Assembly: GCF_003014675.1 (NCBI RefSeq)
Contig: NZ_PYAU01000001.1
Coordinates: 3,100,001-3,164,000 of the forward strand
Length of the DNA: 64,000 bases
DNA from: Labedella gwakjiensis
GTDB taxonomy: Bacteria > Actinomycetota > Actinomycetes > Actinomycetales > Microbacteriaceae
Reading direction: 5' to 3'
Made by a program: the position numbers and the translations under genes. Each line of letters begins with the position of its first letter. The first letter of the stretch is position 1. The notes beneath the pieces were generated by a model. It ran no database searches. It was not told the DNA's origin and saw only the letters and a list, made by a program, of their open reading frames with translations. Shown in pieces: positions 1 through 64,000 of this stretch.

Positions 1-846
1 GTGCACCTGAACGGTGGCCTCGGTGATGATGCCGAGGCGTCCCTCGCTGCCGAGGATCGCCTCGCGCACGCTCGGACCCGTCGAGGCGTTGGGGATCGGC
101 CGGATGACGAGGGTGCCGCCGGGCTGGACCACCCGCAGGCCCTTCGTGATCTCGGCGATGTCGCCGTACTTGTCCGACTGCATGCCGGACGAGCGCGTCG
201 CGATCCACCCGCCGAGGGACGAGTGCGTGAAGCTGTCGGGGTAGTGGCCCATCGTCCAGCCGCGTGCCCCGAGCTGCTCCTCGAGGTCCGGGCCGAGCAC
301 GCCGGCCTGGAAGGTCGCGAGCCCCGAGTACTCGTCGATCTCGATGAGCTTCCGGAGTCGACCCATGTCGATGGAGGCGATCACGCGCTCCTCGGCGACG
401 GGCGGCTCGAGGCTGCCGGAGATGTTGCTTCCGCCGCCGAACGGGATGAGGACGGCGTCGTTCTCGACGGCCCACGACACGATGAGCTCGACCTGCGCCT
501 CGTCGGCGGGATAGAGGACCACGTCGGGGACGCGGGGGAGCAGGTGTGCGCGGAGCCGCAGGAGGTCTCGGATGCTCTTGCCGTAGGTGTGCACGACGCG
601 CTCGAGGTCGTCGGTGAGGGCGTAGCCGGCCCCGACGATCGCGGTGAGGGCGGTGTGGGCGTCGTCGGAGAGCCGTGAAGCGGGGACCTCGACGGAGGAG
701 AAGTCGTCGACGGGCGCCGGCGGCGTCGAGACGTCGAGACCCACGGCCTTCCGCACGAACGGCGCGAACGCCGGCTTGTCCTCGTGGTGGAAGCCGACTC
801 CCTCGACTCCCCACCCCCACCACTTCATGTGCGCGACGTCGGTCAT
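1..846 (-). CDS. FAD-linked oxidase, alkyl-DHAP-synthase-like (partial)
   Basis: First 282 codons of a FAD-binding oxidoreductase; the C-terminus lies beyond the left edge. The start region holds KWWGWG near residue 8, a stretch typical of alkyldihydroxyacetonephosphate synthase (AGPS)-like proteins. The glycine-rich FAD loop FGGGSNISGSLE lies at about residues 136-147, followed by GWIATRSSGMQSDKYG. In that family the enzyme swaps the acyl group of acyl-DHAP for a fatty alcohol, the committed step of ether-lipid synthesis. The ATG overlaps the stop of the upstream acyltransferase gene (ATGA), so the two are probably translationally coupled. The nearby fatty acyl reductase, two acyltransferases and SDR support the lipid role. 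Alternative: a D-lactate or glycolate oxidase of the same FAD family; the missing C-terminal half would decide. Confidence 0.8.
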   Translation of the reverse strand, partial: MTDVAHMKWWGWGVEGVGFHHEDKPAFAPFVRKAVGLDVSTPPAPVDDFSSVEVPASRLSDDAHTALTAIVGAGYALTDDLERVVHTYGKSIRDLLRLRAHLLPRVPDVVLYPADEAQVELIVSWAVENDAVLIPFGGGSNISGSLEPPVAEERVIASIDMGRLRKLIEIDEYSGLATFQAGVLGPDLEEQLGARGWTMGHYPDSFTHSSLGGWIATRSSGMQSDKYGDIAEITKGLRVVQPGGTLVIRPIPNASTGPSVREAILGSEGRLGIITEATVQVH

Positions 847-1589
847 GCTGCCCCTTCGTTCCGTGACGCGCCTGACGACGGGTCGATCCTGCGTTGTCCA
901 TCGACGCCGGGTTCGGCGAGCGAGAGGTAGAGGTCGCGCACGCTCGACTCGATGCGGCGGTTGAAAGCCGTCACGGTCTCGCCCGCGCGATGCACGAGGG
1001 GCGCGCCGAAGGCGACGGCCACGGGAGGCCGGCCGCGGACGGGCCAGTTGCGGGTCCGCGGCATCGCGGCCTGGGCACCGAAGACAGCTACGGGTACGCA
1101 CGGCACCTGCGCCTTGATGGAGAGCGCGGCAGCCCCGGCCTTGAAGGGAGCGATCGTCGTGTCCCGGGACCGCGTCCCCTCGGGGAAGATCAGCACGGGC
1201 ACGCCGGCCTCGAGGAGCGTCGTCGCGAGTCCCTTGGACCGCAGCTCCCCGACACGGTCGACGGGGAAGGCGTTGAAGAACAGGGCGGTGAGCCCCTTCC
1301 TCCACCAGACGTCGAAGAAGTAGTCGGCCGCGGCCGCCGCCGCGAGGTAGCGGCTGTGGCGGTGGGGGAGCGCGCCCATGACGAGCGGTGCGTCGAGGTG
1401 ACTGGAGTGGTTCGCCACGATGACGAACGTCTTCGGGAGATCGTCGAGACGGTGCGTGCCGTGCGTGGAGACGTGCACGAGGGACCAGACGAGCGGCTTC
1501 AGGAGGAGTCGCTGAGCGACGAAGCGGGCACCGGCGTGCAGGGATGAGGTGTAGCGGGTGCGGCGTCGCGATCGCCCTGGTCGTTCCAC
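843..1589 (-). CDS. 1-acyl-glycerol-3-phosphate acyltransferase (PlsC family)
   Basis: A 248-residue PlsC-type acyltransferase. The catalytic H-x4-D motif is NHSSHLD (about residues 60-66) and the phosphate-binding motif is FPEGTRS (about 137-143). The family moves an acyl chain from acyl-CoA or acyl-ACP to a (lyso)phosphatidate-type acceptor at the inner membrane face. It sits between an SDR reductase and the AGPS-like gene and overlaps the latter by 4 nt. In this setting it could acylate DHAP or an alkyl-glycerol phosphate rather than the ordinary lysophosphatidate. The start is taken as GTG; the first 15 residues are arginine-rich and the true start could be slightly downstream. Confidence 0.87.
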   Translation of the reverse strand: MERPGRSRRRTRYTSSLHAGARFVAQRLLLKPLVWSLVHVSTHGTHRLDDLPKTFVIVANHSSHLDAPLVMGALPHRHSRYLAAAAAADYFFDVWWRKGLTALFFNAFPVDRVGELRSKGLATTLLEAGVPVLIFPEGTRSRDTTIAPFKAGAAALSIKAQVPCVPVAVFGAQAAMPRTRNWPVRGRPPVAVAFGAPLVHRAGETVTAFNRRIESSVRDLYLSLAEPGVDGQRRIDPSSGASRNEGAA

Positions 1590-1664
1590 TCGCTCAGAGT
1601 AGTGCGAATCCGACGCGAATCGAAACGGTCACCGTAGCGATACACTCGCAACGGCGTTATCCGC

Positions 1665-2441
1665 TCAGTGTCGGCGGCTCGACGAGATCCGGCCGGACAC
1701 CCAGCGGATGGCGCCACGGGGAGCGTGCCGCGCGAGCCACATCAGCACACGGAACCGCACCGAAGGGATCGAGATGACGCGTCCTCTCGCGACGTCCCGC
1801 AGGCACTCGGCGACGAGCGCATCCGCGTCGATCCACAGGAACGACGGGATGGACGATGCCCGGATCCCGGCGCGTTCGTGGAACTCGGTGCGGACCCAGC
1901 CGGGGCAGAGCGCTGTGACGCCGACGCCCGTCCCCGCGAGTTCCACCGCGAGCCCCTCCGAGTACGTGGTCACCCACGCTTTGACGGCAGAGTAGGCGCC
2001 CATGGTGATGAACCCGGCTGTGCTCGACGTGTTGACGATGTACCCGCTCCCACGCGCCGACATCGCCCGTCCTGCGGCCCCTCCGAGGACGAGGACGGCG
2101 CGGACCATGACGTCGAGCGCCCGCTCGTGCAGCGTCGTGTCCTCCGCGAGGAGTGCGTCGTGCACGCCGAAGCCGGCGTTGTTCACGAGCATGTCGATCG
2201 GCCGTTCGGCGCGTTCGAGCACGGCGGCGACACGACCGACGTCCTCGCGATCGGCGAGATCCGCGGCAACCGTTTCGACTTCGACTCCGAACCTGCTCGA
2301 GAGGTCGGCGGCCGCGGTGGCCAGCCGGTCGGCGTCGCGGGCGACGAGCACGAGATCGGTTCCGCGGGAGGCGAGGGCGCTCGCGAAGGCTGCGCCGATG
2401 CCGGAGGTTCCGCCGGTGATGAGGGCTATGGGCATGGGCAT
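1665..2441 (-). CDS. Short-chain dehydrogenase/reductase
   Basis: A classical SDR of about 258 residues. The N-terminal cofactor motif TGGTSGIG is at about residues 9-16, NNAG follows in the middle, and the catalytic serine and YSAVK (Tyr-x3-Lys) lie near residue 155. Such enzymes use NAD(P)H to reduce keto groups. It is the first gene of the leftward set SDR, acyltransferase, AGPS-like, with a 75-nt gap to the acyltransferase. A role as acyl- or alkyl-DHAP reductase would complete an ether-lipid path, but that is inference; SDR substrates cannot be read from sequence. The start is ATG at 2441; an adjacent GTG at 2444 is equally possible. Confidence 0.85.
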   Translation of the reverse strand: MPMPIALITGGTSGIGAAFASALASRGTDLVLVARDADRLATAAADLSSRFGVEVETVAADLADREDVGRVAAVLERAERPIDMLVNNAGFGVHDALLAEDTTLHERALDVMVRAVLVLGGAAGRAMSARGSGYIVNTSSTAGFITMGAYSAVKAWVTTYSEGLAVELAGTGVGVTALCPGWVRTEFHERAGIRASSIPSFLWIDADALVAECLRDVARGRVISIPSVRFRVLMWLARHAPRGAIRWVSGRISSSRRH

Positions 2442-2482
2442 CACGATACGACAGGCTCGTGACGGCGGCCCTCACGCCGCCA

Positions 2483-2509
2483 GGGCTCGAGACGACGCCG
2501 GTCGAGCCC
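2483..2509. promoter_or_regulatory. 8-bp-arm dyad between divergent lipid operons
   Basis: GGGCTCGA and its exact reverse complement TCGAGCCC are separated by 11 nt. The dyad lies in the 126-nt region between the leftward SDR gene and the rightward ferritin-like gene, so it could be a shared operator. It could equally be a chance structure in G+C-rich DNA; no cognate regulator gene is adjacent. Confidence 0.35.
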
Positions 2510-2567
2510 GAGATCGCAGAGACACGATGACGACGAACACGACGAGCACCCCACCGGAGGAACACGA

Positions 2568-3395
2568 ATGACCGAGACCGCCGACGCCCAGCGCGGCTTC
2601 GACATCCGGGCCTTCACGCGCACGGCCGTCGGGAGCCACGCCGACACGCTTCCCCTCGAGGAGTTCGCCGAGCGCCCGCTGACGGCTCGGACCGTGCGCA
2701 CGCTCGCCTACCTGCGCGACGTCGAGCGCTCCACGATGCACCACATGCGCGACGTCCTCGTGACGCCGTCGCACAAAGACGCTCGTCTCACGGCGTTCCT
2801 CGCCACGTGGGCCTTCGAGAAGTACTGGATCGCCGATGCCTTCGACCGCATCGTCGGTGCTCACCCGGCGCCCGTGCGCGCCGAGCGCGGAGTGATCGGG
2901 CGGGCGCTCCACCGCGTCGACGAGACCCGCGACCGCCTCGCGCCGATCGGCACGGCGATCGCCGCGAACCTCATCGGAGAGGACGTGATCGCGACGCACG
3001 TCACCCGCGGGACCATCGACGAGTACTGGACCCAGGAGGTGTACAGGGCCATCGCCGACGCCGAGGCGCGGCCGGAGCTCACGGAGCTCCTGGCGACGTT
3101 CGCCGACGTGCGCTCCCGCCACCGCGTCTTCTTCGAGGACGAGGCCGTGCGTCGCCTGGCGGAGACCGAGGGGGCGCGACGCCTCACTCGGGCGATGCTC
3201 TCCCACCGTTTCCTCCCCACCGGGATGCGGGACGAGCCGTCGGCCGAGACGCGGCACGTCTTCCGTTCGCTCTTCCCCGACGCGCGATCGCGCGGCCGGA
3301 TCGCCCGGATCGATCGCCGCATCGACGCGCTTCCCGGCGTCGGCGGACTGCGTGTGATGCAACGCGCCGCACAGCGATTCGGAGCGGCGGCATGA
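2568..3395 (+). CDS. Ferritin-like protein with degenerate di-iron site
   Basis: A 275-residue helical protein that aligns along its length with the intact di-iron protein at 8123. Shared anchors are DVxxxTxxxxRDxLVTPSH near residue 50, the D-E-Y/N-E-W helix, and a conserved C-terminal LPGVGGL/MPGMEGL stretch. Where the paralogue has EEFWH, this protein has EKYWI (His lost); where the paralogue has QEARH, it has VRSRH (Glu lost). Two metal ligands are therefore missing and it is probably a non-catalytic partner or scaffold. It has a good GGAGG ribosome site and heads the rightward set; its stop overlaps the next start (ATGA). The family is ferritin-like/acyl-ACP-desaturase-like; the exact function is unknown. 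Confidence 0.65.
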   Translation: MTETADAQRGFDIRAFTRTAVGSHADTLPLEEFAERPLTARTVRTLAYLRDVERSTMHHMRDVLVTPSHKDARLTAFLATWAFEKYWIADAFDRIVGAHPAPVRAERGVIGRALHRVDETRDRLAPIGTAIAANLIGEDVIATHVTRGTIDEYWTQEVYRAIADAEARPELTELLATFADVRSRHRVFFEDEAVRRLAETEGARRLTRAMLSHRFLPTGMRDEPSAETRHVFRSLFPDARSRGRIARIDRRIDALPGVGGLRVMQRAAQRFGAAA

Positions 3396-5821
3396 CCGGC
3401 GCCGAGATGTCCGACGGCGAGCAGGCCGCGATCCGCGCGCTCGAGGACGCCCTCGGCGAGGGCGCTCTCGCGAACCAGCACATCCTCCTCACGGGTGCGA
3501 CGGGATTCGTCGGCCAGGCCCTCCTCGAGAAGCTCCTCGCCGAGTATCCGAGCACGCGCATCAGCGTCCTCATCCGGCCGCGCGGCTCCCTCACGGGCAC
3601 GAAGCGCCTCACGAGCCTCATGCGGAAGCCCGTCTTCAAGCCGTGGCGCGAGCGCGTGGGGGCCGAGGAGGCCGACCGCCAGGTCGCCGAGCGCGTCACC
3701 GTCATCGAGTCGAGCATGGGCGACGTCGCCGAGCTGCCCGGCGACCTCGACGTCCTCATCCACAGCGCGTCGACGGTGTCGTTCGACCCGCCGATCGACG
3801 AGGCGTTCCGCACGAACGTCCAGGGCGCCGTCGGACTCTACGAGGCGCTCCTGCGCACGGGATCCGACCCGCACGTCGTGCACGTCTCCACCGCCTACGT
3901 CGGCGGCATCCGCAAGGGCACGGCCGTCGAGGCCTCGCTCGAGCACGCCGTCGACTGGCGGACGGAGCTCGACGCGGCGATCGCCGCCCGAGCGGCCGTG
4001 GAGGCGTCGTCACGCCGACCCGAGGTGCTCCGCTCCCTCATCGCCACGGCGCGCGCCGAGTCCGGCAAGGTCGGGCCGCAGGCCGTCGCGGCCGCAGCCG
4101 AAGAGGGCCGGCGGGAGTGGGTGCACAAGCGCCTCGTCGAGTACGGCCGTTCGCGCGCGCAGAGCCTCGGCTGGGCCGACGTCTACGCCCTCACGAAGTC
4201 GCTCAGCGAGCGCGTCGCCGAGGACCTCTGGGCGGGCAACGGGCACCGGTTGTCCGTCGTGCGTCCCGCGATCATCGAGAGCGCCCTCGCGCACCCGTTC
4301 CCCGGCTGGATCGACGGCTTCAAGGTCGCCGATCCGCTCATCATCGCGTACGGTCGCGGGCTGCTCCCCGAATTCCCCGGACTGCCCGACTCGATCCTCG
4401 ACATCATCCCCGTCGACATCGTCGTGAACGCGACGCTCGCCGTGGCCGCGACGCCCCCTCCAGTCGATGCTCCGCGGTACTTCCACCTGAGCTCGGGCGG
4501 CCGTAATCCGCTGACGTTCCGCGACATGTACGAGAACGTCCTGCGGTACTTCAGCGCCAACCCCATCCCGGACGACCAGCGCGGACACATCCGTGTCCCC
4601 GCCTGGGCGTTCCCGGGAAGCAAGGCGATCGAGCGCGCCCTCGCGATCAACGAGAGGGCCAACGTGGCCGCCCGTCGCCTCCTCCTGCGCCTGCCGTCGT
4701 CCGCGACGACGCGCGGCTGGATGCGCGGGGTGTCGTCTCGCGCGCAAGACCTCGAACTCCTCCGCAGCTACGCCGACCTGTACCAGTCGTACACGCAGGC
4801 GGAGATCGTCTACGACGACAGCCGGACGGCCGAGCTCGGCCGCGCCGTCGCCCCCGACCGCCAGGCCGTGCACGGGTTCGACGCCGCGTCGATCGACTGG
4901 GACGACTACATGCAGCGCGTCCACCTCCCGGCGGTCACGACCCTCATGAAGACGTTCTCGTCGCGTCCGCGTGCGAAGGCGATGGGGGAGAAGGCACTGC
5001 CGACGAACCCGCGCGCCGTCGCCGTCTTCGACCTCGAGGGCACGATCCTCGCCTCCAACATCGTCGAGCAGTACCTGTGGGTGCGCCTCGCGAGCCTGCC
5101 CACGTCGCACTGGCCGAGCGAGCTCGCCGACCTGCTCGCCTCGTTGCCGCGCTACCTCCAGGCGGAGCGCCGCGATCGCGGCGAATTCATCCGCACGTTC
5201 CTGCGTCGCTACGAGGGTGTCGACGACGCTCGCATCCGCGCTCTCGTGCGTGAGAGCGTGAGCGATGCGCTCCTCGCCCGCATGAAACCCGAGGCGATCC
5301 GTCGCATCCGCGCCCACCGCGCGGCCGGACACCGCACGGTGCTCGTGACCGGGGCTGTCGACGTCCTCGTCGAGCCGTTCGCGAGCCTCTTCGACGAGGT
5401 CGTCGCGAGCTCGATGCACGTGCGCGACGGGCGCTGGACCGGCTACCTGTCTGGCCCGCCCCTCGTCGACGAGGCCCGCGCCGCCTGGCTGCGGCTCTAC
5501 GCCGAACGGCACGACCTCGACCTCTCGGCGTCGTACGCCTACGGGGACAGCCACGCCGACCGCGCGTGGATGGAGCTCGTCGGGCACCCCCAGGCGGTCA
5601 ATCCCGACGCGGCCCTCTACGAGCACGCCGTCCAGAAGCACTGGAAGATCCGGTTGTGGCACGACCTCCGCCACCGCCGACTCGACTCCCTCGTGAGCGT
5701 CCTGCGCTCGGAATCGGCCCTCCAGCCTCCCGCCATCCCCACATCGGCCCACCCCGACCCGACGCGCGATCGTCCCGCCGTCGACGACACCCCCCACCCC
5801 GTCGAGGAGACCAGCGCATGA
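3392..5821 (+). CDS. Fatty acyl-CoA reductase fused to HAD phosphatase
   Basis: An 809-residue two-domain protein. Residues about 28-400 are an extended SDR of the fatty acyl reductase type (male-sterility/NAD_binding_4): GATGFVG nucleotide motif, HVSTAYVGG, and the YALTKS Tyr-x3-Lys pair. Residues about 545-770 are a HAD hydrolase: nucleophile motif FDLEGT, motif II VLVTGA, and acidic motif YGDSHAD as in SerB-type phosphatases. The first domain would reduce acyl-CoA to fatty aldehyde or alcohol, giving the fatty alcohol an AGPS needs; the second could dephosphorylate a phospholipid intermediate. Both ends overlap neighbouring genes by ATGA. A much longer reading-frame extension upstream is not coding; the ATG at 3392 is chosen from the overlap and the protein start. 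Confidence 0.82.
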   Translation: MTGAEMSDGEQAAIRALEDALGEGALANQHILLTGATGFVGQALLEKLLAEYPSTRISVLIRPRGSLTGTKRLTSLMRKPVFKPWRERVGAEEADRQVAERVTVIESSMGDVAELPGDLDVLIHSASTVSFDPPIDEAFRTNVQGAVGLYEALLRTGSDPHVVHVSTAYVGGIRKGTAVEASLEHAVDWRTELDAAIAARAAVEASSRRPEVLRSLIATARAESGKVGPQAVAAAAEEGRREWVHKRLVEYGRSRAQSLGWADVYALTKSLSERVAEDLWAGNGHRLSVVRPAIIESALAHPFPGWIDGFKVADPLIIAYGRGLLPEFPGLPDSILDIIPVDIVVNATLAVAATPPPVDAPRYFHLSSGGRNPLTFRDMYENVLRYFSANPIPDDQRGHIRVPAWAFPGSKAIERALAINERANVAARRLLLRLPSSATTRGWMRGVSSRAQDLELLRSYADLYQSYTQAEIVYDDSRTAELGRAVAPDRQAVHGFDAASIDWDDYMQRVHLPAVTTLMKTFSSRPRAKAMGEKALPTNPRAVAVFDLEGTILASNIVEQYLWVRLASLPTSHWPSELADLLASLPRYLQAERRDRGEFIRTFLRRYEGVDDARIRALVRESVSDALLARMKPEAIRRIRAHRAAGHRTVLVTGAVDVLVEPFASLFDEVVASSMHVRDGRWTGYLSGPPLVDEARAAWLRLYAERHDLDLSASYAYGDSHADRAWMELVGHPQAVNPDAALYEHAVQKHWKIRLWHDLRHRRLDSLVSVLRSESALQPPAIPTSAHPDPTRDRPAVDDTPHPVEETSA

Positions 5822-7371
5822 CCAGACCCGGCTACGTCCTGACCGTGGACGCCGACACCCCTCCTCTCGTCGTCTTCCGCGGAGGGAGCGTTCGCCTCGA
5901 GCGACTTCCCTCCGGCGCCGAGGTCGTCTATCCGGCCGACGCGGAACCCGCGCTCCGTTCCCTCTCCGCCGAGCTCGACCGGGTGCTGTCGTCGCCGGAA
6001 GGCTCCGAGCCTCTCGATTCGCTCCTCGTCGCCGGGACGGTCCTGACGGTCGTCGTCGACGACCTGTCCCAGCCCGTGACCGCGACGAGCGGTGCCGACG
6101 TGCGGCAGCGCATCGTCGAGCGCGTCCTCGAGATGGCCGCGCGAGCGGGGGTCGACGACGTCCGCGTGCTCGCGGCGACGGGACTGCGGCGTCGTCTGAC
6201 ATCCCACGAACTGCTCTCCACCCTCGGCGAGCGGGTGTTCCGTTCCTTCGACGCCGGATCGCTCACGAGCCACGACGCCGAGGACGCCGAGGGCATGACG
6301 ACCGTCGGCGAGCTGCCCGACGGCTCGCCGCTCGAGATCGCCTCGCGCCTCGTGGAGAGCGACCTCGTGGTCGCCGTGCGCCTCGCCACGGCCGTCGGCG
6401 ACGAGGGCTCGCCCTCGATCGTCCCGTCCTTCGCGAGCGCCGCGACGGCGCGCGCGCTGACCCCGGTGCCGGGGACCGACCGCATCACGGCGGAGCAGCG
6501 CGACGACGCCCTCGCCCCGTTCGTCGACACTCTCGGCGACCGCACACGGGTCTTCACGATCGCGGCGACTCTCGCCGACGCCCCCATCAAGAGCGTGAGC
6601 GCCTTCCTCGGGAAGCGCGAGCGCGAGTGGACCCTCCTCGACCGTGTGCGCTCGCGTGCCGTGCGCACCGCTGCCGCCGTGCTCCCCGAGGCCGTGCGTC
6701 CCGTCCGTTTCCCGGGCATCGGCCACGTCGTCACGTCCGTTCGAGCCGGCGCTCCCTCTGCCGTGCACGCCTCGATGGACGCCTTCCTCCGCACGGCGCG
6801 CCTCGCGAACCGTCCGGTCGGAGCCGACATCGCCCTCTTCGGCCTGCCGGACACGGGCTACGGAACGAGCGGGGCCCCGCTCGATCCGGTGAGCGTCGCC
6901 ACGCTCGGACTCGGTCAGGTCTTCGACGGCGTCTCGGCGGAACCCGTCGTCAAGCGCGGCGGCGTCCTGATCCTGTCCCACCCGCTCACGCCCACGTTCC
7001 ACCCCATCCACCACGCGGGCTACGTCGACTTCTTCGCCGACGTGCTCCGGTCGTCCACGGACGCATCGGTCATCGCCGAGGAGTTCGAGGAGGGCTTCGC
7101 ACGCGACGACTGGTACCGGCACCTCTACAGGACCAGCTCGGCCCACCACGCCCTCCACCCGTTCCACGCGTGGTACGCGACGGCCGCGGCCCGCGACCAT
7201 CTGTCCGACGTCATCGTCGTGGGCGGCGACCGCGAGACGGCCTCCCGTCTCGGTTTCCGCGCCGCGACGACCCTCGACGACGCGCTCGACATGGCCGGGT
7301 ACCGGCAGGACGGCGAGACGTCCCTCACCTTCGTGCACGGCACGCCCGTCCGCCCGGCGGCGCTCGCATGA
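5818..7371 (+). CDS. LarA-like (DUF2088) protein
   Basis: A 517-residue protein resembling the N-terminal half of lactate racemase LarA. Recognisable parts are VVDDLSQPV (LarA D-x-T-R-P region), VLAATGLRRRLTSHEL (LarA ATGxHRPxT region), SHDAED, and the PDGSPLEIASRLVESDLVVAV strand. The His-Arg-Pro of LarA reads Arg-Arg-Arg here, and the later E-P-H and G-G-R-K segments that hold the nickel-pincer cofactor are not recognisable. No larB, larC or larE maturation gene is near. It is therefore probably a fold relative with another role. It is locked into the lipid operon by 4-nt overlaps on both sides, so a lipid-related job is likely but unknown. Confidence 0.65.
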   Translation: MTRPGYVLTVDADTPPLVVFRGGSVRLERLPSGAEVVYPADAEPALRSLSAELDRVLSSPEGSEPLDSLLVAGTVLTVVVDDLSQPVTATSGADVRQRIVERVLEMAARAGVDDVRVLAATGLRRRLTSHELLSTLGERVFRSFDAGSLTSHDAEDAEGMTTVGELPDGSPLEIASRLVESDLVVAVRLATAVGDEGSPSIVPSFASAATARALTPVPGTDRITAEQRDDALAPFVDTLGDRTRVFTIAATLADAPIKSVSAFLGKREREWTLLDRVRSRAVRTAAAVLPEAVRPVRFPGIGHVVTSVRAGAPSAVHASMDAFLRTARLANRPVGADIALFGLPDTGYGTSGAPLDPVSVATLGLGQVFDGVSAEPVVKRGGVLILSHPLTPTFHPIHHAGYVDFFADVLRSSTDASVIAEEFEEGFARDDWYRHLYRTSSAHHALHPFHAWYATAAARDHLSDVIVVGGDRETASRLGFRAATTLDDALDMAGYRQDGETSLTFVHGTPVRPAALA

Positions 7372-8114
7372 CCGCGCGCGGCACGGCGTCGACCCTCGCG
7401 CCGCTCGTCGCCCTCGCCGTCGTCGCGCGTCGGCCGCTCCGTCGCGCCGCGGTGCGTGCAGCGGTCGATGTCTCGACGTGGGGACTCGACGACGTGGCGG
7501 AGGCGTCCGGTCCGTTCGTGTTCGCCGCGAACCACCCGAGCTCGCTCGACGGGCCCCTCCTCCGATCCGTCCTGGAGCCCGTCGTCGGCCCCGTCGTCGT
7601 GACGTCGGCACCGCGCTCCGGTCAGGGTGTCGCCGGTGCGGTGACCCTCGGGGCCGCTCGGCTCGCGATTCGGGCCGGCCGCAGCGTCGTGGTGTTCGCC
7701 GAGTCGGAGCGCGCGGACGACGGCGACCTGCGCTCGTTCGACGACACCGCGGCCCGTCTCGCCGTGGAGTCGGGAGCGGCGCTCGTTCCCGTCGCGATCG
7801 CCGGCACCTTCGCGGCCCTCCCTCCGTGGCGCACTCTCCCGCGAGCGGGTCGACGACGCGTGTCGGTCACGTTCGCCCGACCAATCCCCACGAGCGCGCG
7901 TGACGAACCAGCGGAGCTCGCCCACCGGGCCGAGCAGGCCGTTCAGACGGCCATCGACGGGACGCGCGGACCGTGGTTCGCCGCGCACCTCGCACATGCC
8001 GATTCCGCGCAGGCGGATGGTGCAGACTCAGGGGTGCAGCGAGCGCGTTGGCGGCGCATCTGGGACAGTTCAAGCAGGGACGCACGGTCGGCACGACGCC
8101 GGACGTGGAGTTAA
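7368..8114 (+). CDS. Divergent PlsC-type acyltransferase
   Basis: A 248-residue acyltransferase. The H-x4-D motif NHPSSLD (about residues 53-59) is intact, but the usual FPEGTRS glycerol-phosphate motif is replaced by FAESERADD (about 107-115), so the acceptor may differ from glycerol phosphate. The last 30 residues are arginine- and serine-rich and may be a tail without fold. The start overlaps the LarA-like stop (ATGA); the TAA stop is inside the AAGGAG ribosome site of the following ferritin-like gene. It could carry out the second acylation in the proposed ether-lipid route; this is inference from context. Confidence 0.77.
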   Translation: MTARGTASTLAPLVALAVVARRPLRRAAVRAAVDVSTWGLDDVAEASGPFVFAANHPSSLDGPLLRSVLEPVVGPVVVTSAPRSGQGVAGAVTLGAARLAIRAGRSVVVFAESERADDGDLRSFDDTAARLAVESGAALVPVAIAGTFAALPPWRTLPRAGRRRVSVTFARPIPTSARDEPAELAHRAEQAVQTAIDGTRGPWFAAHLAHADSAQADGADSGVQRARWRRIWDSSSRDARSARRRTWS

Positions 8115-8122
8115 GGAGCGAC

Positions 8123-8917
8123 ATGGCATTCGACATCGACAAGTACACGAAGACGTCGACCAACGTGAACTGGTCGGACCTCGACTTCGAGGAGTTCCGC
8201 ACCAATCCGCTGCCACCCGACACGCTGCGCAGCATCCGCTACATGGCCGACGTCGAGTACCACACCGTCTGCTATCTGCGGGACATGCTCGTGACGCCGT
8301 CGCACCGCGATGCCGACGTCACCGGGTTCATGACCATGTGGAACCGCGAGGAGTTCTGGCACGGCGAGGCCCTGTCAGCCGTCCTCGCCGCGCACGACAT
8401 CACCCTCGAGTTCGACGAGCTCAAGTCCAAGCGCCTCAAGCTCGGGTGGAAGGACCGCCTCGACCCCGTGAAGCAGTCCGTGCTCTCGAACCTCGTCGGC
8501 AAGGACTTCGTCGCCGTCCACATGATCTGGGGCGCCGCCAACGAGTGGTCGGCGGTCGCCGCGTACAACCGCATGGCGGACCTCGAGGGTCACCCGATCC
8601 TCGCCGAGCTCCTCCGCCGGATCGCCAAGCAGGAGGCCCGCCACGTCGCGTTCTACGCGACGCAGGCGCGCGAGCGGCTCGGCAAGAGCGTCGTGGCGCA
8701 GAAGTTCGCGCGCTTCGCCCTCAGCTCGTTCTGGGGCCCCGTGGGCTCGACGATCATGGACGAGGCCGAGGTCAAGCACGTCATGAGCCACCTCATGGGT
8801 GGACCGGACGGACGCAAGGCCGCGAGCCAGATCGACGCGCACATCGCGAAGATGCCCGGCATGGAGGGGCTCACGATCGTGAACGACTCGCTCGACAAGC
8901 GCGGGATCGCGGCCTGA
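8123..8917 (+). CDS. Ferritin-like di-iron protein (desaturase/oxygenase-like)
   Basis: A 264-residue four-helix protein with a full set of candidate di-iron ligands: DVEYH (about residue 51), EEFWH (about 77-81), NEW (about 138), and QEARH (about 172-176), the E, ExxH, E, ExxH pattern of acyl-ACP-desaturase and ferritin-like oxygenases. It would activate O2 at a di-iron centre; acyl or alkyl chains are plausible substrates, including an ether chain to form a vinyl ether. The start is ATG at 8123 with AAGGAG 5 nt upstream. It is 8 nt behind the acyltransferase stop and just before the diacylglycerol-kinase-like gene. The gene at 2568 is a degenerate paralogue. The exact reaction is unproven. 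Confidence 0.7.
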   Translation: MAFDIDKYTKTSTNVNWSDLDFEEFRTNPLPPDTLRSIRYMADVEYHTVCYLRDMLVTPSHRDADVTGFMTMWNREEFWHGEALSAVLAAHDITLEFDELKSKRLKLGWKDRLDPVKQSVLSNLVGKDFVAVHMIWGAANEWSAVAAYNRMADLEGHPILAELLRRIAKQEARHVAFYATQARERLGKSVVAQKFARFALSSFWGPVGSTIMDEAEVKHVMSHLMGGPDGRKAASQIDAHIAKMPGMEGLTIVNDSLDKRGIAA

Positions 8918-8949
8918 CCGAGCGGATCCCCGGCCTGCGACGGGCCGTC

Positions 8950-9885
8950 GTGGTGTACCACCCGCTCCGGGTCGACCTCGCGCGGCTGCGTCGCGAAGTC
9001 GCGCGTGAAGCGCGGCACGCGGGGTGGGGACCGACCGTATGGGTCGCCACGGAAGCGCACGACGGCGGCGCGTCCGCGCTCAGCGACGCGCTCGGGGCGA
9101 CCCGTCCGGACCTCGTGATCGCGGCCGGGGGAGACGGCACGGTGAGCATGGCCGCCGGAGCCCTCTCCGGTCGAAGCCTGCCCCTCGCCGTCGTTCCCGT
9201 CGGCACCACGAACCTCTTCGCCCGATCGGTCGGTGCCACAGGGAGTGTCGATCGTGCCGTCGCGCACGCGTTCGCGGCGATCGGGACGGGCACCCCTGAC
9301 GAGAGCCGCGTGGACCTCGGGCGATTCCGGGCGACGCTCGCCGACGGCTCGGTCGTCGAGAGGCCTTTCACCGTGATGGTGGGCGCGGGCATCGATGCGG
9401 CGATGGTCGCCGACACGCACCCCCGCGGCAAGGAGCGCTTCGGCTGGCTCGGCTACATCCAGGGCATCTCGGCGTCGATCTGGCGGAACGAGCGTTTCGC
9501 CGTTCGTGTCTCGCTCGACGAGGGTTCCGCGGTGTCCGAGACGGCTCACACGGTCGTGGTCGCCAACGGCGGCCTCCTGCCGGCGGGTCTCGTGTTCGTG
9601 CCGGGGGCCGTGGTGGAAGACGGCGAGCTCGACGTCATGGTGCTGCGCCCGCGCAGCGTTCTGTCCTGGGCGCGCCTCGCGGCGTGGTTCGTCGCGAGCG
9701 CCGTCCGGGCGCCGTCGTCGGTCGGCCGGGGTCTCGCCGGATCCGCGGTGCGCGTCACGCGGGCGGGCAGCGTCGATGTCTCCTTCGAGGTGCCGGAGCG
9801 CGCCGAGGCCGACGGCGAGGAACTCGGCCACGTCTCGCGTCTCGAGGCCTGGATCGAGCCGGGCGCACTCCGAATCGTCCGCTGA
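8950..9885 (+). CDS. Diacylglycerol/sphingosine kinase-like protein
   Basis: A lipid kinase of the DAGK catalytic family, about 311-323 residues. GGDGTVS is the ATP-binding motif, followed by PVGTTNLFARS and a conserved VGAGIDAAMV. It phosphorylates diacylglycerol-like lipids, recycling them to phosphatidate; in this locus the acceptor could be an alkyl-acylglycerol. The start is uncertain: the first strand RRAVVVYHP begins before the GTG at 8950, and the only in-frame codon upstream that could serve is CTG at 8914, which overlaps the previous stop as CTGA. The conservative GTG is given here. Confidence 0.8.
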   Translation: MVYHPLRVDLARLRREVAREARHAGWGPTVWVATEAHDGGASALSDALGATRPDLVIAAGGDGTVSMAAGALSGRSLPLAVVPVGTTNLFARSVGATGSVDRAVAHAFAAIGTGTPDESRVDLGRFRATLADGSVVERPFTVMVGAGIDAAMVADTHPRGKERFGWLGYIQGISASIWRNERFAVRVSLDEGSAVSETAHTVVVANGGLLPAGLVFVPGAVVEDGELDVMVLRPRSVLSWARLAAWFVASAVRAPSSVGRGLAGSAVRVTRAGSVDVSFEVPERAEADGEELGHVSRLEAWIEPGALRIVR

Positions 9886-9921
9886 CCTCGGGCCGATGAC
9901 TCACCGCGCCGGGTGGTCTGC

Positions 9922-9927
9922 TTCAAT
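9922..9927 (+). promoter_or_regulatory. -10 box TTCAAT of leaderless S66 peptidase gene
   Basis: TTCAAT lies exactly 6 nt before the ATG at 9934, the spacing seen at ten other genes in this window. It supports the ATG over the in-frame GTG at 9913, which would lie upstream of the transcript. Confidence 0.45.
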
Positions 9928-9933
9928 CGACGG

Positions 9934-10983
9934 ATGAGGCGACAGACGACCGCGACCCCGAAGGCACGACCGGGCGACAGGGTGGCCGTCCTGTCGCCCG
10001 CGCTGGCGGCTCCCGCCGTGTCCGCGGCCGTCCACGAGCAGGCCATGCGGCGACTCGGGGAGGTTACGGGACTCATCCCGGTGGAGTACCCGACGACCCG
10101 GCTCCTGAACGCGAGCGCGGAGGCGCGTGCGGCCGACGTCACGGCGGCCTTCGCCGACCCGACGATCCGCGCCGTGCTCGCCACCGTCGGGGGCGACGAC
10201 CAGATCACGGTCGTCCCGCACATCGATACCGACGTCCTCGCCGCGAACCCGAAGCCGTTCCTCGGATACAGCGACAACACGCACCTTCACAACCTCCTGT
10301 GGGGTCTCGGGGTCCCGAGCTTCTACGGCGGGTCCACGCAAGTGCACCTCGGGGCGGGTCCGGGCGTCGACGAGGTCCACCGCGTGTCGCTGCGGGCGGC
10401 CCTCCTCGACGGAGGAGAGATCGAGCTGACCGACCCGGGGGAGTCGGAGGACCACGGCCTGCTCTGGACGGATCCGCGTGCGCTCCATGAGGACGGCGAT
10501 CGCGAGCCCACCGGGCCGTGGGCCTGGGCGGGCCCCGCGCGTTCCGTGTCGGGGCGGACGTGGGGCGGGTGCATCGAGGTGATCTATCAGATCGCCCTCG
10601 CGGGGCGGATGCCCGCCGTCTCGGATCTCGAGGGCGCCGTCCTCCTCATCGAGACGAGCGAGGAGACCCCGCCGGCCGCGCAGGTCAGGCGCTGGGTGCG
10701 TTCGCTCGGGGAGGGCGGCATCCTCGGGGCCGTCGCGGGTGTACTCGTCGCCCGCCCGCCCGTGACCTCCTTCGAGAAGCTCGTCCCGGAGAAGCGGGAA
10801 CGCGACGCGCTGCGCGCGGCCCAGAGGGACGTCGTCGTCACGGAGGTGGCCCGCTACAACCCCGATGCCGTCGTGTGCGTCGGAGTACCGTTCGGACACA
10901 CCCGGCCGCAGTGGATCGTTCCCCACGGCGGTGTCGTCCGTCTCGACGGGGTGACCCGTACGGTGACCGCCGACTACAGCTGA
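9934..10983 (+). CDS. S66 family peptidase (LD-carboxypeptidase/MccF-like)
   Basis: A 349-residue serine peptidase of family S66. The nucleophile is in GYSDNTH (about residue 113), the catalytic Glu in LIETSEE (about 236), and the His in PFGHTRP (about 326), matching the Ser-Glu-His triad. Relatives cut the L-D bond of muropeptides during wall recycling (LdcA) or detoxify microcin C-type acyl-adenylates (MccF). The ...GSTQVHLG... insert and total length fit the MccF-like branch somewhat better, but this cannot be settled by eye. It appears monocistronic, ends in a hairpin terminator and faces the galactanase gene. Confidence 0.85.
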   Translation: MRRQTTATPKARPGDRVAVLSPALAAPAVSAAVHEQAMRRLGEVTGLIPVEYPTTRLLNASAEARAADVTAAFADPTIRAVLATVGGDDQITVVPHIDTDVLAANPKPFLGYSDNTHLHNLLWGLGVPSFYGGSTQVHLGAGPGVDEVHRVSLRAALLDGGEIELTDPGESEDHGLLWTDPRALHEDGDREPTGPWAWAGPARSVSGRTWGGCIEVIYQIALAGRMPAVSDLEGAVLLIETSEETPPAAQVRRWVRSLGEGGILGAVAGVLVARPPVTSFEKLVPEKRERDALRAAQRDVVVTEVARYNPDAVVCVGVPFGHTRPQWIVPHGGVVRLDGVTRTVTADYS

Positions 10984-10985
10984 GC

Positions 10986-11023
10986 GGCGGGCGTCTCCGT
11001 CTCGGGAACGAGAGACACCCGCC
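10986..11023. terminator. Convergent hairpin terminator
   Basis: GGCGGGCGTCTC pairs with GAGACACCCGCC with a single mismatch; the inner part can pair further (CTCG/CGAG). It lies between the converging S66 peptidase and galactanase genes. No long T run follows on either strand. Confidence 0.6.
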
Positions 11024-11030
11024 CCGACGC

Positions 11031-13484
11031 CTAGCTGTCAGCCGAGCGGCGGCGACGGAGCACGCGTGACCCGATGCCGAGGACACCGATGGCGAGCAGG
11101 GCCGCGGCGATGAGGGAGAGGAGCGCAGCGCCGCTCGCCCCCGTCACCGCGAGGCCGTCAGGCGCGGACGCGTCGTCCGGGGCGGACACCGACGGGTCGT
11201 CGGAGCCGTCGGGATCCGACGGTGCGGTGCCGATCGCCGCGGGAACGGCCACGGTCGACTCCGTCACGTTCCCGGCTCGGTCCGTCGCCGACGCGGTGAT
11301 CGTCCCGCCACCCGCCGCGGCGAGCGCGGAGACGTCGATCGGGCCCGTGTAGGAGGCTGCTGCACCTCCGTCGACGGCGTACTCGACCGTGGCGATCCCG
11401 GACAGGCCGTCGTCGGCGCCGACGGTCACACGGGCTCCCTCGGCGTCGAGCGTCGCGGTGACGCTCGGTGCCGTTCGGTCGACCCCGAACGTCGTCGTCG
11501 AGGCCGCGAGGGCGGCGACGTCCGCCGCCGGCCCGGCTGGGACGGCTTCGCCGAGCGACGGTGCGGGAGCGAGCGGCGCGCCCGCGCTGGCCGCGTCGCG
11601 CGTCACGGCGACGAGCCCCGGAGCGGCGACGCCGGCGTCCGCCGAGTGCTCGCCGTCCTCGTCCACGACGGTCGCATCCGATGCGGGCACGGCGGGACCA
11701 CCATCGATGCTCAGCTCGAGCGGCGCATCCACCGCGAGACCGGGGAGGGAGATCGCGGCCGAGACGGAGACCGCGCTGCGGAACCACCCGTCCACCCCCG
11801 CTTCGCCTACGAGGGACACGGACGGCGCGGCGGAGACGGTGTACGCGGTCTCGCCGAACTGTGCGGCCGCCGGCAGCATCCGACCGTCGTGATCGAACAC
11901 GGCCTGGTTCTCCCACGCGTTGCCGGATGCCGGGTCCTCGGGGTCCCAGCCGTTGCCCTCGACGGCCGTCCACGCCGGCTCCCAGTACACGACGCCGAGG
12001 CCGCGTCCGCCGGGTGCCGACGCGACGACGTCCTGAACGGCGCGCAGATTCGCCGCCTGGCCCTCGGGCGTCGCGGGGTAGCCCGCGACGAGCTCGGACT
12101 CGAGGTCGATGACGTTCTCCCACCCGAGGCCGGGCTGGTCGTCGAGCGTCCACGGGTAAGCCGTCTCCACGACGAGCACGTCACGGTCGTAGCGCTCCGA
12201 GAGCGTCGACACGGCGCCCTGCAGGTCGGCGAGGGACCCGTGCCAGTATCCGTAGTACGAGAGGCCGATGAGGTCGAACGGCACGTCGCGAGCCACGACC
12301 TCGTCGAACCACCAGGTGAGCCCGTCGATGCCGTTGTTGATGTTGGTGAGGTGCAGGATCACCTGCGTGTCGGGATCGACGGCCTTCACGGCCTCGGCTC
12401 CGGCGGTGAGGAACCCGGCGAGGGCGTCCCACTGCGGCTCGGACACGTCGTCGGTGGGGTCGACGTCCCACGTCTGACCGAGCGGCCAGAGCATGCCGGG
12501 GTTGATCTCGTTGCCCACCTGCACGTAGTCGGCCGTGATGCCGACAGCCGCGAGCGACTCGAGCACCTCCGTGGTGTGCTCCGACACCCGCTCGGTCACG
12601 GCGGCGGCGTCGAGTCCGACCCACGCGGAGGGCATGCCCTGGGCGCCCGGGTCCGTCCAGCGATCCGAGTAGTGGAAGTCGACGAGCAGTTCCATCCCGG
12701 CGTCGACGATGCGACGGGCCGAGGCGACGACGTCGTCCGTGTCGTTGTAACCGTCGGCGGGGTCGACCCACACCTTCAGTCGTCCGACGTTCGCGCCCGC
12801 CCCGGCGAGGGCGTCGATCGGGTCGACGGCGTTCCCGTCGGCGTCGGCGTAGGTCGCGCCGCGGTCCTCGTTCTTGGCCACGTTCGACAGGTCGGCCCCG
12901 CGGAGGGTGCGCTCGCTGCGACCCGCTTCGAGGGTCGCGCCGTCGATGCTCGCCCACGAGCCCGCCGGTCCGGCGGTCCGGAGTCCGACCGTGCACGACC
13001 CGCCCGAGACGTACGCGGACACCTCGAGGCGCAGCCACGCTCCGTCGGACTCCGTGGACGGCACGGTCGTCTCGCCGTCGAGCCCGCATCCGCTCGTCGT
13101 GATGGCGCTCGACGCGAGTCCTCCGCCCGACGTGACGTCGACCCCGAAGGTCCACCAGCCGTCGGCGAGGCCAGAGACGGTCTGCGTCGTGGCGACGGAC
13201 CCCTCGCTCTCGAGCCAGTGCGTGAGGCGCAGGCCCGACGTACCGCCGGTCTCGGTCTTCGCGGCACCCTCGGGCCCGTCTGACGTCCACCCGTCGAGTC
13301 CCGACTCGAAGCCGGGGTTCGCGAGAACGCCGGTGGCCGCGGCGGCCGGCGACGCCGTCAGCGGACCCAAGGCCAGGAGAGCGACACCCGCCGCGGAGAA
13401 GACCGCCACCGTGCGCCGCCTTCCCGATGCTCTGACCCGGGCCGCAGCGGTGTGGCCCCGAGGTGCGATGAGGGGTTCGGTCAT
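11031..13484 (-). CDS. ganB: GH53 arabinogalactan endo-beta-1,4-galactanase, wall-anchored
   Basis: An 817-residue secreted enzyme. Signal peptide at about residues 22-50 ends near ASPAAAA. Residues about 50-185 (LANPGFESGLDGW...) look like a galactan-binding CBM61-type module. The GH53 catalytic domain spans about 190-540, with the acid/base Glu in QVGNEINPG and the nucleophile Glu in VVETAYPW. Ig-like/Big repeats follow, then LAVTG, a hydrophobic segment and RRRR: a sortase-E-type LAxTG wall anchor. It cuts beta-1,4-galactan side chains of pectin outside the cell. Start is the ATG at 13484, preceded by AAGGAGGAC; a longer N-terminal reading is unlikely. It is the second gene of a leftward operon behind the GH42 gene. 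Confidence 0.9.
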   Translation of the reverse strand: MTEPLIAPRGHTAAARVRASGRRRTVAVFSAAGVALLALGPLTASPAAAATGVLANPGFESGLDGWTSDGPEGAAKTETGGTSGLRLTHWLESEGSVATTQTVSGLADGWWTFGVDVTSGGGLASSAITTSGCGLDGETTVPSTESDGAWLRLEVSAYVSGGSCTVGLRTAGPAGSWASIDGATLEAGRSERTLRGADLSNVAKNEDRGATYADADGNAVDPIDALAGAGANVGRLKVWVDPADGYNDTDDVVASARRIVDAGMELLVDFHYSDRWTDPGAQGMPSAWVGLDAAAVTERVSEHTTEVLESLAAVGITADYVQVGNEINPGMLWPLGQTWDVDPTDDVSEPQWDALAGFLTAGAEAVKAVDPDTQVILHLTNINNGIDGLTWWFDEVVARDVPFDLIGLSYYGYWHGSLADLQGAVSTLSERYDRDVLVVETAYPWTLDDQPGLGWENVIDLESELVAGYPATPEGQAANLRAVQDVVASAPGGRGLGVVYWEPAWTAVEGNGWDPEDPASGNAWENQAVFDHDGRMLPAAAQFGETAYTVSAAPSVSLVGEAGVDGWFRSAVSVSAAISLPGLAVDAPLELSIDGGPAVPASDATVVDEDGEHSADAGVAAPGLVAVTRDAASAGAPLAPAPSLGEAVPAGPAADVAALAASTTTFGVDRTAPSVTATLDAEGARVTVGADDGLSGIATVEYAVDGGAAASYTGPIDVSALAAAGGGTITASATDRAGNVTESTVAVPAAIGTAPSDPDGSDDPSVSAPDDASAPDGLAVTGASGAALLSLIAAALLAIGVLGIGSRVLRRRRSADS

Positions 13485-13572
13485 GATGTCGTCCTCCTTG
13501 ACGAATGCGGTTCTGTCGTGCGTGAAGCGAGTGCCGGCCATCGCGTGGTCGGCGGGTATCGGTGGAGCGGGG

Positions 13573-15654
13573 TCAGTCGAGTTCTGAGCGGATCACGCGC
13601 GTGGCGGCGCCGGGGACGACGAGTCCCGACACGGACTCACCCGTCGCGACGTCGATGCCGGAGACGTCGGCGACCTCCACGTCCGTGTCACCGTGATTCG
13701 CGAGGAATACGAAGAGTGCCTCGTCGGTGCGCCGTTCGACGCGTTCGAGCCCCGCGACCGGGTGGGCGGCGGCGGATTCGACGCCCGCCTCGGCGAGGAC
13801 CCGCTCGAGGAGCATCCCGAGGTCGTCGCCGTCGAGCTTCGTCGAGACGTACCAGGCCGATCCGGTGCCGTAGACGTTGCGGGTGACTCCCGGGCGACCC
13901 GCGGCGGGGCCGTCCTCGAAGGTCGCGACGGCCTCTGCGCCGTCGAGCACGATGTCGTCGGCCCAGACGGTGCCCGTCGATCCGTCGTCGAGCCGTGCGC
14001 TCTCATCGGCGCGGAACGGGAGGAACTCGTCGATCCGCAGTCCGAGCACCTCTCGGAGCCCCGCGGGGTACGGGCCGTCGGGCACGGCGTCGTGCTCGTC
14101 GACGATCCCCGAGAAGTAGGAGGAGACGAGGCGCCCGCCCTCGGAGACGAATCCGCGCAGGTTCGCGGCGGAGGCCGCGTCGAGGAGGTAGGAAGCCGGG
14201 GCGAGCACGACGTCGTACGCGGAGAGGTCGTCGTGGGGGTGCGCGAAGTCGACGGCGACATCCCGCCGCCAGAGCTCCGTGTAGAAGGCGACGATCCGCT
14301 CGCGGTGGCCGAGGTCGACCGACGGCCGCCACTCGAGGTCCTGCGCCCAGAAGGATTCCACGTCCCACAGGATCGCGACCCGGGCGGGAACGCTGCCGCC
14401 CATGACATCGTCGAGCCCGCCGAGCGTGGCGCCGAGGGCCTCCACCTCGCGCCAGATGCGTGTCGGCGTCCCGCCGTGGGGGAGCATCGCCGAGTGGAAC
14501 TTCTCCGCGCCCGATCGCGAGGCCCGGAACTGGAAGAACAGGACGGCGTCGGCGCCGCGCGCGACGCTCACGAGGGAGTTGCGCGCCATCTCTCCCGGCC
14601 GCTTCGCGATGTTCCGCGGCTGCCAGTTCACGGCGCCGGTGGAGTGCTCCATGAGGATCCACGGGCGGCCCCCGGCGAGGGAACGGGTGAGGTCGGCGTC
14701 CATCGCGAGCAGCACGTGGTTGTCGGCGCGCTCGGCGACGAGGTAGTAGTCGTTCGCGACGATGTCGACCTCGCGGCTCCACGCCCAGTAGTCGATCGAC
14801 GGGCAGTTCGTCGCCATGAAGTTCGTCGTGACGGGGATGTGCGGAGTGTGCGCCTTGAGGGCGTCGCGCTCGGCGACGAAGCACTCGAGGAGCGCGTTCG
14901 AGGTGTAGCGGGCGAAGTCGAGGCGCTGAGCGGGGTTCACGATCGACGGCGACGTGCGGGGGGCGTCGATCTCGTCCCAGTCGCCGTACCGCTGACCCCA
15001 GAAATTCGTCCCCCACGCGGCGTTGAGCGCGTCGAGCGAGCCGTACCGGTTCTGAAGCCAGACGCGGAAGGCGGCGGCGGATGCGGGGGAGTAGCACTCG
15101 CTGACGGGAGCGCCGAACTCGTTGTGGACGTGCCACAGCACGAGCGCCGGGTGCGTCGCGTACCGCGCGCCGAGCGCGTCGGCGATGCCCCGGGCGGCCG
15201 CCCGGTAGGCGGTCGAGCTCGGGCTCGCCATGCCGCGGGAGCCGTGGCCGAGGCGGAGTCCGTCCCGCGTCACGGGGTGGGCTTCGGGATACGTGCGCCA
15301 GAACCACGCGGGGGGAGCGGCGGTGGGCGTGCCGAGGTCGACGCTGATGCCGGCTCCGTGGAGGAGATCCATGACCTCGTCGAGGAAGCCGAACTCGTAC
15401 TCGCCCTCGCGGGGCTCGAGGAGCGCCCACGAGAAGATGCCGATGCTCACGAGCGAGATGCCGGCGCGCTTCATGAGGGCGATGTCCTCGACCCAGACGT
15501 CGCGGTCCCACTGCTCCGGGTTGTAGTCGCCGCCGAACGCGATCCGGTCGGTGCCGGGGATCCAGCCGGACCGGGCGGGGCGCGCCTCCGCGTTCCGATC
15601 GGCGGCGTCCCGGGGGGTCGCTGCGGTCTCTCCGAGAGTGGGCGCGTTCGTCAT
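13573..15654 (-). CDS. ganA: GH42 beta-galactosidase
   Basis: A 693-residue glycoside hydrolase family 42 enzyme with no signal peptide, hence cytoplasmic. GGDYNPEQW opens the TIM barrel, the acid/base Glu is in WHVHNEFG (about residue 169) and the nucleophile Glu in LMEHSTGAVNWQ (about 330). A trimerisation and a small beta domain follow. It would split galacto-oligosaccharides taken up by the adjacent ABC importer. GAGGAG precedes the ATG at 15654. It is transcribed away from ganS from a shared control region containing LacI-type sites and leads into ganB after 88 nt. Confidence 0.92.
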   Translation of the reverse strand: MTNAPTLGETAATPRDAADRNAEARPARSGWIPGTDRIAFGGDYNPEQWDRDVWVEDIALMKRAGISLVSIGIFSWALLEPREGEYEFGFLDEVMDLLHGAGISVDLGTPTAAPPAWFWRTYPEAHPVTRDGLRLGHGSRGMASPSSTAYRAAARGIADALGARYATHPALVLWHVHNEFGAPVSECYSPASAAAFRVWLQNRYGSLDALNAAWGTNFWGQRYGDWDEIDAPRTSPSIVNPAQRLDFARYTSNALLECFVAERDALKAHTPHIPVTTNFMATNCPSIDYWAWSREVDIVANDYYLVAERADNHVLLAMDADLTRSLAGGRPWILMEHSTGAVNWQPRNIAKRPGEMARNSLVSVARGADAVLFFQFRASRSGAEKFHSAMLPHGGTPTRIWREVEALGATLGGLDDVMGGSVPARVAILWDVESFWAQDLEWRPSVDLGHRERIVAFYTELWRRDVAVDFAHPHDDLSAYDVVLAPASYLLDAASAANLRGFVSEGGRLVSSYFSGIVDEHDAVPDGPYPAGLREVLGLRIDEFLPFRADESARLDDGSTGTVWADDIVLDGAEAVATFEDGPAAGRPGVTRNVYGTGSAWYVSTKLDGDDLGMLLERVLAEAGVESAAAHPVAGLERVERRTDEALFVFLANHGDTDVEVADVSGIDVATGESVSGLVVPGAATRVIRSELD

Positions 15655-15669
15655 CGTTCTCCTCGTTAC

Positions 15670-15683
15670 TGTGCTCGGTCACA
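15670..15683. promoter_or_regulatory. LacI-type operator near ganA start
   Basis: TGTGCTCGGTCACA is a near-perfect dyad with a central CG (reverse complement TGTGACCGAGCACA), the layout of LacI-family operators. It lies just upstream of the ganA ribosome site and probably binds the LacI protein encoded at 19076. Confidence 0.6.
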
Positions 15684-15729
15684 GTTCTAGCACAGCGAAG
15701 CCTCCACGAGTAGCTCTCGAAAGCCCGTA

Positions 15730-15760
15730 TTGACAGTCTCACGACTGTGTGGATTACTAG
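15730..15760 (+). promoter_or_regulatory. Promoter of ganSPQ
   Basis: TTGACA at 15730-15735 is a consensus -35; an AT-rich ATTACTA stretch at 15753-15759 is the likely -10, giving about 17 nt spacing. The second operator overlaps the -10. A small dyad ACAGTC/GACTGT lies between the two hexamers. Confidence 0.5.
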
Positions 15761-15771
15761 AACCGCTCACA
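15758..15771. promoter_or_regulatory. Second LacI-type operator overlapping ganS -10
   Basis: TAGAACCGCTCACA shares the CTAGAAC and CACAGTA flanks with the operator region at 15670 (seen on the opposite strand there) and carries a CGCTCACA half-site. Two sites 88 nt apart would allow repression of both divergent units, possibly by looping. Confidence 0.5.
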
Positions 15772-15830
15772 GTACGGGCGGGCTCCGGCGATCGCCGAGC
15801 ACCCCGGGAGCTTTCGACAAGGAGGACGAA

Positions 15831-17126
15831 ATGCACAGCATCAGGCGCGGAATCGCCGCAACGGTCGCGGTGGCCGCACTGGCTCTCACCGGGTGTTCGG
15901 CCACGGGCGGGGGCGACGACGGACCCGTCGCGCTCGACTACTGGGCGTGGGCACCGAACATCGACAAGGTCGTCGACATCTGGAACGAGCAGAACCCCGA
16001 CATCCAGGTCACCGTCCAGAAGCAGGACGGCGGAGACCCCGTGATCACGAAGCTCCTCACCGCGCTCAAGGCCGGCAGCGGCGCCCCCGACCTCATCCAG
16101 GCCGAGTACCAGAAGATCCCGACGCTCGTCTCCTCCGATGCCCTCGCCGACATCTCGGGCGATCTCGACGACAGCGTCGAGGGGACCTTCGCCGAGGGCC
16201 TCTGGTCGAGCGTCACACTCGGGGGCGACGCGGTCTACGCGATCCCGCAGGACAGCGGACCCATGATGTTCTACTACCGCGAGGACATCTTCGCGGAGCT
16301 CGGCCTCGAGGTCCCCACGACGTGGGACGAGTACGCCGAGGTCGCCGCCGCCGTGCACGACTCCGACCCGTCGCGCTACCTCGGCACGTTCTCCGCGAAC
16401 GATGCCGGATGGTTCACGGGCCTCGCGCAGCAGGCCGGCGCGTCCTGGTGGTCGATCGACGGCGACGCGTGGGGCGTCGACATCGACGAGTCGCCGACGC
16501 AGAAGGTCGCAGAGTACTGGGGCGGCCTCGTCGAGGAGGGCGTCATCGACAACAAGCCGATGTACACGCCCGAGTGGAACGCCGGACTCAACGACGGCTC
16601 CCAGGTGGGCTGGCTGAGCGCCGTGTGGGCCCCGGGAGTCCTCTCCGGGAACGCCGCAGACACCGCGGGACTCTGGCGTGCAGCGCCGATGCCGCAGTGG
16701 GACGCCGACGCCCCGGCCACGGGAGCATGGGGCGGATCGACAACGGCCGTGACGACGCAGACGGACCAGCAGGCCGCCGCCGTGGAGTTCGCCACGTGGC
16801 TCAACACCGACCCGGAGGCCGTCGCCGCGATGGCCGACACGATGGGCATCTACCCGGCCGCGACGGAGGTCGCGTCCGACGCCCTCTCGACGTCGCCCGA
16901 CTTCTTCTCGAACCAGGACGACTTCTACGACGTGGCAGCGGAGGCCGCCGCATCGATCGCCCCGTTCACCTACGGACCGAACGTCAACGTGACGTTCAGC
17001 GCCTACAACGACGAGTTCGCGAAGGCCGCAGAGGCGAAGACGACGAGCGCGTTCCTCGACGCCCTCGCCGCGATGCAGACCATCACGGTCGACGACCTCG
17101 AGAAGACCGGGTTCACGGTCGAATGA
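15831..17126 (+). CDS. ganS: ABC transporter sugar-binding lipoprotein
   Basis: A 431-residue extracellular solute-binding protein of the maltose/oligosaccharide (CUT1) type. The signal peptide ends with lipobox LALTGC, Cys22 being the lipid-anchored residue. The mature protein has LDYWAW and many surface aromatic residues (WWSID, PEWNAG), as in oligosaccharide binders. The ATG at 15831 has AAGGAGGAC upstream; an earlier ATG in frame lies within the promoter and is not used. It would capture galacto-oligosaccharides released by GanB. It overlaps ganP by 4 nt. Confidence 0.9.
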   Translation: MHSIRRGIAATVAVAALALTGCSATGGGDDGPVALDYWAWAPNIDKVVDIWNEQNPDIQVTVQKQDGGDPVITKLLTALKAGSGAPDLIQAEYQKIPTLVSSDALADISGDLDDSVEGTFAEGLWSSVTLGGDAVYAIPQDSGPMMFYYREDIFAELGLEVPTTWDEYAEVAAAVHDSDPSRYLGTFSANDAGWFTGLAQQAGASWWSIDGDAWGVDIDESPTQKVAEYWGGLVEEGVIDNKPMYTPEWNAGLNDGSQVGWLSAVWAPGVLSGNAADTAGLWRAAPMPQWDADAPATGAWGGSTTAVTTQTDQQAAAVEFATWLNTDPEAVAAMADTMGIYPAATEVASDALSTSPDFFSNQDDFYDVAAEAAASIAPFTYGPNVNVTFSAYNDEFAKAAEAKTTSAFLDALAAMQTITVDDLEKTGFTVE

Positions 17127-18145
17127 CGACCGCGACCACTCCGTCCGGGAGCTCCGGCTCCCGGACGGGCGTCCCCGAGACGCCGGAGGAACCCATCGAC
17201 ACCGCCGTGCTCGGGCCGGCGCCCCGACGCCGGCCCGTCGGGCACGGATTCCGCGCCCGCGTCCTGACGCCGTACGGCATGCTCGCTCCCGCGATCATCC
17301 TCTTCCTCGCGTTCATGGCCGCTCCGATCCTCTACACGGTCGTCCTCAGCTTCCAGCGCGTGCAGGTGCAGGGCCTCGGGCTCGGATCCGGCGCGCGGAC
17401 GACGGTCTTCGCCGGGTTCGCGAACTACGTGGCAGCCCTCGACGCCGAATTCCTCGCGAGCGTCGGCCGGGTCCTGCTCTACGGCCTCATCCTCGTGCCG
17501 ACGATGCTCGGACTCGCGCTGCTCTTCGCGCTCCTGCTCGACTCGAAGCGCTCTCGTGCGACGCGGTTCTCGCGTCTTGTGATCTTCCTGCCGTACGCGG
17601 TGCCCGGCGTGATCGCCTCGCTCCTCTGGGGGTTCCTCTACCTTCCGGCCGTCAGCCCGTTCTACTTCATCACGGAGGCGCTCGGGATCGACGCCCCCAC
17701 GATCCTGTCGTCCGGGCTCATCGTCTTCGGTCTCGCGAACATCGGGCTGTGGGGAGGCGTCGGCTTCAACATGGTCGTCATCTACACCTCCCTCAAGGCC
17801 GTCCCCAGCGACATCTACGAGGCGGCGCGCCTCGACGGATGCTCGGAGATCCAGATCGCGTTGCGCATCAAGGTGCCGATCGTGTTCCCCGCGCTCGTCA
17901 TGACAGGACTCTTCTCCCTCATCGCGACCCTGCAGGTGTTCGCCGAGCCGACGACGCTCCGCCCGCTCACGAACGCCCTGTCGACCACGTGGAGCCCTCT
18001 CATGAAGGTCTACCGTGACGCGTTCACGCGCGACGACCTCGGGTCGGCGGCCGCGACGAGCGTCGTGATCGCCGTCGTGAGCCTCGCCCTCTCGTTCGTT
18101 TTCCTGCGCATCGTCCAGAAGCGCGCCTTCGGCCAGGAGGACTGA
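17123..18145 (+). CDS. ganP: Sugar ABC transporter permease (MalF type)
   Basis: A 340-residue integral membrane permease. After an about 45-residue cytoplasmic N-terminus there are six predicted membrane segments, and the ATPase-docking EAA loop reads EAARLDGCSEIQIALRIKVP (about residues 232-251). It pairs with GanQ to form the CUT1 import channel. The start overlaps the ganS stop (ATGA), and ganQ follows 2 nt after the stop, so all three genes form one operon. Confidence 0.92.
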   Translation: MTTATTPSGSSGSRTGVPETPEEPIDTAVLGPAPRRRPVGHGFRARVLTPYGMLAPAIILFLAFMAAPILYTVVLSFQRVQVQGLGLGSGARTTVFAGFANYVAALDAEFLASVGRVLLYGLILVPTMLGLALLFALLLDSKRSRATRFSRLVIFLPYAVPGVIASLLWGFLYLPAVSPFYFITEALGIDAPTILSSGLIVFGLANIGLWGGVGFNMVVIYTSLKAVPSDIYEAARLDGCSEIQIALRIKVPIVFPALVMTGLFSLIATLQVFAEPTTLRPLTNALSTTWSPLMKVYRDAFTRDDLGSAAATSVVIAVVSLALSFVFLRIVQKRAFGQED

Positions 18146-18147
18146 CC

Positions 18148-19011
18148 ATGACCACCACAACGGCTTCGACCCCCCGGTCGACGATGCGTCCGTCACCCAT
18201 CGCGACGGGCATCCTCATCCTCGGTGCGCTCTACTGCCTCGTCCCCGTGATCTGGGTCGTCGCGGCGTCCACGAAGAGCGCGAGCGAGCTCTTCACGACG
18301 TTCACCCTCTTCCCGAGCACGCACCTCTTCGAGAACCTCGCGCAGTTGAGCGCCTACCGCGACGGCCTGTTCTGGCGGTGGATGCTGAACTCCGCGCTCT
18401 ACGCGGGCGTCGGCGCCGTCGCCTCCACGTGGGTGTCGGCCCTCGCCGGCTACGTGCTCGCGAAGTTCCGCTTCCCCGGCAAGTCCGCGGTCTTCTCGAT
18501 CCTGCTGACGGGGGTGCTCGTGCCCGGTGTGATCCTCGCGATCCCGCAGTACCTGCTCCTCGCGCAGTTCGAGCTGACGAACACGTACTGGGCCGTGCTG
18601 CTCCCGCAGATCATCTCGCCGTACGCGATCTACCTGGCGCGCATCTACGCGGCCGCGGCGGTGCCGACCGACGTCGTCGAGGCCGCCCGCACCGACGGCG
18701 CCAGGGAATTCGCGATCTTCAACCGGATCGCACTGCCGATGATGCTCCCGGGACTCGTCACGATCCTGCTCTTCCAGTTCGTGGCGGTCTGGAACAACTT
18801 CATGCTCCCGTACATCATGCTCGGAGACGACCAGCTCTTCCCCGTGACGGTCGGCCTCAGCGGCCTGCTCAACCAGGGAGCGTCGGCACCGTCGATGTAC
18901 ACGCTCGTGATCGCCGGGGCCCTCGTCTCCGTCATCCCGCTCGTGCTGCTCTTCCTGATCCTGCAGCGCTTCTGGCGGGTGGACCTGGCGGCGGGTGCCG
19001 TCAAGGCGTGA
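18148..19011 (+). CDS. ganQ: Sugar ABC transporter permease (MalG type)
   Basis: A 287-residue second permease of the CUT1 importer, with six membrane segments and the EAA loop EAARTDGAREFAIFNRIALP near residue 180. No ATP-binding subunit is encoded in the locus; such importers usually share an MsmX/MsiK-type ATPase encoded elsewhere. The gene starts 2 nt after ganP and is followed by the separately promoted LacI gene. Confidence 0.92.
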   Translation: MTTTTASTPRSTMRPSPIATGILILGALYCLVPVIWVVAASTKSASELFTTFTLFPSTHLFENLAQLSAYRDGLFWRWMLNSALYAGVGAVASTWVSALAGYVLAKFRFPGKSAVFSILLTGVLVPGVILAIPQYLLLAQFELTNTYWAVLLPQIISPYAIYLARIYAAAAVPTDVVEAARTDGAREFAIFNRIALPMMLPGLVTILLFQFVAVWNNFMLPYIMLGDDQLFPVTVGLSGLLNQGASAPSMYTLVIAGALVSVIPLVLLFLILQRFWRVDLAAGAVKA

Positions 19012-19063
19012 CCACGACGCCGTCGGGGCGGCGGCGCTACCGGGCTCGTCTCGGCGGGTCCCC

Positions 19064-19069
19064 TAGGCT
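19064..19069 (+). promoter_or_regulatory. -10 box TAGGCT of leaderless lacI-type gene
   Basis: TAGGCT followed by 6 nt and then the ATG at 19076, which places the transcript start at the A of the start codon. No ribosome-binding site is present. Confidence 0.6.
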
Positions 19070-19075
19070 CGCACC

Positions 19076-20092
19076 ATGAGTACAGGGGACCGGCCGCGGC
19101 GGCCGACCGTCAGCCACGTGGCAGCCGAGGCCGGGGTCTCGCGGGGGACGGTGTCCCGCTACCTCAACGGTGGCCACTGGGTCAGCCCGGAGGCCGAGGC
19201 CGCGGTCGCCGCGGCCATCCGGAAGACCGGGTACCGCATCAACCCGCACGCGCGGAGCCTCGCGACCCAGCGCACGAACTCCGTCGCGTTCCTCCTCACC
19301 GAGACCTTCGAGCGTCTCTTCGAGGACCCGAACTTCGCACGCCTCATGCGAGCGACGTCCGCGGCTCTCGCCGAGCGCGACGTCTCGCTCGTGTTCATCC
19401 TCGCGGGCAGCCCCGCCGAGCGGCGTCGCGCGCGCGACTTCATCACGCAGGGGCACGTCGACGGCGTCCTCCTCGTCTCGAGCCATCAGGGCGAACCGGG
19501 GCTCATCGAGGAGATCCACCGAGCCGGCGTCCCGATCATCGCGTGCGGCGTCCCGCTGGGCTTCGAACGGAAGCTCGGGTGGGTCGCCGCCGACGACGAG
19601 GCCGGCGCGCGGGAGATGACGGCGTACCTGCGGTCGCTCGGGCGCTCGCGGATCGCGACGATCGCCGGTCCGCGCGACACCTCGGGCGGCGTCCAGCGTC
19701 TCGTCGGGTTCCGCTCGGAGCTCGGAGACGACTTCGACGCGGACCTCGTGGAGCACGGCGACTACAGCGAGGCGAGCGGACGGGCGGCGATGTCCGCGCT
19801 GCTCGACCGCGATCCCACGATCGACGCGGTCTTCGCCGCCAACGACCTCATGGCCGCCGGCGCGCTCGCGGTCCTCGCGGAACGCGGAATCTCCGTCCCC
19901 GAGCGCATCGCGGTCGGCGGGTTCGACGACGCGGCCGTCGCGACGGAGACACGCCCGGCACTCACCACGATGCGGCAGCCGTTCGATCGGATCAGTCAGG
20001 AGATGGTCCGGCTGCTCCTCCAGGTGATCGGTGGAGAGAAGCCCGCGGCCATCACCCTCCCGACGGAGCTCGTCGTCCGCGACTCGGCCTGA
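19076..20092 (+). CDS. ganR: LacI family transcriptional regulator
   Basis: A 338-residue LacI-type repressor. The N-terminal helix-turn-helix (TVSHVAAEAGVSRGTVSRYL, about residues 10-29) is followed by a periplasmic-binding-protein-like sugar sensor from about residue 65. Position directly after ganSPQ and the LacI-type dyads in the ganA-ganS control region indicate that it represses the galactan genes and is released by a galacto-oligosaccharide. It has its own leaderless promoter, so it can be made while the operon is off. Confidence 0.9.
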   Translation: MSTGDRPRRPTVSHVAAEAGVSRGTVSRYLNGGHWVSPEAEAAVAAAIRKTGYRINPHARSLATQRTNSVAFLLTETFERLFEDPNFARLMRATSAALAERDVSLVFILAGSPAERRRARDFITQGHVDGVLLVSSHQGEPGLIEEIHRAGVPIIACGVPLGFERKLGWVAADDEAGAREMTAYLRSLGRSRIATIAGPRDTSGGVQRLVGFRSELGDDFDADLVEHGDYSEASGRAAMSALLDRDPTIDAVFAANDLMAAGALAVLAERGISVPERIAVGGFDDAAVATETRPALTTMRQPFDRISQEMVRLLLQVIGGEKPAAITLPTELVVRDSA

Positions 20093-20192
20093 GCCGGATC
20101 CTCGCGTCGGGTGTGGACGGCACCTTCTGCGCGAGCGGGATCCGGGCCACACTGGAGTCCATCGATCCGACCCGAAGACGTGGAGGAACACC

Positions 20193-20609
20193 ATGACCAG
20201 TCGTCTCAACCCGTACCTCAACTTCCGTGACGCGACGCGCGACGCCATGACCTTCTATCAGGAGGTCTTCGGCGGGGAGCTCACGCTCAGCACCTACGGC
20301 GAGTTCGGCATGACGCAGTACCCGGACGAGCTCGACAAGATCATGCACTCCCAGCTCGAGACGCCGGCCGGCTTCGTGCTGATGTGCGCAGATGTCCCGA
20401 ACGAGATACCACTCGCTGAGGGCGGTCCCATCTCGATCTCGCTGAGCGGCGACGACGTGGACGAGCTCACGGGGTACTGGGAGAAGCTGTCGGCGAGCGG
20501 CACCATCGGGCAGCCGCTCACGGAGGCGCCGTGGGGCGACAGCTTCGGCGAGTGCACCGACCGGTTCGGCGTCATGTGGCTCGTCAACATCGCCGGTCGA
20601 GCGGCCTGA
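20193..20609 (+). CDS. VOC family (PhnB-like) protein
   Basis: A 138-residue protein of the vicinal-oxygen-chelate superfamily, PhnB/DUF1428-like subgroup. Typical features are the opening NPYLNFRDATRDAMTFYQEVFGG and the closing WGDSFGECTDRFGVMWLVN. Such proteins form paired beta-alpha-beta units around a metal or ligand site; function in this subgroup is mostly unknown and may involve small-molecule binding or modification. GGAGGA lies 5 nt before the ATG. It appears to stand alone. Confidence 0.87.
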   Translation: MTSRLNPYLNFRDATRDAMTFYQEVFGGELTLSTYGEFGMTQYPDELDKIMHSQLETPAGFVLMCADVPNEIPLAEGGPISISLSGDDVDELTGYWEKLSASGTIGQPLTEAPWGDSFGECTDRFGVMWLVNIAGRAA

Positions 20610-20637
20610 CCTCACCCGATCCGTCGGGTGGCGGCCT

Positions 20638-21402
20638 TCAGTCGAAGAAGCCGACGAGGGCGTCGGTGATCGCGGCGCGCGCGTCGTCGCGCGGGATGGT
20701 CGACTCCCCGTCGCCCGGTTGAACGCCGTAGTCGCCGAAGTCCGCGTGGTTGCCGCCCTCGATCTCGACGAAGGTCGTGTCGGCCGGCAGCAGGGGGGCG
20801 GCCGACTCGACGTCCTCAGGTGTGGTGAGCCCGTCGGCCGTGCCCGAGATGCTGAGCACGTCGATCGCCGACGCGGAGATGTCGTTCGCGCAGTAGCTGC
20901 CGAAGAACACGAGGCCCGTCACGTCGACGCTCGGGTCGCCGTCGGCGAGCTGACACGCTCGCACACCGCCCAGTGAGTGTCCTCCGACCGCCCAGGCGTC
21001 CACATCGGGTGCGTCCGCCGTGAAGGTCGAGAGGGGCCGGGTGTCGAAGAAGGCGAGATTGAGGGTGGGCTTCGTGATGACGACGGTGACACCTGCGTCC
21101 TCGACCACGCCCGCGAGAGTGCGGGCGTAGGCGAAGGGGTCCACCTTGGCGCCCGGGATGAAGACGAGGCCCTCTCCGCTCCGATCCCCGGTCGGTGCGA
21201 GGACGAACGAGTGCTCGGTCTCCGCGACCTCGATCGCGTCGTTCGTCCACACCTCGAGAGCCGCCTCGCGATCGCCGCCCATGACGGTGTTCGCCCACGC
21301 GAGGAACACCACGACCACGAGGACGATCACGAGGACGACCGCGAGGAGGGTGCGGACGATCCGGCGACGGATGCGGTGCGGCGCGGGCTGGACCGTCGTC
21401 AT
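20638..21402 (-). CDS. Membrane-anchored alpha/beta hydrolase
   Basis: A 254-residue alpha/beta hydrolase with one N-terminal membrane segment (about residues 14-38), so the catalytic domain faces outward. The nucleophile elbow is GGHSLGG (about residue 143) and the catalytic His is in EGGNHADFGDYG near the C-terminus, matching the PF12695-type hydrolases. The ATG at 21402 has GGAGGAG upstream; a longer frame upstream lacks support. Substrate unknown, probably an ester. It is transcribed away from the MFS gene from a short shared region. Confidence 0.82.
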   Translation of the reverse strand: MTTVQPAPHRIRRRIVRTLLAVVLVIVLVVVVFLAWANTVMGGDREAALEVWTNDAIEVAETEHSFVLAPTGDRSGEGLVFIPGAKVDPFAYARTLAGVVEDAGVTVVITKPTLNLAFFDTRPLSTFTADAPDVDAWAVGGHSLGGVRACQLADGDPSVDVTGLVFFGSYCANDISASAIDVLSISGTADGLTTPEDVESAAPLLPADTTFVEIEGGNHADFGDYGVQPGDGESTIPRDDARAAITDALVGFFD

Positions 21403-21453
21403 GCTGCTCCTCCAGGGGATGATGGGCGCGTCCCTCGATCCTGTCACGCGCGC

Positions 21454-21459
21454 TAGCGT
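21454..21459 (+). promoter_or_regulatory. -10 box TAGCGT upstream of MFS gene
   Basis: TAGCGT lies 6 nt before an ATG at 21466, the window's usual leaderless spacing. The in-frame TTG at 21459 of the transporter frame overlaps this box and so cannot be the translation start. Confidence 0.45.
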
Positions 21460-21465
21460 TGAGGT

Positions 21466-21504
21466 ATGCCGACACCGCTCCACCCCGCGCGCGCCGCCGC
21501 GTGA
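21466..21504 (+). CDS. Possible 12-residue leader peptide before MFS gene
   Basis: ATG at 21466 opens a 12-codon frame (MPTPLHPARAAA) ending in TGA at 21502-21504, which overlaps the transporter's GTG start as GTGA. The ATG is at the predicted transcript start. If translated, it would deliver ribosomes to the transporter start, which has no clear ribosome-binding site of its own. The peptide is proline- and alanine-rich. Evidence is positional only. Confidence 0.4.
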   Translation: MPTPLHPARAAA

Positions 21505-22718
21505 CGGGCGTCCCGTTCCTCTCCCGGCTCGGCCGGAGGGGAGACCGCGAACCCCTGCCGCGCGACGTCCGTGTCCTCGGAATCGTCGCCTTCTTCGTCA
21601 TGCTCGGTTTCGGGGTCGTCATCCCGGTCCTCCCCGTCTACGTGCGCGGCTTCGGCGTCGGTTATGTGGAGGTCGGGGCGGTCGTGTCCGCGTTCGCCGT
21701 GATGCGGCTCGTGGTCGCTCCCGTCGTGGGCCGGATCGTCGACCGCTTCGGCGAGAGGCTCGTTCTCTCGACGGGCATCGGGATCGTCGCGGTCTCGAGC
21801 GGTCTCGTGGGCGTGGCGACGTCCTACCCGCAGTTGCTGATCCTGCGCGGGCTCGGCGGGATCGGCTCGGCGATGTTCTCGGTCGCCGCGATGACCCTCA
21901 TCCTCGGCGTCACGTCCGCGACGCAGCGGGGCCGGGCCGTCGGCTTCTGGCAAGGCGGGTTCCTCATCGGCGGCATGGCGGGGCCGGCGCTCGGTGGACT
22001 CCTCACGACCATCTCGCTCACCGCTCCGTTCTTCTTCTACGCCGCGACGCTCGCCGTGGCCGGGACCGTCGGTCTCCTGCTGCTGCGCGGACGCACGGAG
22101 GGCGAGGAGACGGCGGGGGGCGACACCGGGGGATTCCGCGCCGTGCTCCGCGACCGCCGATTCCAGGTGGCGAGCGTGGCGAATCTCGCGTCCGGTTGGG
22201 CGGCGATGGGGGTGCGGTCGACGCTCGTGCCGGTCCTCGTCGTCGAGGTGCTGCACGAGGAACCCGCGTGGACGGGCATCGCGTTCGCGATCTCCGCCGT
22301 CGTGCAGACGATCGCCCTCGGTCCGGCCGGACGCTTCGTCGACTCGGTCGGTCGACGCCCAGCCATCGTGTGGTCGTTCCTCCTCGGCGGCGCCGCCCTC
22401 ATGGCGATCCCGTTCGTGACCGAGCTGTGGATGCTCGTCGCGCTCCTCGTCGTCTACGCGGTCGCGGCGGCGTTCATCGGCACGGCGCCGTCCGCGCTCA
22501 TGAGCGACGCCGCCGGTGGCCGTCGTGGAACCCCCGTCGCGGTGTTCCAGGCCTCGGCCGACGTCGGGGCGATCGTCGGGCCGCTCGCGGCCGGCGCGCT
22601 CCTCGATGCGTTCTCCTATCCGGCGGCCTTCGGCTCCGCTGCCGTGCTCATGCTCGCGGCGTCCCTCTTCGCCGCCACCCTCCCGCGTCCCTCCCGCACT
22701 CCCCACCCACAGGGCTAG
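21501..22718 (+). CDS. MFS transporter
   Basis: A 405-residue major facilitator with twelve predicted membrane segments. The loop 2-3 motif appears as GRIVDRFGERLVL, and a second copy as GRFVDSVGRRPAI after segment 8. It resembles drug:proton antiporters and other efflux carriers; the substrate is not predictable. The start is taken as GTG at 21501, coupled to a possible upstream 12-codon frame. A hairpin made of an intergenic repeat follows the stop by 7 nt and probably ends the transcript. Confidence 0.87.
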   Translation: MTGVPFLSRLGRRGDREPLPRDVRVLGIVAFFVMLGFGVVIPVLPVYVRGFGVGYVEVGAVVSAFAVMRLVVAPVVGRIVDRFGERLVLSTGIGIVAVSSGLVGVATSYPQLLILRGLGGIGSAMFSVAAMTLILGVTSATQRGRAVGFWQGGFLIGGMAGPALGGLLTTISLTAPFFFYAATLAVAGTVGLLLLRGRTEGEETAGGDTGGFRAVLRDRRFQVASVANLASGWAAMGVRSTLVPVLVVEVLHEEPAWTGIAFAISAVVQTIALGPAGRFVDSVGRRPAIVWSFLLGGAALMAIPFVTELWMLVALLVVYAVAAAFIGTAPSALMSDAAGGRRGTPVAVFQASADVGAIVGPLAAGALLDAFSYPAAFGSAAVLMLAASLFAATLPRPSRTPHPQG

Positions 22719-22725
22719 TCCCGAG

Positions 22726-22755
22726 CGAGGGCGCCAGCTCCACGTGGCGCCCTCG
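22726..22755. repeat. Palindromic intergenic repeat (hairpin), copy 1
   Basis: CGAGGGCGCCA and TGGCGCCCTCG form an 11-bp perfect stem with an 8-nt loop, right after the MFS stop; it could terminate transcription. The right arm occurs again at 22765-22775, and the 15-mer CACGTGGCGCCCTCG found here recurs at 23431. Confidence 0.6.
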
Positions 22756-22764
22756 GAGTGGATG

Positions 22765-22775
22765 TGGCGCCCTCG
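22765..22775 (+). repeat. Extra copy of repeat arm TGGCGCCCTCG
   Basis: Exact copy of the right arm of the adjacent hairpin, 10 nt downstream of it. It can compete for pairing with the left arm. Confidence 0.5.
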
Positions 22776-22857
22776 CCCGGAGTCCGCCTCGTGTCGGGGG
22801 GTTGCCTCAGCGCGACGAGACCGATGGACTGACCGTGCACCGACCGGAAGGAACACC

Positions 22858-23367
22858 ATGGTGACCACTCGTGACCTCCTCATCGACGCATTCGATCGCA
22901 TCCGAGACAACACGGCGCGTGTCGTCGGCGGACTGACGGAGGCCGAACTGACATTCCGGGCAGCTCCGGATGCGAACTCGATCGCCTGGCTCGTGTGGCA
23001 CCTCACGCGCGTGCAGGACGACCACATCGCGGATGCGTCGGGCGGTGCACAGGTGTGGACGACGGCGGGATTCGCGACGGCCTTCGGTCTACCGTTCAGC
23101 GACGAGGCGACCGGGTACGGGATGTCCGCCGACGAGGTGGGCGCCGTCGCCGGCGTGTCTGCTGACGAACTCGTCGCCTATCACGCGGCTGTGCACGACC
23201 GAACCGTCGCGTACGTCGGGGGATTGTCCGGCGCCGACCTCGACCGCGTCGTCGACGAGGAGTGGGATCCGCCCGTAACCCTCGCCGTCCGGCTCGTCAG
23301 CGTAGTCGCTGACGACTTGCAGCACGTGGGCCAGGCCGCCTTCATCCGAGGGCTGCTCCCGGACTGA
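22858..23367 (+). CDS. DinB family protein (DUF664-type)
   Basis: A 169-residue four-helix protein of the DinB/YfiT superfamily. The metal-binding histidines are in WHLTRVQDDH (about residues 44-53) and DDLQHVGQ near the C-terminus. Actinobacterial members include mycothiol-dependent enzymes (maleylpyruvate isomerase, thiol S-transferases), so a mycothiol-linked detoxification role is plausible. GAAGGAAC precedes the ATG at 22858. The gene is bracketed by the CACGTGGCGCCCTCG repeat on both sides. Confidence 0.87.
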   Translation: MVTTRDLLIDAFDRIRDNTARVVGGLTEAELTFRAAPDANSIAWLVWHLTRVQDDHIADASGGAQVWTTAGFATAFGLPFSDEATGYGMSADEVGAVAGVSADELVAYHAAVHDRTVAYVGGLSGADLDRVVDEEWDPPVTLAVRLVSVVADDLQHVGQAAFIRGLLPD

Positions 23368-23430
23368 GCGGCGCGACGAGTTTGGGTTTCAGCGCCGAGG
23401 GCGGCACTTCCACACCGAGGGCTGCAGCTG

Positions 23431-23445
23431 CACGTGGCGCCCTCG
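23431..23445 (+). repeat. Intergenic repeat CACGTGGCGCCCTCG, copy 2
   Basis: Exact 15-base match to 22741-22755. Partial left arms CCGAGGG at 23394 and 23415 can pair with it. It lies between the converging DinB and EEP-family genes. Confidence 0.55.
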
Positions 23446-23461
23446 CTCGGGAGTAGCCCTC

Positions 23462-24172
23462 TCAGGGGGCGGTGGGGGCGGCGAGGTGGGCCGTGAAGCT
23501 GATCGGGCGGTGGTCGGATGCGCCGAACGGCAGCACGTCGACGCGTTCGATCGCGTAGCCGTTGCTCGTCACGAAGTCGAAGTAGCCCGAGAAGTACTTG
23601 TACCGGAGGTAGGTGGGTTCCGTGCTGCGTGTCAGCTCGAATCCCGAGTCGGTGAGATGGCGTTCGAGCTTGTCGACGAACCACGGGTAGTTGAAATCCC
23701 CGACCATGAGCGCAGGGGCGCCGGGCGCGAGGGCGCGCATCCCGGCATGGGCGCCGGCGATCTGCTTCCGCCGAAGGGCGTTCGACGCCGTGAGCGGAGC
23801 CGCGTGGAAGTCGCCGACGAGGACGTCCTTCCCGATCTTCTTGTCGAACAGGTGAGCGGCGAGCAGTCGTTCGTGCGCCGGACGCAGGACCCGGTCGTGC
23901 AGCGACTTCCGTACGGCGAAGACCCGCGTGTCGAGGATGTCGAACCGCTCGTCGCTCGCGTACATCGCGAGACCGAGGCGGTTCTTCTCCGTCGCGCCGA
24001 TGAGCCGGAGTCCACCGACCATGGGCGCGAGGTCCGTCGTGTCGCCCTCCTGGACGCAGAGCACGTCGATGGCGTGGGAATCGACGAGCTCGACGAGCTC
24101 TCCGACGGCGGCGTGCTTTCGCAGGTTGTAGCTGACGATCTTCAGGGGACTGCCCTCCTCGAACGGCACCAT
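23462..24172 (-). CDS. Endonuclease/exonuclease/phosphatase family protein
   Basis: A protein of about 228-237 residues with the DNase I-like (EEP) fold: KIVSYNLRKH opening, metal-binding Glu in VQEGD, catalytic VGDFNYPW, and the terminal SDHRPISF motif. Members cut DNA, RNA or phosphoester lipids and sugars; the substrate is not clear here. The given start is ATG 24172. However, GAGGAGGG lies at an ideal 7 nt before an in-frame CTG at 24145 that begins exactly at LKIVSYNL, so the true start may be CTG. A TAACGT box at 24202-24207 is a plausible -10. Confidence 0.83.
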   Translation of the reverse strand: MVPFEEGSPLKIVSYNLRKHAAVGELVELVDSHAIDVLCVQEGDTTDLAPMVGGLRLIGATEKNRLGLAMYASDERFDILDTRVFAVRKSLHDRVLRPAHERLLAAHLFDKKIGKDVLVGDFHAAPLTASNALRRKQIAGAHAGMRALAPGAPALMVGDFNYPWFVDKLERHLTDSGFELTRSTEPTYLRYKYFSGYFDFVTSNGYAIERVDVLPFGASDHRPISFTAHLAAPTAP

Positions 24173-24295
24173 CCGGCGCTCGGGTGTGCGACGGCATCGC
24201 AACGTTACCCGCGTCCGCGCGGCCGCACGACCCGGTTGTGGCGGACATGCAGCCGCTTCCCTGCTGACACGCGGCAGGCTGAGGTGCGGGCAACG

Positions 24296-24301
24296 TAACA
24301 T
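24296..24301 (+). promoter_or_regulatory. -10 box TAACAT of marP-type gene
   Basis: TAACAT lies 8 nt before the ATG at 24310 with no ribosome-binding site between, so the mRNA would have a leader of about two bases or none. Confidence 0.4.
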
Positions 24302-24309
24302 GTGCCGAG

Positions 24310-25503
24310 ATGAATACCGTCGTGGATATCGTCCTCCTCCTGATCATGGTCGGCGCCGTCATCGGCGGCTGGCGTCGTGGCGCGCTCGTGACCGCGGCGT
24401 CGCTCGTCGGGATACTCGGAGGAGTGGTCCTCGCGACGAACATCACTCCGATCGTCGTCGCGTTCGCCGCCCGGTTCGGCTGGGTCACGTCGCTCGAGCG
24501 AACGCTCGTGGCCGTGGTGGTCCTCATCGTCTCGATAGCCCTCGTCGTCGCCGTGTTGTCGCTCGTCGCCCGCGCGCTGAAGGGGGCGCTCTCGAAGCTC
24601 AAGATCACGAAGGGTCTCGACACGCTGGGCGGCGCGGCCCTCGGATTCCTCACCTGGGCCGCCACGGTGTGGCTCCTGGCCGGATTCCTCGCGTCGACGG
24701 GCGTCGTGCCGCTCACCCAGCTCGCGAGTTCGTCGCGGGTCGTGGCCGCACTCGACTCCGTGGCACCCGTGCCGTCGTCGACGGCGCTGGGCGCACTCGA
24801 CCGAGCCCTCGGCAATTCCGGCTTCCCCCAGGTGTTCGCCGACGGAGTCGAGAGCATCGTCGGCGTCACGGAGCCCGATCCGGCGGTCTCCGGCGCCGTC
24901 GACGCCTCGGCGGGGGCGATCGTGCGCGTCCTGTCATCGGCCCCGTCGTGCGCCTCTGATGCGACGGGGAGCGGCTGGGTCGTCGGAACCGATCGGGTCG
25001 TGACGAACGCGCACGTCGTCGGCGGATCCGACGACCTCTTCGTCCAGATCGGGGGGACGGGCAACCCGGTGCCGGCGACCCTCGTGGTCTTCGACCCGGA
25101 GCGGGACCTCGCGGTCCTCGCCGTGCCAGGCCTCGGCGTGAGCCCCCTCGCGCTCGGCGACGACCTCGCGGCGTCCGAGCAGGCGTATGTCGCCGGATAC
25201 CCGGAGAACGGTCCGTACGACGTGCAGCCCGCGCGCGTCCGGCAGACCCTCGACGCGACGGGTCTCGACATCTACGAGCGAGACACCGTGACGCGGGAGA
25301 TCTACGCGCTGCGCGGGCTCGTCCGCCCCGGCAATTCGGGAGGCCCCCTCCTCGACACGGACGGCGACGTCGTCGGTGTGGTGTTCGCCCGCTCGACGAC
25401 CGACGCCGACACGGGATACGCCCTCACTCTCGACGAGCTCGCTCCCGTGCTCGACCGGGTGGCGTCGAGCGCCGAGGTCGACTCGGGTGCGTGCGTGGCC
25501 TGA
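24310..25503 (+). CDS. MarP-type membrane serine protease (CvpA domain)
   Basis: A 397-residue protein with four N-terminal membrane segments (CvpA-like, residues about 1-140) and a trypsin-like protease domain outside. Catalytic residues are His in VTNAHVVG, Asp in DPERDLAVL and Ser in RPGNSGGPL. This is the architecture of mycobacterial MarP, which helps cells keep internal pH in acid stress and activates a peptidoglycan hydrolase. A Cys pair (PSCAS... and C-terminal GACVA) could form a regulating disulfide as in MarP. Followed after 93 nt by a separately promoted HAD gene. Confidence 0.9.
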   Translation: MNTVVDIVLLLIMVGAVIGGWRRGALVTAASLVGILGGVVLATNITPIVVAFAARFGWVTSLERTLVAVVVLIVSIALVVAVLSLVARALKGALSKLKITKGLDTLGGAALGFLTWAATVWLLAGFLASTGVVPLTQLASSSRVVAALDSVAPVPSSTALGALDRALGNSGFPQVFADGVESIVGVTEPDPAVSGAVDASAGAIVRVLSSAPSCASDATGSGWVVGTDRVVTNAHVVGGSDDLFVQIGGTGNPVPATLVVFDPERDLAVLAVPGLGVSPLALGDDLAASEQAYVAGYPENGPYDVQPARVRQTLDATGLDIYERDTVTREIYALRGLVRPGNSGGPLLDTDGDVVGVVFARSTTDADTGYALTLDELAPVLDRVASSAEVDSGACVA

Positions 25504-25584
25504 GCCGACGGGCGTCTCGGCGGGTCGATCATCGCGCGGATCCTCCGCCCGCGCCAGCCCTTCGCGCCATCGGTCGGTCCTCGG

Positions 25585-25590
25585 CAGACT
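25585..25590 (+). promoter_or_regulatory. -10-like box CAGACT of HAD hydrolase gene
   Basis: CAGACT sits 6 nt before the ATG at 25597, the leaderless spacing repeated across the window. The first base departs from the TAnnnT pattern. Confidence 0.4.
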
Positions 25591-25596
25591 GTCGGG

Positions 25597-26286
25597 ATGA
25601 CTGGAACCGGAACGCCTGCAGCCGTCCTCCTCGACATCGACGGGACGCTCGTCGATTCGAACTACCTCCACGTCGACAGTTGGGCGCGGACGTTCGGTGA
25701 TCTCGGCGTCGACGTCGACACCTGGCGTATCCACCGGGGCATCGGGCTCGACTCGACGATGCTGCTCGACGAGCTTCTCGGCGACCGCGTGGACGAGCTG
25801 AGGGATCGGGCCACGGAACGACACGCCGTCCACTACGCCGACTCGATCGAACGGCTGCGCGCCATCCACGGCGGACGGCAGCTCCTCGACGCCCTCACGG
25901 ACGCCGGCCTCCGCGTCGTCCTCGCGACCTCGGCGCCGGGGGACGAGCTCGAGCAGCTCCGCCGTGTGCTCGACGTGGAGGACAGCCTCTACGCGGTGAC
26001 GTCCTCCGAGGACGTCGAGACGGCGAAGCCCGAGCCCGATGTCATCCGCAGCGCCCTCGACAAGGCGCACGTCCCCGCCGACCGGGCCGTGATGATCGGC
26101 GACGCGCGCTGGGACGGGATCGCCGCTGAGCGTGCGGGGGTGACCTTCGTCGGTGTGCTCACCGGCGGGATCTCGGCGGCCGAACTCCGCGAGGTCGGAG
26201 CCGTCGCCGTGTACGACAGCGTGGCGGAGGTCATCGAGCACCTCGATGACGCCCCATTCGGTGAGCTCATCGCCACGCTCGGCTGA
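25597..26286 (+). CDS. HAD family phosphatase (phosphoglycolate-phosphatase-like)
   Basis: A 229-residue HAD hydrolase with a helical cap. Motif I is LLDIDGTLVDS (nucleophile Asp), motif II VLATSA, motif III Lys in TAKPEPD, and motif IV MIGDARWDGIAA. It resembles phosphoglycolate/beta-phosphoglucomutase-type phosphatases; the substrate is unknown. It has no ribosome site and appears leaderless. Confidence 0.87.
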   Translation: MTGTGTPAAVLLDIDGTLVDSNYLHVDSWARTFGDLGVDVDTWRIHRGIGLDSTMLLDELLGDRVDELRDRATERHAVHYADSIERLRAIHGGRQLLDALTDAGLRVVLATSAPGDELEQLRRVLDVEDSLYAVTSSEDVETAKPEPDVIRSALDKAHVPADRAVMIGDARWDGIAAERAGVTFVGVLTGGISAAELREVGAVAVYDSVAEVIEHLDDAPFGELIATLG

Positions 26287-26376
26287 ACCGGACGGCGTGC
26301 CGCTCGTCAACGGGGGGAGGCGAGCGTACGCTGCGGCCCTCCGGAGGATTTATCCTGAATCTCCGGCCTCCCCAGC

Positions 26377-28629
26377 GTGAGCGGCCGAGCACCCCGAAAC
26401 GCACGAAGGACCGCAACGATTCTCGACACACCCGCAGCCCAGTCCCGCCTCGACACCATCCGTCAGACCGTCGCAGACCTCGTCGTCTCAGAACGCGATC
26501 GACTCGCGTCCGTCCTCCGAGAGACGGGCGATGCCGTCGAGCTGTGGGATCGCGACGCCCGCGCGGATCATCACCGCAAGCAGTTGAGCCGGTTCGAGAA
26601 CGCCGGTGGCGGTCTGCTGTTCGGTCATCTCTCCATGGACGACGACGCCGAATGGTTCATCGGGCGGATGGGGCTCTTCGACCCCGAATCGCGTGACCCG
26701 CTGCTCGTCGACTGGCGGGCGCCGCTATCCCGTGCGTTCTACACGGCGACACCGCTCCACCCGGACGGCGTGGAGGTGCGGTCGACCATCGGCACGCGCG
26801 GGTGGCGGGTCTCGAGCGTGGTCGGGGAGGAGCTCTCGCTCAGCGCCGCGGGGGACACGGGTTCGATGGGCCCGTCTGCTCTCATGGCCGCGGTCTCGCA
26901 GCATCGCACCGATCGGATGTCCGACATCGTCGCGACGATCCAGGGGGAGCAGGACCGCATCATCCGTGCCGAGTTGCGAGGCACCCTCGTGGTGCAGGGC
27001 GGCCCGGGCACGGGCAAGACGGCCGTCGCCCTGCACCGCGCCGCGTACGTCCTGTACGAACACCGTGACCGCTTGAGCCGCGAGGGAGTGCTCATCGTGG
27101 GGCCGAACCCGGACTTCCTCCGATACATCAGCGAGGTCCTCCCGTCGCTCGGGGAGGACAGCGTCGTACTCACCTCGCTGCACACCCTCCTGCCCGGCGT
27201 CGTGGCGCAGCGGGAGGACGAGCGCGATGTCGCCGAGGTGAAGGGGCGGCTCGACCTCGCGAAGGCCGTGGAGAACGCCGTCGCCCGTCGCGAGATCCCC
27301 GTGCGCGCTCCGTTCACGATCACCCTCGAATCCGACCAGACCGTCGTCCTCGACAGCCGCGATCTCGCAGGGCTCCGCACGAGGATGCGTCGGACGCGCA
27401 AGCCGCACAACGAGTCGCGGCCGACGTTCGAGCGCGTCTTCCGCGAGCTCGTCGCGCGGCGGCTGCTGTCCATAGCCGGACGGAGCGTCGAGGTCGACGT
27501 CGATCCGGACGACGTCACGGACTTCGCCGAGGAGCTCGCGCTCGACGACCGTCTCGCGGATGCGATCGACACTCTGTGGCCGATCGTGAGTCCGGAGGAG
27601 CTCATTTCGGGCCTCCTCGGCGACGAGAAGCTCTTGGCCGCGTGCGCCCCCATGTTGGACGACCGCGATCGCGTCCTCCTCGTCCGCACAGCCGACACCG
27701 GGTGGTCGGTGTCCGACGTGCCGCTCCTCGACGAGGCGGCCGCGCTCCTCGGGGAGGATCCCCGTCCTGCGATGCGCGCTCGGGCGCGGGAGCGGGCGGA
27801 GCGGGAGCGCGAGCTCGAGTACGCGCAGGGCGTGCTCGACCTCTACACCGACACGACGACGGACGACGACGGATCGGAGGGGACCGGCGTGACGGCGGAG
27901 CAGCTGGCGGCCCGGCAGCGGCACGACGACCGTGCGACCGTCGCGGAACGCGCCGAGGGCGAGTCCGGGTGGACCTACGGCCACGTCATCGTCGACGAGG
28001 CGCAGGAGCTCACGCCGCTCGCGCTCCGGGCTCTCCTCCGGCGATGCCCGTCACGATCGTTCACGCTCGTGGGGGACATCAACCAGAGTTCGGCAGCCCA
28101 TGGCTCCGACTGGGACACCCTCCTCCGTCCGCAATTGCGCAGCTACAGGCGCGAGGAGCTCACGGTGAACTACCGCACCCCGTCGGAGATCATGGACCTC
28201 GCCGCGCGGGTCCTCGCGCACATCGATCCGCGCCAGTCGGCCCCCACCTCGATCCGGTCGGCGGGCGTCGGACCGGAGATCCGTCGCGTCGCGTACGACA
28301 CCACGGTGCACGAGATCCGCGAGCGGGCCGGACGGTTCCTCGACGAATCCGATGGCACCTTCGCGATCATCGCCGACGCCGAGCTCCTCCCTCGCCTCCG
28401 CACCGCGACCGAGGGGTTCCCGCCCTCCGCCCTCGACCGCGTCTGGTTCGGCTCGCCGCGCGATGCGAAGGGTCTCGAGTTCGACGAGGTCGTGCTCGTG
28501 GAGCCCGGCTGGCGGTCGGAGCGCGGCGTGGCCGAGTCGCGAGAGCTCTACGTCGCCCTCACCCGTGCGACGCAGCGCCTCACGATCCTGCATTCCACCC
28601 CGCTGCCTCCCGAACTCGCCGGGGTCTGA
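26377..28629 (+). CDS. helD: HelD-like UvrD-family helicase
   Basis: A 750-residue superfamily 1 ATPase. An N-terminal coiled-coil arm (about residues 15-75) precedes the Walker A GGPGTGKTAVALHRAAYVLY (about 205-224); Walker B and motif III read VIVDEAQELTPLALR and LVGDINQ; the C-terminal motif is VALTRATQRL. The arm plus HRAAYVLY match HelD, which removes stalled RNA polymerase from DNA and recycles it, rather than UvrD or PcrA. A stretch of charged residues around 475-510 is an insertion. Actinobacterial HelD can confer rifampicin tolerance in some species. Start is GTG. Confidence 0.85.
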   Translation: MSGRAPRNARRTATILDTPAAQSRLDTIRQTVADLVVSERDRLASVLRETGDAVELWDRDARADHHRKQLSRFENAGGGLLFGHLSMDDDAEWFIGRMGLFDPESRDPLLVDWRAPLSRAFYTATPLHPDGVEVRSTIGTRGWRVSSVVGEELSLSAAGDTGSMGPSALMAAVSQHRTDRMSDIVATIQGEQDRIIRAELRGTLVVQGGPGTGKTAVALHRAAYVLYEHRDRLSREGVLIVGPNPDFLRYISEVLPSLGEDSVVLTSLHTLLPGVVAQREDERDVAEVKGRLDLAKAVENAVARREIPVRAPFTITLESDQTVVLDSRDLAGLRTRMRRTRKPHNESRPTFERVFRELVARRLLSIAGRSVEVDVDPDDVTDFAEELALDDRLADAIDTLWPIVSPEELISGLLGDEKLLAACAPMLDDRDRVLLVRTADTGWSVSDVPLLDEAAALLGEDPRPAMRARARERAERERELEYAQGVLDLYTDTTTDDDGSEGTGVTAEQLAARQRHDDRATVAERAEGESGWTYGHVIVDEAQELTPLALRALLRRCPSRSFTLVGDINQSSAAHGSDWDTLLRPQLRSYRREELTVNYRTPSEIMDLAARVLAHIDPRQSAPTSIRSAGVGPEIRRVAYDTTVHEIRERAGRFLDESDGTFAIIADAELLPRLRTATEGFPPSALDRVWFGSPRDAKGLEFDEVVLVEPGWRSERGVAESRELYVALTRATQRLTILHSTPLPPELAGV

Positions 28630-28639
28630 GCTCGGCGGC

Positions 28640-29311
28640 TCAGGCCGTGGGCACGAAGGACAGCTCCGACGGCTGGACGATGACCCAGCCGGGACCGTGG
28701 AAGGCGTACTGGAACGCCTCTCCGCTGCCGCGACCGATGAGGGCCCCGGCCGACATCGACGACTTGATGGTCGGACGGATGTTGGCCGACCAGGCGATCG
28801 TCGCCTGCATGTCCGTGAAGGTCGGCTGCTGCGAGCAGTCGAGGATCACGGGAGGGCCCTGCGTGACGACGGCGGCCGTGCCCATGCCGTGGATCGTCGT
28901 GTTCCACATCCCGCCCGTCAGCATGCCGGCTCCCTGCACACGGTTGAGGTCGTACTGGAGGCTCGACTGGAAGGCCAGGAGGTTGCGCCCGTTGATCGTG
29001 ATGGCGTCGTTCTCCAGCTGGACGAGGTGCACATTGGCCTTGTAGCTCGCGAGGAAGACCTCGCCGTCGCCCGAGAGGCGCATGAGGGGCTGGTCGTCCG
29101 ACGACATCATCTTCTTGAGGAACTGCCCGACGTCGCGGGAGCCTTCGTGGGCGAACGTGACATCGCCCTGGTACGCCACCATCGCGCCCTTCTGGGCGAT
29201 GAGGTCGTACTGCGGGTAGATGCGAGCCTTGAGCATGTACTCGTTCTGCAGCGACATCCACTCGTTCGTGGTGATCTCGTTGTTGCTCGGCTCGAACAGG
29301 CTGGACTTCAT
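28640..29311 (-). CDS. AIM24 family protein
   Basis: A 223-residue protein of the AIM24/TRAP-like beta-sheet family, with the typical GxMxAYxGDVTF and RVQGAGMLTGGMWN stretches. The yeast homologue works in mitochondrial inner membrane organisation; bacterial roles are not established. It is convergent with helD, with only 10 nt between stops. Upstream, a TACAGT box at about 29367 suggests its own promoter with a leader of about 50 nt. Confidence 0.87.
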   Translation of the reverse strand: MKSSLFEPSNNEITTNEWMSLQNEYMLKARIYPQYDLIAQKGAMVAYQGDVTFAHEGSRDVGQFLKKMMSSDDQPLMRLSGDGEVFLASYKANVHLVQLENDAITINGRNLLAFQSSLQYDLNRVQGAGMLTGGMWNTTIHGMGTAAVVTQGPPVILDCSQQPTFTDMQATIAWSANIRPTIKSSMSAGALIGRGSGEAFQYAFHGPGWVIVQPSELSFVPTA

Positions 29312-29395
29312 GGCGCTCCCGGGGTCGATGGTCCTCCGCAGCGGTCACGCGCGACCGCGACATCGAGAGCGACTGTAGCAGCCGAGCCCAACGGG

Positions 29396-30478
29396 TCAGT
29401 GGGTGCCGCGGGCCGTGATCTCGGCGGCGTCGAGCATCACGGCGGAGAGGGATCCCTCCCGGGAGAGAACCGATCGCTGCCGGTCGGCCCCGGTCCCGCG
29501 CCGGAGGATCCCGTCCACGCCGGAGGCGACCCTCTCGCGATCTCCCGACTCGTCGAGCGCATCGCCGACGTGCTCCAGGAGCGCATCGATCACGAGCCGC
29601 GCGGGCGACGGCTCGCCGGTTCCCGGATCGACGAGTGATCCGCCGATCCCTTCGGCCGACGCCCGCCACGACGCGAGTCGCAGCGCCGCGGCCGGGAGGG
29701 GAGAGGGGATGTCGCCCGAACGCCACCCCGCGGCTGCCGTCTGGACGAGCGCACGGGTGAGCGCCGCGATCGTCACCGTGTCCTCGACGTCCATGCACAC
29801 GTCGGCGACGCGCACTTCGATGGTGGGGTAGCGGCTCGACAGCCGGGTATCGAAGTAGAGCATCCCTCGATCCAGGAGGACGCCTGTCGACAGGAGGGAC
29901 CGTTCGAACGCGTCGAGCGCCTCGACGCTGCCGAACACGGGGAGGGGACCGGCCGAGGGCCAGCGGCTCCAGATCTGCGACCGATAGCTCGCGTAGCCGG
30001 TGTCGGCACCCTCGTGGAACGGCGAATCGGCGCTGAGTGCCGTCAGCACGGGAAGCCACCCCCTGATGCGGTCGAGCACCGCGACGCCCTCCTCGCGGCT
30101 CTCCACGTCCACGTGGACGTGGCAGCCGCACACCATCGTGCGGCGCGCCGTCACCCCGAAGTGCGCGGCCATCCAGTCGTAGCGCTCGTCCCTTGTGAGG
30201 TGCGGCTCGATGGGGAGCGGTGACGACGCGATCGCGACCGTCCGGGCTCCGACGGCTCGCGCCCGATCGTCGGCCATCCTCCGATGCCGGAGGAGCGACG
30301 CCCGAAGCGCCCCCAGGTCCTCTTCCGGTTCGGAGCCGATCTCGATCATCTCCTGCTGCAGTTCGGCCTGCAGATGATGGGAGTGGCCGTCTGCCAGGAC
30401 GCGACCGGACAGCGCCAACGGGCGTCCGTCGTCCGGGTGAACGAGGAGCAGCTCCTCCTCGACACCGATCTTCCTCAT
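29396..30478 (-). CDS. Carboxylate-amine ligase (YbdK/GCS2 family)
   Basis: A 360-residue ATP-dependent ligase of the glutamate-cysteine ligase 2 family. GVEEELLLV at the start, GCHVHVDVES (about residues 115-125) and the Arg in SSRYPTIEVRVAD are the ATP- and glutamate-site motifs. The enzyme joins glutamate to an amine, giving gamma-glutamyl compounds; actinobacterial relatives include EgtA in ergothioneine synthesis, but no egt genes are near. It starts 22 nt after the DedA stop, so both may share a transcript; a CATAAT box just upstream may give a second promoter. Confidence 0.88.
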   Translation of the reverse strand: MRKIGVEEELLLVHPDDGRPLALSGRVLADGHSHHLQAELQQEMIEIGSEPEEDLGALRASLLRHRRMADDRARAVGARTVAIASSPLPIEPHLTRDERYDWMAAHFGVTARRTMVCGCHVHVDVESREEGVAVLDRIRGWLPVLTALSADSPFHEGADTGYASYRSQIWSRWPSAGPLPVFGSVEALDAFERSLLSTGVLLDRGMLYFDTRLSSRYPTIEVRVADVCMDVEDTVTIAALTRALVQTAAAGWRSGDIPSPLPAAALRLASWRASAEGIGGSLVDPGTGEPSPARLVIDALLEHVGDALDESGDRERVASGVDGILRRGTGADRQRSVLSREGSLSAVMLDAAEITARGTH

Positions 30479-30500
30479 GCGATCGTCCTCACACCGAGGA

Positions 30501-31169
30501 TTATGCTCGCTCGGCGTCCCGCCGTCGAAGGGTTCTGATCCGCTTCGTCACCCACCACACCACGGCAACCACCACCACGACGACGACGATCGTCTGGAAG
30601 ATGCCCGCGTACTCCTCGACCACGTGCCAGTTCTCGCCGAGGAGGAACCCCGCGCCGACGAAGAGGGAGTTCCAGAGCAGGCTGCCACCGAGCGTCAGGA
30701 GGGTGAAGAGACCGAGGTGCATGCGTTCGATTCCCGCGGGGATCGAGATGAGGCTGCGGAAGATCGGGACCATCCGTCCGAAGAAGACGGCCTTGCTTCC
30801 GTGCCTCTCGAACCACGCCTCGGTGCGGTCCACGTCCTCCACCTGGATGAGGGGGAGCTTCGCGGCGATCCTCCGCATGCGATCGCGGCCGAGTGCCGCA
30901 CCGATCCCGTACAGCGCGAGGGCGCCGACGACCGATCCGAGAGTCGTCCAGAAAATCGCCTCGGCGATCGTGAAGCTCCCACGACTCGCCGTGAACCCCG
31001 CGAGCGGGAGGATGAGCTCACTCGGGAGCGGCGGGAAGAGGTTCTCGAGCGCGACGGCGATTCCAGCACCCGGGGCGCCGATCGTCTCCATGAGTCCGAC
31101 GGCCCAGTCGGAGAATCCGCTGAGAAGGGAGCCGGATTCGCCGGAGCTCGAGGTGGTCAAGAGGGTCAT
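30501..31169 (-). CDS. DedA family membrane protein
   Basis: A 222-residue polytopic membrane protein of the DedA/SNARE-associated (VTT) family. FPPLPSELILPLAGF is the conserved re-entrant motif and FFGRMVPIFRSLISIPAG the second hallmark. DedA proteins act as undecaprenyl-phosphate or phospholipid flippases and keep membrane homeostasis. The C-terminal segment is a run of valines followed by KRIRTLRRR. Start taken as ATG 31169; the upstream frame extension lacks a membrane or motif signal. Co-directional with the ligase gene downstream. Confidence 0.9.
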   Translation of the reverse strand: MTLLTTSSSGESGSLLSGFSDWAVGLMETIGAPGAGIAVALENLFPPLPSELILPLAGFTASRGSFTIAEAIFWTTLGSVVGALALYGIGAALGRDRMRRIAAKLPLIQVEDVDRTEAWFERHGSKAVFFGRMVPIFRSLISIPAGIERMHLGLFTLLTLGGSLLWNSLFVGAGFLLGENWHVVEEYAGIFQTIVVVVVVVAVVWWVTKRIRTLRRRDAERA

Positions 31170-31355
31170 GTGTCGTCGGCTCCGGGGGTCGCAGATGGTC
31201 GGCGGCTCCACCGAGCCTAGCGACGGCACCTGTGCGTCTCGTTCGAGCCTCACTGCCGGCTCCCGGTCGCGCTCGAACCGACCGGTGGCGGCAGATACCC
31301 AGGGTCGGAGCGCCGACGTTCCTAGACTGGGGTCCACCGACCGCCGAGGAGGACC

Positions 31356-32540
31356 ATGTCCGGCTGGAACCCCTGGCTTCAGTACGCCATCGCCGTGATC
31401 GTCGCGCTCGTCGTGGCGCTCGCCGTCATCGTCGTCACCTCTCTCGTGGTGCGCGTCGTCTCCCGTCGTCGACCGGCGGCGCTCGGACTGCTGACGAGCG
31501 CCAGAGCGCCGTTCCGCGCCCTCGTCGTGGTGGCGCTGCTGTGGATCGCTTCAGCCGTCTCCGTCCTCGCCACCTTCGACGGGTGGCCCCTCGTCTCGCA
31601 CGCGCTCCTCATCGCCGTGATCGTGCTCGCCTCATGGCTCGTCGGTTCGCTCGCCTCGTTCGGACTCTCCCAGGCCGCAGGGCGGTACCGGGTGGACGTC
31701 GCGGACAACCGTGTGGCACGCCGGGTCCGCACGCAGATCCAGATGGTGCGGCGACTCGTCCTCGTGGTCGTCGTGATCGTGGGAGCGTCGGCCGTGCTCA
31801 TGACCTTCCCCGAGGTGCGGACGGTGGGGGCGAGTCTGCTCGCCTCGGCGGGAGTCGTCTCGATCATCGCGGGCCTCGCGGCCCAGTCGACCCTCGGGAA
31901 CGTCTTCGCGGGTGTCCAACTCGCGTTCAGCGACGCCATCCGTGTCGACGACGTGGTGATCGTCGAGGGGGAGTGGGGCCTCATCGAGGAGATCACCCTC
32001 ACGTACGTCGTCGTCAAGATCTGGGACGACCGTCGTCTCGTCGTGCCGTCCACCTATTTCACGACGACCCCGTTCCAGAACTGGACCAGGCGCACGAGCG
32101 ACCTCCTCGGCGCCATCGAGCTCGATCTCGACTGGCGCATCGAGCCGCGGGCGATGCGCCTCGAACTCGACGCGATCCTCGAACGCAGCGATCTGTGGGA
32201 CGGCCGCGTCAAGGTGCTGCAGGTCACCGACGCCGTCGGCGGATTCGTCCGGGTACGGGTGCTCGTATCGGCGCGCGACGCCCCGACGCTCTTCGATCTG
32301 CGGTGCGAGGTGCGCGAGGACCTCGTGGAGTGGGTCCACCGGCACGGCGCCGACGGTATTCCGAAGACGCGTGTCGTCATGGGCGAGGACGCGCCGCCGC
32401 CGCAGGTGCGCACGCCGGAGGACACGTCGACCGGTGCGCATCGCGGGCTCTTCAGCGGGAGCCCGGAAGCCGAGGAGCGCGGGCTCGAGTTCACGCAGTC
32501 GATCCAGGTGATCGAGTCGGACGACGAACCGCGGCACTGA
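31356..32540 (+). CDS. MscS-type mechanosensitive channel
   Basis: A 394-residue membrane protein with four predicted membrane segments in the first 170 residues, then the MscS pore and beta domain: SAGVVSIIAGLAAQSTLGNVFAG followed by DAIRVDDVVIVEGEWGLIEEITL. It releases solutes under hypo-osmotic stress. The last 70 residues are polar and acidic and lie outside the core fold. GAGGAGGACC precedes the ATG, with a TAGACT -10 box about 25 nt further upstream. Confidence 0.9.
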   Translation: MSGWNPWLQYAIAVIVALVVALAVIVVTSLVVRVVSRRRPAALGLLTSARAPFRALVVVALLWIASAVSVLATFDGWPLVSHALLIAVIVLASWLVGSLASFGLSQAAGRYRVDVADNRVARRVRTQIQMVRRLVLVVVVIVGASAVLMTFPEVRTVGASLLASAGVVSIIAGLAAQSTLGNVFAGVQLAFSDAIRVDDVVIVEGEWGLIEEITLTYVVVKIWDDRRLVVPSTYFTTTPFQNWTRRTSDLLGAIELDLDWRIEPRAMRLELDAILERSDLWDGRVKVLQVTDAVGGFVRVRVLVSARDAPTLFDLRCEVREDLVEWVHRHGADGIPKTRVVMGEDAPPPQVRTPEDTSTGAHRGLFSGSPEAEERGLEFTQSIQVIESDDEPRH

Positions 32541-32552
32541 CCTCCGACCCGC

Positions 32553-33347
32553 TCAGGCCGACGCGCGCTCCTCTGTCAGGAGGTCGATCGCCGCCCGTCG
32601 GAACACCCTCGAGGTCGGCGCGGAGAAGTGGTCGCGATCGGGGAGCTCCACGAAGCGGCCGTGCGGCGCGGCCTCGGCGAGCGACCGCGAGTCGTCGCGC
32701 ACCGGGTCGCGATCGCCTGCGGCGACGAGGAGCGGTACGGCCGGAGGGTCGGACGGATCGGGCTGCACGCCTCCCCGCATGCCCTCCACGAGTGCGATGA
32801 GCGACTCGAGGTCGTTCCCAGGGATCCCCGACGCCATCTCCACGTAGGCGCGGGTGAGACGGTCCGTCACGGGCGCTCCGCTCGAGGCGAAGGCTCGAGC
32901 GGCCTCCAGATCGAAGGCCGAGAGAGGGTCGCCGGAGGGCAGACCGCCGAGGACGGCAGCCGGAAAGCGGTGGGGCGTCGTGCGCGCGAGCTGCCAGCCC
33001 ACGCGCGCACCCAGCGAGTATCCGAGCAGGACGGCCTCGTCGATCAGGTGGGCGTCCATGACGCTGAGGACGTCGGCGGCGAGACCCTCCGTACTGAACC
33101 GGGACGGGTCGTGCGGTTTGCCGCTCCGTCCGTGTCCGCGCTGATCGAGGGAGAGGACCCGGAATCCGGCGCGCGTGAGATCGCGGGTCCATCCCGCGTT
33201 GTGCCAGTTGAGGACGGCGCTCGACGCGAACCCGTGCACGGCCATGACCACCGGTGCCGTGGTGTCGCCGACGTCGTAGACGGCGAGCCGGGTGCCGTCC
33301 TCCGCCATCACGAACACCGGCTCCGGGGGCTGCGGGAGGATGCTCAC
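32553..33347 (-). CDS. Alpha/beta hydrolase
   Basis: A 264-residue soluble alpha/beta hydrolase. The oxyanion region is AVHGFASS, the conserved LDQRGHGRSGKP follows, the nucleophile elbow is GYSLGAR (about residue 110), and the catalytic His is in LPDRDHFSAP. General esterase, lipase-like or dehalogenase-like roles are possible; the substrate is unknown. It appears leaderless (TACAGT 6 nt upstream of GTG) and converges with mscS with a 12-nt gap. Confidence 0.87.
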   Translation of the reverse strand: MSILPQPPEPVFVMAEDGTRLAVYDVGDTTAPVVMAVHGFASSAVLNWHNAGWTRDLTRAGFRVLSLDQRGHGRSGKPHDPSRFSTEGLAADVLSVMDAHLIDEAVLLGYSLGARVGWQLARTTPHRFPAAVLGGLPSGDPLSAFDLEAARAFASSGAPVTDRLTRAYVEMASGIPGNDLESLIALVEGMRGGVQPDPSDPPAVPLLVAAGDRDPVRDDSRSLAEAAPHGRFVELPDRDHFSAPTSRVFRRAAIDLLTEERASA

Positions 33348-33353
33348 CCATCC

Positions 33354-33359
33354 ACTGTA
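33354..33359 (-). promoter_or_regulatory. -10 box TACAGT of leaderless hydrolase gene
   Basis: On the minus strand TACAGT is followed by 6 nt and then the GTG at 33347; no ribosome-binding site. Confidence 0.5.
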
Positions 33360-33418
33360 TTCGGCCGTCGGACGGGGGATGCGCGGCGGTCACGGCGGCG
33401 GCGGCTCGTCCCGTTGCC

Positions 33419-33424
33419 TAGAGT
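33419..33424 (+). promoter_or_regulatory. -10 box TAGAGT of acyl-CoA ligase gene
   Basis: TAGAGT lies 8 nt before the GTG at 33433, implying a leader of only about two bases. Confidence 0.45.
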
Positions 33425-33432
33425 GGTGTCTC

Positions 33433-35121
33433 GTGACGACCGAAAACGCCCGACCGTGGCTCGCGAGCTACGCTCCCGGCGTCCCCACCATCCTGGACAT
33501 CCCCGACGGCTCCCTCGTCGACATCATCGAGCAGTCCGCACGGGAGTTCCCCTCCGCCGTGGCGCTCGAGTTCTTCGGGGCCACGACGACCTATCGTGAG
33601 CTCGCGGAGCGCATCGAGCGCGCGGCGGCCGGCCTCGTGCGGCTCGGGGTCTCGCACGGCGACCCCGTCGCGATCGTTCTCCCGAACTGCCCGGAGCACG
33701 TCATCGCCTTCTACGCCGTCCTCCGCGTCGGCGGAGTCGTCGTCGAGCACAATCCGCTCTACACCCCGCGCGAGCTCCGCCACCAGTTCGAGGACCACGG
33801 CGCGCGCGTCGCGATCGCGTGGGACAAGGTCGTCGGGACCATCCAGGAGTTCCCGCGCGACGTCGCCGTCGACCATATCGTCTCGATCGACATCACCGAG
33901 AGCATGCCGTTCGTGAAGCGCGCGGCGCTGCGGCTCCCGATCCCGGCGCTCCGCCGTACGCGCGCGACTCTCACGACGCGCGTCCGCGGGACGGTCACGT
34001 GGGAGCGCCTCACCGGAGGTGGACGCGTCGGAGACGACGTGCCGCGTCCGGCCGCCGACGACATCGCCGTCATTCAATACACGAGCGGCACCACCGGCAC
34101 ACCGAAGGGCGCCGTTCTCACCCACCGCAACCTCAGCGCGAACGCCGCGCAGTCGCGGGCCTGGGTCCCCACCATCACGCGAGGCGACGGTTGCGTGGTC
34201 TACGCCGTCCTGCCGATGTTCCACGCCTACGGCCTCACCCTCTGCCTCACGTTCGCGATGAGCATGGGCGCGCGTCTCGTGCTCTTCCCCAAGTTCGAAC
34301 CGGATCTCGTCCTCGCTGTGATGAGGAAGCGTCCACCCACGTTCCTCCCGGCCGTCCCGCCGATCGCCGATCGCCTCATGCGTGCGGCGGAGGAGAAGGG
34401 CGTCTCTCTCGCCGGTGTCCAGGTGGCGATCTCCGGTGCCATGCCACTCGACGAGGCGATCGTACGGCCGTGGGAGGAGCGCAGCGGGGGCTTCCTCGTG
34501 GAGGGATACGGGCTGAGCGAGTGCTCCCCGGTGCTCATGGCCAATCCCGTGGCGGACAACCGGAAGGCCGGCACCGTCGGTCTCCCGCTGCCCGGCACCG
34601 ACGTGAGGATCGTGGACCCCGAGGACCCGAGTACCGTGCTCGGCGTCGGGGCCGAGGGCGAGCTCGTCGTCCGCGGGCCGCAGGTGTTCTCCGGCTACTG
34701 GCGCAAGCCGGAGGAGAGCGCAGCGGTGTTCGCCGACGGGTGGTTCCGCACGGGAGACATCGCCACGATCGACTCCGACGGGTTCGTCCGCATCGTCGAC
34801 CGCATCAAGGAACTCATCATCACCGGCGGCTTCAACGTCGCTCCGAGCGAGGTGGAGGAGGCGCTGCGCGGACTCCCGGGCATCGCCGATGCCGCCGTCG
34901 TCGGTCTGGTGAGCCCGCACTCGGGCGAGGACGTCGTCGCAGCGGTGGTCCTCGAGCCCGGCGCGGCGTTCTCGGCCGACGAGGCGCGGTCGGCGCTCCG
35001 GTCGTCGCTCACGCCGTACAAGGTGCCGAAGAGGATCGTCGTCGTCGACGAGCTGCCGAAGTCGCTCATCGGCAAGGTGCAGCGGCGCCTCGTGCGCGAC
35101 AGCCTCGCCGCAGCGGAATAG
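33433..35121 (+). CDS. Long-chain fatty acid-CoA ligase
   Basis: A 562-residue AMP-forming synthetase. The ATP motif is YTSGTTGTPKGAVLTHRN (about residues 217-234), then YGLSECSPV, the TGDIA hinge region and the catalytic Lys in SLIGKVQRR near the C-terminus. It activates fatty acids as acyl-AMP and then acyl-CoA. The GTG at 33433 is supported by the -10 box; a longer frame upstream would run through the divergent hydrolase promoter. It could feed acyl-CoA to beta-oxidation or to lipid synthesis. Confidence 0.9.
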   Translation: MTTENARPWLASYAPGVPTILDIPDGSLVDIIEQSAREFPSAVALEFFGATTTYRELAERIERAAAGLVRLGVSHGDPVAIVLPNCPEHVIAFYAVLRVGGVVVEHNPLYTPRELRHQFEDHGARVAIAWDKVVGTIQEFPRDVAVDHIVSIDITESMPFVKRAALRLPIPALRRTRATLTTRVRGTVTWERLTGGGRVGDDVPRPAADDIAVIQYTSGTTGTPKGAVLTHRNLSANAAQSRAWVPTITRGDGCVVYAVLPMFHAYGLTLCLTFAMSMGARLVLFPKFEPDLVLAVMRKRPPTFLPAVPPIADRLMRAAEEKGVSLAGVQVAISGAMPLDEAIVRPWEERSGGFLVEGYGLSECSPVLMANPVADNRKAGTVGLPLPGTDVRIVDPEDPSTVLGVGAEGELVVRGPQVFSGYWRKPEESAAVFADGWFRTGDIATIDSDGFVRIVDRIKELIITGGFNVAPSEVEEALRGLPGIADAAVVGLVSPHSGEDVVAAVVLEPGAAFSADEARSALRSSLTPYKVPKRIVVVDELPKSLIGKVQRRLVRDSLAAAE

Positions 35122-35153
35122 GGCGGCGTCCGACTCGCCGCGGTGTCGCCGCC
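35122..35153. terminator. Convergent hairpin terminator
   Basis: GGCGGCG and CGCCGCC, 7 bp each, fill the gap between the acyl-CoA ligase stop and the LysR gene stop. Confidence 0.45.
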
Positions 35154-36041
35154 TCAGTCCGTCGACTGGTCGAGGTGCTCGCGTGCGGCGGCTGCGAGGG
35201 CACGAGCTGTGTCGGCGAGCGCGTTCGTGACGATCTCCCACTGCTGCCAGTACAGCAAGACGTCGACGGAGCGACCGGGGTCGAGGTCGACGAGAGCTCC
35301 AGAGGCCTCGGCCTCGGCGCTCTGACCGTCGGGCAGCATCGCCCACCCGATCCCGAGGGTCACGGCGTTGGCGAAGTCCGCGGACGACGGCAGGTAGTGC
35401 CGCGGGGGAGCGGCAGAGGGCGCCGTCGTGCGCAGGTAGCGGTCCTGGAGGTCGTCGCGGCGGTCGAACACGAGCATCGGTGCGACGCCGAGCGCCTCGG
35501 GTGTCGGCCCGTCGGAGAAGAACTGTCGGGCGAACGCCGTCGACGCCATCGCGCGATAGCGCATCGTCCCGAGGCGTGCGACGGAGCATCCCTGCACGGG
35601 CGTCGAATCCGTCGTGATCGCCGCCATCACTCGACCGTCGCGCAGCAGCTCGGCCGAGTGGTCCTGGTCCTCGCGGTGGAGGTCGAAAGCCACACAGTGT
35701 CCGAGGGGCGCCAGAGCGGGCAGCACCCACGTGGCGAGGGAGTCCCCGTTGACCGCGAGCGACACGGTGGGGACGCCTCCGCGACCACGCGACACGCTCG
35801 ACTCCGCCTCGCGTCCGAGCGCGGTGATCTGGCGTGCGAGGCGGACGTACGCCGCTCCGGCCTCGGTCGCGGTCGTGGGGCGGGACCGACGGACGAGCAC
35901 GGCGCCGGCCGATCGTTCCAGGGCTTTGATCCGCTGACTGACGGCCGACGGCGTGACGCGGAGTTCGCGGGCTGCGGAGTCGAACGATCCGGTGTCCACG
36001 ACGGCCGCGAGGGCCGAGAGCTGTGCGAGGTCCAGGTCCAT
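35154..36041 (-). CDS. lysG: LysR family regulator (ArgP/LysG type)
   Basis: A 295-residue LysR regulator with an N-terminal winged helix (LAALAAVVDTGSFDSAARELRVTPSAVSQRIKALE) and a C-terminal effector domain. Divergent position to a LysE exporter 70 nt away and the ArgP-like sequence identify it as the lysine/arginine-responsive activator LysG. It would switch on lysE when basic amino acids accumulate. TAGAAT lies 7 nt before the ATG, so its mRNA is probably leaderless. Confidence 0.88.
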   Translation of the reverse strand: MDLDLAQLSALAAVVDTGSFDSAARELRVTPSAVSQRIKALERSAGAVLVRRSRPTTATEAGAAYVRLARQITALGREAESSVSRGRGGVPTVSLAVNGDSLATWVLPALAPLGHCVAFDLHREDQDHSAELLRDGRVMAAITTDSTPVQGCSVARLGTMRYRAMASTAFARQFFSDGPTPEALGVAPMLVFDRRDDLQDRYLRTTAPSAAPPRHYLPSSADFANAVTLGIGWAMLPDGQSAEAEASGALVDLDPGRSVDVLLYWQQWEIVTNALADTARALAAAAREHLDQSTD

Positions 36042-36048
36042 GGTAGCA

Positions 36049-36054
36049 ATTCTA
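36049..36054 (-). promoter_or_regulatory. -10 box TAGAAT of lysG
   Basis: TAGAAT on the minus strand, 7 nt before the lysG ATG. The LysG/LysE intergenic region is only 70 nt, so this and the lysE promoter are close together. Confidence 0.5.
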
Positions 36055-36099
36055 ATGATGCGTAAAAATCTTTAGCTGGATTCCCGAAGCTCGACTCCG

Positions 36100-36105
36100 T
36101 ACCGT
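36100..36105 (+). promoter_or_regulatory. -10 box TACCGT of leaderless lysE
   Basis: TACCGT followed by 6 nt and GTG at 36112. No ribosome-binding site is visible. Confidence 0.5.
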
Positions 36106-36111
36106 CGGACC

Positions 36112-36735
36112 GTGCCCTCCACCCTCGTCTCCCTGTTCTCCGGTCTCGCCTTCGGTCTGTCGCTCATCGTCGCGATCGGCGCGCAGAACGTGTTCGTCCT
36201 CCGCCAGGGCATCCGCCGCGAGCACGTCGCCCTCGTCGTCGTCACGTGCGCCGTGTCCGACGCGATCCTCATCGTCGTCGGTGTCGCGGGTGTCGGCGGG
36301 GCGGTGTCCGCCGTGCCGTGGCTCGTCCCGGTCGCGACCATCGGCGGCGCCGCCTTCCTCGTGGGATACGCCGCGCTCGCCTTGCGTCGGGCCCTCCGGC
36401 CCGCCGCGCTGGCGTCCGACACGGCTGGCGAGCGCGCGCCGTGGGGGAGCGTCCTCCTCGGCTGCCTCGCGATCACTTGGCTCAACCCCCACGTCTATCT
36501 CGACACGGTCGTCCTGCTCGGATCGATCGCGACGGGATTCGGCACCGGTCGGTGGTGGTTCGGACTCGGCGCCATCGCCGCGAGCGTCGCGTGGTTCACC
36601 GCGATCGGTTTCGGTGCGCGCCTGCTCGCTCCACTCCTCGCACGACCGGGCGCCTGGCGGGTCGTGGACGGGGTCGTCGCGGCGGTCATGCTGCTCATCG
36701 CGGGGCGACTGGTCTGGGGCCTTCTGGTCCCCTGA
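36112..36735 (+). CDS. lysE: LysE-type basic amino acid exporter
   Basis: A 207-residue membrane protein of the LysE/ArgO family with about six membrane segments. The hallmark GAQNVFVLRQG is at about residues 23-33 and TWLNPHVYLDT in the middle. It exports L-lysine and L-arginine, guarding against overload from peptide uptake. Regulation by the divergent LysG is expected from the known pair. Five 18-bp tandem repeats follow the stop. Confidence 0.92.
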   Translation: MPSTLVSLFSGLAFGLSLIVAIGAQNVFVLRQGIRREHVALVVVTCAVSDAILIVVGVAGVGGAVSAVPWLVPVATIGGAAFLVGYAALALRRALRPAALASDTAGERAPWGSVLLGCLAITWLNPHVYLDTVVLLGSIATGFGTGRWWFGLGAIAASVAWFTAIGFGARLLAPLLARPGAWRVVDGVVAAVMLLIAGRLVWGLLVP

Positions 36736-36736
36736 G

Positions 36737-36826
36737 ACGAGCACAGGGTCTGAAGCGAGCACAGGGTCTGAAGCGAGCACAGGGTCTGAAGCGAGCGCAG
36801 GGCCTGAGGGGCGCACAGGGCCGGAG
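36737..36826 (+). repeat. 18-bp tandem repeat, five units
   Basis: Three near-identical units of GCGAGCACAGGGTCTGAA (36737-36754, 36755-36772, 36773-36790) followed by two diverged ones (36791-36808, 36809-36826). The array starts 2 nt after the lysE stop and ends next to the palindrome before the EamA gene. It has no stem-loop with a T run and is not a CRISPR (no spacers). Could be a variable-number repeat or a spacer set between promoter elements. Confidence 0.85.
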
Positions 36827-36827
36827 G

Positions 36828-36840
36828 ATTGTGTAACAAT
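36828..36840. promoter_or_regulatory. GntR-type operator overlapping -10 box
   Basis: ATTGTGTAACAAT is a perfect dyad (ATTGT, 3 nt, ACAAT) and fits the GT-N-AC core of FadR-type GntR operators. The embedded TAACAA (36834-36839) lies 6 nt before the ATG at 36846 and is the likely -10. Binding of the GntR protein encoded at 37769 would block the promoter, giving autoregulation. Confidence 0.6.
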
Positions 36841-36845
36841 CGCAT

Positions 36846-37772
36846 ATGCCCGTCCTTTTCGTGCTCCTCGCCGCGGTGTGCTTCGGCACGACGGGGACGG
36901 CGCTCGCCCTCGGTCCGGGCGACGCCTCCCCCCTCGGCGCCGGGGCCGTGCGCATCGTGATCGGCGGAGGGATCCTCGCAGCCGTCGTCCTCGTCAGGAG
37001 GCCACGTGGCCCCCTCCCGGCAGGAATCGCGGGGGACAGCCCGGCGCGGAGGATCCCGTCGACGGCGCTCGTGGCGATCGGCTCCCTCGGGATCGTCGCC
37101 TACCAGCCGGCGTTCTTCCTCGGCACGACACGCGTCGGTGTCGCCGTCGGCACGGTCGTGGCCCTCGGGTCGGCCCCGATCTTCACCGGCGCCTTCGAAT
37201 GGCTCGTCACGCGTCGCTTCCCTGGCCTCGTCTGGGCCGGTGCGACGGCGATCGCGACGGGGGGCGTCGTCCTCCTGTCCGGCGGAACGGACGGTGCCAT
37301 CGCCCCTGATCCCGTCGGTCTCGCCGGATCCCTCGCCGCCGGGGCGAGCTACGGCGTCTACGCCCTGGTCGCCAAGATCCTCATCGCGAGGGGCGCCGAA
37401 TCCGCATGGACCATGGGAACGCTCTTCGGAGCGGCTGCGGTCCTGAGCATCCCGCTCGCCCTCTCGACGGATCTCCGCTGGCTCGTGAGCCTCGAGGGTC
37501 TCGCCGTGGCGCTGTGGCTCGGAGTCGTGACCACAGCCGTCGCCTACCTGCTGTTCGGCCGTGGCCTCGTCGGGTTGTCGGCGGCGACGGCGTCCACGGT
37601 CACTCTCGCCGAGCCGGTGACGGCGACCCTTCTCGGCCTCGTCGTCCTCGGCGAGCGCCTCTCCCCATCCGCCGTCGGAGGCGTGTGCGTGATCGCGGTG
37701 GCGATCGTCGTCCTGGTCGTGCCGTGGACACGACTCGTGCGATCGCGGCGTGCCGTGGGTGGCGTCGTATGA
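36846..37772 (+). CDS. EamA family (DMT) transporter
   Basis: A 308-residue drug/metabolite transporter with ten predicted membrane segments in two EamA repeats (AAVCFGTTGTALALG opens the first; GASYGVYALVAK the second). Such carriers export amino acids or other small metabolites. It overlaps the following GntR gene (ATGA), and that regulator probably controls it through the palindrome in its promoter. Substrate unknown. Confidence 0.9.
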   Translation: MPVLFVLLAAVCFGTTGTALALGPGDASPLGAGAVRIVIGGGILAAVVLVRRPRGPLPAGIAGDSPARRIPSTALVAIGSLGIVAYQPAFFLGTTRVGVAVGTVVALGSAPIFTGAFEWLVTRRFPGLVWAGATAIATGGVVLLSGGTDGAIAPDPVGLAGSLAAGASYGVYALVAKILIARGAESAWTMGTLFGAAAVLSIPLALSTDLRWLVSLEGLAVALWLGVVTTAVAYLLFGRGLVGLSAATASTVTLAEPVTATLLGLVVLGERLSPSAVGGVCVIAVAIVVLVVPWTRLVRSRRAVGGVV

Positions 37773-38437
37773 CGGATCCCTCGCCTCGACCGACGCGGGT
37801 GGACGAGGTCGCCGACGCTCTGCGCTCCCGCATCCTGGAGGGTGCACTCGGCCCGGGGGTCGCCCTCCGGGAGACGGAGCTCGAAGCCCACTACGCGGTG
37901 TCGCGCCACACCGTCAGACGTGCCCTCGCCCTCCTCGTCGCGGAGCGACTCGCCACCTCGCGTCCGTACAGCGGCGTGACCGTCGCCGGCGTGACCGTCG
38001 ACGGTCTCATCGCGCTGCAGCAGTTGCGATGCGCCCTCGAGAGCGAGGCGGTCCGGATCCTCCGAGCGAGCCACGGCGACGACTGGCCGGCCCCGGTGCT
38101 CGATCCCGTCGAGACGGCCGTCGAGGCGCTCGCGACGGCCGGCCGGGAGCCGTCGGACTGGCGGGCCGTCGAACGCGCTCACGCGCTCGTCCACTCCACT
38201 CTCGTGCGCGCAGCAGGGAGTCCACGGATCACCGAGGCCTACGACGCCCTCGATACCGAACTGTCGGTGTTCCTCCGCCACATCCGTCCGGACCTCGACG
38301 CCCGGAGGCTCGCGGAGGACCACCGCGGTTTCCTCGCGGCCGCTCGACGGGAGGGGGCAGCGGCGGTGCGTGACCACCTCGACGCGTCCACGGCGCTCCT
38401 CGTCCGTCGACTCGCCGATCCCGACGACGCCTCCTGA
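37769..38437 (+). CDS. GntR family regulator (FadR/FCD type)
   Basis: A 222-residue regulator. Winged-helix DNA-binding domain at about residues 10-72 (RSRILEGALGPGVALRETELEAHYAVSRHTVRRAL region), then an FCD-type all-helical effector domain with metal-binding His/Asp candidates (LVHSTL, HRGFL). Translationally coupled to the EamA gene, so it probably senses the exported metabolite and represses its own operon through the ATTGT-ACAAT dyad. Confidence 0.88.
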   Translation: MTDPSPRPTRVDEVADALRSRILEGALGPGVALRETELEAHYAVSRHTVRRALALLVAERLATSRPYSGVTVAGVTVDGLIALQQLRCALESEAVRILRASHGDDWPAPVLDPVETAVEALATAGREPSDWRAVERAHALVHSTLVRAAGSPRITEAYDALDTELSVFLRHIRPDLDARRLAEDHRGFLAAARREGAAAVRDHLDASTALLVRRLADPDDAS

Positions 38438-38452
38438 CGCGAGGAGCCGGAC

Positions 38453-38719
38453 TCAGTGCGCTCCGGTGTCGTGGGGCATGTGGAGCTCGCCCGGATCGAC
38501 GTCGACGTCGCCCACATCGTCGGGGCCCCCGGTGCCGGGCGTGACGTTGACGTCATCGCGATCGATGTCCTCGTCGACCGTGGCCGGGACGCCGTCGGCC
38601 TGCTTGGCTGCCGTCTCCGTCTCGCTCCCCGGCGAATACGCGCGGTCCTTCGCGGTCTGCTCCTCGTCGGAGAGGGCGACATCGGGCGTGGGCGTGGGCT
38701 CGTCTGAGGTGTTCGTCAT
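38453..38719 (-). CDS. Small acidic hypothetical protein
   Basis: An 88-residue protein very rich in Asp, Glu, Thr and Pro, with no hydrophobic segment and no recognised domain; it is probably disordered. Support comes from its promoter: TAGCCT exactly 6 nt before the ATG on the minus strand. Similar short acidic proteins are common in actinobacterial genomes without known function. It is convergent with the GntR gene. Confidence 0.6.
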   Translation of the reverse strand: MTNTSDEPTPTPDVALSDEEQTAKDRAYSPGSETETAAKQADGVPATVDEDIDRDDVNVTPGTGGPDDVGDVDVDPGELHMPHDTGAH

Positions 38720-38725
38720 CCGGCG

Positions 38726-38731
38726 AGGCTA
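38726..38731 (-). promoter_or_regulatory. -10 box TAGCCT of small acidic protein gene
   Basis: TAGCCT, 6 nt, then ATG at 38719 (minus strand): the leaderless arrangement. Confidence 0.5.
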
Positions 38732-38822
38732 CGTGGGGTTCGCGAGCCCGGCACCCCCTTGCGGACGGGCGTCGCCAGCATCGTGATCGACACGGCTCGC
38801 AGCGCCGTAGCATCGAAGGATC

Positions 38823-39671
38823 ATGGGATCACGGTCTGCGGCGCTCGAGCGGCTGTCCGACGTCCTCGTCTGCCCGGTCTGCGCAGGGGACATCGTCTCC
38901 GTCTCGACCTCCGTCGTCTGCGCAGCCGGGCACGTCTTCGACGTCGCGCGGCAAGGGTACGTCTCCCTCATCGCCGGCCGGGCCGTCTCCGGGGACTCGG
39001 CGGAGATGGTCGCAGCCCGTGACCGATTCCTCTCGTCCGGTCACTACGATCGCATCTCCGACGCTGTGGCTTCAGCGGTGCCGACGGCCTCCGGCGTCTG
39101 CGTCGACGTGGGGGGAGGGACCGGATACCACCTCGCGCGCGTGCTCGACGCCCGCCCCGACCTCGCGGGGCTCGTTCTCGACACGTCGAAGCCCGCCCTC
39201 AAGCGTGCCGCGCGGTCCCACGAACGGATGGCCGCTGTGGCGACCGATGCGTGGGCCGCTCTTCCGCTGCGCTCATCGAGCATCGACGTGATGCTCAGCA
39301 TCTTCGCGCCGCGGAACCCGGGCGAGACCGCTCGCGTGCTGGCCCCCGGAGGTGTGCTCGTCGTCGTGACGCCCACGACCCGCCATCTCTCCGAGCTCAT
39401 GTCGGCCGTCGGCCTGGTGCGCGTCGACGAGCGGAAGGAGGAACGCCTCGCCCTGCAACTCCGCGACTTCGAGACCATCCGCTCCGATCGCCTCGAGTAC
39501 GGCGTATCGCTCGGCCGCGCCGAGGCGATCGACGACGTCCTCATGGGTCCGAGCGGGCACCACGCCGGTGCCGACGAGATCGCGCACGCTCTCTCGTCCC
39601 TGCCCGACCCCGTCGCCGCAACCGTCTCGGTCGTCGTCTCCGTCCTCCGCCTCCGCCGGGATGCCGGATGA
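38823..39671 (+). CDS. 23S rRNA (guanine-N1)-methyltransferase (RlmA/TlrB type)
   Basis: A 282-residue SAM-dependent methyltransferase. An N-terminal zinc site C17-P-V-C20, C33 and H37 is followed by DVARQGYVSL, the RlmA signature. The SAM motif is VDVGGGTGYH (about residues 94-103). Family members methylate N1 of G745 or G748 in 23S rRNA helix 35; Gram-positive forms of the TlrB type act on G748 and affect macrolide/tylosin sensitivity. Which base is modified cannot be read here. A GAAGGA ribosome site precedes the ATG. Confidence 0.87.
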   Translation: MGSRSAALERLSDVLVCPVCAGDIVSVSTSVVCAAGHVFDVARQGYVSLIAGRAVSGDSAEMVAARDRFLSSGHYDRISDAVASAVPTASGVCVDVGGGTGYHLARVLDARPDLAGLVLDTSKPALKRAARSHERMAAVATDAWAALPLRSSSIDVMLSIFAPRNPGETARVLAPGGVLVVVTPTTRHLSELMSAVGLVRVDERKEERLALQLRDFETIRSDRLEYGVSLGRAEAIDDVLMGPSGHHAGADEIAHALSSLPDPVAATVSVVVSVLRLRRDAG

Positions 39672-39725
39672 CGGACACTGCGTCGGTGGCCGACGGTAGG
39701 GTCCTGAGCGAGGACGGGAGACATC

Positions 39726-40847
39726 ATGGGCGCCTTCGACGAGTTCATCGGACGACGATCGATCGATTCGCTCCGTGACGAGCTGATCGCCGCGCATCCC
39801 GGTGCGGCCTGGTCTGCTCTGGGCTCCGTGCACGCATCGCTCGACGGGCACGCCCTCAAAGCGCGGAGCGATCTCGTGGCGCTCGCCCTCGCCGAGGACC
39901 TCGAGGGCGACTATGCGCTCGCGGCCTCCGTCTACCGCTCGGCTCTCGCGTCACCAGCCTTCGCCGGATGGACGATCTGGCCCGTCACGGAGAGCGCCGT
40001 CACGCTCGCGCTCGCGGACGGATCGCAGCGCGCGTTCGACGACGCTCTCGCCCTGCTCGCCGAGCTCACTCCGCGACTGTCGTCCGAGTTCGCGGTGAGA
40101 CGACTCCTCATCGCGGATCTCGATCGGGGGCTCGAGGCCGCCGTCGGTTGGGCGGAGAGCGACGACGAGCACGTCAGGCGGCTCGCGAGCGAAGGCACGC
40201 GACCGTACCTGCCGTGGGCCGTCCGGGTGCCGTCACTCATCGGCCGGTCGCGCGACGTCCTCCCGATCCTCGAGAGCCTCCGCGACGACCCGGCCGAGTA
40301 CGTCAGGCGCTCGGTCGCCAATCATCTCAACGACATCGCGCGTCACGACCCGGGCCTCGTCGTCGACGTCGCGCGGCGGTGGTCCACGGGTCCAGACGTC
40401 TCGAGCGGTCGACGGTGGATCGTCCGGCACGGACTGCGCACCCTCGTCAAGAAGGGCGACACCGCAGCGCTCTCCCTCCTCGGCTTCGATGCGGTGGATG
40501 TCGTGATATCGCCGCCGATGCTGACGACGACGCGTGTCGACGTGCCGGGCGAACTGGGGTTCGAGGTCGAGGTCCGCAACAGCGGGGACGCGAGCGCCCG
40601 CTTCGCCGTCGACTACGTCGTTCACTACCGGAAGGCCAACGGCACGACGTCACCCAAGGTGTTCAAGCTCGCGACTGCGACACTCGAGCCGGGGGAGTCC
40701 AGGCGGTTCGTCCGCACCCACGCATTCCGCCCGCTCACGACCCGCGTGCATCACCCCGGCGGGCACGCCCTCCAGGTGCAGGTCAACGGTCGTCTCTCCG
40801 AACCCGCGACGTTCGACGTCGTTGTGGGGGACTCAGACGCCGACTGA
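39726..40847 (+). CDS. DNA alkylation repair protein (AlkC-like)
   Basis: A 373-residue HEAT-like-repeat glycosylase. Residues about 1-255 form helical repeats, with the conserved RPYLPWAVRVP and VRRSVANHLNDIARHDPGLV stretches of the AlkD/AlkC superfamily. Residues about 260-370 form a beta-rich Ig-like domain (VPGELGFEVEVRNSGDASARF), which marks the AlkC branch. It would excise alkylated purines such as 3-methyladenine. GGGAG precedes the ATG, with a TAGGGT -10 box at about 39695. Confidence 0.88.
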   Translation: MGAFDEFIGRRSIDSLRDELIAAHPGAAWSALGSVHASLDGHALKARSDLVALALAEDLEGDYALAASVYRSALASPAFAGWTIWPVTESAVTLALADGSQRAFDDALALLAELTPRLSSEFAVRRLLIADLDRGLEAAVGWAESDDEHVRRLASEGTRPYLPWAVRVPSLIGRSRDVLPILESLRDDPAEYVRRSVANHLNDIARHDPGLVVDVARRWSTGPDVSSGRRWIVRHGLRTLVKKGDTAALSLLGFDAVDVVISPPMLTTTRVDVPGELGFEVEVRNSGDASARFAVDYVVHYRKANGTTSPKVFKLATATLEPGESRRFVRTHAFRPLTTRVHHPGGHALQVQVNGRLSEPATFDVVVGDSDAD

Positions 40848-40866
40848 GCAGTCGGTCGTGGTCGAC

Positions 40867-40886
40867 CGATCGGGACGCCCCGATCG
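40867..40886. terminator. Convergent hairpin terminator
   Basis: CGATCGGG and CCCGATCG form an 8-bp perfect stem with a 4-nt loop between the AlkC-like and mvaS stops. Confidence 0.55.
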
Positions 40887-40890
40887 CGCC

Positions 40891-42150
40891 TCAGAGAGAG
40901 GTTGTCGCCGTGTCCGTCGTGACGGCGGTCGTCGCGTCGCCGGCGGACGCCTCGACTCCGGAGGCATCGGCCGGCGCGGAGAACTGGGCGACCGTCTCGT
41001 ACACCCGCTTGTGTCCGCGGATGGCGGCGAGTCGGAAGGGGCCGGTGGTCTCCTGCGCGAACTCGTGGTCGCCGCCCACGAGTCCGTCCGGGTGGGCGTG
41101 GAGCCGAACGTAGGTCGGGTGGTCGATCTCGCGACGGCGCTGGATCTGCTCGCGGTGGCGGGTGGTGCGGAGCATCTCGCGGTATCCGGGCTGCACCACC
41201 CCGGCGAAGAGCTCGGCGACGCTTCCCGAGCCGTAGCTGAAGAAGCCGACCCGCGATCCGCTCAGGTCCTCTTCGGCGTTCTCGAGCAGGGACAGGAGAC
41301 CGATGTACACGGATGCCGTGTAGGTGTTGCCGATCTGCCGGTTGTAGTCGAGTGTGTTCGCGATCTGCTCGTCCGCCTGCTCGGCCGTCAGTTCGCCGGA
41401 GTGCTTGGCGAGGGTGCGGTGAGCCTTGACGGCGAGCCGCGTGAACGGCTGGTGGTAGCAGAAGCGGTCGAAGTCGGCGAGGGCATGGCCGCCCTGATCG
41501 CGGTAGTCGTCCCACGCGGAGCGCAGGGCGTCCATGTAGACCGAGACGGAATACTTGCCGTCGACGAGAGCGGTGCTCCGGTAGTTGGGCCGCCAGAAGT
41601 CCATGACGTCGGCTGTGTGGAGTCCCGACTCGGCCTCGATCGCGAGGACCGCGGGGTTCGAACTCACGAGCATGGCGACGGCGCCGGCGCCCTGGGTCGG
41701 CTCTCCGGAGGAGTCGCGGTCGTACCGGGCGACGTCGGAGGCGATCACGAGTACCTTCTGCTCCGGACGGCGCGCGACGAGGGCCACGGCCATCTGGAGG
41801 GCTGCCGTCGCGCTGTAGCAGGCCTGCTTGAGCTCCACCACGCGGCAGCGCGGGTCGAGCCCCAGGAGATGGTGCACGTACACGCCGGCGGCCTTCGACT
41901 GGTCGATTCCGCTCTCCGTCGCGAAGAGGACGGTGCGGATCGCGGACAGGTCCTGGCCCTCGAGGATGGGCTGCGCGGCTGTGGCGGCCATCGTGACGAT
42001 GTCCTCGTCGGGAGCCGGAACGCTCATGTGCTCCTGGCCGATTCCGACGTGGAACTTGCCGACCTCCACACCGGTCGCCTCGGCGAGGGTCGTGAGGGGG
42101 AGTACGTACTCCGTGGTGGCGAAGGAGATGTTCTCGATGCCGAGTTGCAT
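40891..42150 (-). CDS. mvaS: Hydroxymethylglutaryl-CoA synthase
   Basis: A 419-residue thiolase-fold enzyme that condenses acetoacetyl-CoA and acetyl-CoA to HMG-CoA, the first committed mevalonate step. Catalytic Glu is in ATESGID (about residue 80), the nucleophile Cys in ELKQACYSATAAL (about 112), and the His in FCYHQPFTRLA (about 233). The last 25 residues are Ala/Thr-rich and probably disordered. It follows mvaA on the same strand after a 245-nt gap that may hold its own promoter. No ribosome-binding site is obvious in front of the ATG. Confidence 0.94.
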   Translation of the reverse strand: MQLGIENISFATTEYVLPLTTLAEATGVEVGKFHVGIGQEHMSVPAPDEDIVTMAATAAQPILEGQDLSAIRTVLFATESGIDQSKAAGVYVHHLLGLDPRCRVVELKQACYSATAALQMAVALVARRPEQKVLVIASDVARYDRDSSGEPTQGAGAVAMLVSSNPAVLAIEAESGLHTADVMDFWRPNYRSTALVDGKYSVSVYMDALRSAWDDYRDQGGHALADFDRFCYHQPFTRLAVKAHRTLAKHSGELTAEQADEQIANTLDYNRQIGNTYTASVYIGLLSLLENAEEDLSGSRVGFFSYGSGSVAELFAGVVQPGYREMLRTTRHREQIQRRREIDHPTYVRLHAHPDGLVGGDHEFAQETTGPFRLAAIRGHKRVYETVAQFSAPADASGVEASAGDATTAVTTDTATTSL

Positions 42151-42227
42151 GGGGGCGTCCGGTTTCTCTGCGTCTGGTGGAGCAGCGTCTGCGGGGCTCC
42201 GTTGGGGAACTGCCGTCTCGCCGTGGT

Positions 42228-42243
42228 CGACCCGTTCGGGTCG
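42228..42243. promoter_or_regulatory. Palindrome upstream of mvaS
   Basis: CGACCCGTTCGGGTCG is a 16-base dyad with 7-bp arms, 78 nt before the mvaS start. A possible -10 (TAAACT on the minus strand, 42317-42322) lies upstream, so the dyad would fall in a long leader or act as an operator. The rest of the 245-nt mvaA-mvaS gap holds no gene. Confidence 0.35.
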
Positions 42244-42395
42244 CCCCGGCGAGGAGGTCGGGGGCCGGCGTCTGTGCCGTCAGGCCGAATCCGTCTGGGA
42301 ACGGCTCGGTACCGTGAGTTTATCGGTGGATGCTGTACACGCGGTGGGTGTCCGCCGTGAGCGATCGGTCGACGATCTGTGTTCGTCGCCCCGAG

Positions 42396-43448
42396 TCAGG
42401 CGGATTGTCGAGAGCGCTCCATCTGCAGGTGCGACTGCATCAGCTCGCCCGGATTGGTCTGAGCTGCCATGAGCGACAACTCGCCGCACAGGACGGCGGC
42501 AGCGCACAGCACGGCGAGGCGACGAGCGTTCTCTCCCGGCTCGCGGTCCTCACGGCACCCGATCCGAGTGAGGTTCTCCTCGACGAAGGGCAGTCCCTTC
42601 CCGTTGCCCACCGAGCCGACGACGAGGTTCGGAAGGCTGCACGAGAAGTAGAGGTCTTCGCCCCTGACCTCCGCGTGCGTGATGCCTTGCGAGCCCTCCA
42701 CGATGTTCGCGGCGTCCTGGCCCGTCGCGAGATAGAAGCCGAGGAGCATGTTCGCGTAGTGCGCGTTGCCGCTGCGAAGTCCGCCGGCGAGCATCGTGCC
42801 GATGAGGTTCTTGCGCACGTTGAGCGCGACGACGGCCTCCGGGGTCGTCCGCAGCCATCGTGAGCAGACCGCCCGCGGGATGAGGATCTCCGTGACGACG
42901 TTCTTGCCGCGACCGAGGATCCCGTTGACGGCCGTCGCCTTCTTGTCCGAGCAGTAGTTGCCGGAGATCGAGCCGTAGCGCACACCGCTCACGTTCGCGA
43001 GCACGTGCTCCATGAGCTTGTCCGATGCCTGCGTCACCATGTTGTGGCCGGAGGCGTCTCCCGTGGAGAACTCGAACCGGATGAACAGGAGGTTTCCCGC
43101 GATCTGGTGGTGCATGTCGATGAGCCGCGCGAAACGGCTCGTCTCGGCGACGACGGCGCGCAGTTCGCTCTCGTGAGCATGGAGGTATGTCATGGCGTTG
43201 ACGGCGGAGAGGGCATCGTCCGCCTCGAGCAGGATCGAGCGGCTCATCCTCTCGTCCACGAGGGTGGCCACGATCCCGGACTCGACGAGCGTCGAGATCT
43301 TCGCGCCGCGCCCGACGGACGGCCAGAGGGGCGTCTCGTACGTGGCGAGCGGGATCTCCTGGAGCCCCGTCATGACGTTGCCGGAGATGGAGATCGGCCC
43401 GACCCACTGCAAGGGGACGGGCGCTGTCGACGTTTCGCGAGTGCTCAT
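42396..43448 (-). CDS. mvaA: Hydroxymethylglutaryl-CoA reductase
   Basis: A 350-residue HMG-CoA reductase, forming mevalonate. Catalytic residues visible are Glu in YETPLWPSVGRG (about residue 38), Lys in CSDKKATAVN (about 167), Asp in ATGQDAANIVEG (about 241), and His in QSHLQMERS at the extreme C-terminus. The FSTGDASGHNM stretch is the substrate-site hallmark. The sequence lacks the ENVIG opening usual in eukaryotic and archaeal forms and resembles a bacterial subgroup. Together with mvaS it supplies the upper mevalonate pathway; the kinases and decarboxylase are not in the window. Confidence 0.93.
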   Translation of the reverse strand: MSTRETSTAPVPLQWVGPISISGNVMTGLQEIPLATYETPLWPSVGRGAKISTLVESGIVATLVDERMSRSILLEADDALSAVNAMTYLHAHESELRAVVAETSRFARLIDMHHQIAGNLLFIRFEFSTGDASGHNMVTQASDKLMEHVLANVSGVRYGSISGNYCSDKKATAVNGILGRGKNVVTEILIPRAVCSRWLRTTPEAVVALNVRKNLIGTMLAGGLRSGNAHYANMLLGFYLATGQDAANIVEGSQGITHAEVRGEDLYFSCSLPNLVVGSVGNGKGLPFVEENLTRIGCREDREPGENARRLAVLCAAAVLCGELSLMAAQTNPGELMQSHLQMERSRQSA

Positions 43449-43457
43449 GGTCTGTCC

Positions 43458-43463
43458 AGTCTA
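43458..43463 (-). promoter_or_regulatory. -10 box TAGACT of mvaA
   Basis: TAGACT on the minus strand, 9 nt before the mvaA ATG, implying a leader of two to three bases. It lies in the 50-nt gap behind the peroxiredoxin gene. Confidence 0.45.
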
Positions 43464-43498
43464 GGAACGGGAGGGCGTCGGTCGGTCCAACCGGCTTC

Positions 43499-43969
43499 TC
43501 AGAGCTTCGCGAGCTGCTCGCGGATCAGTCCTGCGCTGCGGAACGTCGCGCCCACGAGGGCGACGTGCTTCCACTTGATGAGGCCGTCGGCTCCCACGAG
43601 GAACACGGAGCGGCGCAGCCCGAGCCCGGGGAGACGGATGCCGTACGCATCGACGACGCTGCCGTCCGTGTCCGAGAGGAGGGGGAGGGTGACCTCGTCC
43701 TTGATGGCGAAGGTCTCGTGGCTCGCGAGGTCCTGCAGGCCGATCGCCCACACCTGCGCGCCGAGTTCCGTGAAGTCTGCGAGCTTCTCGCTGTACGAGC
43801 ACAGCTGCGCCGTGCACGTCGCCGACTCGTCGCCCGGATAGAACGCGAGAACGACGGGGTGACCGCGTTCGGCGGACAGCGTGTAGGTCTTCCGGCGCGC
43901 GTATCCGTCCTTGACCTGAACGCCGGGGAGCGAGAAGTCAGGGGCGACGGCGCCCTCGTGGAGTCCCAT
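43499..43969 (-). CDS. Peroxiredoxin (Bcp/AhpC-TSA type)
   Basis: A 156-residue thioredoxin-fold peroxidase. FYPGDESATCTAQLCSYSE (about residues 42-60) carries the peroxidatic Cys in TC and a second Cys five residues on, the atypical two-Cys pattern of Bcp/PrxQ. It reduces hydrogen peroxide and organic hydroperoxides using thioredoxin or a mycothiol system. Its start lies 3 nt after the stop of the Ohr gene, so both belong to one peroxide-defence operon. Confidence 0.9.
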   Translation of the reverse strand: MGLHEGAVAPDFSLPGVQVKDGYARRKTYTLSAERGHPVVLAFYPGDESATCTAQLCSYSEKLADFTELGAQVWAIGLQDLASHETFAIKDEVTLPLLSDTDGSVVDAYGIRLPGLGLRRSVFLVGADGLIKWKHVALVGATFRSAGLIREQLAKL

Positions 43970-43972
43970 GGG

Positions 43973-44437
43973 TCAGACGATGTCGATCTCGATCGACACG
44001 GGGATGTTCCCCCGAGTCGCGTGCGTGTAGGGGCACACCGCGTCTGCGGCGTCGACGACGGCCTTCGCCTGTTCCTCCGTCACACCCGTGAGCTCGACGT
44101 GGAGTGTCACGGAGAGCCCGAAGCCGCCGTCCTCGCGAGGGGCGATGCCGACGTCGGCGGTGACGGCCGAGTCCTTCGTCGAGACCTTGTGCTGCGATGC
44201 GACCGCCTTGAGCGCGGAGTGGAAGCACGCGGAGAACCCGGCCGCGAAGAGCTGCTCGGGGTTCGTCGCCCCTCCGCGGCCACCCATCTCGGTGGGCGTG
44301 GCGAGGTCGGCCTCGAGGATCCCGTCGCTCGATCGGACGTGGCCGTTCCGGCCGTCGCCCGTGCTCGTCGCGGATGCGGTGTACACGGCCTGAGCCGTCG
44401 TCGTTCCCTCGGCCTGTGCTGCTGCGCCCTGCGTCAT
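43973..44437 (-). CDS. ohr: OsmC/Ohr family organic hydroperoxide resistance protein
   Basis: A 154-residue OsmC-fold peroxidase. The two reactive cysteines are in AAGFSACFHSALK (about residue 74) and AVCPYTHATRGN (about 138); ATNPEQLFAAG is typical of Ohr. It reduces organic hydroperoxides with lipoylated or thiol partners. GAGGAG precedes the ATG. The divergent TetR gene and the three GTAGA/TCTAC half-sites between them suggest control by that TetR rather than by the usual OhrR. Confidence 0.92.
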   Translation of the reverse strand: MTQGAAAQAEGTTTAQAVYTASATSTGDGRNGHVRSSDGILEADLATPTEMGGRGGATNPEQLFAAGFSACFHSALKAVASQHKVSTKDSAVTADVGIAPREDGGFGLSVTLHVELTGVTEEQAKAVVDAADAVCPYTHATRGNIPVSIEIDIV

Positions 44438-44450
44438 CGGATCTCCTCAT

Positions 44451-44482
44451 GTAGAGTGACTAGTACGTCTACATCAGTAGAC
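44451..44482. promoter_or_regulatory. Overlapping dyads: TetR operator between ohr and tetR
   Basis: Three half-sites: GTAGA at 44451-44455, TCTAC at 44468-44472 and GTAGA at 44477-44481. The last two form the perfect dyad GTCTACATCAGTAGAC (44467-44482); the first two form a wider dyad centred on ACTAGT (44459-44464). The shared middle half-site would allow only one of the two to be filled fully, or a staggered pair of dimers. Confidence 0.6.
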
Positions 44483-44541
44483 CACTCATCGAACGTCATT
44501 GCAAACGCGCCGGGTCGCCTTTCAGCGCCGGGAGGAGAGTC

Positions 44542-45114
44542 GTGGACGAATCGCCCAGCCGCCCGGAGTCCTCCGCGCGACGCCGCATCCTCGACGCGGC
44601 GTCCTCCCTGTTCTACACCCTCGGTGTCCGCTCGGTGAGCGCCGACAGGGTCATCTCCGAATCCGCGGTGTCGAAGGTCACCTTCTACCGCCACTTCCCG
44701 ACGAAGGACGACCTCGTCCTCGCCTACGTGGAGGAGACGGCGTCGGCGGAGCGGGCCCAGTACGAGGAAGCGCGGTCTCGGCTCGACGACGCCGCACTCT
44801 GGGGCTGGTACGTCGCCTCCGTCGTGGACGCCGGCTGCCTTCCCGGCTTTCGCGGGTGCCCCTTCATCAACGCCGCCGTGGAGTATCCGGAGGCCACCCA
44901 CGTCGTCCGCCTCGCCGTCGCGCGCCACCGCGAGTGGGTCCAGGGCGAGCTGGAGGCGCTCGCGACGCGCCTCGGTGCTGTCGACCCGCGCTGCGCTGCG
45001 CAGGAGATCTACATGCTGAGGGACGGCGCTCTCGTGCTCGCGGCGCTCGACGGAGCGTCCGAGCGGATCGCGCCGGTGCTCGACGAGGCGGGCAGGCGCC
45101 TGCTCAGTGTGTGA
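44542..45114 (+). CDS. TetR family regulator
   Basis: A 190-residue regulator. The N-terminal helix-turn-helix is AASSLFYTLGVRSVSADRVISESAVSKVTFYRHF (split over residues 18-52); the C-terminal domain is TetR_C-type and contains Cys residues in AGCLPGFRGCPF, which could serve as redox sensors. It is divergent from ohr and probably represses ohr-prx until organic peroxides or an electrophile appear. GGAGGAGAG precedes the GTG. Its 3' end overlaps the convergent SGNH gene by 11 nt. Confidence 0.87.
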   Translation: MDESPSRPESSARRRILDAASSLFYTLGVRSVSADRVISESAVSKVTFYRHFPTKDDLVLAYVEETASAERAQYEEARSRLDDAALWGWYVASVVDAGCLPGFRGCPFINAAVEYPEATHVVRLAVARHREWVQGELEALATRLGAVDPRCAAQEIYMLRDGALVLAALDGASERIAPVLDEAGRRLLSV

Positions 45115-46060
45115 GGTCCGTGTCCGGCCGGGATGTCGGCGACACGACGTTCGCGGGCTGCTCGCCGCCGCTCGCGGCCAGTTCGATGGCCGCGAGAACG
45201 GTGTCGGCGGTCACCTGTGAGCCGGCGGGGCTCGGGTGCAGGAGGTCGACCGTGAGGAGCGACGACAGGTCGGCCCTGGAGAGGTATGCGGAGTGCACGT
45301 CGATGCCGAGCACGAAGGGGCGGTCGTCGAGCCAGGAGCGGACACGGGAGAGCACGGCGTCGTGGGCGTCGGCCCAATCGTCGAACCGGGGGTTCTCGAG
45401 CAGCGCGGCGTAGCCGACGGATCCCGGCCAGGACTGTTCCGTCCGCGTGAGGATGTTCGAGAACTCGCCATCGACCGAGTCGGGGTTCCTCACGTTGTTG
45501 AGGCCGTGATTGAGGATGACGGCATCGGGCTGCTCTGGTACGAGACTGTCGTAGTAGCGGAGGGAGTACGCGGCCGTCTTGCCGCTCGCCGATCCGTTCC
45601 AGACGATGAGGGGAGCTCCACCGGCGTCCGAGTTCGCCGTGATGGGGTCACCGTAGCGAGCGCTCTCCAGATTCCACGGGTGCTCGATGAGGGGTCGGTC
45701 GAGCTGCTCCGCGAGGCTGCGGAAGGCGACATCCACCCATTCGCCCTGGGCGTTGCCCGTCGAGTCCCCGAGAACGACGACGACGAACGGTCGGCTCGCG
45801 TCGTCGATGCGGTTCCACGCGTCTGCGAAGGGGAGGAGTCCGGAGTCGAGGCTCTCGACGTCGACCACGACGTCGTGTCCGCTCGCCACCGTCGCCTCAT
45901 CCACCGGCGTCTGGCCACGCAGCGCGACGGTCCCGAGGGTGACCGCGAGGATCGTCGTCGCCGTGACGATGCCGAGCACTGCTCGCCGGCGTCTCCGGCG
46001 CGCCGAAGGGCGCGGGTCCGGCGACAGAGCGTCACCGGGCTCGGGAGGGCTCGGGTTCAT
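45104..46060 (-). CDS. Membrane-anchored SGNH/GDSL hydrolase
   Basis: A 318-residue protein with an N-terminal signal anchor (about residues 25-47, after an RRRRRR stretch) and an extracellular SGNH hydrolase domain. VVVLGDSTGN holds the nucleophile Ser (about residue 98), NHGLNNVRN the Asn block, and LLHPSPAG the catalytic His near the C-terminus. Probably an esterase acting on wall or surface carbohydrate acyl groups; the substrate is unknown. TACTCT lies 6 nt before the ATG (leaderless). A far longer frame upstream overlaps pgsA on the other strand and is spurious. Confidence 0.82.
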   Translation of the reverse strand: MNPSPPEPGDALSPDPRPSARRRRRRAVLGIVTATTILAVTLGTVALRGQTPVDEATVASGHDVVVDVESLDSGLLPFADAWNRIDDASRPFVVVVLGDSTGNAQGEWVDVAFRSLAEQLDRPLIEHPWNLESARYGDPITANSDAGGAPLIVWNGSASGKTAAYSLRYYDSLVPEQPDAVILNHGLNNVRNPDSVDGEFSNILTRTEQSWPGSVGYAALLENPRFDDWADAHDAVLSRVRSWLDDRPFVLGIDVHSAYLSRADLSSLLTVDLLHPSPAGSQVTADTVLAAIELAASGGEQPANVVSPTSRPDTDLTH

Positions 46061-46066
46061 GCGTCC

Positions 46067-46072
46067 AGAGTA
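46067..46072 (-). promoter_or_regulatory. -10 box TACTCT of leaderless SGNH gene
   Basis: TACTCT, 6 nt, then ATG at 46060 on the minus strand. This fixes the start and rejects the long upstream frame extension. Confidence 0.5.
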
Positions 46073-46186
46073 CGACGTCGGACGACGGATCGGGAATGTG
46101 ACGTCCGCCCCGTCATCGGGGGTCGTCTGTGCGGTTTCCCGCTCGCCCGGACGAGTCTCCGAGGGGACGCGCCGGCCACCGGTCTG

Positions 46187-46192
46187 TAGGCT
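46187..46192 (+). promoter_or_regulatory. -10 box TAGGCT of leaderless pgsA-type gene
   Basis: TAGGCT followed by 6 nt and ATG at 46199, identical in hexamer and spacing to the LacI gene promoter at 19064. Confidence 0.6.
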
Positions 46193-46198
46193 GACGAG

Positions 46199-46816
46199 AT
46201 GGCGCCATCCGAGCCGCCGGTCCCGAGCGACCGCATCCTGACGATCCCGAATCTGCTGAGTTTCCTGCGCCTCGCGCTCGTGCCCGTCTTCCTGCTGTTC
46301 CTCATCGACGGTCAGGACATCGCAGCCCTCATCGTCCTCGCCGTCTCGGGCTTCACCGATTTCCTCGACGGGTTCATCGCCCGCCGCTTCGACCAGGTGA
46401 CGCGGCTCGGGCAGCTCCTCGATCCGGCAGCGGATCGCCTCTACATCCTCGCGGCCGTGCTCGGACTCGTGATGCGCGAGCTGATCCCGCTCTGGTTCGT
46501 CGTGGCGATCCTCGCGCGCGACATCCTCCTGGTGGTCGTGGCGATCGTCCTCGTGGGTGCGGGCCACGGGGCCCTCCCCGTCAATCGCGTGGGAAAACTC
46601 GCGACGGCCTGCCTCTTCGTGGGACTCCCCGTCCTCATGCTCGCGGCCGCCGTGCCGGCGATATCTCCCGTCGCACAGCCCGTCGGGACGGTGATCGCGG
46701 TGATCGGCGCGATCCTCTACTGGGTCGCCGGTCTGGTGTATCTCCGGGACACCGTCCGGATCCGACGTCAAAGCCGCTCGGGAGGCGGCTCGTCTTCCGA
46801 TACGCTGGATATCTAG
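46199..46816 (+). CDS. CDP-alcohol phosphatidyltransferase
   Basis: A 205-residue membrane enzyme of the CDP-alcohol phosphotransferase family. The metal-binding signature reads DFLDGFIARRFDQVTRLGQLLDPAADR (split here: D-x2-D-G-x2-A-R ... G-x3-D-x3-D, about residues 58-84). About six membrane segments. It transfers a phosphatidyl group from CDP-diacylglycerol to an alcohol such as glycerol-3-phosphate, or may serve as cardiolipin or PG-phosphate synthase. It heads a run with garA, ftsR and merR genes; 10 nt separate it from garA. Confidence 0.88.
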   Translation: MAPSEPPVPSDRILTIPNLLSFLRLALVPVFLLFLIDGQDIAALIVLAVSGFTDFLDGFIARRFDQVTRLGQLLDPAADRLYILAAVLGLVMRELIPLWFVVAILARDILLVVVAIVLVGAGHGALPVNRVGKLATACLFVGLPVLMLAAAVPAISPVAQPVGTVIAVIGAILYWVAGLVYLRDTVRIRRQSRSGGGSSSDTLDI

Positions 46817-46826
46817 GAGGTACACG

Positions 46827-47330
46827 GTGACGATTCCCGACGACAACAACCCGCCGACGGGCGCATTCGTGCGCGGCTCCGTTCACGGCACACCACCCGA
46901 GCGCGCCGAGACCACGGTCGGCTACGGCGAGGAGTTCAGCCAGGCACTCGGCGCTCTGGTGTCGAACGCCTCGGGCGAGGAGCAGGAGGCGATCGCCGCT
47001 CTCCCGTCCGGCTCTGCCCTGCTCATCGTGCGCCGTGGCCCGAACTCGGGAGCCCGGTTCCTCCTCGACACCGGTGTGACGACGGCGGGCCGCCACCCGG
47101 ATGCGGACATCTTCCTCGACGACGTGACCGTCTCGCGGCGTCATGCGGAGTTCGTCCGCACGGGGACGACGTTCGAGATCCGAGACCTCAATTCTCTCAA
47201 CGGCACGTATTTCGACGGCACCCGCATCGACTCGGCGCAGCTCCGCGACGGCGCAGAGGTTCAGATCGGCAAGTTCCGTCTCACGTTCTTCGCGTCGCGG
47301 GTGGACCTCGCCTCCAGCGCGGGACGCTAG
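46827..47330 (+). CDS. garA: GarA/OdhI-like FHA protein
   Basis: A 167-residue forkhead-associated protein. The N-terminal phospho-motif E28-T-T-V-G-Y is the counterpart of the ETTSVF motif phosphorylated by PknB/PknG in GarA and OdhI; the FHA domain (about residues 75-150) has GRHPDADIFLDDVTVSRRHAEF and LNSLNGTYFDG. The unphosphorylated form binds and inhibits 2-oxoglutarate dehydrogenase and activates glutamate metabolism. The motif here departs from SVF. AGGAGG precedes the GTG. Followed 3 nt later by ftsR. Confidence 0.9.
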   Translation: MTIPDDNNPPTGAFVRGSVHGTPPERAETTVGYGEEFSQALGALVSNASGEEQEAIAALPSGSALLIVRRGPNSGARFLLDTGVTTAGRHPDADIFLDDVTVSRRHAEFVRTGTTFEIRDLNSLNGTYFDGTRIDSAQLRDGAEVQIGKFRLTFFASRVDLASSAGR

Positions 47331-47333
47331 AGC

Positions 47334-48029
47334 GTGTCGGCTCAAGCCGCCCGTACGCCCTCTGAGGCGCTCCTCAGCATCGGTCAGGTTCTCGCGAGGC
47401 TCGCCGGGGAGTTCCCCGACCTTACGAACTCGAAACTCCGCTTCCTGGAGGAGCAGGGCCTCGTTCACCCGTCACGCACGAGATCCGGGTACCGCAAGTT
47501 CTCGATGAGCGATGTCGAGCGGGTCCGCGTCGTCCTCTCCATGCAGCGCGACCACTACCTTCCGCTCAAGGTCATCCGCTCATACCTTTCCGACCTCGAC
47601 GCCGGCAAGGACCCAGCGATCCCCGGTTCCGGCGCGGGCGACTCGGTGCAGAGCATCATTCCGGCTGCCCGCCGGCTCGGTCGCGACGACGTGATCGCCG
47701 AAGCGGGCGCCACGGCGCACCTCTTCGGCGACGCCATCTCGGCGTCGCTCATCACCCCCGCCGAGGCGTACACGGAGGACACCGTCCAGGTGCTCCGTGC
47801 CCTCGTCGAGCTGCAGCGCTCCGGCATCGAGCCGCGACACCTCCGCGGGTTCCGTGCGGCGGCCGAGCGTGAGCTCGCCCTCATCGAGAGCGCGCTCATG
47901 CCGATCTCGAAGCGGGGCGATGCCGCGAGCCGGGCGAAGGCGCAGGAGCTGTCCGGCGAGATCGCCGGCCATTTCGAGACCGTCAGGGGCAGTCTCATCC
48001 GTCAGGCGCTCGGCCGCTTCTCCGGTTGA
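47334..48029 (+). CDS. ftsR: MerR-like regulator FtsR
   Basis: A 231-residue MerR-type regulator. The winged helix starts with LLSIGQVLARLAGEFPDLTNSKLRFLEEQGL, with an added segment relative to classical MerR, followed by helical effector and dimerisation parts. Its place right behind garA matches FtsR of corynebacteria, which activates ftsZ. Start GTG lies 3 nt after the garA stop, so they are co-transcribed. Confidence 0.87.
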   Translation: MSAQAARTPSEALLSIGQVLARLAGEFPDLTNSKLRFLEEQGLVHPSRTRSGYRKFSMSDVERVRVVLSMQRDHYLPLKVIRSYLSDLDAGKDPAIPGSGAGDSVQSIIPAARRLGRDDVIAEAGATAHLFGDAISASLITPAEAYTEDTVQVLRALVELQRSGIEPRHLRGFRAAAERELALIESALMPISKRGDAASRAKAQELSGEIAGHFETVRGSLIRQALGRFSG

Positions 48030-48248
48030 GCGGTCTCGGCGGGCATGGTGCGCCGGACGTGAGCGACCTACACTGAGAGCACCGCGTCCGCTTCGGCCCC
48101 GTCGCTCCGACACGCCGACGTCTGGGAGCGGATGTCTGACACGAAGATGCCTGCGCTCGATAGCGTAGGAGGACAACGCGGACGGCGACCGGTTCCCCCG
48201 AGGGATCGAACACCGGACGATGAGTGAGACACCGAGAAGGGCAGTGAG

Positions 48249-48830
48249 ATGAGCGGACCCGGCGACATGAGTCGAACCGGCGATCAGAACGCCGCCGGTC
48301 GCGGGAAGGACAGCCGCTACGACCTCGGACTCCTCTTCACCGACGGACTGCCCGATCTCGATGACGAGGCGGGTTACCGCGGCGCTGTCGCGGCGCGCGC
48401 GGCCGGCATCAGCTACCGCCAGCTCGACTACTGGGCGCGGACCGGACTCGTCGAGCCGACGGTTCGCGGCGCAGCGGGCTCTGGTTCGCAGCGCCTCTAC
48501 GGGTTCCGCGACATCCTCGTGCTGAAGCTCGTGAAGCGACTCCTCGACACCGGGATCTCCCTCCAGCAGATCCGCACGGCGGTCAATCAGCTGCGCGAAT
48601 CGGGCGTCAACGACCTGGCTCAGACGACCCTCATGTCGGACGGGGCGAGCGTCTACCTCTGCACGTCGAACGACGAGGTCATCGACCTCGTGAGCCGCGG
48701 TCAGGGTGTCTTCGGCATCGCCGTCGGCAAGGTCCTCCGCGAGGTGGAGTCCACCCTCGTGGAGTTCGAACCGCAGGCTCTCGACGCGGTCGACGAACTC
48801 GCCGCTCGCCGCGCGGCCCGCTCCGCCTGA
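48249..48830 (+). CDS. MerR family regulator
   Basis: A 193-residue MerR regulator with a 40-residue polar N-terminal extension before the winged helix (ARAAGISYRQLDYWARTGLVEPTVR). The C-terminal part (about residues 125-160) resembles the effector-like domain of the mycobacterial Rv1828 group. Role unknown; it lies in the conserved garA-ftsR-merR neighbourhood, which points to growth or division control. It has its own 219-nt upstream region with a TACACT -10 candidate near 48069. Confidence 0.87.
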   Translation: MSGPGDMSRTGDQNAAGRGKDSRYDLGLLFTDGLPDLDDEAGYRGAVAARAAGISYRQLDYWARTGLVEPTVRGAAGSGSQRLYGFRDILVLKLVKRLLDTGISLQQIRTAVNQLRESGVNDLAQTTLMSDGASVYLCTSNDEVIDLVSRGQGVFGIAVGKVLREVESTLVEFEPQALDAVDELAARRAARSA

Positions 48831-48892
48831 CCCGCTGAAGAACCGTCACCTCGCTGGGCGAGGCGACGAGAGTTGGTTCGCCTCGGAGCGGA

Positions 48893-49711
48893 TTAGGACT
48901 TGGGTGCCGTGAGCTCGGCGTACTCGCCGACGCGTCCCGTGCGCATGACACGGTCGAGGAGAAGATCGAAGTTCTTCGCCATCTCCTGTGCGCTCTCGCC
49001 CGGCCAGATGTGCACGGGCTTCGCGGCCCCCTGCGCCTGCTGCAGGGCTGTGCGCTCCGGCAGCTGGGGGGAGAGGACGAGCGGACCGAACATGTCGCGC
49101 AGTTCCTTGATGCGGAACTGGTGCTCGAGCGACTGGGCACGGACTCGGTTCACGATGATGCCGAGCGGCTGGAGGCGGGGGGAGAGACCGCGACGGATCT
49201 CCTCGATCGCGCGAAGCGCGCGGTCGGCTGCGGCCACGGAGAAGAGCCCGGGCTCCGTCACGACGCTCACGCGATCGCTCGCGGCCCATGCGGTGCGGGT
49301 GAGGGCGTTGAGCGAGGGAGCGCAGTCGATGAGCACGAGGTCGTACTCCGACTCCACGTGCGCGAGGGCCTCCTCGAGCTTCCAGATATCGCGGATCGAC
49401 GGGTGAGGGCCGTCGAAGTTGATGGCCGAGGGACTTCCGATCATGACGTCGACCGTGCCGGCGTGGGTCTTCGTCCATCCGGACGGAGTGATCGCCTGAC
49501 GGACGGTCTTTTCCTTCGGCGATGCGAGGACGTCGGCCACGCTCAGTCGACCGGACAGGGAGATGTCCATTCCCGTCGACACGTCGGACTGCGGATCCAG
49601 GTCGACGACGAGCGTGCGGATTCCCTTCGCGAACGCGGCGGAGGCCAGACCGAGGCTGACGGTGGTCTTGCCGACGCCTCCCTTGAGGCTGCTCACGCTG
49701 AGTACATGCAC
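48893..49711 (-). CDS. ParA family ATPase
   Basis: A 272-residue ParA/MinD-type ATPase. The deviant Walker A is [15 protein letters not shown] (about residues 6-20), Walker A-prime VDLDPQSDVSTG and Walker B DLVLIDCAPSLNALT. No parB gene is adjacent, so it is an orphan ParA that may position cell-pole, division or other cargo rather than the chromosome origin. GTG start at 49711. It is divergent from pyruvate carboxylase, and a CAACGGTT-AACCGTTG dyad lies between them. A very long frame upstream on the same strand runs antisense through pyc and is spurious. Confidence 0.9.
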   Translation of the reverse strand: MHVLSVSSLKGGVGKTTVSLGLASAAFAKGIRTLVVDLDPQSDVSTGMDISLSGRLSVADVLASPKEKTVRQAITPSGWTKTHAGTVDVMIGSPSAINFDGPHPSIRDIWKLEEALAHVESEYDLVLIDCAPSLNALTRTAWAASDRVSVVTEPGLFSVAAADRALRAIEEIRRGLSPRLQPLGIIVNRVRAQSLEHQFRIKELRDMFGPLVLSPQLPERTALQQAQGAAKPVHIWPGESAQEMAKNFDLLLDRVMRTGRVGEYAELTAPKS

Positions 49712-49731
49712 AATCAGATACGTTACCTTTA

Positions 49732-49756
49732 CAACGGTTGAGGAACCTAACCGTTG
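49732..49756. promoter_or_regulatory. Dyad between parA and pyc
   Basis: CAACGGTT and AACCGTTG, perfect 8-bp arms 9 nt apart, in the 78-nt divergent promoter region. A further GTAACG half-like element adjoins it on the parA side. It does not match the parS consensus. Probably an operator serving one or both genes. Confidence 0.5.
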
Positions 49757-49789
49757 CCTGTGCGCACCTCTCCTCCCGAAAGGCCCTGC

Positions 49790-52700
49790 ATGTTCACGAA
49801 GATCCTGGTCGCCAACCGCGGGGAGATCGCCATTCGGGCGTTCCGCGCCGCCTACGAACTCGGGGCGCAGACCGTCGCGGTGTTCCCCTATGAGGACCGG
49901 AACTCGTTCCATCGCCTCAAAGCGGACGAGGCGTACCAGATCGGCGAAGAGGGTCACCCCGTCCGCGCCTATCTGTCCGTCGACGAGATCATCCGCGTCG
50001 CACGAGAGAGCGGCGCCGACGCGATCTACCCGGGGTACGGGTTCCTCTCCGAGAACCCGGAGCTCGCCGAGAAGGCTGCCGCTGCCGGAATCACCTTCAT
50101 CGGGCCTCCGTCGAGTGTGCTCGAGATGGCCGGAAACAAGGTCACCGCCAAGGAGCACGCGATCGCTGCGGGAGTGCCCGTCCTGCGGTCGACTCCGGCG
50201 TCGGCCGACGTCGACTCCCTCGTCGCCCAGGCGGAGGACATCGGGTTCCCGCTCTTCGCCAAGGCCGTCGCCGGTGGCGGAGGTCGTGGTATGCGGCGAG
50301 TCGAGCGGTTCGAGGATCTCGCCGCCGCTCTCGCCGAGGCGATGCGCGAGGCGGACAGCGCGTTCGGAGACCCGCGGATGTTCCTCGAGCAGGCGGTACT
50401 GCGGCCCCGCCACATCGAGGTCCAGATCCTCGCCGACGCGAATGGCGAGACGGTCCACCTCTTCGAACGGGACTGCTCGGTTCAGCGCCGGAATCAGAAG
50501 GTCGTCGAGATCGCACCGGCCCCGAACATCTCCGACGAGCTCCGCGCGGCGCTCCACCGCGACGCCGTCGCCTTCGCCCGCTCGATCGGCTACGTCAACG
50601 CCGGAACCGTCGAGTTCCTGGTGGACACAGTCGGCGATCGCGCCGGTGAGCACGTCTTCATCGAGATGAACCCGCGCATCCAGGTGGAGCACACGGTGAC
50701 CGAGGAGGTCACCGACGTCGACCTCGTCCAGTCCCAGATGCGGATCGCGGCGGGGGAGTCGCTCTCCGACCTCGAGCTGCACCAGGAGAACATCCACCTG
50801 CGCGGCGCGGCGCTGCAGTGCCGCATCACGACAGAGGACCCGACTCAGGGCTTCCGCCCCGACACGGGCAAGATCTCCACCTACCGCTCGCCGGGCGGCG
50901 GCGGCATCCGGCTCGACGGTGGCACCGTCGCGTCCGGCGCCCAGATCAGCCCTCACTTCGACTCCATGCTCGCGAAGCTCACGTGCCGTGGACGCGATTT
51001 CCCCGCGGCCGTCAGCCGCGCCCGACGCGCCCTCGCGGAGTTCCGCATCCGCGGCGTGTCCACGAACATCCCCTTCCTCCAGGCCGTCCTGGACGACCCG
51101 TCGTTCGTCGCCGGCGACCTCTCGACGTCCTTCATCGAGGAGCGACCGGAGCTTCTCCGCGGCCGTGTCTCGAAGGACCGCGGGACGAAGATCATGTCGT
51201 GGCTCGCCGACGTGACGGTCAACCACCCGAACGGCGAGCGTCCGTCGGTCGCGGAACCCGCGACGAAGCTCCCGGACATCGACCTCCAGTCGACGCCGCC
51301 GAGCGGCTCCCGTCAGCGTCTGCAGGAACTCGGTCCTCGCGGCTTCGCGGAGGCGCTCCGCGCGCAGACGGCCCTGGCTGTGACGGATACGACGTTCCGC
51401 GACGCGCACCAGTCACTGCTCGCCACACGGGTCCGCACCAAGGAGCTGCTCGCAGCGGCCCCGTACGTCGCCCGGATGACACCCGAACTGCTGTCCGTCG
51501 AGGCCTGGGGCGGGGCGACGTACGACGTCGCGCTGCGATTCCTGGGAGAGGACCCGTGGGAGCGACTCGACTCCTTGCGCGCAGCCCTCCCGAACGTCGC
51601 CATCCAGATGCTCCTCCGCGGTCGCAACACGGTGGGGTACACGCCGTACCCCACGGAGGTCACCTCGGCTTTCGTCGACGAGGCGGCGCGATCGGGCATC
51701 GACATCTTCCGCATCTTCGACGCCTTGAACGACGTCTCGCAGATGCGACCGGCCATCGACGCCGTCCTCGAGACGGGTTCGTCCGTCGCCGAGGTCGCCG
51801 TCTGCTACACCGGTGACCTGCTCGACCCGGCCGAGGACCTCTACACCCTCGACTACTACCTCCGGCTCGCCGACGAGATCGTCTCGGCCGGCGCGCACAT
51901 CCTCGCGATCAAGGACATGGCCGGGCTGCTGCGACCGGCGGCCGCCGCCACCCTGGTCTCAGCCCTCCGCAGTCGATTCGACGTGCCCGTCCACGTGCAC
52001 ACGCACGACACGGCGGGAGGTCAGCTCGCGACGCTCCTCGCGGCGAGCCAGGCCGGGGCCGACGCCGTCGACGTCGCATCTGCCGCGATGGCCGGGACGA
52101 CGAGCCAGCCGGCCGCCTCCGCGCTCGTCGCCGCTCTCGCACACACGGAACGCGACACGGGGCTCTCGCTCCGTGCGGTCAGCGACCTCGAGCCGTACTG
52201 GGAGGCCGTTCGTGCCCTGTACCGCCCGTTCGAGTCCGGACTTCCGGGCCCGACCGGTCGGGTCTACCGCCACGAGATCCCGGGAGGTCAGCTGTCCAAC
52301 CTGCGCCAGCAGGCGATCGCGCTCGGTCTCGCGAACGACTTCGAGCTCATCGAGGACATGTACGCCGCGGCGAACGCCATTCTCGGCCGTGTCCCCAAGG
52401 TGACACCGTCGTCCAAGGTCGTGGGTGACCTCGCGCTCCACCTCGCGGCCGTGAAAGCGGATCCGGCCGATTTCGAGCAGAACCCCGGGGCGTACGACAT
52501 CCCGGACTCGGTCGTGGGCTTCATGGCCGGGGAGCTCGGCGACCTGCCGGGCGGATGGCCCGAACCGTTCCGCTCGAAGGTGCTGGCCGGGCGGAATGTC
52601 GACATCTCCGTCACACCCGTGGGCGACGAAGACCTCGCGGCGCTCAGCGAAGCGGGCGACGGTCGTCGTTCGACACTCAACCGCTTGCTGTTCCCCGCCC

Positions 52701-53197
52701 CGACGAAGCAGTTCCTCGAGACGCGGGAACAGTACGGCGACCTCTCCGTGCTGTCGACGTCCGACTACCTCTACGGTCTCGAGAGCGGTCGCGAGCACGT
52801 CGTCGAGATCAGCAAGGGCGTGCGCCTCTACCTGGGACTCGAAGCCATCGGAGAAGCGGACGAGAAGGGAATGCGAACGGTCATGACGACCCTCAACGGC
52901 CAGCTCAGGCCGTTGTCCGTCCGCGATCGTTCCATCGCCGTCGAGTCGAAGGCAGCGGAGAAGGCCGACCCGTCGAACCCCGGTCACATCGCCGCGCCGT
53001 TCTCGGGTGTCGTGACGGTGAAGATCGACAACGGTGCGACGGTGTCCGCCGGACAGCCCGTCGCCTCGATCGAGGCCATGAAGATGGAGGCGGCCATCAC
53101 GTCGTCCATCGCCGGCGTCGTGGAGCGGGTCGCCATCAAATCCACCCAGCAGGTGGAGGCCGGCGACCTCATCGTCGTCGTCACGCCCGCGTCGTGA
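49790..53197 (+). CDS. pyc: Pyruvate carboxylase
   Basis: An 1135-residue single-chain biotin enzyme making oxaloacetate from pyruvate, bicarbonate and ATP. Biotin carboxylase domain about 1-450 (ILVANRGEIAIR, ATP-grasp AGGGGRGMRRV, EMNPRIQVEHTVTEE), carboxyltransferase about 530-810 (DTTFRDAHQSLLATRVR, VHTHDTAGGQ), PYC_OADA domain, and biotinyl domain at the end with EAMKMEA carrying the biotin lysine. Start ATG 49790 with GAAAGG upstream; an earlier GTG/ATG extension adds a non-conserved stretch. Main anaplerotic enzyme. Confidence 0.96.
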   Translation: MFTKILVANRGEIAIRAFRAAYELGAQTVAVFPYEDRNSFHRLKADEAYQIGEEGHPVRAYLSVDEIIRVARESGADAIYPGYGFLSENPELAEKAAAAGITFIGPPSSVLEMAGNKVTAKEHAIAAGVPVLRSTPASADVDSLVAQAEDIGFPLFAKAVAGGGGRGMRRVERFEDLAAALAEAMREADSAFGDPRMFLEQAVLRPRHIEVQILADANGETVHLFERDCSVQRRNQKVVEIAPAPNISDELRAALHRDAVAFARSIGYVNAGTVEFLVDTVGDRAGEHVFIEMNPRIQVEHTVTEEVTDVDLVQSQMRIAAGESLSDLELHQENIHLRGAALQCRITTEDPTQGFRPDTGKISTYRSPGGGGIRLDGGTVASGAQISPHFDSMLAKLTCRGRDFPAAVSRARRALAEFRIRGVSTNIPFLQAVLDDPSFVAGDLSTSFIEERPELLRGRVSKDRGTKIMSWLADVTVNHPNGERPSVAEPATKLPDIDLQSTPPSGSRQRLQELGPRGFAEALRAQTALAVTDTTFRDAHQSLLATRVRTKELLAAAPYVARMTPELLSVEAWGGATYDVALRFLGEDPWERLDSLRAALPNVAIQMLLRGRNTVGYTPYPTEVTSAFVDEAARSGIDIFRIFDALNDVSQMRPAIDAVLETGSSVAEVAVCYTGDLLDPAEDLYTLDYYLRLADEIVSAGAHILAIKDMAGLLRPAAAATLVSALRSRFDVPVHVHTHDTAGGQLATLLAASQAGADAVDVASAAMAGTTSQPAASALVAALAHTERDTGLSLRAVSDLEPYWEAVRALYRPFESGLPGPTGRVYRHEIPGGQLSNLRQQAIALGLANDFELIEDMYAAANAILGRVPKVTPSSKVVGDLALHLAAVKADPADFEQNPGAYDIPDSVVGFMAGELGDLPGGWPEPFRSKVLAGRNVDISVTPVGDEDLAALSEAGDGRRSTLNRLLFPAPTKQFLETREQYGDLSVLSTSDYLYGLESGREHVVEISKGVRLYLGLEAIGEADEKGMRTVMTTLNGQLRPLSVRDRSIAVESKAAEKADPSNPGHIAAPFSGVVTVKIDNGATVSAGQPVASIEAMKMEAAITSSIAGVVERVAIKSTQQVEAGDLIVVVTPAS

Positions 53198-53202
53198 GGA
53201 AT

Positions 53203-53260
53203 CCGTGCCGCGTCGCCGGCACGGGTCCGTCGGGAGAACCGGTGAGCCCCCTTCGGGGGG
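53203..53260 (+). terminator. Two hairpins after pyc
   Basis: CCGTGCCG pairs with CGGCACGG (53203-53224), and CCCCC-TTCG-GGGGG (53247-53260) forms a second stem closed by the very stable TTCG tetraloop and followed by TT. They probably end the pyc transcript just before the TACACT promoter of the next gene. Confidence 0.6.
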
Positions 53261-53265
53261 TTCAC

Positions 53266-53271
53266 TACACT
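53266..53271 (+). promoter_or_regulatory. -10 box TACACT of ParA/MinD-like gene
   Basis: TACACT about 41 nt before the GTG at 53313; a GAAAGGGGG ribosome site lies in the resulting leader. Confidence 0.45.
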
Positions 53272-53312
53272 TGATGGCGCCCGAACGCTCATCTCGAAAG
53301 GGGGCACCTCGC

Positions 53313-55502
53313 GTGTCCGACTCCATCCCTCGCTCGACCGGTCGGCCGTCGGCCGTCCGCGCCCGACGCAGCGCCGTCGACCACGTCGCCGACCACGGGG
53401 ACACGCACGAGCTCCCCGAGCTCTTCGACGGTGTGTCCGTCGACGCCGCGTCCATCTCGACCTCGACGTTCTCCATCGTGCCCCAGTCGCTTCCCGCCAC
53501 GATCGACGAGGACCTCCTCGACGACGACGACGTCGTCGCGTCCGAGGTCGAACCGGATGAGACCCCCTCCGCGCCCCTCGACGACGTCCGTGCGCCGGTG
53601 ACGGACGCGAAGGCACCTGCCCCGGTGATCGTCGCCACGATCGACCAGGACGCCGCACGGTCGGTGACGGCCTCGCCCGACAGCCCGACGTCCCCAGGGG
53701 CCCGGCGCCCCGCCGCGAAGCGTCCTGCCGCGAAGCGTCCTGCCGCGAAGCGATCCGGTGCACCGTCGTCCGGCTCGGTCGAGTCCGGGGCCTCGCCGTC
53801 CGAGGCTCCAGAGTCTGCGTCCGAACCGCCCACGACGACGGCAGCCGCATCGACGAAGGCGACGCCGAGGAGGACCACACCGAAGGGTCCGGCATCGACA
53901 CCGTCCGACGCCGAGCCCGCCGTGTCGAAAGGTTCCGCGTCGAAGGTCGCCACGTCGAAGCCTGCCGCGTCGAAGCCTGCCGCGTCGAAGCCTGCTTCGT
54001 CGAAGACGGCCGCGTCGAAGACGGCCGCATCCAAGCCCGCCGCGTCGAAGCCTGCGCCGTCGAAGGCTTCCGCATCCAAGCCGCCCGCGTCGAAGGCTCC
54101 TGTGTCGAAGGCTCCTGTGTCGAAGCCGAGGTCGAAGGCACCGGCGTCGAAGCCCGCCGCGTCGGCCCCCGCCGTCCCGGTCGAGCCGGCCTCGAATCCC
54201 GGGTCGTCGACGCCGACCCCGACCGACCCCGACACGCCGACGACGGAAGCAGCGGAGTCGTCGATCGGGCGCCGGGACACCCCGCCCGTCCGGCTCGCAT
54301 CGGACACGATCGTCGTGGACCTTCCTCCGGTCGAGGACCTCGAGGTTCCCGCCGACGAGCGCGCCGTCGCGATCGAGGAGGTTCCCGTGACGACGACGGA
54401 GCACCTGGAGGCGCCGACGAGTTCGGTTGCCGTCACCGCCGCCCCGACGGGTTCGGCCGACCGGGAGGATCACGTCGAGGAGACGCCGAGCGCCCCGGCC
54501 TTCGCGGGGATGAGCGTCGCGCGCGCCTTGGCCGGCGCCCCGGAGTCGTCGTCGATGCTCACGGCCGAGCGTCTGCTCGAGGGCAGCCGTGACACCCGCC
54601 GGGTCCCGGAGGGCTTCTGGCAGAAGCTCATCTTCACCGCCTCCGGACGACGGATCCGTCTCGCGGATTCGAAGGCGGCGCAAGCCCGCATCGCTCTGAC
54701 GGCCCGCATCGCCAAGCCGCTCACGGGAGGCGCGCGGTTCGTGCCGGTCCTCACGCGGAAGGGGGGCGTCGGCAAGACCACGATCACGACCCTGCTCGGT
54801 ATGGCCCTCGCCGACGCGCGCGATGACCGAGTCATCGCGGTCGATGCGAACCCGGACCGTGGGACGCTCGCGGAGCGCCTGTCGCGCCGGAGCGAGCACA
54901 CGGTGCGCGATCTCGTGCGCGGTGCGGACGAGGTGGTGGGCTATGCGGAGTTCTCGGCGCTCGTCTCCCGAGACATGACCCGTCTCGACGTCCTCGCGTC
55001 CGACACCGACCCCCACATCTCCCAGGCGTTCGACGAGCACGATTATGACGTCGTCGCCCGGCTGGCCTCGCAGTACTACTCGATCGTCCTGACCGATTGC
55101 GGCACGGGGATCGTGCACTCGGTCATGTCGGCGACGCTCCGTCACGCGGACACGCTCGTCATCGTGTCGGGTACGAGCCTGGACGAGGCGCGCAGCGCCG
55201 CCGAGACGCTGTCGTGGCTCGAGGCCAACGGCTACGCGGACCTCGCCGCGCACGCCGTCGTCGTCATCAACTCGACCACGCCGGGCACCCCGCCCGTGCG
55301 CCTCGACGAGATCGGCAAGCACTTCGAGTCCCGGGTGAGGAGCATCGTCCGCGTCCCGTTCGACGCGCACCTCGCGACGGGTGCTGCCGTCACCTTCGCC
55401 GACCTGCGGCCGGAGACGCGACTCGCTGTCCGAGAGCTCGCGGCGATCGTCGTCGAGGGGCTCCCCGTCGGCCGACCCAGAAAGGCGGGCAGCCGTGGCT
55501 GA
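53313..55502 (+). CDS. EspI-like ParA/MinD ATPase with long disordered N-terminus
   Basis: A 729-residue protein. Residues about 1-430 are low in complexity: an AAKRP repeat near 133-148, then about sixteen copies of a five-residue SKPAA-type repeat (about 205-284), then acidic and Thr/Pro-rich stretches. Residues about 480-725 form a MinD/ParA-type ATPase: [33 protein letters not shown] and VLTDCGTGI. The DANPD motif and layout resemble mycobacterial EspI and related ESX-associated ATPases, but no type VII secretion gene is near. The lysine-rich tail could bind nucleic acid or a polar scaffold. It overlaps the deformylase gene by 8 nt. Confidence 0.75.
53711..53755 (+). repeat. 15-bp coding tandem repeat (AAKRP)
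   Basis: Three tandem 15-bp units around GCCGCGAAGCGTCCT, encoding Ala-Ala-Lys-Arg-Pro, inside the disordered part of the EspI-like protein. Confidence 0.7.
53925..54163 (+). repeat. 15-bp coding tandem repeat (SKPAA)
   Basis: About sixteen imperfect 15-bp units around TCGAAGCCTGCCGCG, each encoding Ser-Lys-x-x-Ala. Units vary mostly at the third and fourth codons; several neighbours are identical, suggesting recent expansion. Some are shortened (SKPR). Confidence 0.8.
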
Positions 55503-55986
55503 ACGCGAAATCCGCCTGTTCGGCGATCCCATCCTCAAGACCGCGTGCGAACCGATCGGTGAGATCACGGACAAGGTGAGGGGACTCGTCGAGGACCTCG
55601 TCGACTCCGTCGCGCTTCCCGGACGTGCCGGGGTGGCCGCCAACCAGATCGGTGTGGGCCTGCGCGCGTTCAGCTACAACATCGACGGCCAGATCGGGTA
55701 TGTCATCAATCCCGTCCTCGTCGAGGTCGACGGTGAGCCCGAGCCGGTCGACGAGGGCTGTCTCTCGGTTCCGGGGCTCTGGTACCCCACGATGCGTCAT
55801 CCGTTCGCGCGCGTCGTGGGGATCGACCTCGACGGCCGCGACATCGAGGTCTCGGGCACGGGTGTGCTCGCACAGGCGCTGCAACACGAGACCGATCACC
55901 TCGACGGGAAGCTCTACCTCGATCGACTCGACAAGGAGAACCGCCGCGCCGCCATGAAGCAGGTGCGCGAGTCCACCTGGTTCTGA
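55495..55986 (+). CDS. def: Peptide deformylase
   Basis: A 163-residue metalloenzyme removing the N-formyl group from new proteins. Three motifs are seen: GVAANQIGV (GxGxAAxQ-like), EGCLSVPG with the metal Cys, and QHETDHLDG with the two metal His and catalytic Glu. The first Gly of motif 1 varies (GRAGVAANQ). GTG start overlaps the stop of the EspI-like gene by 8 nt, so it depends on upstream translation. Confidence 0.94.
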
Positions 55987-55994
55987 CGCCGGAC

Positions 55995-56056
55995 CCGACG
56001 CGCGAAGATCCCCGGTGTGCACGACGAGTCGTGCGCGCCGGGGATCCTCGCGTCGG
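55995..56056. terminator. Large convergent hairpin
   Basis: A long imperfect stem: CCGACGCG...GATCCCCGG pairs with CCGGGGATC...CGCGTCGG with a 2-nt bulge and one mismatch, and an inner perfect stem GCACGAC/GTCGTGC with a 2-nt gap. It lies between the converging def and acyl-CoA ligase genes and probably ends both. Confidence 0.65.
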
Positions 56057-56065
56057 ACGAATCTG

Positions 56066-57892
56066 TCAGCCGACGGTCGAGACGCCCTGGGTCGGCGGGG
56101 GAGTGACCGTGTAGATGCCCTGGATGGCGTCGGCGAAGTCCGAGAGGATCACGTTGCGCTTGATGCTCATCTTCGGCGTGAGGTGTCCGGAGGCTTCCGT
56201 GAACTCGGTCGGCAGCACCACGAACTTCCGGATCGACTCCGCACGCGACACCTTCGTGTTGGCCGCATCGATCGCCCGCTGGATCTCCGCGAGCACTACG
56301 GGGTTCGTGGAGGCCTGCTCGAGCGTGAGGGCCTTGTCCTGCCCGTTGTTCTCGAGCCAGCTGGGGAGCATCTCGGGGTCGAGCGTGATGAGGGCTGCGA
56401 TGAACGGCTTCTGATCTCCAACGACGACGACCTGGCCGACCACCGGGTTCGAGCGGATGGGGTCCTCGAGAGCCGCGGGAGCCACGTTCTTGCCGCCGGC
56501 CGTGACGATGATCTCCTTCTTGCGGCCCGTGATGGTGAGGAAACCGTCCGCGTCGAACGACCCGATGTCGCCCGTCTTGAACCACTCGCCGTCGAAGGAC
56601 TCGGCCGTCGCCGCCGGGTTCTTCCAGTACTCGCGGAAGACGTTGATGCCCGAGACCTCGACCTCGCCGTCGTCCATGATCCTGATGCCGACGCCCGGGA
56701 GGGCCGGGCCCACCGTGCCGATCTTCGACCTGTCGGCGAGGTTGACGCTTGCCGGAGCCGTCGTCTCGGTGAGCCCGTAGCCCTCGAGGATCACGATGCC
56801 GAGGCTGTGGAAGAAGTGGCCCAGGCGAGGGCCGAGCGGCGCGGATCCCGACACGGCGTACTCGACGCGTCCGCCCATCGCCGTGCGCAGCTTGCTGTAC
56901 ACGAGACGGTCGAAGAGGCGGAACTTGAGCTTCAGCCCGAGGGGTACTGACCCGGCCTCCTGAGCCTTGCTGTACGCGACGGCGACGTCGGCGGCCGCCC
57001 GGAAGATCTTCCCCTTGCCTCCGGCTTCGGCCTTCTGCTCCGCCGAGTTGTAGACCTTCTCGAAGACGCGCGGGACGGCGAGCAGGAACGTCGGCTTGAA
57101 CGAGCCGAGCGAGGGCAGGAGCTGTCGCGTGTCCGGCTGGTGACCCGTCTTGACGCCGCCGTGCACGGCGAGGATCGAGATGAACCGGGCGAAGATGTGG
57201 GCAGTCGTGATGAAGAGCAGGGTTGAAGCGCCGGGGTGCACGATGTCGCTCATGGCCACAGCGGCATTGCGCGAGAGTTCGACGAAGTTCGAGTGCGTCA
57301 GGACGCAGCCCTTCGGCTTCCCAGTCGACCCCGACGTGTAGATGAGGGTCGCGATGTCGGCGCCGGTGGCGAGGGAGCGACGGCGCTCGATCTCCTCGTC
57401 GGAGACCCCGGTTCCCGACGCGGCGAGCTTGTCGAGGTCTCCGAGATCGACCTGCCACACCGAACGGATGAGGGGGAGGTCGCCGTGGACCTCGTCGAAT
57501 CGCGAGAAGTGCTCGGCCGTCTCGACGATCATCGCGACGGCGCCGGAGTCGGTGAGGTTCCAGTGGACCTGGCTCGGCGCGCTCGTCTCGTACACGGGCA
57601 CGAGGATCGCTCCCGCGAACCATGTTGCGAAGTCGACGAGCGTCCACTCGTAGCGGGTCTTGCACATGAAGCCGATCTTGTCGCCGGGTTCGATCCCCGC
57701 GGCGACGAGTCCCTTCGCGAGCGCGATGACCTGACGGTGGAACTCCTTCGCCGAGACGTCCACCCAGTCGCCGTTGCGCGGCACGGCGAACAACGCTCCA
57801 TCGGGGGTCGCGGCGACGCGATCGACCAGGAGGTCGGTGGCGTTGGCCTGAGGGTCGGCTGGGACGACGGCGGGTGCGACGAACTGTTCCAC
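56066..57892 (-). CDS. Long-chain acyl-CoA synthetase (FadD15 type)
   Basis: A 608-residue AMP-forming ligase of the large long-chain acyl-CoA synthetase group. Motifs: YTSGSTGKPKGCVLTHSN (about residues 180-197), GYGLTETTAP, KTGDIGSFD and the catalytic Lys region near the C-terminus (LTPKMSIKRN). It activates fatty acids with CoA for lipid synthesis. Start is GTG 57892, because AAAGGAG lies 5 nt upstream of it; the longer frame from 57925 would begin before this site. Followed, divergently, by the glucokinase gene. Confidence 0.92.
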   Translation of the reverse strand: MEQFVAPAVVPADPQANATDLLVDRVAATPDGALFAVPRNGDWVDVSAKEFHRQVIALAKGLVAAGIEPGDKIGFMCKTRYEWTLVDFATWFAGAILVPVYETSAPSQVHWNLTDSGAVAMIVETAEHFSRFDEVHGDLPLIRSVWQVDLGDLDKLAASGTGVSDEEIERRRSLATGADIATLIYTSGSTGKPKGCVLTHSNFVELSRNAAVAMSDIVHPGASTLLFITTAHIFARFISILAVHGGVKTGHQPDTRQLLPSLGSFKPTFLLAVPRVFEKVYNSAEQKAEAGGKGKIFRAAADVAVAYSKAQEAGSVPLGLKLKFRLFDRLVYSKLRTAMGGRVEYAVSGSAPLGPRLGHFFHSLGIVILEGYGLTETTAPASVNLADRSKIGTVGPALPGVGIRIMDDGEVEVSGINVFREYWKNPAATAESFDGEWFKTGDIGSFDADGFLTITGRKKEIIVTAGGKNVAPAALEDPIRSNPVVGQVVVVGDQKPFIAALITLDPEMLPSWLENNGQDKALTLEQASTNPVVLAEIQRAIDAANTKVSRAESIRKFVVLPTEFTEASGHLTPKMSIKRNVILSDFADAIQGIYTVTPPPTQGVSTVG

Positions 57893-58064
57893 GTCAACTC
57901 CTTTGATGGCGCGAGCGATTGTCACCCCATCCTAAGCCGGTCGGCGCCCGCGACACGGCGCCGATGGGTCGTCGATGGCGCCCATGCGGCGCTCCGCATA
58001 CACTCGGGGAGGTCGCGCGTCCAGCTGATGGGCGCTGCAAGGACAGTCCTGGAGGTAGTAGCGC

Positions 58065-59027
58065 GTGCTCGCGATCGGAATCGACATCGGTGGAACGAAG
58101 ATCGCCGGAGCACTCGTCGACGAGGACGGGACGATCGTGAGCGAGGCGCGCGTACCGTCGCCTGCCTCGTCGTCGACCGCGATCGAGGACGCTGTGGTCG
58201 CCATGGTGCAGGAGCTCGCGGTGGGACACGACGTCGCGGGTGTCGGCGTCGCGGCGGCCGGTTTCATCGACGCTGCGCAGTCCACCGTCTACTACGCCCC
58301 CAACCTGAGCTGGCGGAACGAGCCGTTCGAGGCGAAGCTGACCGCGCGGCTCGGTCTCCCCGTCGTCATCGAGAACGACGCCAACGCGGCGGGTTGGGCG
58401 GAGTTCCGATTCGGCGCCGGTCGCCTCGTGAGCGACATGGTCATGCTGACGATCGGCACGGGGGTCGGCGGGGCGATCGTCATCGGAGACGCGCTGTTCC
58501 GCGGCGGGTTCGGCGTCGGCGCGGAGATCGGCCACATGAGGGTCGTACCCGGCGGGCTGCCGTGCGGCTGCGGTGAGCGCGGCTGCATCGAGCAGTACGC
58601 GTCGGGCCGCGCGCTCCTCCGCTACGCGAACGAGCTCGCCGACGCCGGCGGGATCGGCCAGGCGCTCGCCGATCGGCGGTCGGTGGCTCCTCTCGACGGG
58701 CAGGTCCTCTCCGAGCTCATCATGTCGGGCGACGGCGGCGCGCTCGCCGCCCTCCGACAGGTGGGCAGCTGGATCGGCGAGGCGAGCGCGAGCCTCGGTG
58801 CGATCCTCGACCCGCAGCTGTTCGTGATCGGAGGAGGGGTGGCCCAGTCGGGCGACCTGCTCCTCGAGCCGATCCGCCAGGCGTACATCGACCACGTGCC
58901 TGCCCGTGGGTATCACCCCGTGCCCGAGTTCACCATCGCGGAGCTCGTCAACGACGCCGGTGTGGTCGGCGCGGCCGACCTCGCCCGCATCAGCGCCGAG
59001 CGGCGTCTCCGCGGCGCGCGGATCTAG
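58065..59027 (+). CDS. ROK family glucokinase
   Basis: A 320-residue sugar kinase of the ROK family. ATP motif IDIGGTKIAGA (about residues 6-16), catalytic Asp in IENDANAAGWAE (about 105), and the zinc motif CGCGERGCIEQYASG (about 167-181). It phosphorylates glucose to glucose-6-phosphate with ATP; some actinobacterial members prefer polyphosphate, but the polyphosphate-type pocket is not evident. GGAGGT precedes the GTG. PlsC-type acyltransferase gene follows after 27 nt. Confidence 0.92.
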   Translation: MLAIGIDIGGTKIAGALVDEDGTIVSEARVPSPASSSTAIEDAVVAMVQELAVGHDVAGVGVAAAGFIDAAQSTVYYAPNLSWRNEPFEAKLTARLGLPVVIENDANAAGWAEFRFGAGRLVSDMVMLTIGTGVGGAIVIGDALFRGGFGVGAEIGHMRVVPGGLPCGCGERGCIEQYASGRALLRYANELADAGGIGQALADRRSVAPLDGQVLSELIMSGDGGALAALRQVGSWIGEASASLGAILDPQLFVIGGGVAQSGDLLLEPIRQAYIDHVPARGYHPVPEFTIAELVNDAGVVGAADLARISAERRLRGARI

Positions 59028-59054
59028 AGCGACAGAGTCGAGCGAAGGATCACC

Positions 59055-59741
59055 GTGTTCTACTGGTTCATGAAGCACATCGTCGCCGGACCCCTGATGA
59101 AGGCCCTCTTCCGGCCATGGGTCGTCGGCGCGGAGAACATCCCGCGCACAGGCGGAGTCATCCTCGCGAGCAACCACCTCTCGGTGATCGACTCCGTCTT
59201 CCTCCCGCTCTACCTCGACAGGCGGATCTCGTTCCTCGCGAAGAGCGACTACTTCACCGGAACGGGCTTCACGGGCTGGCTCACCCGGACGTTCATGCGT
59301 GCGACGGGTCAGCTTCCGATCGACCGCTCGGGCGGCAAGGCGTCGGAAGCCTCCCTGAACACCGGCCTCGGCGTCCTCGGCCGAGGTGAACTCCTCGGGA
59401 TCTACCCGGAGGGTACGCGCAGCCCGGACGCCCGGATGTACCGGGGGCGCACGGGTGTGGCGCGGATGGTTCTCGAGGCGGGCGTCCCGATCGTGCCGGT
59501 GGCGATGATCGACACCGAGAAGGTCATGCCGATCGGCACGCGCCTCCCGAAGCTCCGCCGCCCGGGCATCATCATCGGCGAGCCGCTCGACTTCTCCCGC
59601 TTCGAGGGGCTCGAGGGCGACCGTTTCGTGCTCCGATCGATCACGGACGAGCTCATGTACGAGCTCAACCGCCTGAGCGGCCAGGAGTATGTGGACGTCT
59701 ACGCCACGACCATGAAGAACAAGCCGAGCCCCGCGCGCTGA
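59055..59741 (+). CDS. plsC: 1-acyl-glycerol-3-phosphate acyltransferase (PlsC)
   Basis: A 228-residue acyltransferase. H-x4-D is in NHLSVIDSV (about residues 38-46), and the acceptor motif is YPEGTRSPD (about 116-124), both fully conserved. This is the standard lysophosphatidate acyltransferase of actinobacteria, adding the second acyl chain in phosphatidate synthesis. GAAGGA precedes the GTG. It lies between glucokinase and DAHP synthase, a common actinobacterial arrangement. Confidence 0.92.
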   Translation: MFYWFMKHIVAGPLMKALFRPWVVGAENIPRTGGVILASNHLSVIDSVFLPLYLDRRISFLAKSDYFTGTGFTGWLTRTFMRATGQLPIDRSGGKASEASLNTGLGVLGRGELLGIYPEGTRSPDARMYRGRTGVARMVLEAGVPIVPVAMIDTEKVMPIGTRLPKLRRPGIIIGEPLDFSRFEGLEGDRFVLRSITDELMYELNRLSGQEYVDVYATTMKNKPSPAR

Positions 59742-59792
59742 GGCTTCCGCGCGGCCGTCGTCATGGTCGGCCGGGTCCCTCGCGATTCGAGA

Positions 59793-59798
59793 TAGGCT
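59793..59798 (+). promoter_or_regulatory. -10 box TAGGCT of DAHP synthase gene
   Basis: TAGGCT with a predicted transcript start near 59805, leaving a leader of about 60 nt before the GTG at 59865. Confidence 0.5.
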
Positions 59799-59822
59799 GG
59801 CGGTCGAAACCCACCCGATACC

Positions 59823-59840
59823 CGGGCATCTCCATGCCCG
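59823..59840 (+). promoter_or_regulatory. Hairpin in DAHP synthase mRNA leader
   Basis: CGGGCAT and ATGCCCG, a 7-bp stem with a CTCC loop, about 12 nt before the AGGAAA ribosome site. It might modulate translation; there is no visible leader peptide rich in aromatic codons. Confidence 0.35.
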
Positions 59841-59864
59841 CTCGACGATCAGGAAACAACCCTC

Positions 59865-61235
59865 GTGACCCAGCTGACGGAACCAGTCGTGACGCCTGAC
59901 GATTCTGTGATCGCCGGTCTCGACTATTGGCGTCAGCTGCCCATCAAGCAGCAGCCCGAGTGGGGCTCGAGCACCGACGTGGCCGCCGCCTCCGCAGAGA
60001 TCGCGACTCTTCCGCCCCTCGTGTTCGCTGGAGAGGTCGACAATCTCCGGGACCGCCTCGCGCGTGCGGCGAGCGGTCAGGCCTTCCTGCTCCAGGGCGG
60101 AGACTGCGCCGAGACGTTCGCCGGTGCCACAGCCGATCAGATTCGCAACCGCGTGAAGACGATCCTGCAGATGGCCGTCGTCCTCACCTACGGTGCGTCG
60201 ATGCCCGTCGTGAAGATGGGCCGTATGGCCGGACAGTTCGCCAAGCCGCGATCGAGTGACACGGAGACGCGCGGTGGCGTCACCCTCCCCGCCTACCGTG
60301 GCGATATCGTCAACGGCTACGACTTCACACCAGAGTCCCGACGCGCGGACCCGTCGCGACTCGTGCAGGGGTACCACACCGCCGCGTCGACGCTCAATCT
60401 CATCAGGGCCTTCACGCAGGGTGGCTTCGCCGACCTCCGTGAGGTGCACTCCTGGAACCAGGGATTCGCTCGGAACCCCGCGAACCAGCGCTACGAGCAG
60501 CTCGCGAAGGACATCGACAAGGCGATCCGCTTCATGGAGGCGGCCGGAGCCGACTTCGACGAGCTGAAGCGCGTCGAGTTCTACACGGCACACGAGGGTC
60601 TGCTCATGGACTACGAGCGTCCGATGACCCGGATCGACTCCCGGACGGGAACGCCGTACAACACGTCGGCGCACTTCGTGTGGATCGGCGAGCGCACCCG
60701 CGAGCTCGACGGGGCTCACGTCGATTTCCTGTCCCGGGTCCGCAACCCGATCGGTGTGAAGCTCGGGCCGTCGACGACGCCAGACGACATGCTGGCACTC
60801 GTCGACAAGCTCGACCCGAACCGCGAGCCTGGGCGGCTCACGTTCATCACGCGCATGGGCGCCGGCAAGATCCGTGACGCGCTTCCGCCCCTGCTGGAGG
60901 CGATCAAGGCCTCGGACGCGACGCCGTTGTGGGTCACCGACCCCATGCACGGCAACGGGCTCACCACGCCCACGGGTTACAAGACGCGTCGTTTCGACGA
61001 CGTCGTCGACGAGGTAAAGGGCTTCTTCGAGGCCCACCGCGCGGCGGGGACCCACCCGGGTGGTATCCACGTCGAGCTCACGGGAGACGACGTCACCGAG
61101 TGCCTCGGCGGCTCGGAGCACATCGACGAGGCGAGCCTCGCGACGCGGTACGAGTCGCTCTGCGACCCGCGCCTCAACCACATGCAGTCGCTCGAGCTGG
61201 CCTTCCTCGTGGCGGAGGAGCTCGCGCAGGCCTGA
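59865..61235 (+). CDS. aroG: Class II 3-deoxy-7-phosphoheptulonate synthase
   Basis: A 456-residue class II (plant-type) DAHP synthase, the first step of the shikimate pathway from erythrose-4-phosphate and phosphoenolpyruvate. Hallmarks: LLQGGDCAETFAG (metal Cys and PEP site), PVVKMGRMAGQFAKPRS, YRGDIVNGYDF, and the metal His/Glu region WVTDPMHGN and GGIHVELTGDDVTEC. Length matches mycobacterial AroG. Start GTG 59865 with AGGAAA upstream. Ends in a strong bidirectional terminator. Confidence 0.96.
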   Translation: MTQLTEPVVTPDDSVIAGLDYWRQLPIKQQPEWGSSTDVAAASAEIATLPPLVFAGEVDNLRDRLARAASGQAFLLQGGDCAETFAGATADQIRNRVKTILQMAVVLTYGASMPVVKMGRMAGQFAKPRSSDTETRGGVTLPAYRGDIVNGYDFTPESRRADPSRLVQGYHTAASTLNLIRAFTQGGFADLREVHSWNQGFARNPANQRYEQLAKDIDKAIRFMEAAGADFDELKRVEFYTAHEGLLMDYERPMTRIDSRTGTPYNTSAHFVWIGERTRELDGAHVDFLSRVRNPIGVKLGPSTTPDDMLALVDKLDPNREPGRLTFITRMGAGKIRDALPPLLEAIKASDATPLWVTDPMHGNGLTTPTGYKTRRFDDVVDEVKGFFEAHRAAGTHPGGIHVELTGDDVTECLGGSEHIDEASLATRYESLCDPRLNHMQSLELAFLVAEELAQA

Positions 61236-61245
61236 TCACCCGTCG

Positions 61246-61287
61246 AACGACAGACGCCCCGGAACGAGTTCCGGGGCGTCTGTCGTT
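61246..61287. terminator. 19-bp perfect hairpin, bidirectional terminator
   Basis: Arms 61246-61264 and 61269-61287 are perfect complements (19 bp) with a CGAG loop; key core is ACGCCCCGGAA/TTCCGGGGCGT. Outer AA/TT ends give short U tracts on both strands. It lies between the converging aroG and kinase genes. Confidence 0.85.
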
Positions 61288-61304
61288 GAACCGGTGTTTC
61301 CGCG

Positions 61305-63221
61305 TCAGAGGTTGGCGGTGATCGACACGGTCGATCCTCGCTTGATGGAGGTGTTGCCGCCAGGGTCCTGCGAGACGATCGAGAAGAGAGCCTCGCCCCA
61401 GAGATCCTCGGGCACGGCCGTCTGGATGTCGACGACGAAGCCGAGGTCCTCGAGGGTCGCCTTCGCGTCGGCGATGGTCTTTCCCGTCACGTCGGGGACC
61501 TCGACGAGGTCCTGACCCTTCGAGACCACGAGTGTCACCGAGTCGTTCGGGTGCAGCGGGCCCTCCGGGACGATGACACGGATCACCTGTCCCTTCTCGA
61601 ACTCGTCGCTGAACTCCTGCTGGTTCGTCTCGTTGACGGTGAGTCCCACCGATTCGAGATCGTTTCGCGCGGTGCTCTGGCCCTGGCCGACGACGTCGGG
61701 GACGCCCCCGACGGACACGACGGCGTCGAGGGTGGCGCCCTGCAGCACAGTCCCGGCCTCCTTGACGAAATCGGTCCCGTCCGCGTCGGTGACGCTGATG
61801 ACCACGTCCTTCGGGACGTCGGCCGAGAACTGTTGGGTCGCCTCGTTGAGGGTGAGCCTGTTCGCCTCGGCGAACTCCTGCACCTCGGCGAGTGTCGCCC
61901 CTTGCAGCATGCCGATCGAGACGGGTTGGCGCCCCTGGGAGACGTAGAGCGTGACGGTGCCGTCCTTGTCGACGAACGTGCCGGGACCCGGATCGGTCCG
62001 CGTCACGAGTCCCTCCTCGATGTCGAAGCTGTACTCCTGCGCGGTGGCCACCTCGAATCCGAGCTCCGTCAGCCGAGCTTCGGCCGCGGCGGGGTCCTGC
62101 TTCGAGAGGCTCGGGACCTGGACGCGGGAGCCCGGTCCCGAACCGAAGTACCAACCCGTCCCGCCGGCGAGTGCGGCGAGCAGGAGCACGACGAGGAAGA
62201 GCGCGAACCCTTTTCGCCGACGCCTGGCAGTGCGCGTGGTGAGTTTGGTCGCATCGTCGTCCGGGGCATCCGTCCGGGTCGCGGGTCCGGTGAGGACCGT
62301 CGTGAGCTCGGAGCCGCCCGGGAGAGGGAGAGGCGGGAGGAATGTCGTGGACTGGCTGCTCACGGAGACGCTGAACCCCAGCTGCCGTTCGATCTCGTGC
62401 AGCCGTTCGAGGAGCTCTCCGGCATTGGCCGGCCGCTGCTCGGGGTCGCGCTCCGTCGCCCAGAGGACGAGGTCGTCCAGCTCGTCGGGAACCTCGGCGT
62501 TGCGCGCGCTCGGACGTGGCACCGAGTCGTTCGCGTGCTGGTAGGCGATCTGCATGGGCTGCTCGCCCTTGTACGGCTGCTCGCCCGTGAGCATCTCGTA
62601 CATCATGATGCCGAGCGCGTAGATGTCGCTGCGTGTGTCGGCGATGCCGCGTGTGACGAGTTCGGGGGAGAGGTACGCGATCGTGCCGAGCAGGGCCTGC
62701 CCTGTTGCGGTGTTGGCGCTCGCGGCACGTGCGAGCCCGAAATCGCTGATCTTGATGCGGCCGTCGTCGGCCAGGAGGACGTTCTCCGGTTTGACGTCCC
62801 GATGCACGATGCCGGCGCGATGTGCCGCGGCGAGTCCGGTGAGCACGGCGTCCATGATGTCGACGACCTGCTGGGCCGAGAGGGTGCCGCGCTCGGAGAG
62901 GAGCTCACGCAGGGTGATGCCCGGGAGGTACTCCATCACGAGGTAGGCCATGTCGCTGTCCTGGCCCTGGTCGAAGACGCTGACCACGTGGGGATTCGCG
63001 AGGCGGGCAGCCGAGCGGGCCTCCTGGACGAACCGGTTCTTGAACGTGGAGTCGTCGGACAGGTGCCCGTGCATGATCTTGATGGCGACGCGCCGCTCGA
63101 GACGCTGGTCCGTCGCGAGGTAGACCGTGGCCATGCCTCCCCTGGCGATGCGAGAACGCACGAGGTATCGGCCGTCGATGAGACGGCCGATCATCGGGTC
63201 GGTCTGCTGGCCAGTCGTCAC
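61305..63221 (-). CDS. pknL: PASTA-domain Ser/Thr protein kinase
   Basis: A 638-residue transmembrane kinase. Kinase domain about residues 15-285: glycine loop IARGGMATVYLA, Lys in VAIKIM, HRDVKPENVLL, DFGLA and YLSPE. A membrane segment (about 345-365) follows RRRRKG, and four PASTA repeats (about 375-638) face outside and sense muropeptides or lipid II. Position convergent with the class II DAHP synthase matches mycobacterial pknL. It may phosphorylate GarA and division proteins. TAGAAT 6 nt before the GTG marks a leaderless mRNA. Confidence 0.93.
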   Translation of the reverse strand: MTTGQQTDPMIGRLIDGRYLVRSRIARGGMATVYLATDQRLERRVAIKIMHGHLSDDSTFKNRFVQEARSAARLANPHVVSVFDQGQDSDMAYLVMEYLPGITLRELLSERGTLSAQQVVDIMDAVLTGLAAAHRAGIVHRDVKPENVLLADDGRIKISDFGLARAASANTATGQALLGTIAYLSPELVTRGIADTRSDIYALGIMMYEMLTGEQPYKGEQPMQIAYQHANDSVPRPSARNAEVPDELDDLVLWATERDPEQRPANAGELLERLHEIERQLGFSVSVSSQSTTFLPPLPLPGGSELTTVLTGPATRTDAPDDDATKLTTRTARRRRKGFALFLVVLLLAALAGGTGWYFGSGPGSRVQVPSLSKQDPAAAEARLTELGFEVATAQEYSFDIEEGLVTRTDPGPGTFVDKDGTVTLYVSQGRQPVSIGMLQGATLAEVQEFAEANRLTLNEATQQFSADVPKDVVISVTDADGTDFVKEAGTVLQGATLDAVVSVGGVPDVVGQGQSTARNDLESVGLTVNETNQQEFSDEFEKGQVIRVIVPEGPLHPNDSVTLVVSKGQDLVEVPDVTGKTIADAKATLEDLGFVVDIQTAVPEDLWGEALFSIVSQDPGGNTSIKRGSTVSITANL

Positions 63222-63227
63222 AACTGA

Positions 63228-63233
63228 ATTCTA
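63228..63233 (-). promoter_or_regulatory. -10 box TAGAAT of leaderless pknL
   Basis: TAGAAT, 6 nt, GTG at 63221 (minus strand), the closest match to the -10 consensus in the window. Confidence 0.55.
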
Positions 63234-63402
63234 GGGAGCGTCACCGCGCGGGACGGGAATGAACACGGGGAAACGGCGCATCCGCCTCGATCGTCTTCTG
63301 ACCGTGATCCTCCGCGAGTCGCAACGGGGGACGACGGTGCGCAGGACCGCGGCAGGGACGCCAGAGCAACGGAGCTCTCGCGCCGAGAGGACGGACGGGC
63401 GA

Positions 63403-64000
63403 TCAGAGCTCGGCGAGCCAGGCTCGCGCCGATGCTTCCCACTTGCCGTAGGCATCGGGATACGCGGAGATCTGGACGGCCTGGGCCGCCTGCGTCACCG
63501 ACATCGACTCCCAGCCGTCGATGTCGAGCAGCCCGAGGGTCTTCCCCTGCACTCCCACGAAGAAGGCGGTGGCCGCGTACGTGGGGTCGGTGATCTGTTC
63601 CGCCGTACCCCATCCCTGGCTGGGGCGCTGCTGGAACAGACCCAACGAGTCGCGGTCACCGTGATCGATGTTGCGCAGGCTGGACTCCTGCATGGCGGCG
63701 GCGAGGGCGACGACGAGTGCGGCGTCGCTGACGCCGATTGAGCGCCCGACGGCGACGATGGTGGACGCGTTGCCGCGCATCTCGGCCGTCAGGGGCGTCG
63801 TTGCCGGTGCAGGTGCCGGTGCGGGCGCCGGTGCCGGACTGGACTCCGCCGCACCGGGGATGACGATCGTCTGACCCGGGTAGATGATGCTGCCGCGAGT
63901 GAGGCCGTTGGCCGACAGGATCGCATCGAGGCTCACACCGTGCTTCTTCGCGATCCCGATGAGGGTGTCGCCGCTCATGACGTCGTAGGCGCGATCGGCG
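63403..64000 (-). CDS. LysM and transglycosylase-like wall protein (partial)
   Basis: C-terminal 199 residues of a secreted protein; the start lies beyond the right edge, as the frame is open to base 64000. It shows a LysM repeat (SGDTLIGIAKKHGVSLDAILSANGL...GQTIVIPG), a Pro-Ala linker (about ten PA units), and a lytic-transglycosylase-like domain with the catalytic Glu candidate in AAAMQESSLRN and the SLGLFQQRPSQGWG motif of actinobacterial peptidoglycan hydrolases. Probably acts in wall turnover, and its nearness to pknL suggests linked control. Confidence 0.87.
   Translation of the reverse strand, partial: ADRAYDVMSGDTLIGIAKKHGVSLDAILSANGLTRGSIIYPGQTIVIPGAAESSPAPAPAPAPAPATTPLTAEMRGNASTIVAVGRSIGVSDAALVVALAAAMQESSLRNIDHGDRDSLGLFQQRPSQGWGTAEQITDPTYAATAFFVGVQGKTLGLLDIDGWESMSVTQAAQAVQISAYPDAYGKWEASARAWLAEL

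Follow-up and report, generated by a model that had tools for sequence, protein, structure and literature searches.

Dimethyl acetals (DMA) have been used to separate genera of the Microbacteriaceae (PMC5945732, in the available part of that paper), and the paper listings from our literature search assign no gene set to them. Could a locus of Labedella gwakjiensis supply one? It lies at the start of the window (the whole 64,000-nucleotide stretch of DNA analysed here), in a complete genome of 3.84 Mb from the same genus as Labedella endophytica. A preliminary description had read positions 1 to 9885 as a candidate aerobic ether-lipid locus. That reading held for the identity of its FAD enzyme and for its link to dimethyl acetals, but not for all of its proposed members.

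Organization and conservation of the locus

Every gene and strand of the preliminary description was found again within positions 1 to 9885:

1..846, minus strand: AGPS (alkyl-DHAP synthase), represented here by its N-terminal 282 aa; the full gene of 556 aa is at L003:14176-15846, minus strand
843..1589, minus strand: PlsC1, PF01553 acyltransferase (84.9 bits), candidate DHAP/lyso-lipid acyltransferase; adjoins AGPS and is conserved there
1665..2441, minus strand: short-chain dehydrogenase (SDR; PF00106, 1.1e-39), candidate alkyl-DHAP reductase
2568..3395, plus strand: FerA, ferritin-like paralogue with metal ligands lost, candidate non-catalytic partner of FerB
3392..5821, plus strand: FAR-HAD, fusion of a fatty acyl reductase (PF07993, 4.6e-45) and a HAD-IB phosphatase-like domain (PF12710, 1.7e-36)
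5818..7371, plus strand: degenerate LarA-like protein without the NPN-cofactor residues, lineage-specific addition
7368..8114, plus strand: PlsC2, second PF01553 acyltransferase, lineage-specific addition
8123..8917, plus strand: FerB, ferritin-like di-iron protein with a complete ligand set, candidate vinyl-ether-forming desaturase
8950..9885, plus strand: YegS/DAGK-type lipid kinase

The AGPS gene runs beyond the window edge, and a TetR gene follows it there. The four ATGA overlaps noted earlier are all present, at 843-846 (PlsC1/AGPS), 3392-3395 (FerA/FAR-HAD), 5818-5821 (FAR-HAD/LarA-like) and 7368-7371 (LarA-like/PlsC2). They are not a product of chance, because a gap of exactly -4 recurs in 41 of the 57 AGPS/PlsC1 pairs that could be measured and in 48 of 59 FerA/FAR-HAD pairs at the FerB loci of the best 80 of 276 relatives (gaps were taken from a simple in-house gene caller, leaving out pairs at least 3 kb apart).

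Although all of these genes are real, only six make up a conserved core, the divergent arrangement AGPS-PlsC-SDR / FerA-FAR-HAD-FerB, which is present in 60 of the 80 titled FerB loci (best 80 of 276 relatives). The FerA flag behind this count includes cross-matches to FerB; a separate-gene check found FerA as a gene distinct from FerB in all 60. The LarA-like and PlsC2 genes lie inside the cluster in only nine of these 60 loci, all from Labedella or Subtercola, which places the LarA-like protein outside the conserved pathway. Weak PlsC2 matches (23-32%) in core loci are the PlsC1 gene; the PlsC2 query comprised 210 of 248 aa in the domain search and BLAST set. The lipid kinase, likewise proposed as a member, is a recurrent but not constant neighbour, found in the fetched flanks of 19 of the 60 core loci (best 80 of 276 relatives): it follows FerB only in Labedella and Subtercola (9 loci), and a homologue adjoins AGPS in nine other core loci.

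The LarA-like protein scores 419 bits against an NCBIfam cut-off of 740. At the positions expected to bind the NPN cofactor, all 13 Labedella/Subtercola rows, among which two genomes are represented twice, lack the Lys and two His sites, whereas all four module-B rows, from 3 genomes, retain them. LarC, which serves cofactor synthesis, was absent from the four LarA-bearing Microbacteriaceae genomes tested. With the cofactor residues lost and LarC absent, we reject an active NPN isomerase (LarAH14/15/16) in Labedella and Subtercola.

Among 150 genomes sampled from the family, a close AGPS occurs in 40; 38 genomes have both AGPS and FerB, 2 AGPS only, 6 FerB only and 104 neither (p = 9e-27, a statistic that ignores relatedness). 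In Jiangella, AGPS (62-64%) and FAR-HAD (54-56%) are present in 7 of 7 genomes, both outside the DNA fetched around FerB, and FAR-HAD, SDR, PlsC1 and AGPS form one run in the three genomes read. FerB is coupled there in trans to AGPS and FAR-HAD.

Enzymes of the predicted alkyl-ether branch

The FAD enzyme combines FAD_binding_4 (PF01565, 3.7e-31) and FAD-oxidase_C (PF02913, 1e-35) domains, and among solved structures it matches Dictyostelium AGPS (2uuu) at 4.6e-114 and 4bby at 2.4e-82. Residues R319, R413, Y474 and H510-512 do not vary in any of the 87 gene-called rows (84 distinct sequences; seven rows belong to a more distant type of 35-38%). They align with guinea-pig R419 and R515 (by our own count), the tyrosine of ACxYF and the SHHHGVG motif; we assume for the two arginines, the tyrosine and the HHH motif the catalytic roles known from guinea-pig AGPS work. 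By domains, structure matches and residues, the full protein is AGPS, with a predicted acyl/alkyl exchange activity.

FAR-HAD aligns over residues 26-516 with the solved fatty acyl-CoA reductase 7eoz (2.7e-46), and its C-terminal FAR region, PF03015, falls below cut-off (27.8 versus 35.4 bits). All 85 rows have YxxxK, and 81 of them also have DxE, the HAD motif I; the rows comprise 81 distinct sequences. Judged from these features, the protein could in principle supply the fatty alcohol. The nearest NCBIfam model to the SDR is mycolate reductase (159 bits, cut-off 380), and none of the best 25 models listed reaches its cut-off.

FerB and its paralogue FerA

FerB carries the di-iron ligands E45, E77xxH80, E141 and E171xxH174, invariant in 24 of 24 sequences, whereas FerA has lost three of the six (E77 to K, H80 to I and E171 to R; also H47 to S, in FerB numbering). 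The earlier description of an intact di-iron protein therefore applies to the product of 8123-8917; that of 2568-3395 is a candidate metal-less, non-catalytic partner. Pfam, NCBIfam and PHROGs gave no confident family for either protein. Foldseek ranked soluble acyl-ACP desaturases and R2-like ligand-binding oxidases (R2lox) first for FerB, weakly (best E 8e-3; the listed fold matches are 12-15% identical to it), and a FerB profile search reached Mycobacterium tuberculosis DesA2 at 0.0035. FerB has in common with these proteins an all-helical ferritin-like fold and the E, ExxH, E, ExxH ligand order of soluble di-iron desaturases. Unlike acyl-ACP desaturases, it scores 16.8 bits against PF03405, their soluble di-iron family, under the gathering cut-off of 22.7, and it is paired with an inactive-looking paralogue.

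Dimethyl acetals and known vinyl-ether systems

Complete core loci are present in Subtercola vilae DB165 (L103) and S. lobariae (L099), the sequenced strain of the latter presumably being the one whose dimethyl acetals were measured. The available part of PMC5945732 gives, for S. vilae DB165, i-16:0 DMA at 17.0%, a-15:0 DMA at 3.2% and a-17:0 DMA at 1.9% (22% in all) and, for S. lobariae, 6.9%, 9.7% and 2.6%, respectively. On those data, the association with dimethyl acetals suggested beforehand gains support at strain level in S. vilae and at species level in S. lobariae. The main text of the S. vilae genome paper (PMC6518244) contains none of the terms dimethyl, DMA, ether, plasmalogen, desaturase or acetal. 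The portions covered of the Herbiconiux and Lacisediminihabitans strain papers report no dimethyl acetals, and a literature search pairing Herbiconiux with DMA found no paper.

The absence of PlsA/PlsR- and CarF-like genes, noted at first for the locus, now extends genome-wide by marker. PlsA/PlsR are anaerobic plasmalogen reductases, with the same end product class; PF09989, which we take to be the domain borne by PlsA, was found in 0 of 53 genomes, S. vilae and S. lobariae included (4 of 14 controls were positive). Among the 150 family genomes, it occurs in one, G062, which has no FerB match. PF10520, the CarF/PEDS1 marker, was found in 0 of the 150, the window's genome included, and in 0 of 14 controls; matches in 18 of 396 phylum genomes indicate that the model works. 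S. lobariae (G171) lay outside this search; judging from a shortened genome list, S. vilae belongs to the 150 and would then be without CarF-type genes. For the markers searched, we reject both systems as the vinyl ether source.

A proposed pathway

The pathway that we propose builds on gene identities, residue conservation, operon structure, co-occurrence and the finding of the cluster in a strain, and in a second species besides, for which dimethyl acetals have been published; each of its reactions is predicted, that of FerB above all. FAR would reduce acyl-CoA or acyl-ACP to fatty alcohol, PlsC1 would make 1-acyl-DHAP, AGPS would exchange the acyl group for the alcohol to give alkyl-DHAP, and the SDR would reduce this to 1-alkyl-glycerol-3-phosphate, to which a PlsC would add the sn-2 acyl chain. 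Removal of the phosphate, possibly by the HAD domain, would lead on towards diglyceride and glycolipid. FerB, probably together with metal-less FerA, would use O2 to oxidize the alkyl C1'-C2' bond to a vinyl ether, and such lipids would be the source of the observed dimethyl acetals. AGPS-type synthesis of alkyl ethers is very likely. The case for FerB/FerA as the vinyl-ether-forming enzyme, for which elimination of the known systems makes it the best candidate, is evenly balanced. We lean modestly towards the scheme as a whole.

The animal peroxisomal pathway comprises FAR1, GNPAT, AGPS, PexRAP/DHRS7B and PEDS1. The same logical steps recur here, and the homology of AGPS covers most of the protein (4bby, 2.4e-82); unlike in animals, a PEDS1/CarF-type desaturase was not found, and the cluster has a ferritin-like di-iron protein in its stead. 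According to the part available of PMC9131029, Myxococcus xanthus, a plasmalogen-making aerobe, has AGPS, a FAR-GNPAT-like fusion and an NAD-dependent epimerase at MXAN_1676-1674, as well as CarF, and disruption of MXAN_1676 has only a minor effect. On that account both gene sets bring together AGPS, a FAR fusion, an acyltransferase and an NAD-dependent protein, whereas in Labedella FAR is fused to HAD instead of an acyltransferase, FerA and FerB are added, and CarF-type genes were not found in its family. In the same source, the myxobacterial elb operon encodes a HAD-like ElbB and an ElbD with FAR, ACS, ACP and acyltransferase domains. It, too, links FAR and HAD activities in an ether-lipid gene set, but FAR-HAD carries only FAR and HAD families (Pfam), without the ACS, ACP and acyltransferase domains of the ElbD chain, and shares its cluster with AGPS.

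Alternative explanations

A serious, if doubtful, alternative is that the locus makes alkyl (plasmanyl) ethers only, with FerB/FerA acting in chain desaturation or alpha-hydroxylation and the Subtercola dimethyl acetals arising from an enzyme encoded elsewhere. Two Leifsonia and five Agromyces genomes carry FerA and FerB without AGPS or FAR-HAD (genome search of FerB-bearing genomes, E<=1e-25, L148 left out), so the pair has some use outside the pathway, which tempers its standing as the candidate. In the FerB tree (106 rows, after removal of duplicates, short rows and L268 from 117), the rows of these seven genomes sit in one derived clade (SH-aLRT 98) that also contains three core-cluster rows. 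G101 holds AGPS, PlsC1, SDR and FAR-HAD together with no FerA/FerB in the 20 kb read or, in an assembly 85% complete, elsewhere. Outside the family, remote FerB relatives mostly come without AGPS (2 of 20 FerB-matching genomes have an AGPS-like match at 1e-60), and we found no phylum-wide FerB-AGPS link. Also in favour of this alternative, 2-OH C14:0 is reported at 15.6% in S. vilae, in another paper that lists no DMA, and 17.0% in both F. faeni and F. adelgis. Other genomes also count against our preferred reading: G506 and G549 have a 59-60% AGPS and no FerB match; G164, G165 and G166 have FerB, FAR-HAD, LarA and PlsC without a close AGPS (G165 has one AGPS-like protein, at 37%); and G033, from the window's own genus, has neither a FerB match nor a close AGPS. 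However, FerB stands with the rest of the core at 60 of the 80 titled loci (best 80 of 276 relatives); with the two known vinyl-ether systems absent by the markers searched, a further enzyme would still be required; and in Frigoribacterium adelgis 2-OH C14:0 is reported together with anteiso-15:0 aldehyde/DMA.

Cleavage or recycling of ether lipids by FerB/FerA would account for the pair in genomes without AGPS, but its tight operon coupling to synthesis genes, and five other core genes of which none looks degradative, make this improbable. We give slightly less credence still to a pathway from aldehyde to alkane (ADO-like) or to wax, in which AGPS would be a bystander: FAR adjoins a ferritin-like di-iron protein, and the aldehyde-deformylating oxygenase 5k53 is among the weak FerB fold matches, yet at rank 32, behind desaturase and R2lox; AGPS, SDR and PlsC1 belong to the same conserved core; and FAR resembles a fatty acyl-CoA reductase through residue 516, its PF03015 region present though under cut-off. 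Least probable of all, and rejected here, is the reading of the FAD protein as a hydroxyacid oxidase (for lactate, glycolate or another substrate) with no ether pathway. Both FAD-enzyme domains are shared with such oxidases, and NCBIfam glcD matches at 123 bits (cut-off 567.9), but in the clustering test set by the preliminary description the full protein sides with AGPS (4.6e-114, versus 5.1e-19 at best for other oxidases), its AGPS residues are invariant, and FAR, SDR and PlsC adjoin it.

Implications

Tentatively, and at slightly under even likelihood, we propose that FerB and FerA make up a third class of enzyme for vinyl-ether formation, unrelated to the other two: a ferritin-like di-iron heterodimer, soluble and independent of CarF/PEDS1 and PlsA/PlsR, that would produce the plasmalogens of aerobic actinobacteria and be the genetic source of Microbacteriaceae dimethyl acetals. 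If the vinyl ether is indeed FerB's product, plasmalogen synthesis would have arisen independently for a third time, through a probably soluble enzyme where PEDS1 is a membrane enzyme. A conserved cluster in a sequenced, DMA-positive strain leaves the genetic question open to single gene deletions. If our reading is true, an AGPS-type, eukaryote-like ether pathway would be common in one family of aerobic Gram-positives.

Gene content of the locus and identity of the FAD enzyme

The preliminary description had proposed an aerobic ether-lipid (plasmalogen-type) locus at the start of the window, and the genes, strands and four ATGA overlaps that it named are all present:

From the window edge, one direction: FAD enzyme (alkyl-DHAP synthase, AGPS; truncated by the edge), acyltransferase PlsC1, short-chain dehydrogenase (SDR)
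2568-3395, other direction: FerA, ligand-poor ferritin-like paralogue
Motif I at 5027-5044, other direction: FAR-HAD, fatty acyl reductase-HAD phosphatase-like fusion
5818-7371, other direction: LarA-like protein
Other direction: second acyltransferase, PlsC2
8123-8917, other direction: FerB, ferritin-like di-iron protein
Other direction: lipid kinase

We recovered the full-length FAD enzyme (556 amino acids), which is followed by a TetR gene, from the complete host genome of 3,838,939 bases, in which the window occupies positions 3,100,001-3,164,000. In a sequence search of structure chains it matched AGPS from Dictyostelium (2uuu) at 4.6e-114 and from guinea pig (4bby) at 2.4e-82, whereas the best chain not named AGPS, the putative oxidoreductase 3pm9, reached 5.1e-19; matches to D-lactate dehydrogenase and glycolate oxidase were weaker still. 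Counting positions along an alignment with the guinea-pig enzyme, we found identity at the equivalents of R419 and R515, the tyrosine of the ACxYF motif and the HHH motif, residues that we take to have catalytic roles in AGPS. All were invariant in 87 of 87 gene-called AGPS rows (84 distinct sequences, with seven rows of a more distant type at 35-38% identity). On these scores and residues, the FAD enzyme is an AGPS, as had been proposed, rather than a D-lactate or glycolate oxidase. HAD motif I of FAR-HAD reads D-x-E, not D-x-D, in 81 of 85 rows. Beyond the locus, window 9982-15654 carries an LD-carboxypeptidase (S66) gene, followed on the opposite strand by GH53 and GH42 (beta-galactosidase) genes, and looks like an ordinary galactan-use locus.

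A six-gene core is conserved in Microbacteriaceae

The divergent layout, with AGPS, PlsC1 and SDR in one direction and FerA, FAR-HAD and FerB in the other, recurs both in loci from Microbacteriaceae genomes and in the titled FerB loci (the best 80 of 276 relatives), 60 of which hold all six genes. The locus of Labedella endophytica (L098), a member of the window's own genus, is 98% identical in FerB and 93% in AGPS. Core-bearing genera include Labedella, Subtercola, Herbiconiux, Lacisediminihabitans, Salinibacterium, Rhodoglobus, Glaciihabitans, Agreia, Plantibacter, Galbitalea, Protaetiibacter and Homoserinibacter, among others; the core also occurs in two Frigoribacterium MAGs and, outside the family and in a different gene order, in Phytoactinopolyspora (L140).

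Across 150 family genomes, close AGPS (at least 60% identity) was found in 40 and full FerB (at least 61%) in 44, each of the latter with a second, FerA-type match. Both were present in 38 genomes, AGPS only in 2 (both fragmented assemblies), FerB only in 6 (one at a contig edge) and neither in 104 (Fisher p=9e-27, uncorrected for relatedness). One genome of the window's own genus (G033) lacked both a FerB match and a close AGPS. The coupling extends in trans: seven Jiangella genomes encode AGPS (62-64%) and FAR-HAD (54-56%, four of the matches crossing one or two stop codons) elsewhere than FerB, and the DNA fetched around their FerB contained no other core gene; FAR-HAD, SDR, PlsC1 and AGPS form a single run in the three genomes read.

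The link between FerB and the pathway is not strict. Seven genomes (two Leifsonia and five Agromyces) hold FerA and FerB, and neither AGPS nor FAR-HAD was found in them at 1e-25; among five such loci read within the family, the neighbours vary by genus. In a FerB tree of 106 rows, a quick build whose branches are long and whose root is distant, the FerA/FerB-only rows fall within one derived clade of 15 (SH-aLRT 98), which also includes three core-cluster rows (G004, G035 and G087). Because these rows share a single derived clade, the pair seems only rarely to have left the pathway and to have kept some use. Conversely, G101 clusters AGPS, PlsC1, SDR and FAR-HAD, with no FerA or FerB in the 20 kb read around them. 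In a sample of 396 genomes from the phylum, FerB matched in 23 and AGPS, at 1e-60, in 76, both being present in 4 (2 of them from outside the family); G506 and G549 contain AGPS at 59-60% with no FerB match.

Accessory genes

A TetR-type gene stands at the AGPS end of 30 of the 60 core loci, and a DAGK-type lipid kinase, which may recycle alkyl- or diacylglycerol, lies inside the fetched flanks of 19. The kinase follows FerB in nine Labedella/Subtercola loci, is 85-667 bases from AGPS in nine others (L119, L122, L124, L130, L166, L167, L168, L174 and L177) and is 2.6 kb from FerB in one. It also adjoins the distant AGPS type (35-38%) in L086, L087 and L271.

LarA-like and PlsC2 genes are found inside the cluster in 9 of the 60 core loci, all from Labedella or Subtercola. 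FAR-HAD also stands beside LarA and PlsC, without a close AGPS, in Haloactinopolyspora (L206, genome G164), Actinopolymorpha (L208, G165) and an actinomycete MAG (L207, G166), and each of these genomes encodes FerB; this arrangement makes up a second kind of module. FAR-HAD and LarA are separated by an alcohol dehydrogenase-like gene in the two genomes scanned (G165 and G166). Genes for the NPN cofactor lie close by in two of the three: LarC is near FAR-HAD in G164 and G166, and G166 also has LarB and an NAD-synthase-like gene there. The LarA cofactor residues are intact in four of four rows from these three genomes, and two of the proteins reach 899 and 934 bits against LarAH14/15/16. The LarA-like rows of Labedella and Subtercola, 13 in all with two genomes counted twice, uniformly lack the lysine and the two histidine sites, and LarC was not found in the four LarA-bearing genomes tested on that side. 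The gene has been retained in the operon despite this loss of NPN residues and the lack of LarC in the genomes tested, and the protein of the two genera (5818-7371 in the window) looks like a cofactor-less descendant. Since the window FAR-HAD is nearer to those of G164 and G166 (67% identity) than to those of G165 (48%) or Jiangella, FAR-HAD, LarA and PlsC2 may have arrived together.

FerB is a candidate vinyl-ether-forming enzyme

All 24 FerB sequences compared keep the ligand set (E45, E77xxH80, E141 and E171xxH174). In FerA, H47 is missing from 24 of 24, E77 is replaced by K in 22, H80 by I in 17 and E171 by K or R in 20; FerA retains E45 (23/24), H61, W73 and E76 (24/24 each) and H174 (21/24). 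The maintenance of a fast-changing, ligand-poor FerA beside a strongly conserved FerB suggests an active/inactive heterodimer. The predicted structure of FerB is all-helical (pLDDT 83, pTM 0.84). Its top Foldseek matches were the acyl-ACP desaturase 7t63 and R2-like ligand-binding oxidases, none at E<=0.001 (all E>0.001), and castor desaturase 1oq4 gave a TM of 0.64 on the query. A profile search found DesA2 of M. tuberculosis at 0.0035, outscored by a designed helix bundle (5.5e-8) over 27 residues only.

The preliminary description mentioned dimethyl acetals (DMAs) in some Microbacteriaceae, and published compositions include them. In the available part of one description, Subtercola vilae DB165 has i-16:0 DMA at 17.0%, a-15:0 DMA at 3.2% and a-17:0 DMA at 1.9%, together about 22%; S. 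lobariae, quoted from an earlier study, has the same three at 6.9, 9.7 and 2.6%; Agreia has low amounts and Frondihabitans none (PMC5945732). In excerpts of another, Frigoribacterium faeni and F. adelgis are credited with 15:0 anteiso aldehyde/DMA, which is not reported for two further species, F. endophyticum and F. salinisoli (PMC12823222). The whole locus is present in the DB165 genome (L103) and in one S. lobariae genome (L099), and the core in Agreia bicolorata (L151). The S. lobariae genome is presumably that of the strain whose DMAs were measured. No DMA was found in the accessible parts of papers on Herbiconiux and Lacisediminihabitans, whose method may not report them.

The known vinyl-ether systems were assessed by their marker domains. 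PlsA-type PF09989 matched none of 53 genomes tested, S. vilae (G090) and S. lobariae (G171) among them. L202, in a genome (G062) without a FerB match, is the sole PF09989 match in the 150 family genomes. CarF-type PF10520 matched none of the 150, presumably including S. vilae G090, which belongs to the family set of the FerB and AGPS searches, and none of 14 controls. The PF10520 model does match 18 of the 396 phylum genomes, 17 above its cut-off, and its silence across the 150 family genomes is therefore informative.

A second study, in the part available, gives S. vilae 15.6% 2-OH C14:0 and lists no DMA (PMC9287328), so that hydroxylation by FerB, instead of vinyl-ether formation, is a live alternative. 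2-OH C14:0 is high in Frigoribacterium too, according to sections of two papers (PMC7033078, PMC12823222). This compound may be an incorrectly assigned peak or else an additional product.

We are confident that the locus directs AGPS-type ether-lipid synthesis. That FerB, with FerA, forms the vinyl ether has roughly even chances, and elimination and linkage make it a candidate. The AGPS route is already known from animals and, in the part of the source available, from Myxococcus (MXAN_1676; PMC9131029); the present locus differs in its gene set and candidate desaturase.
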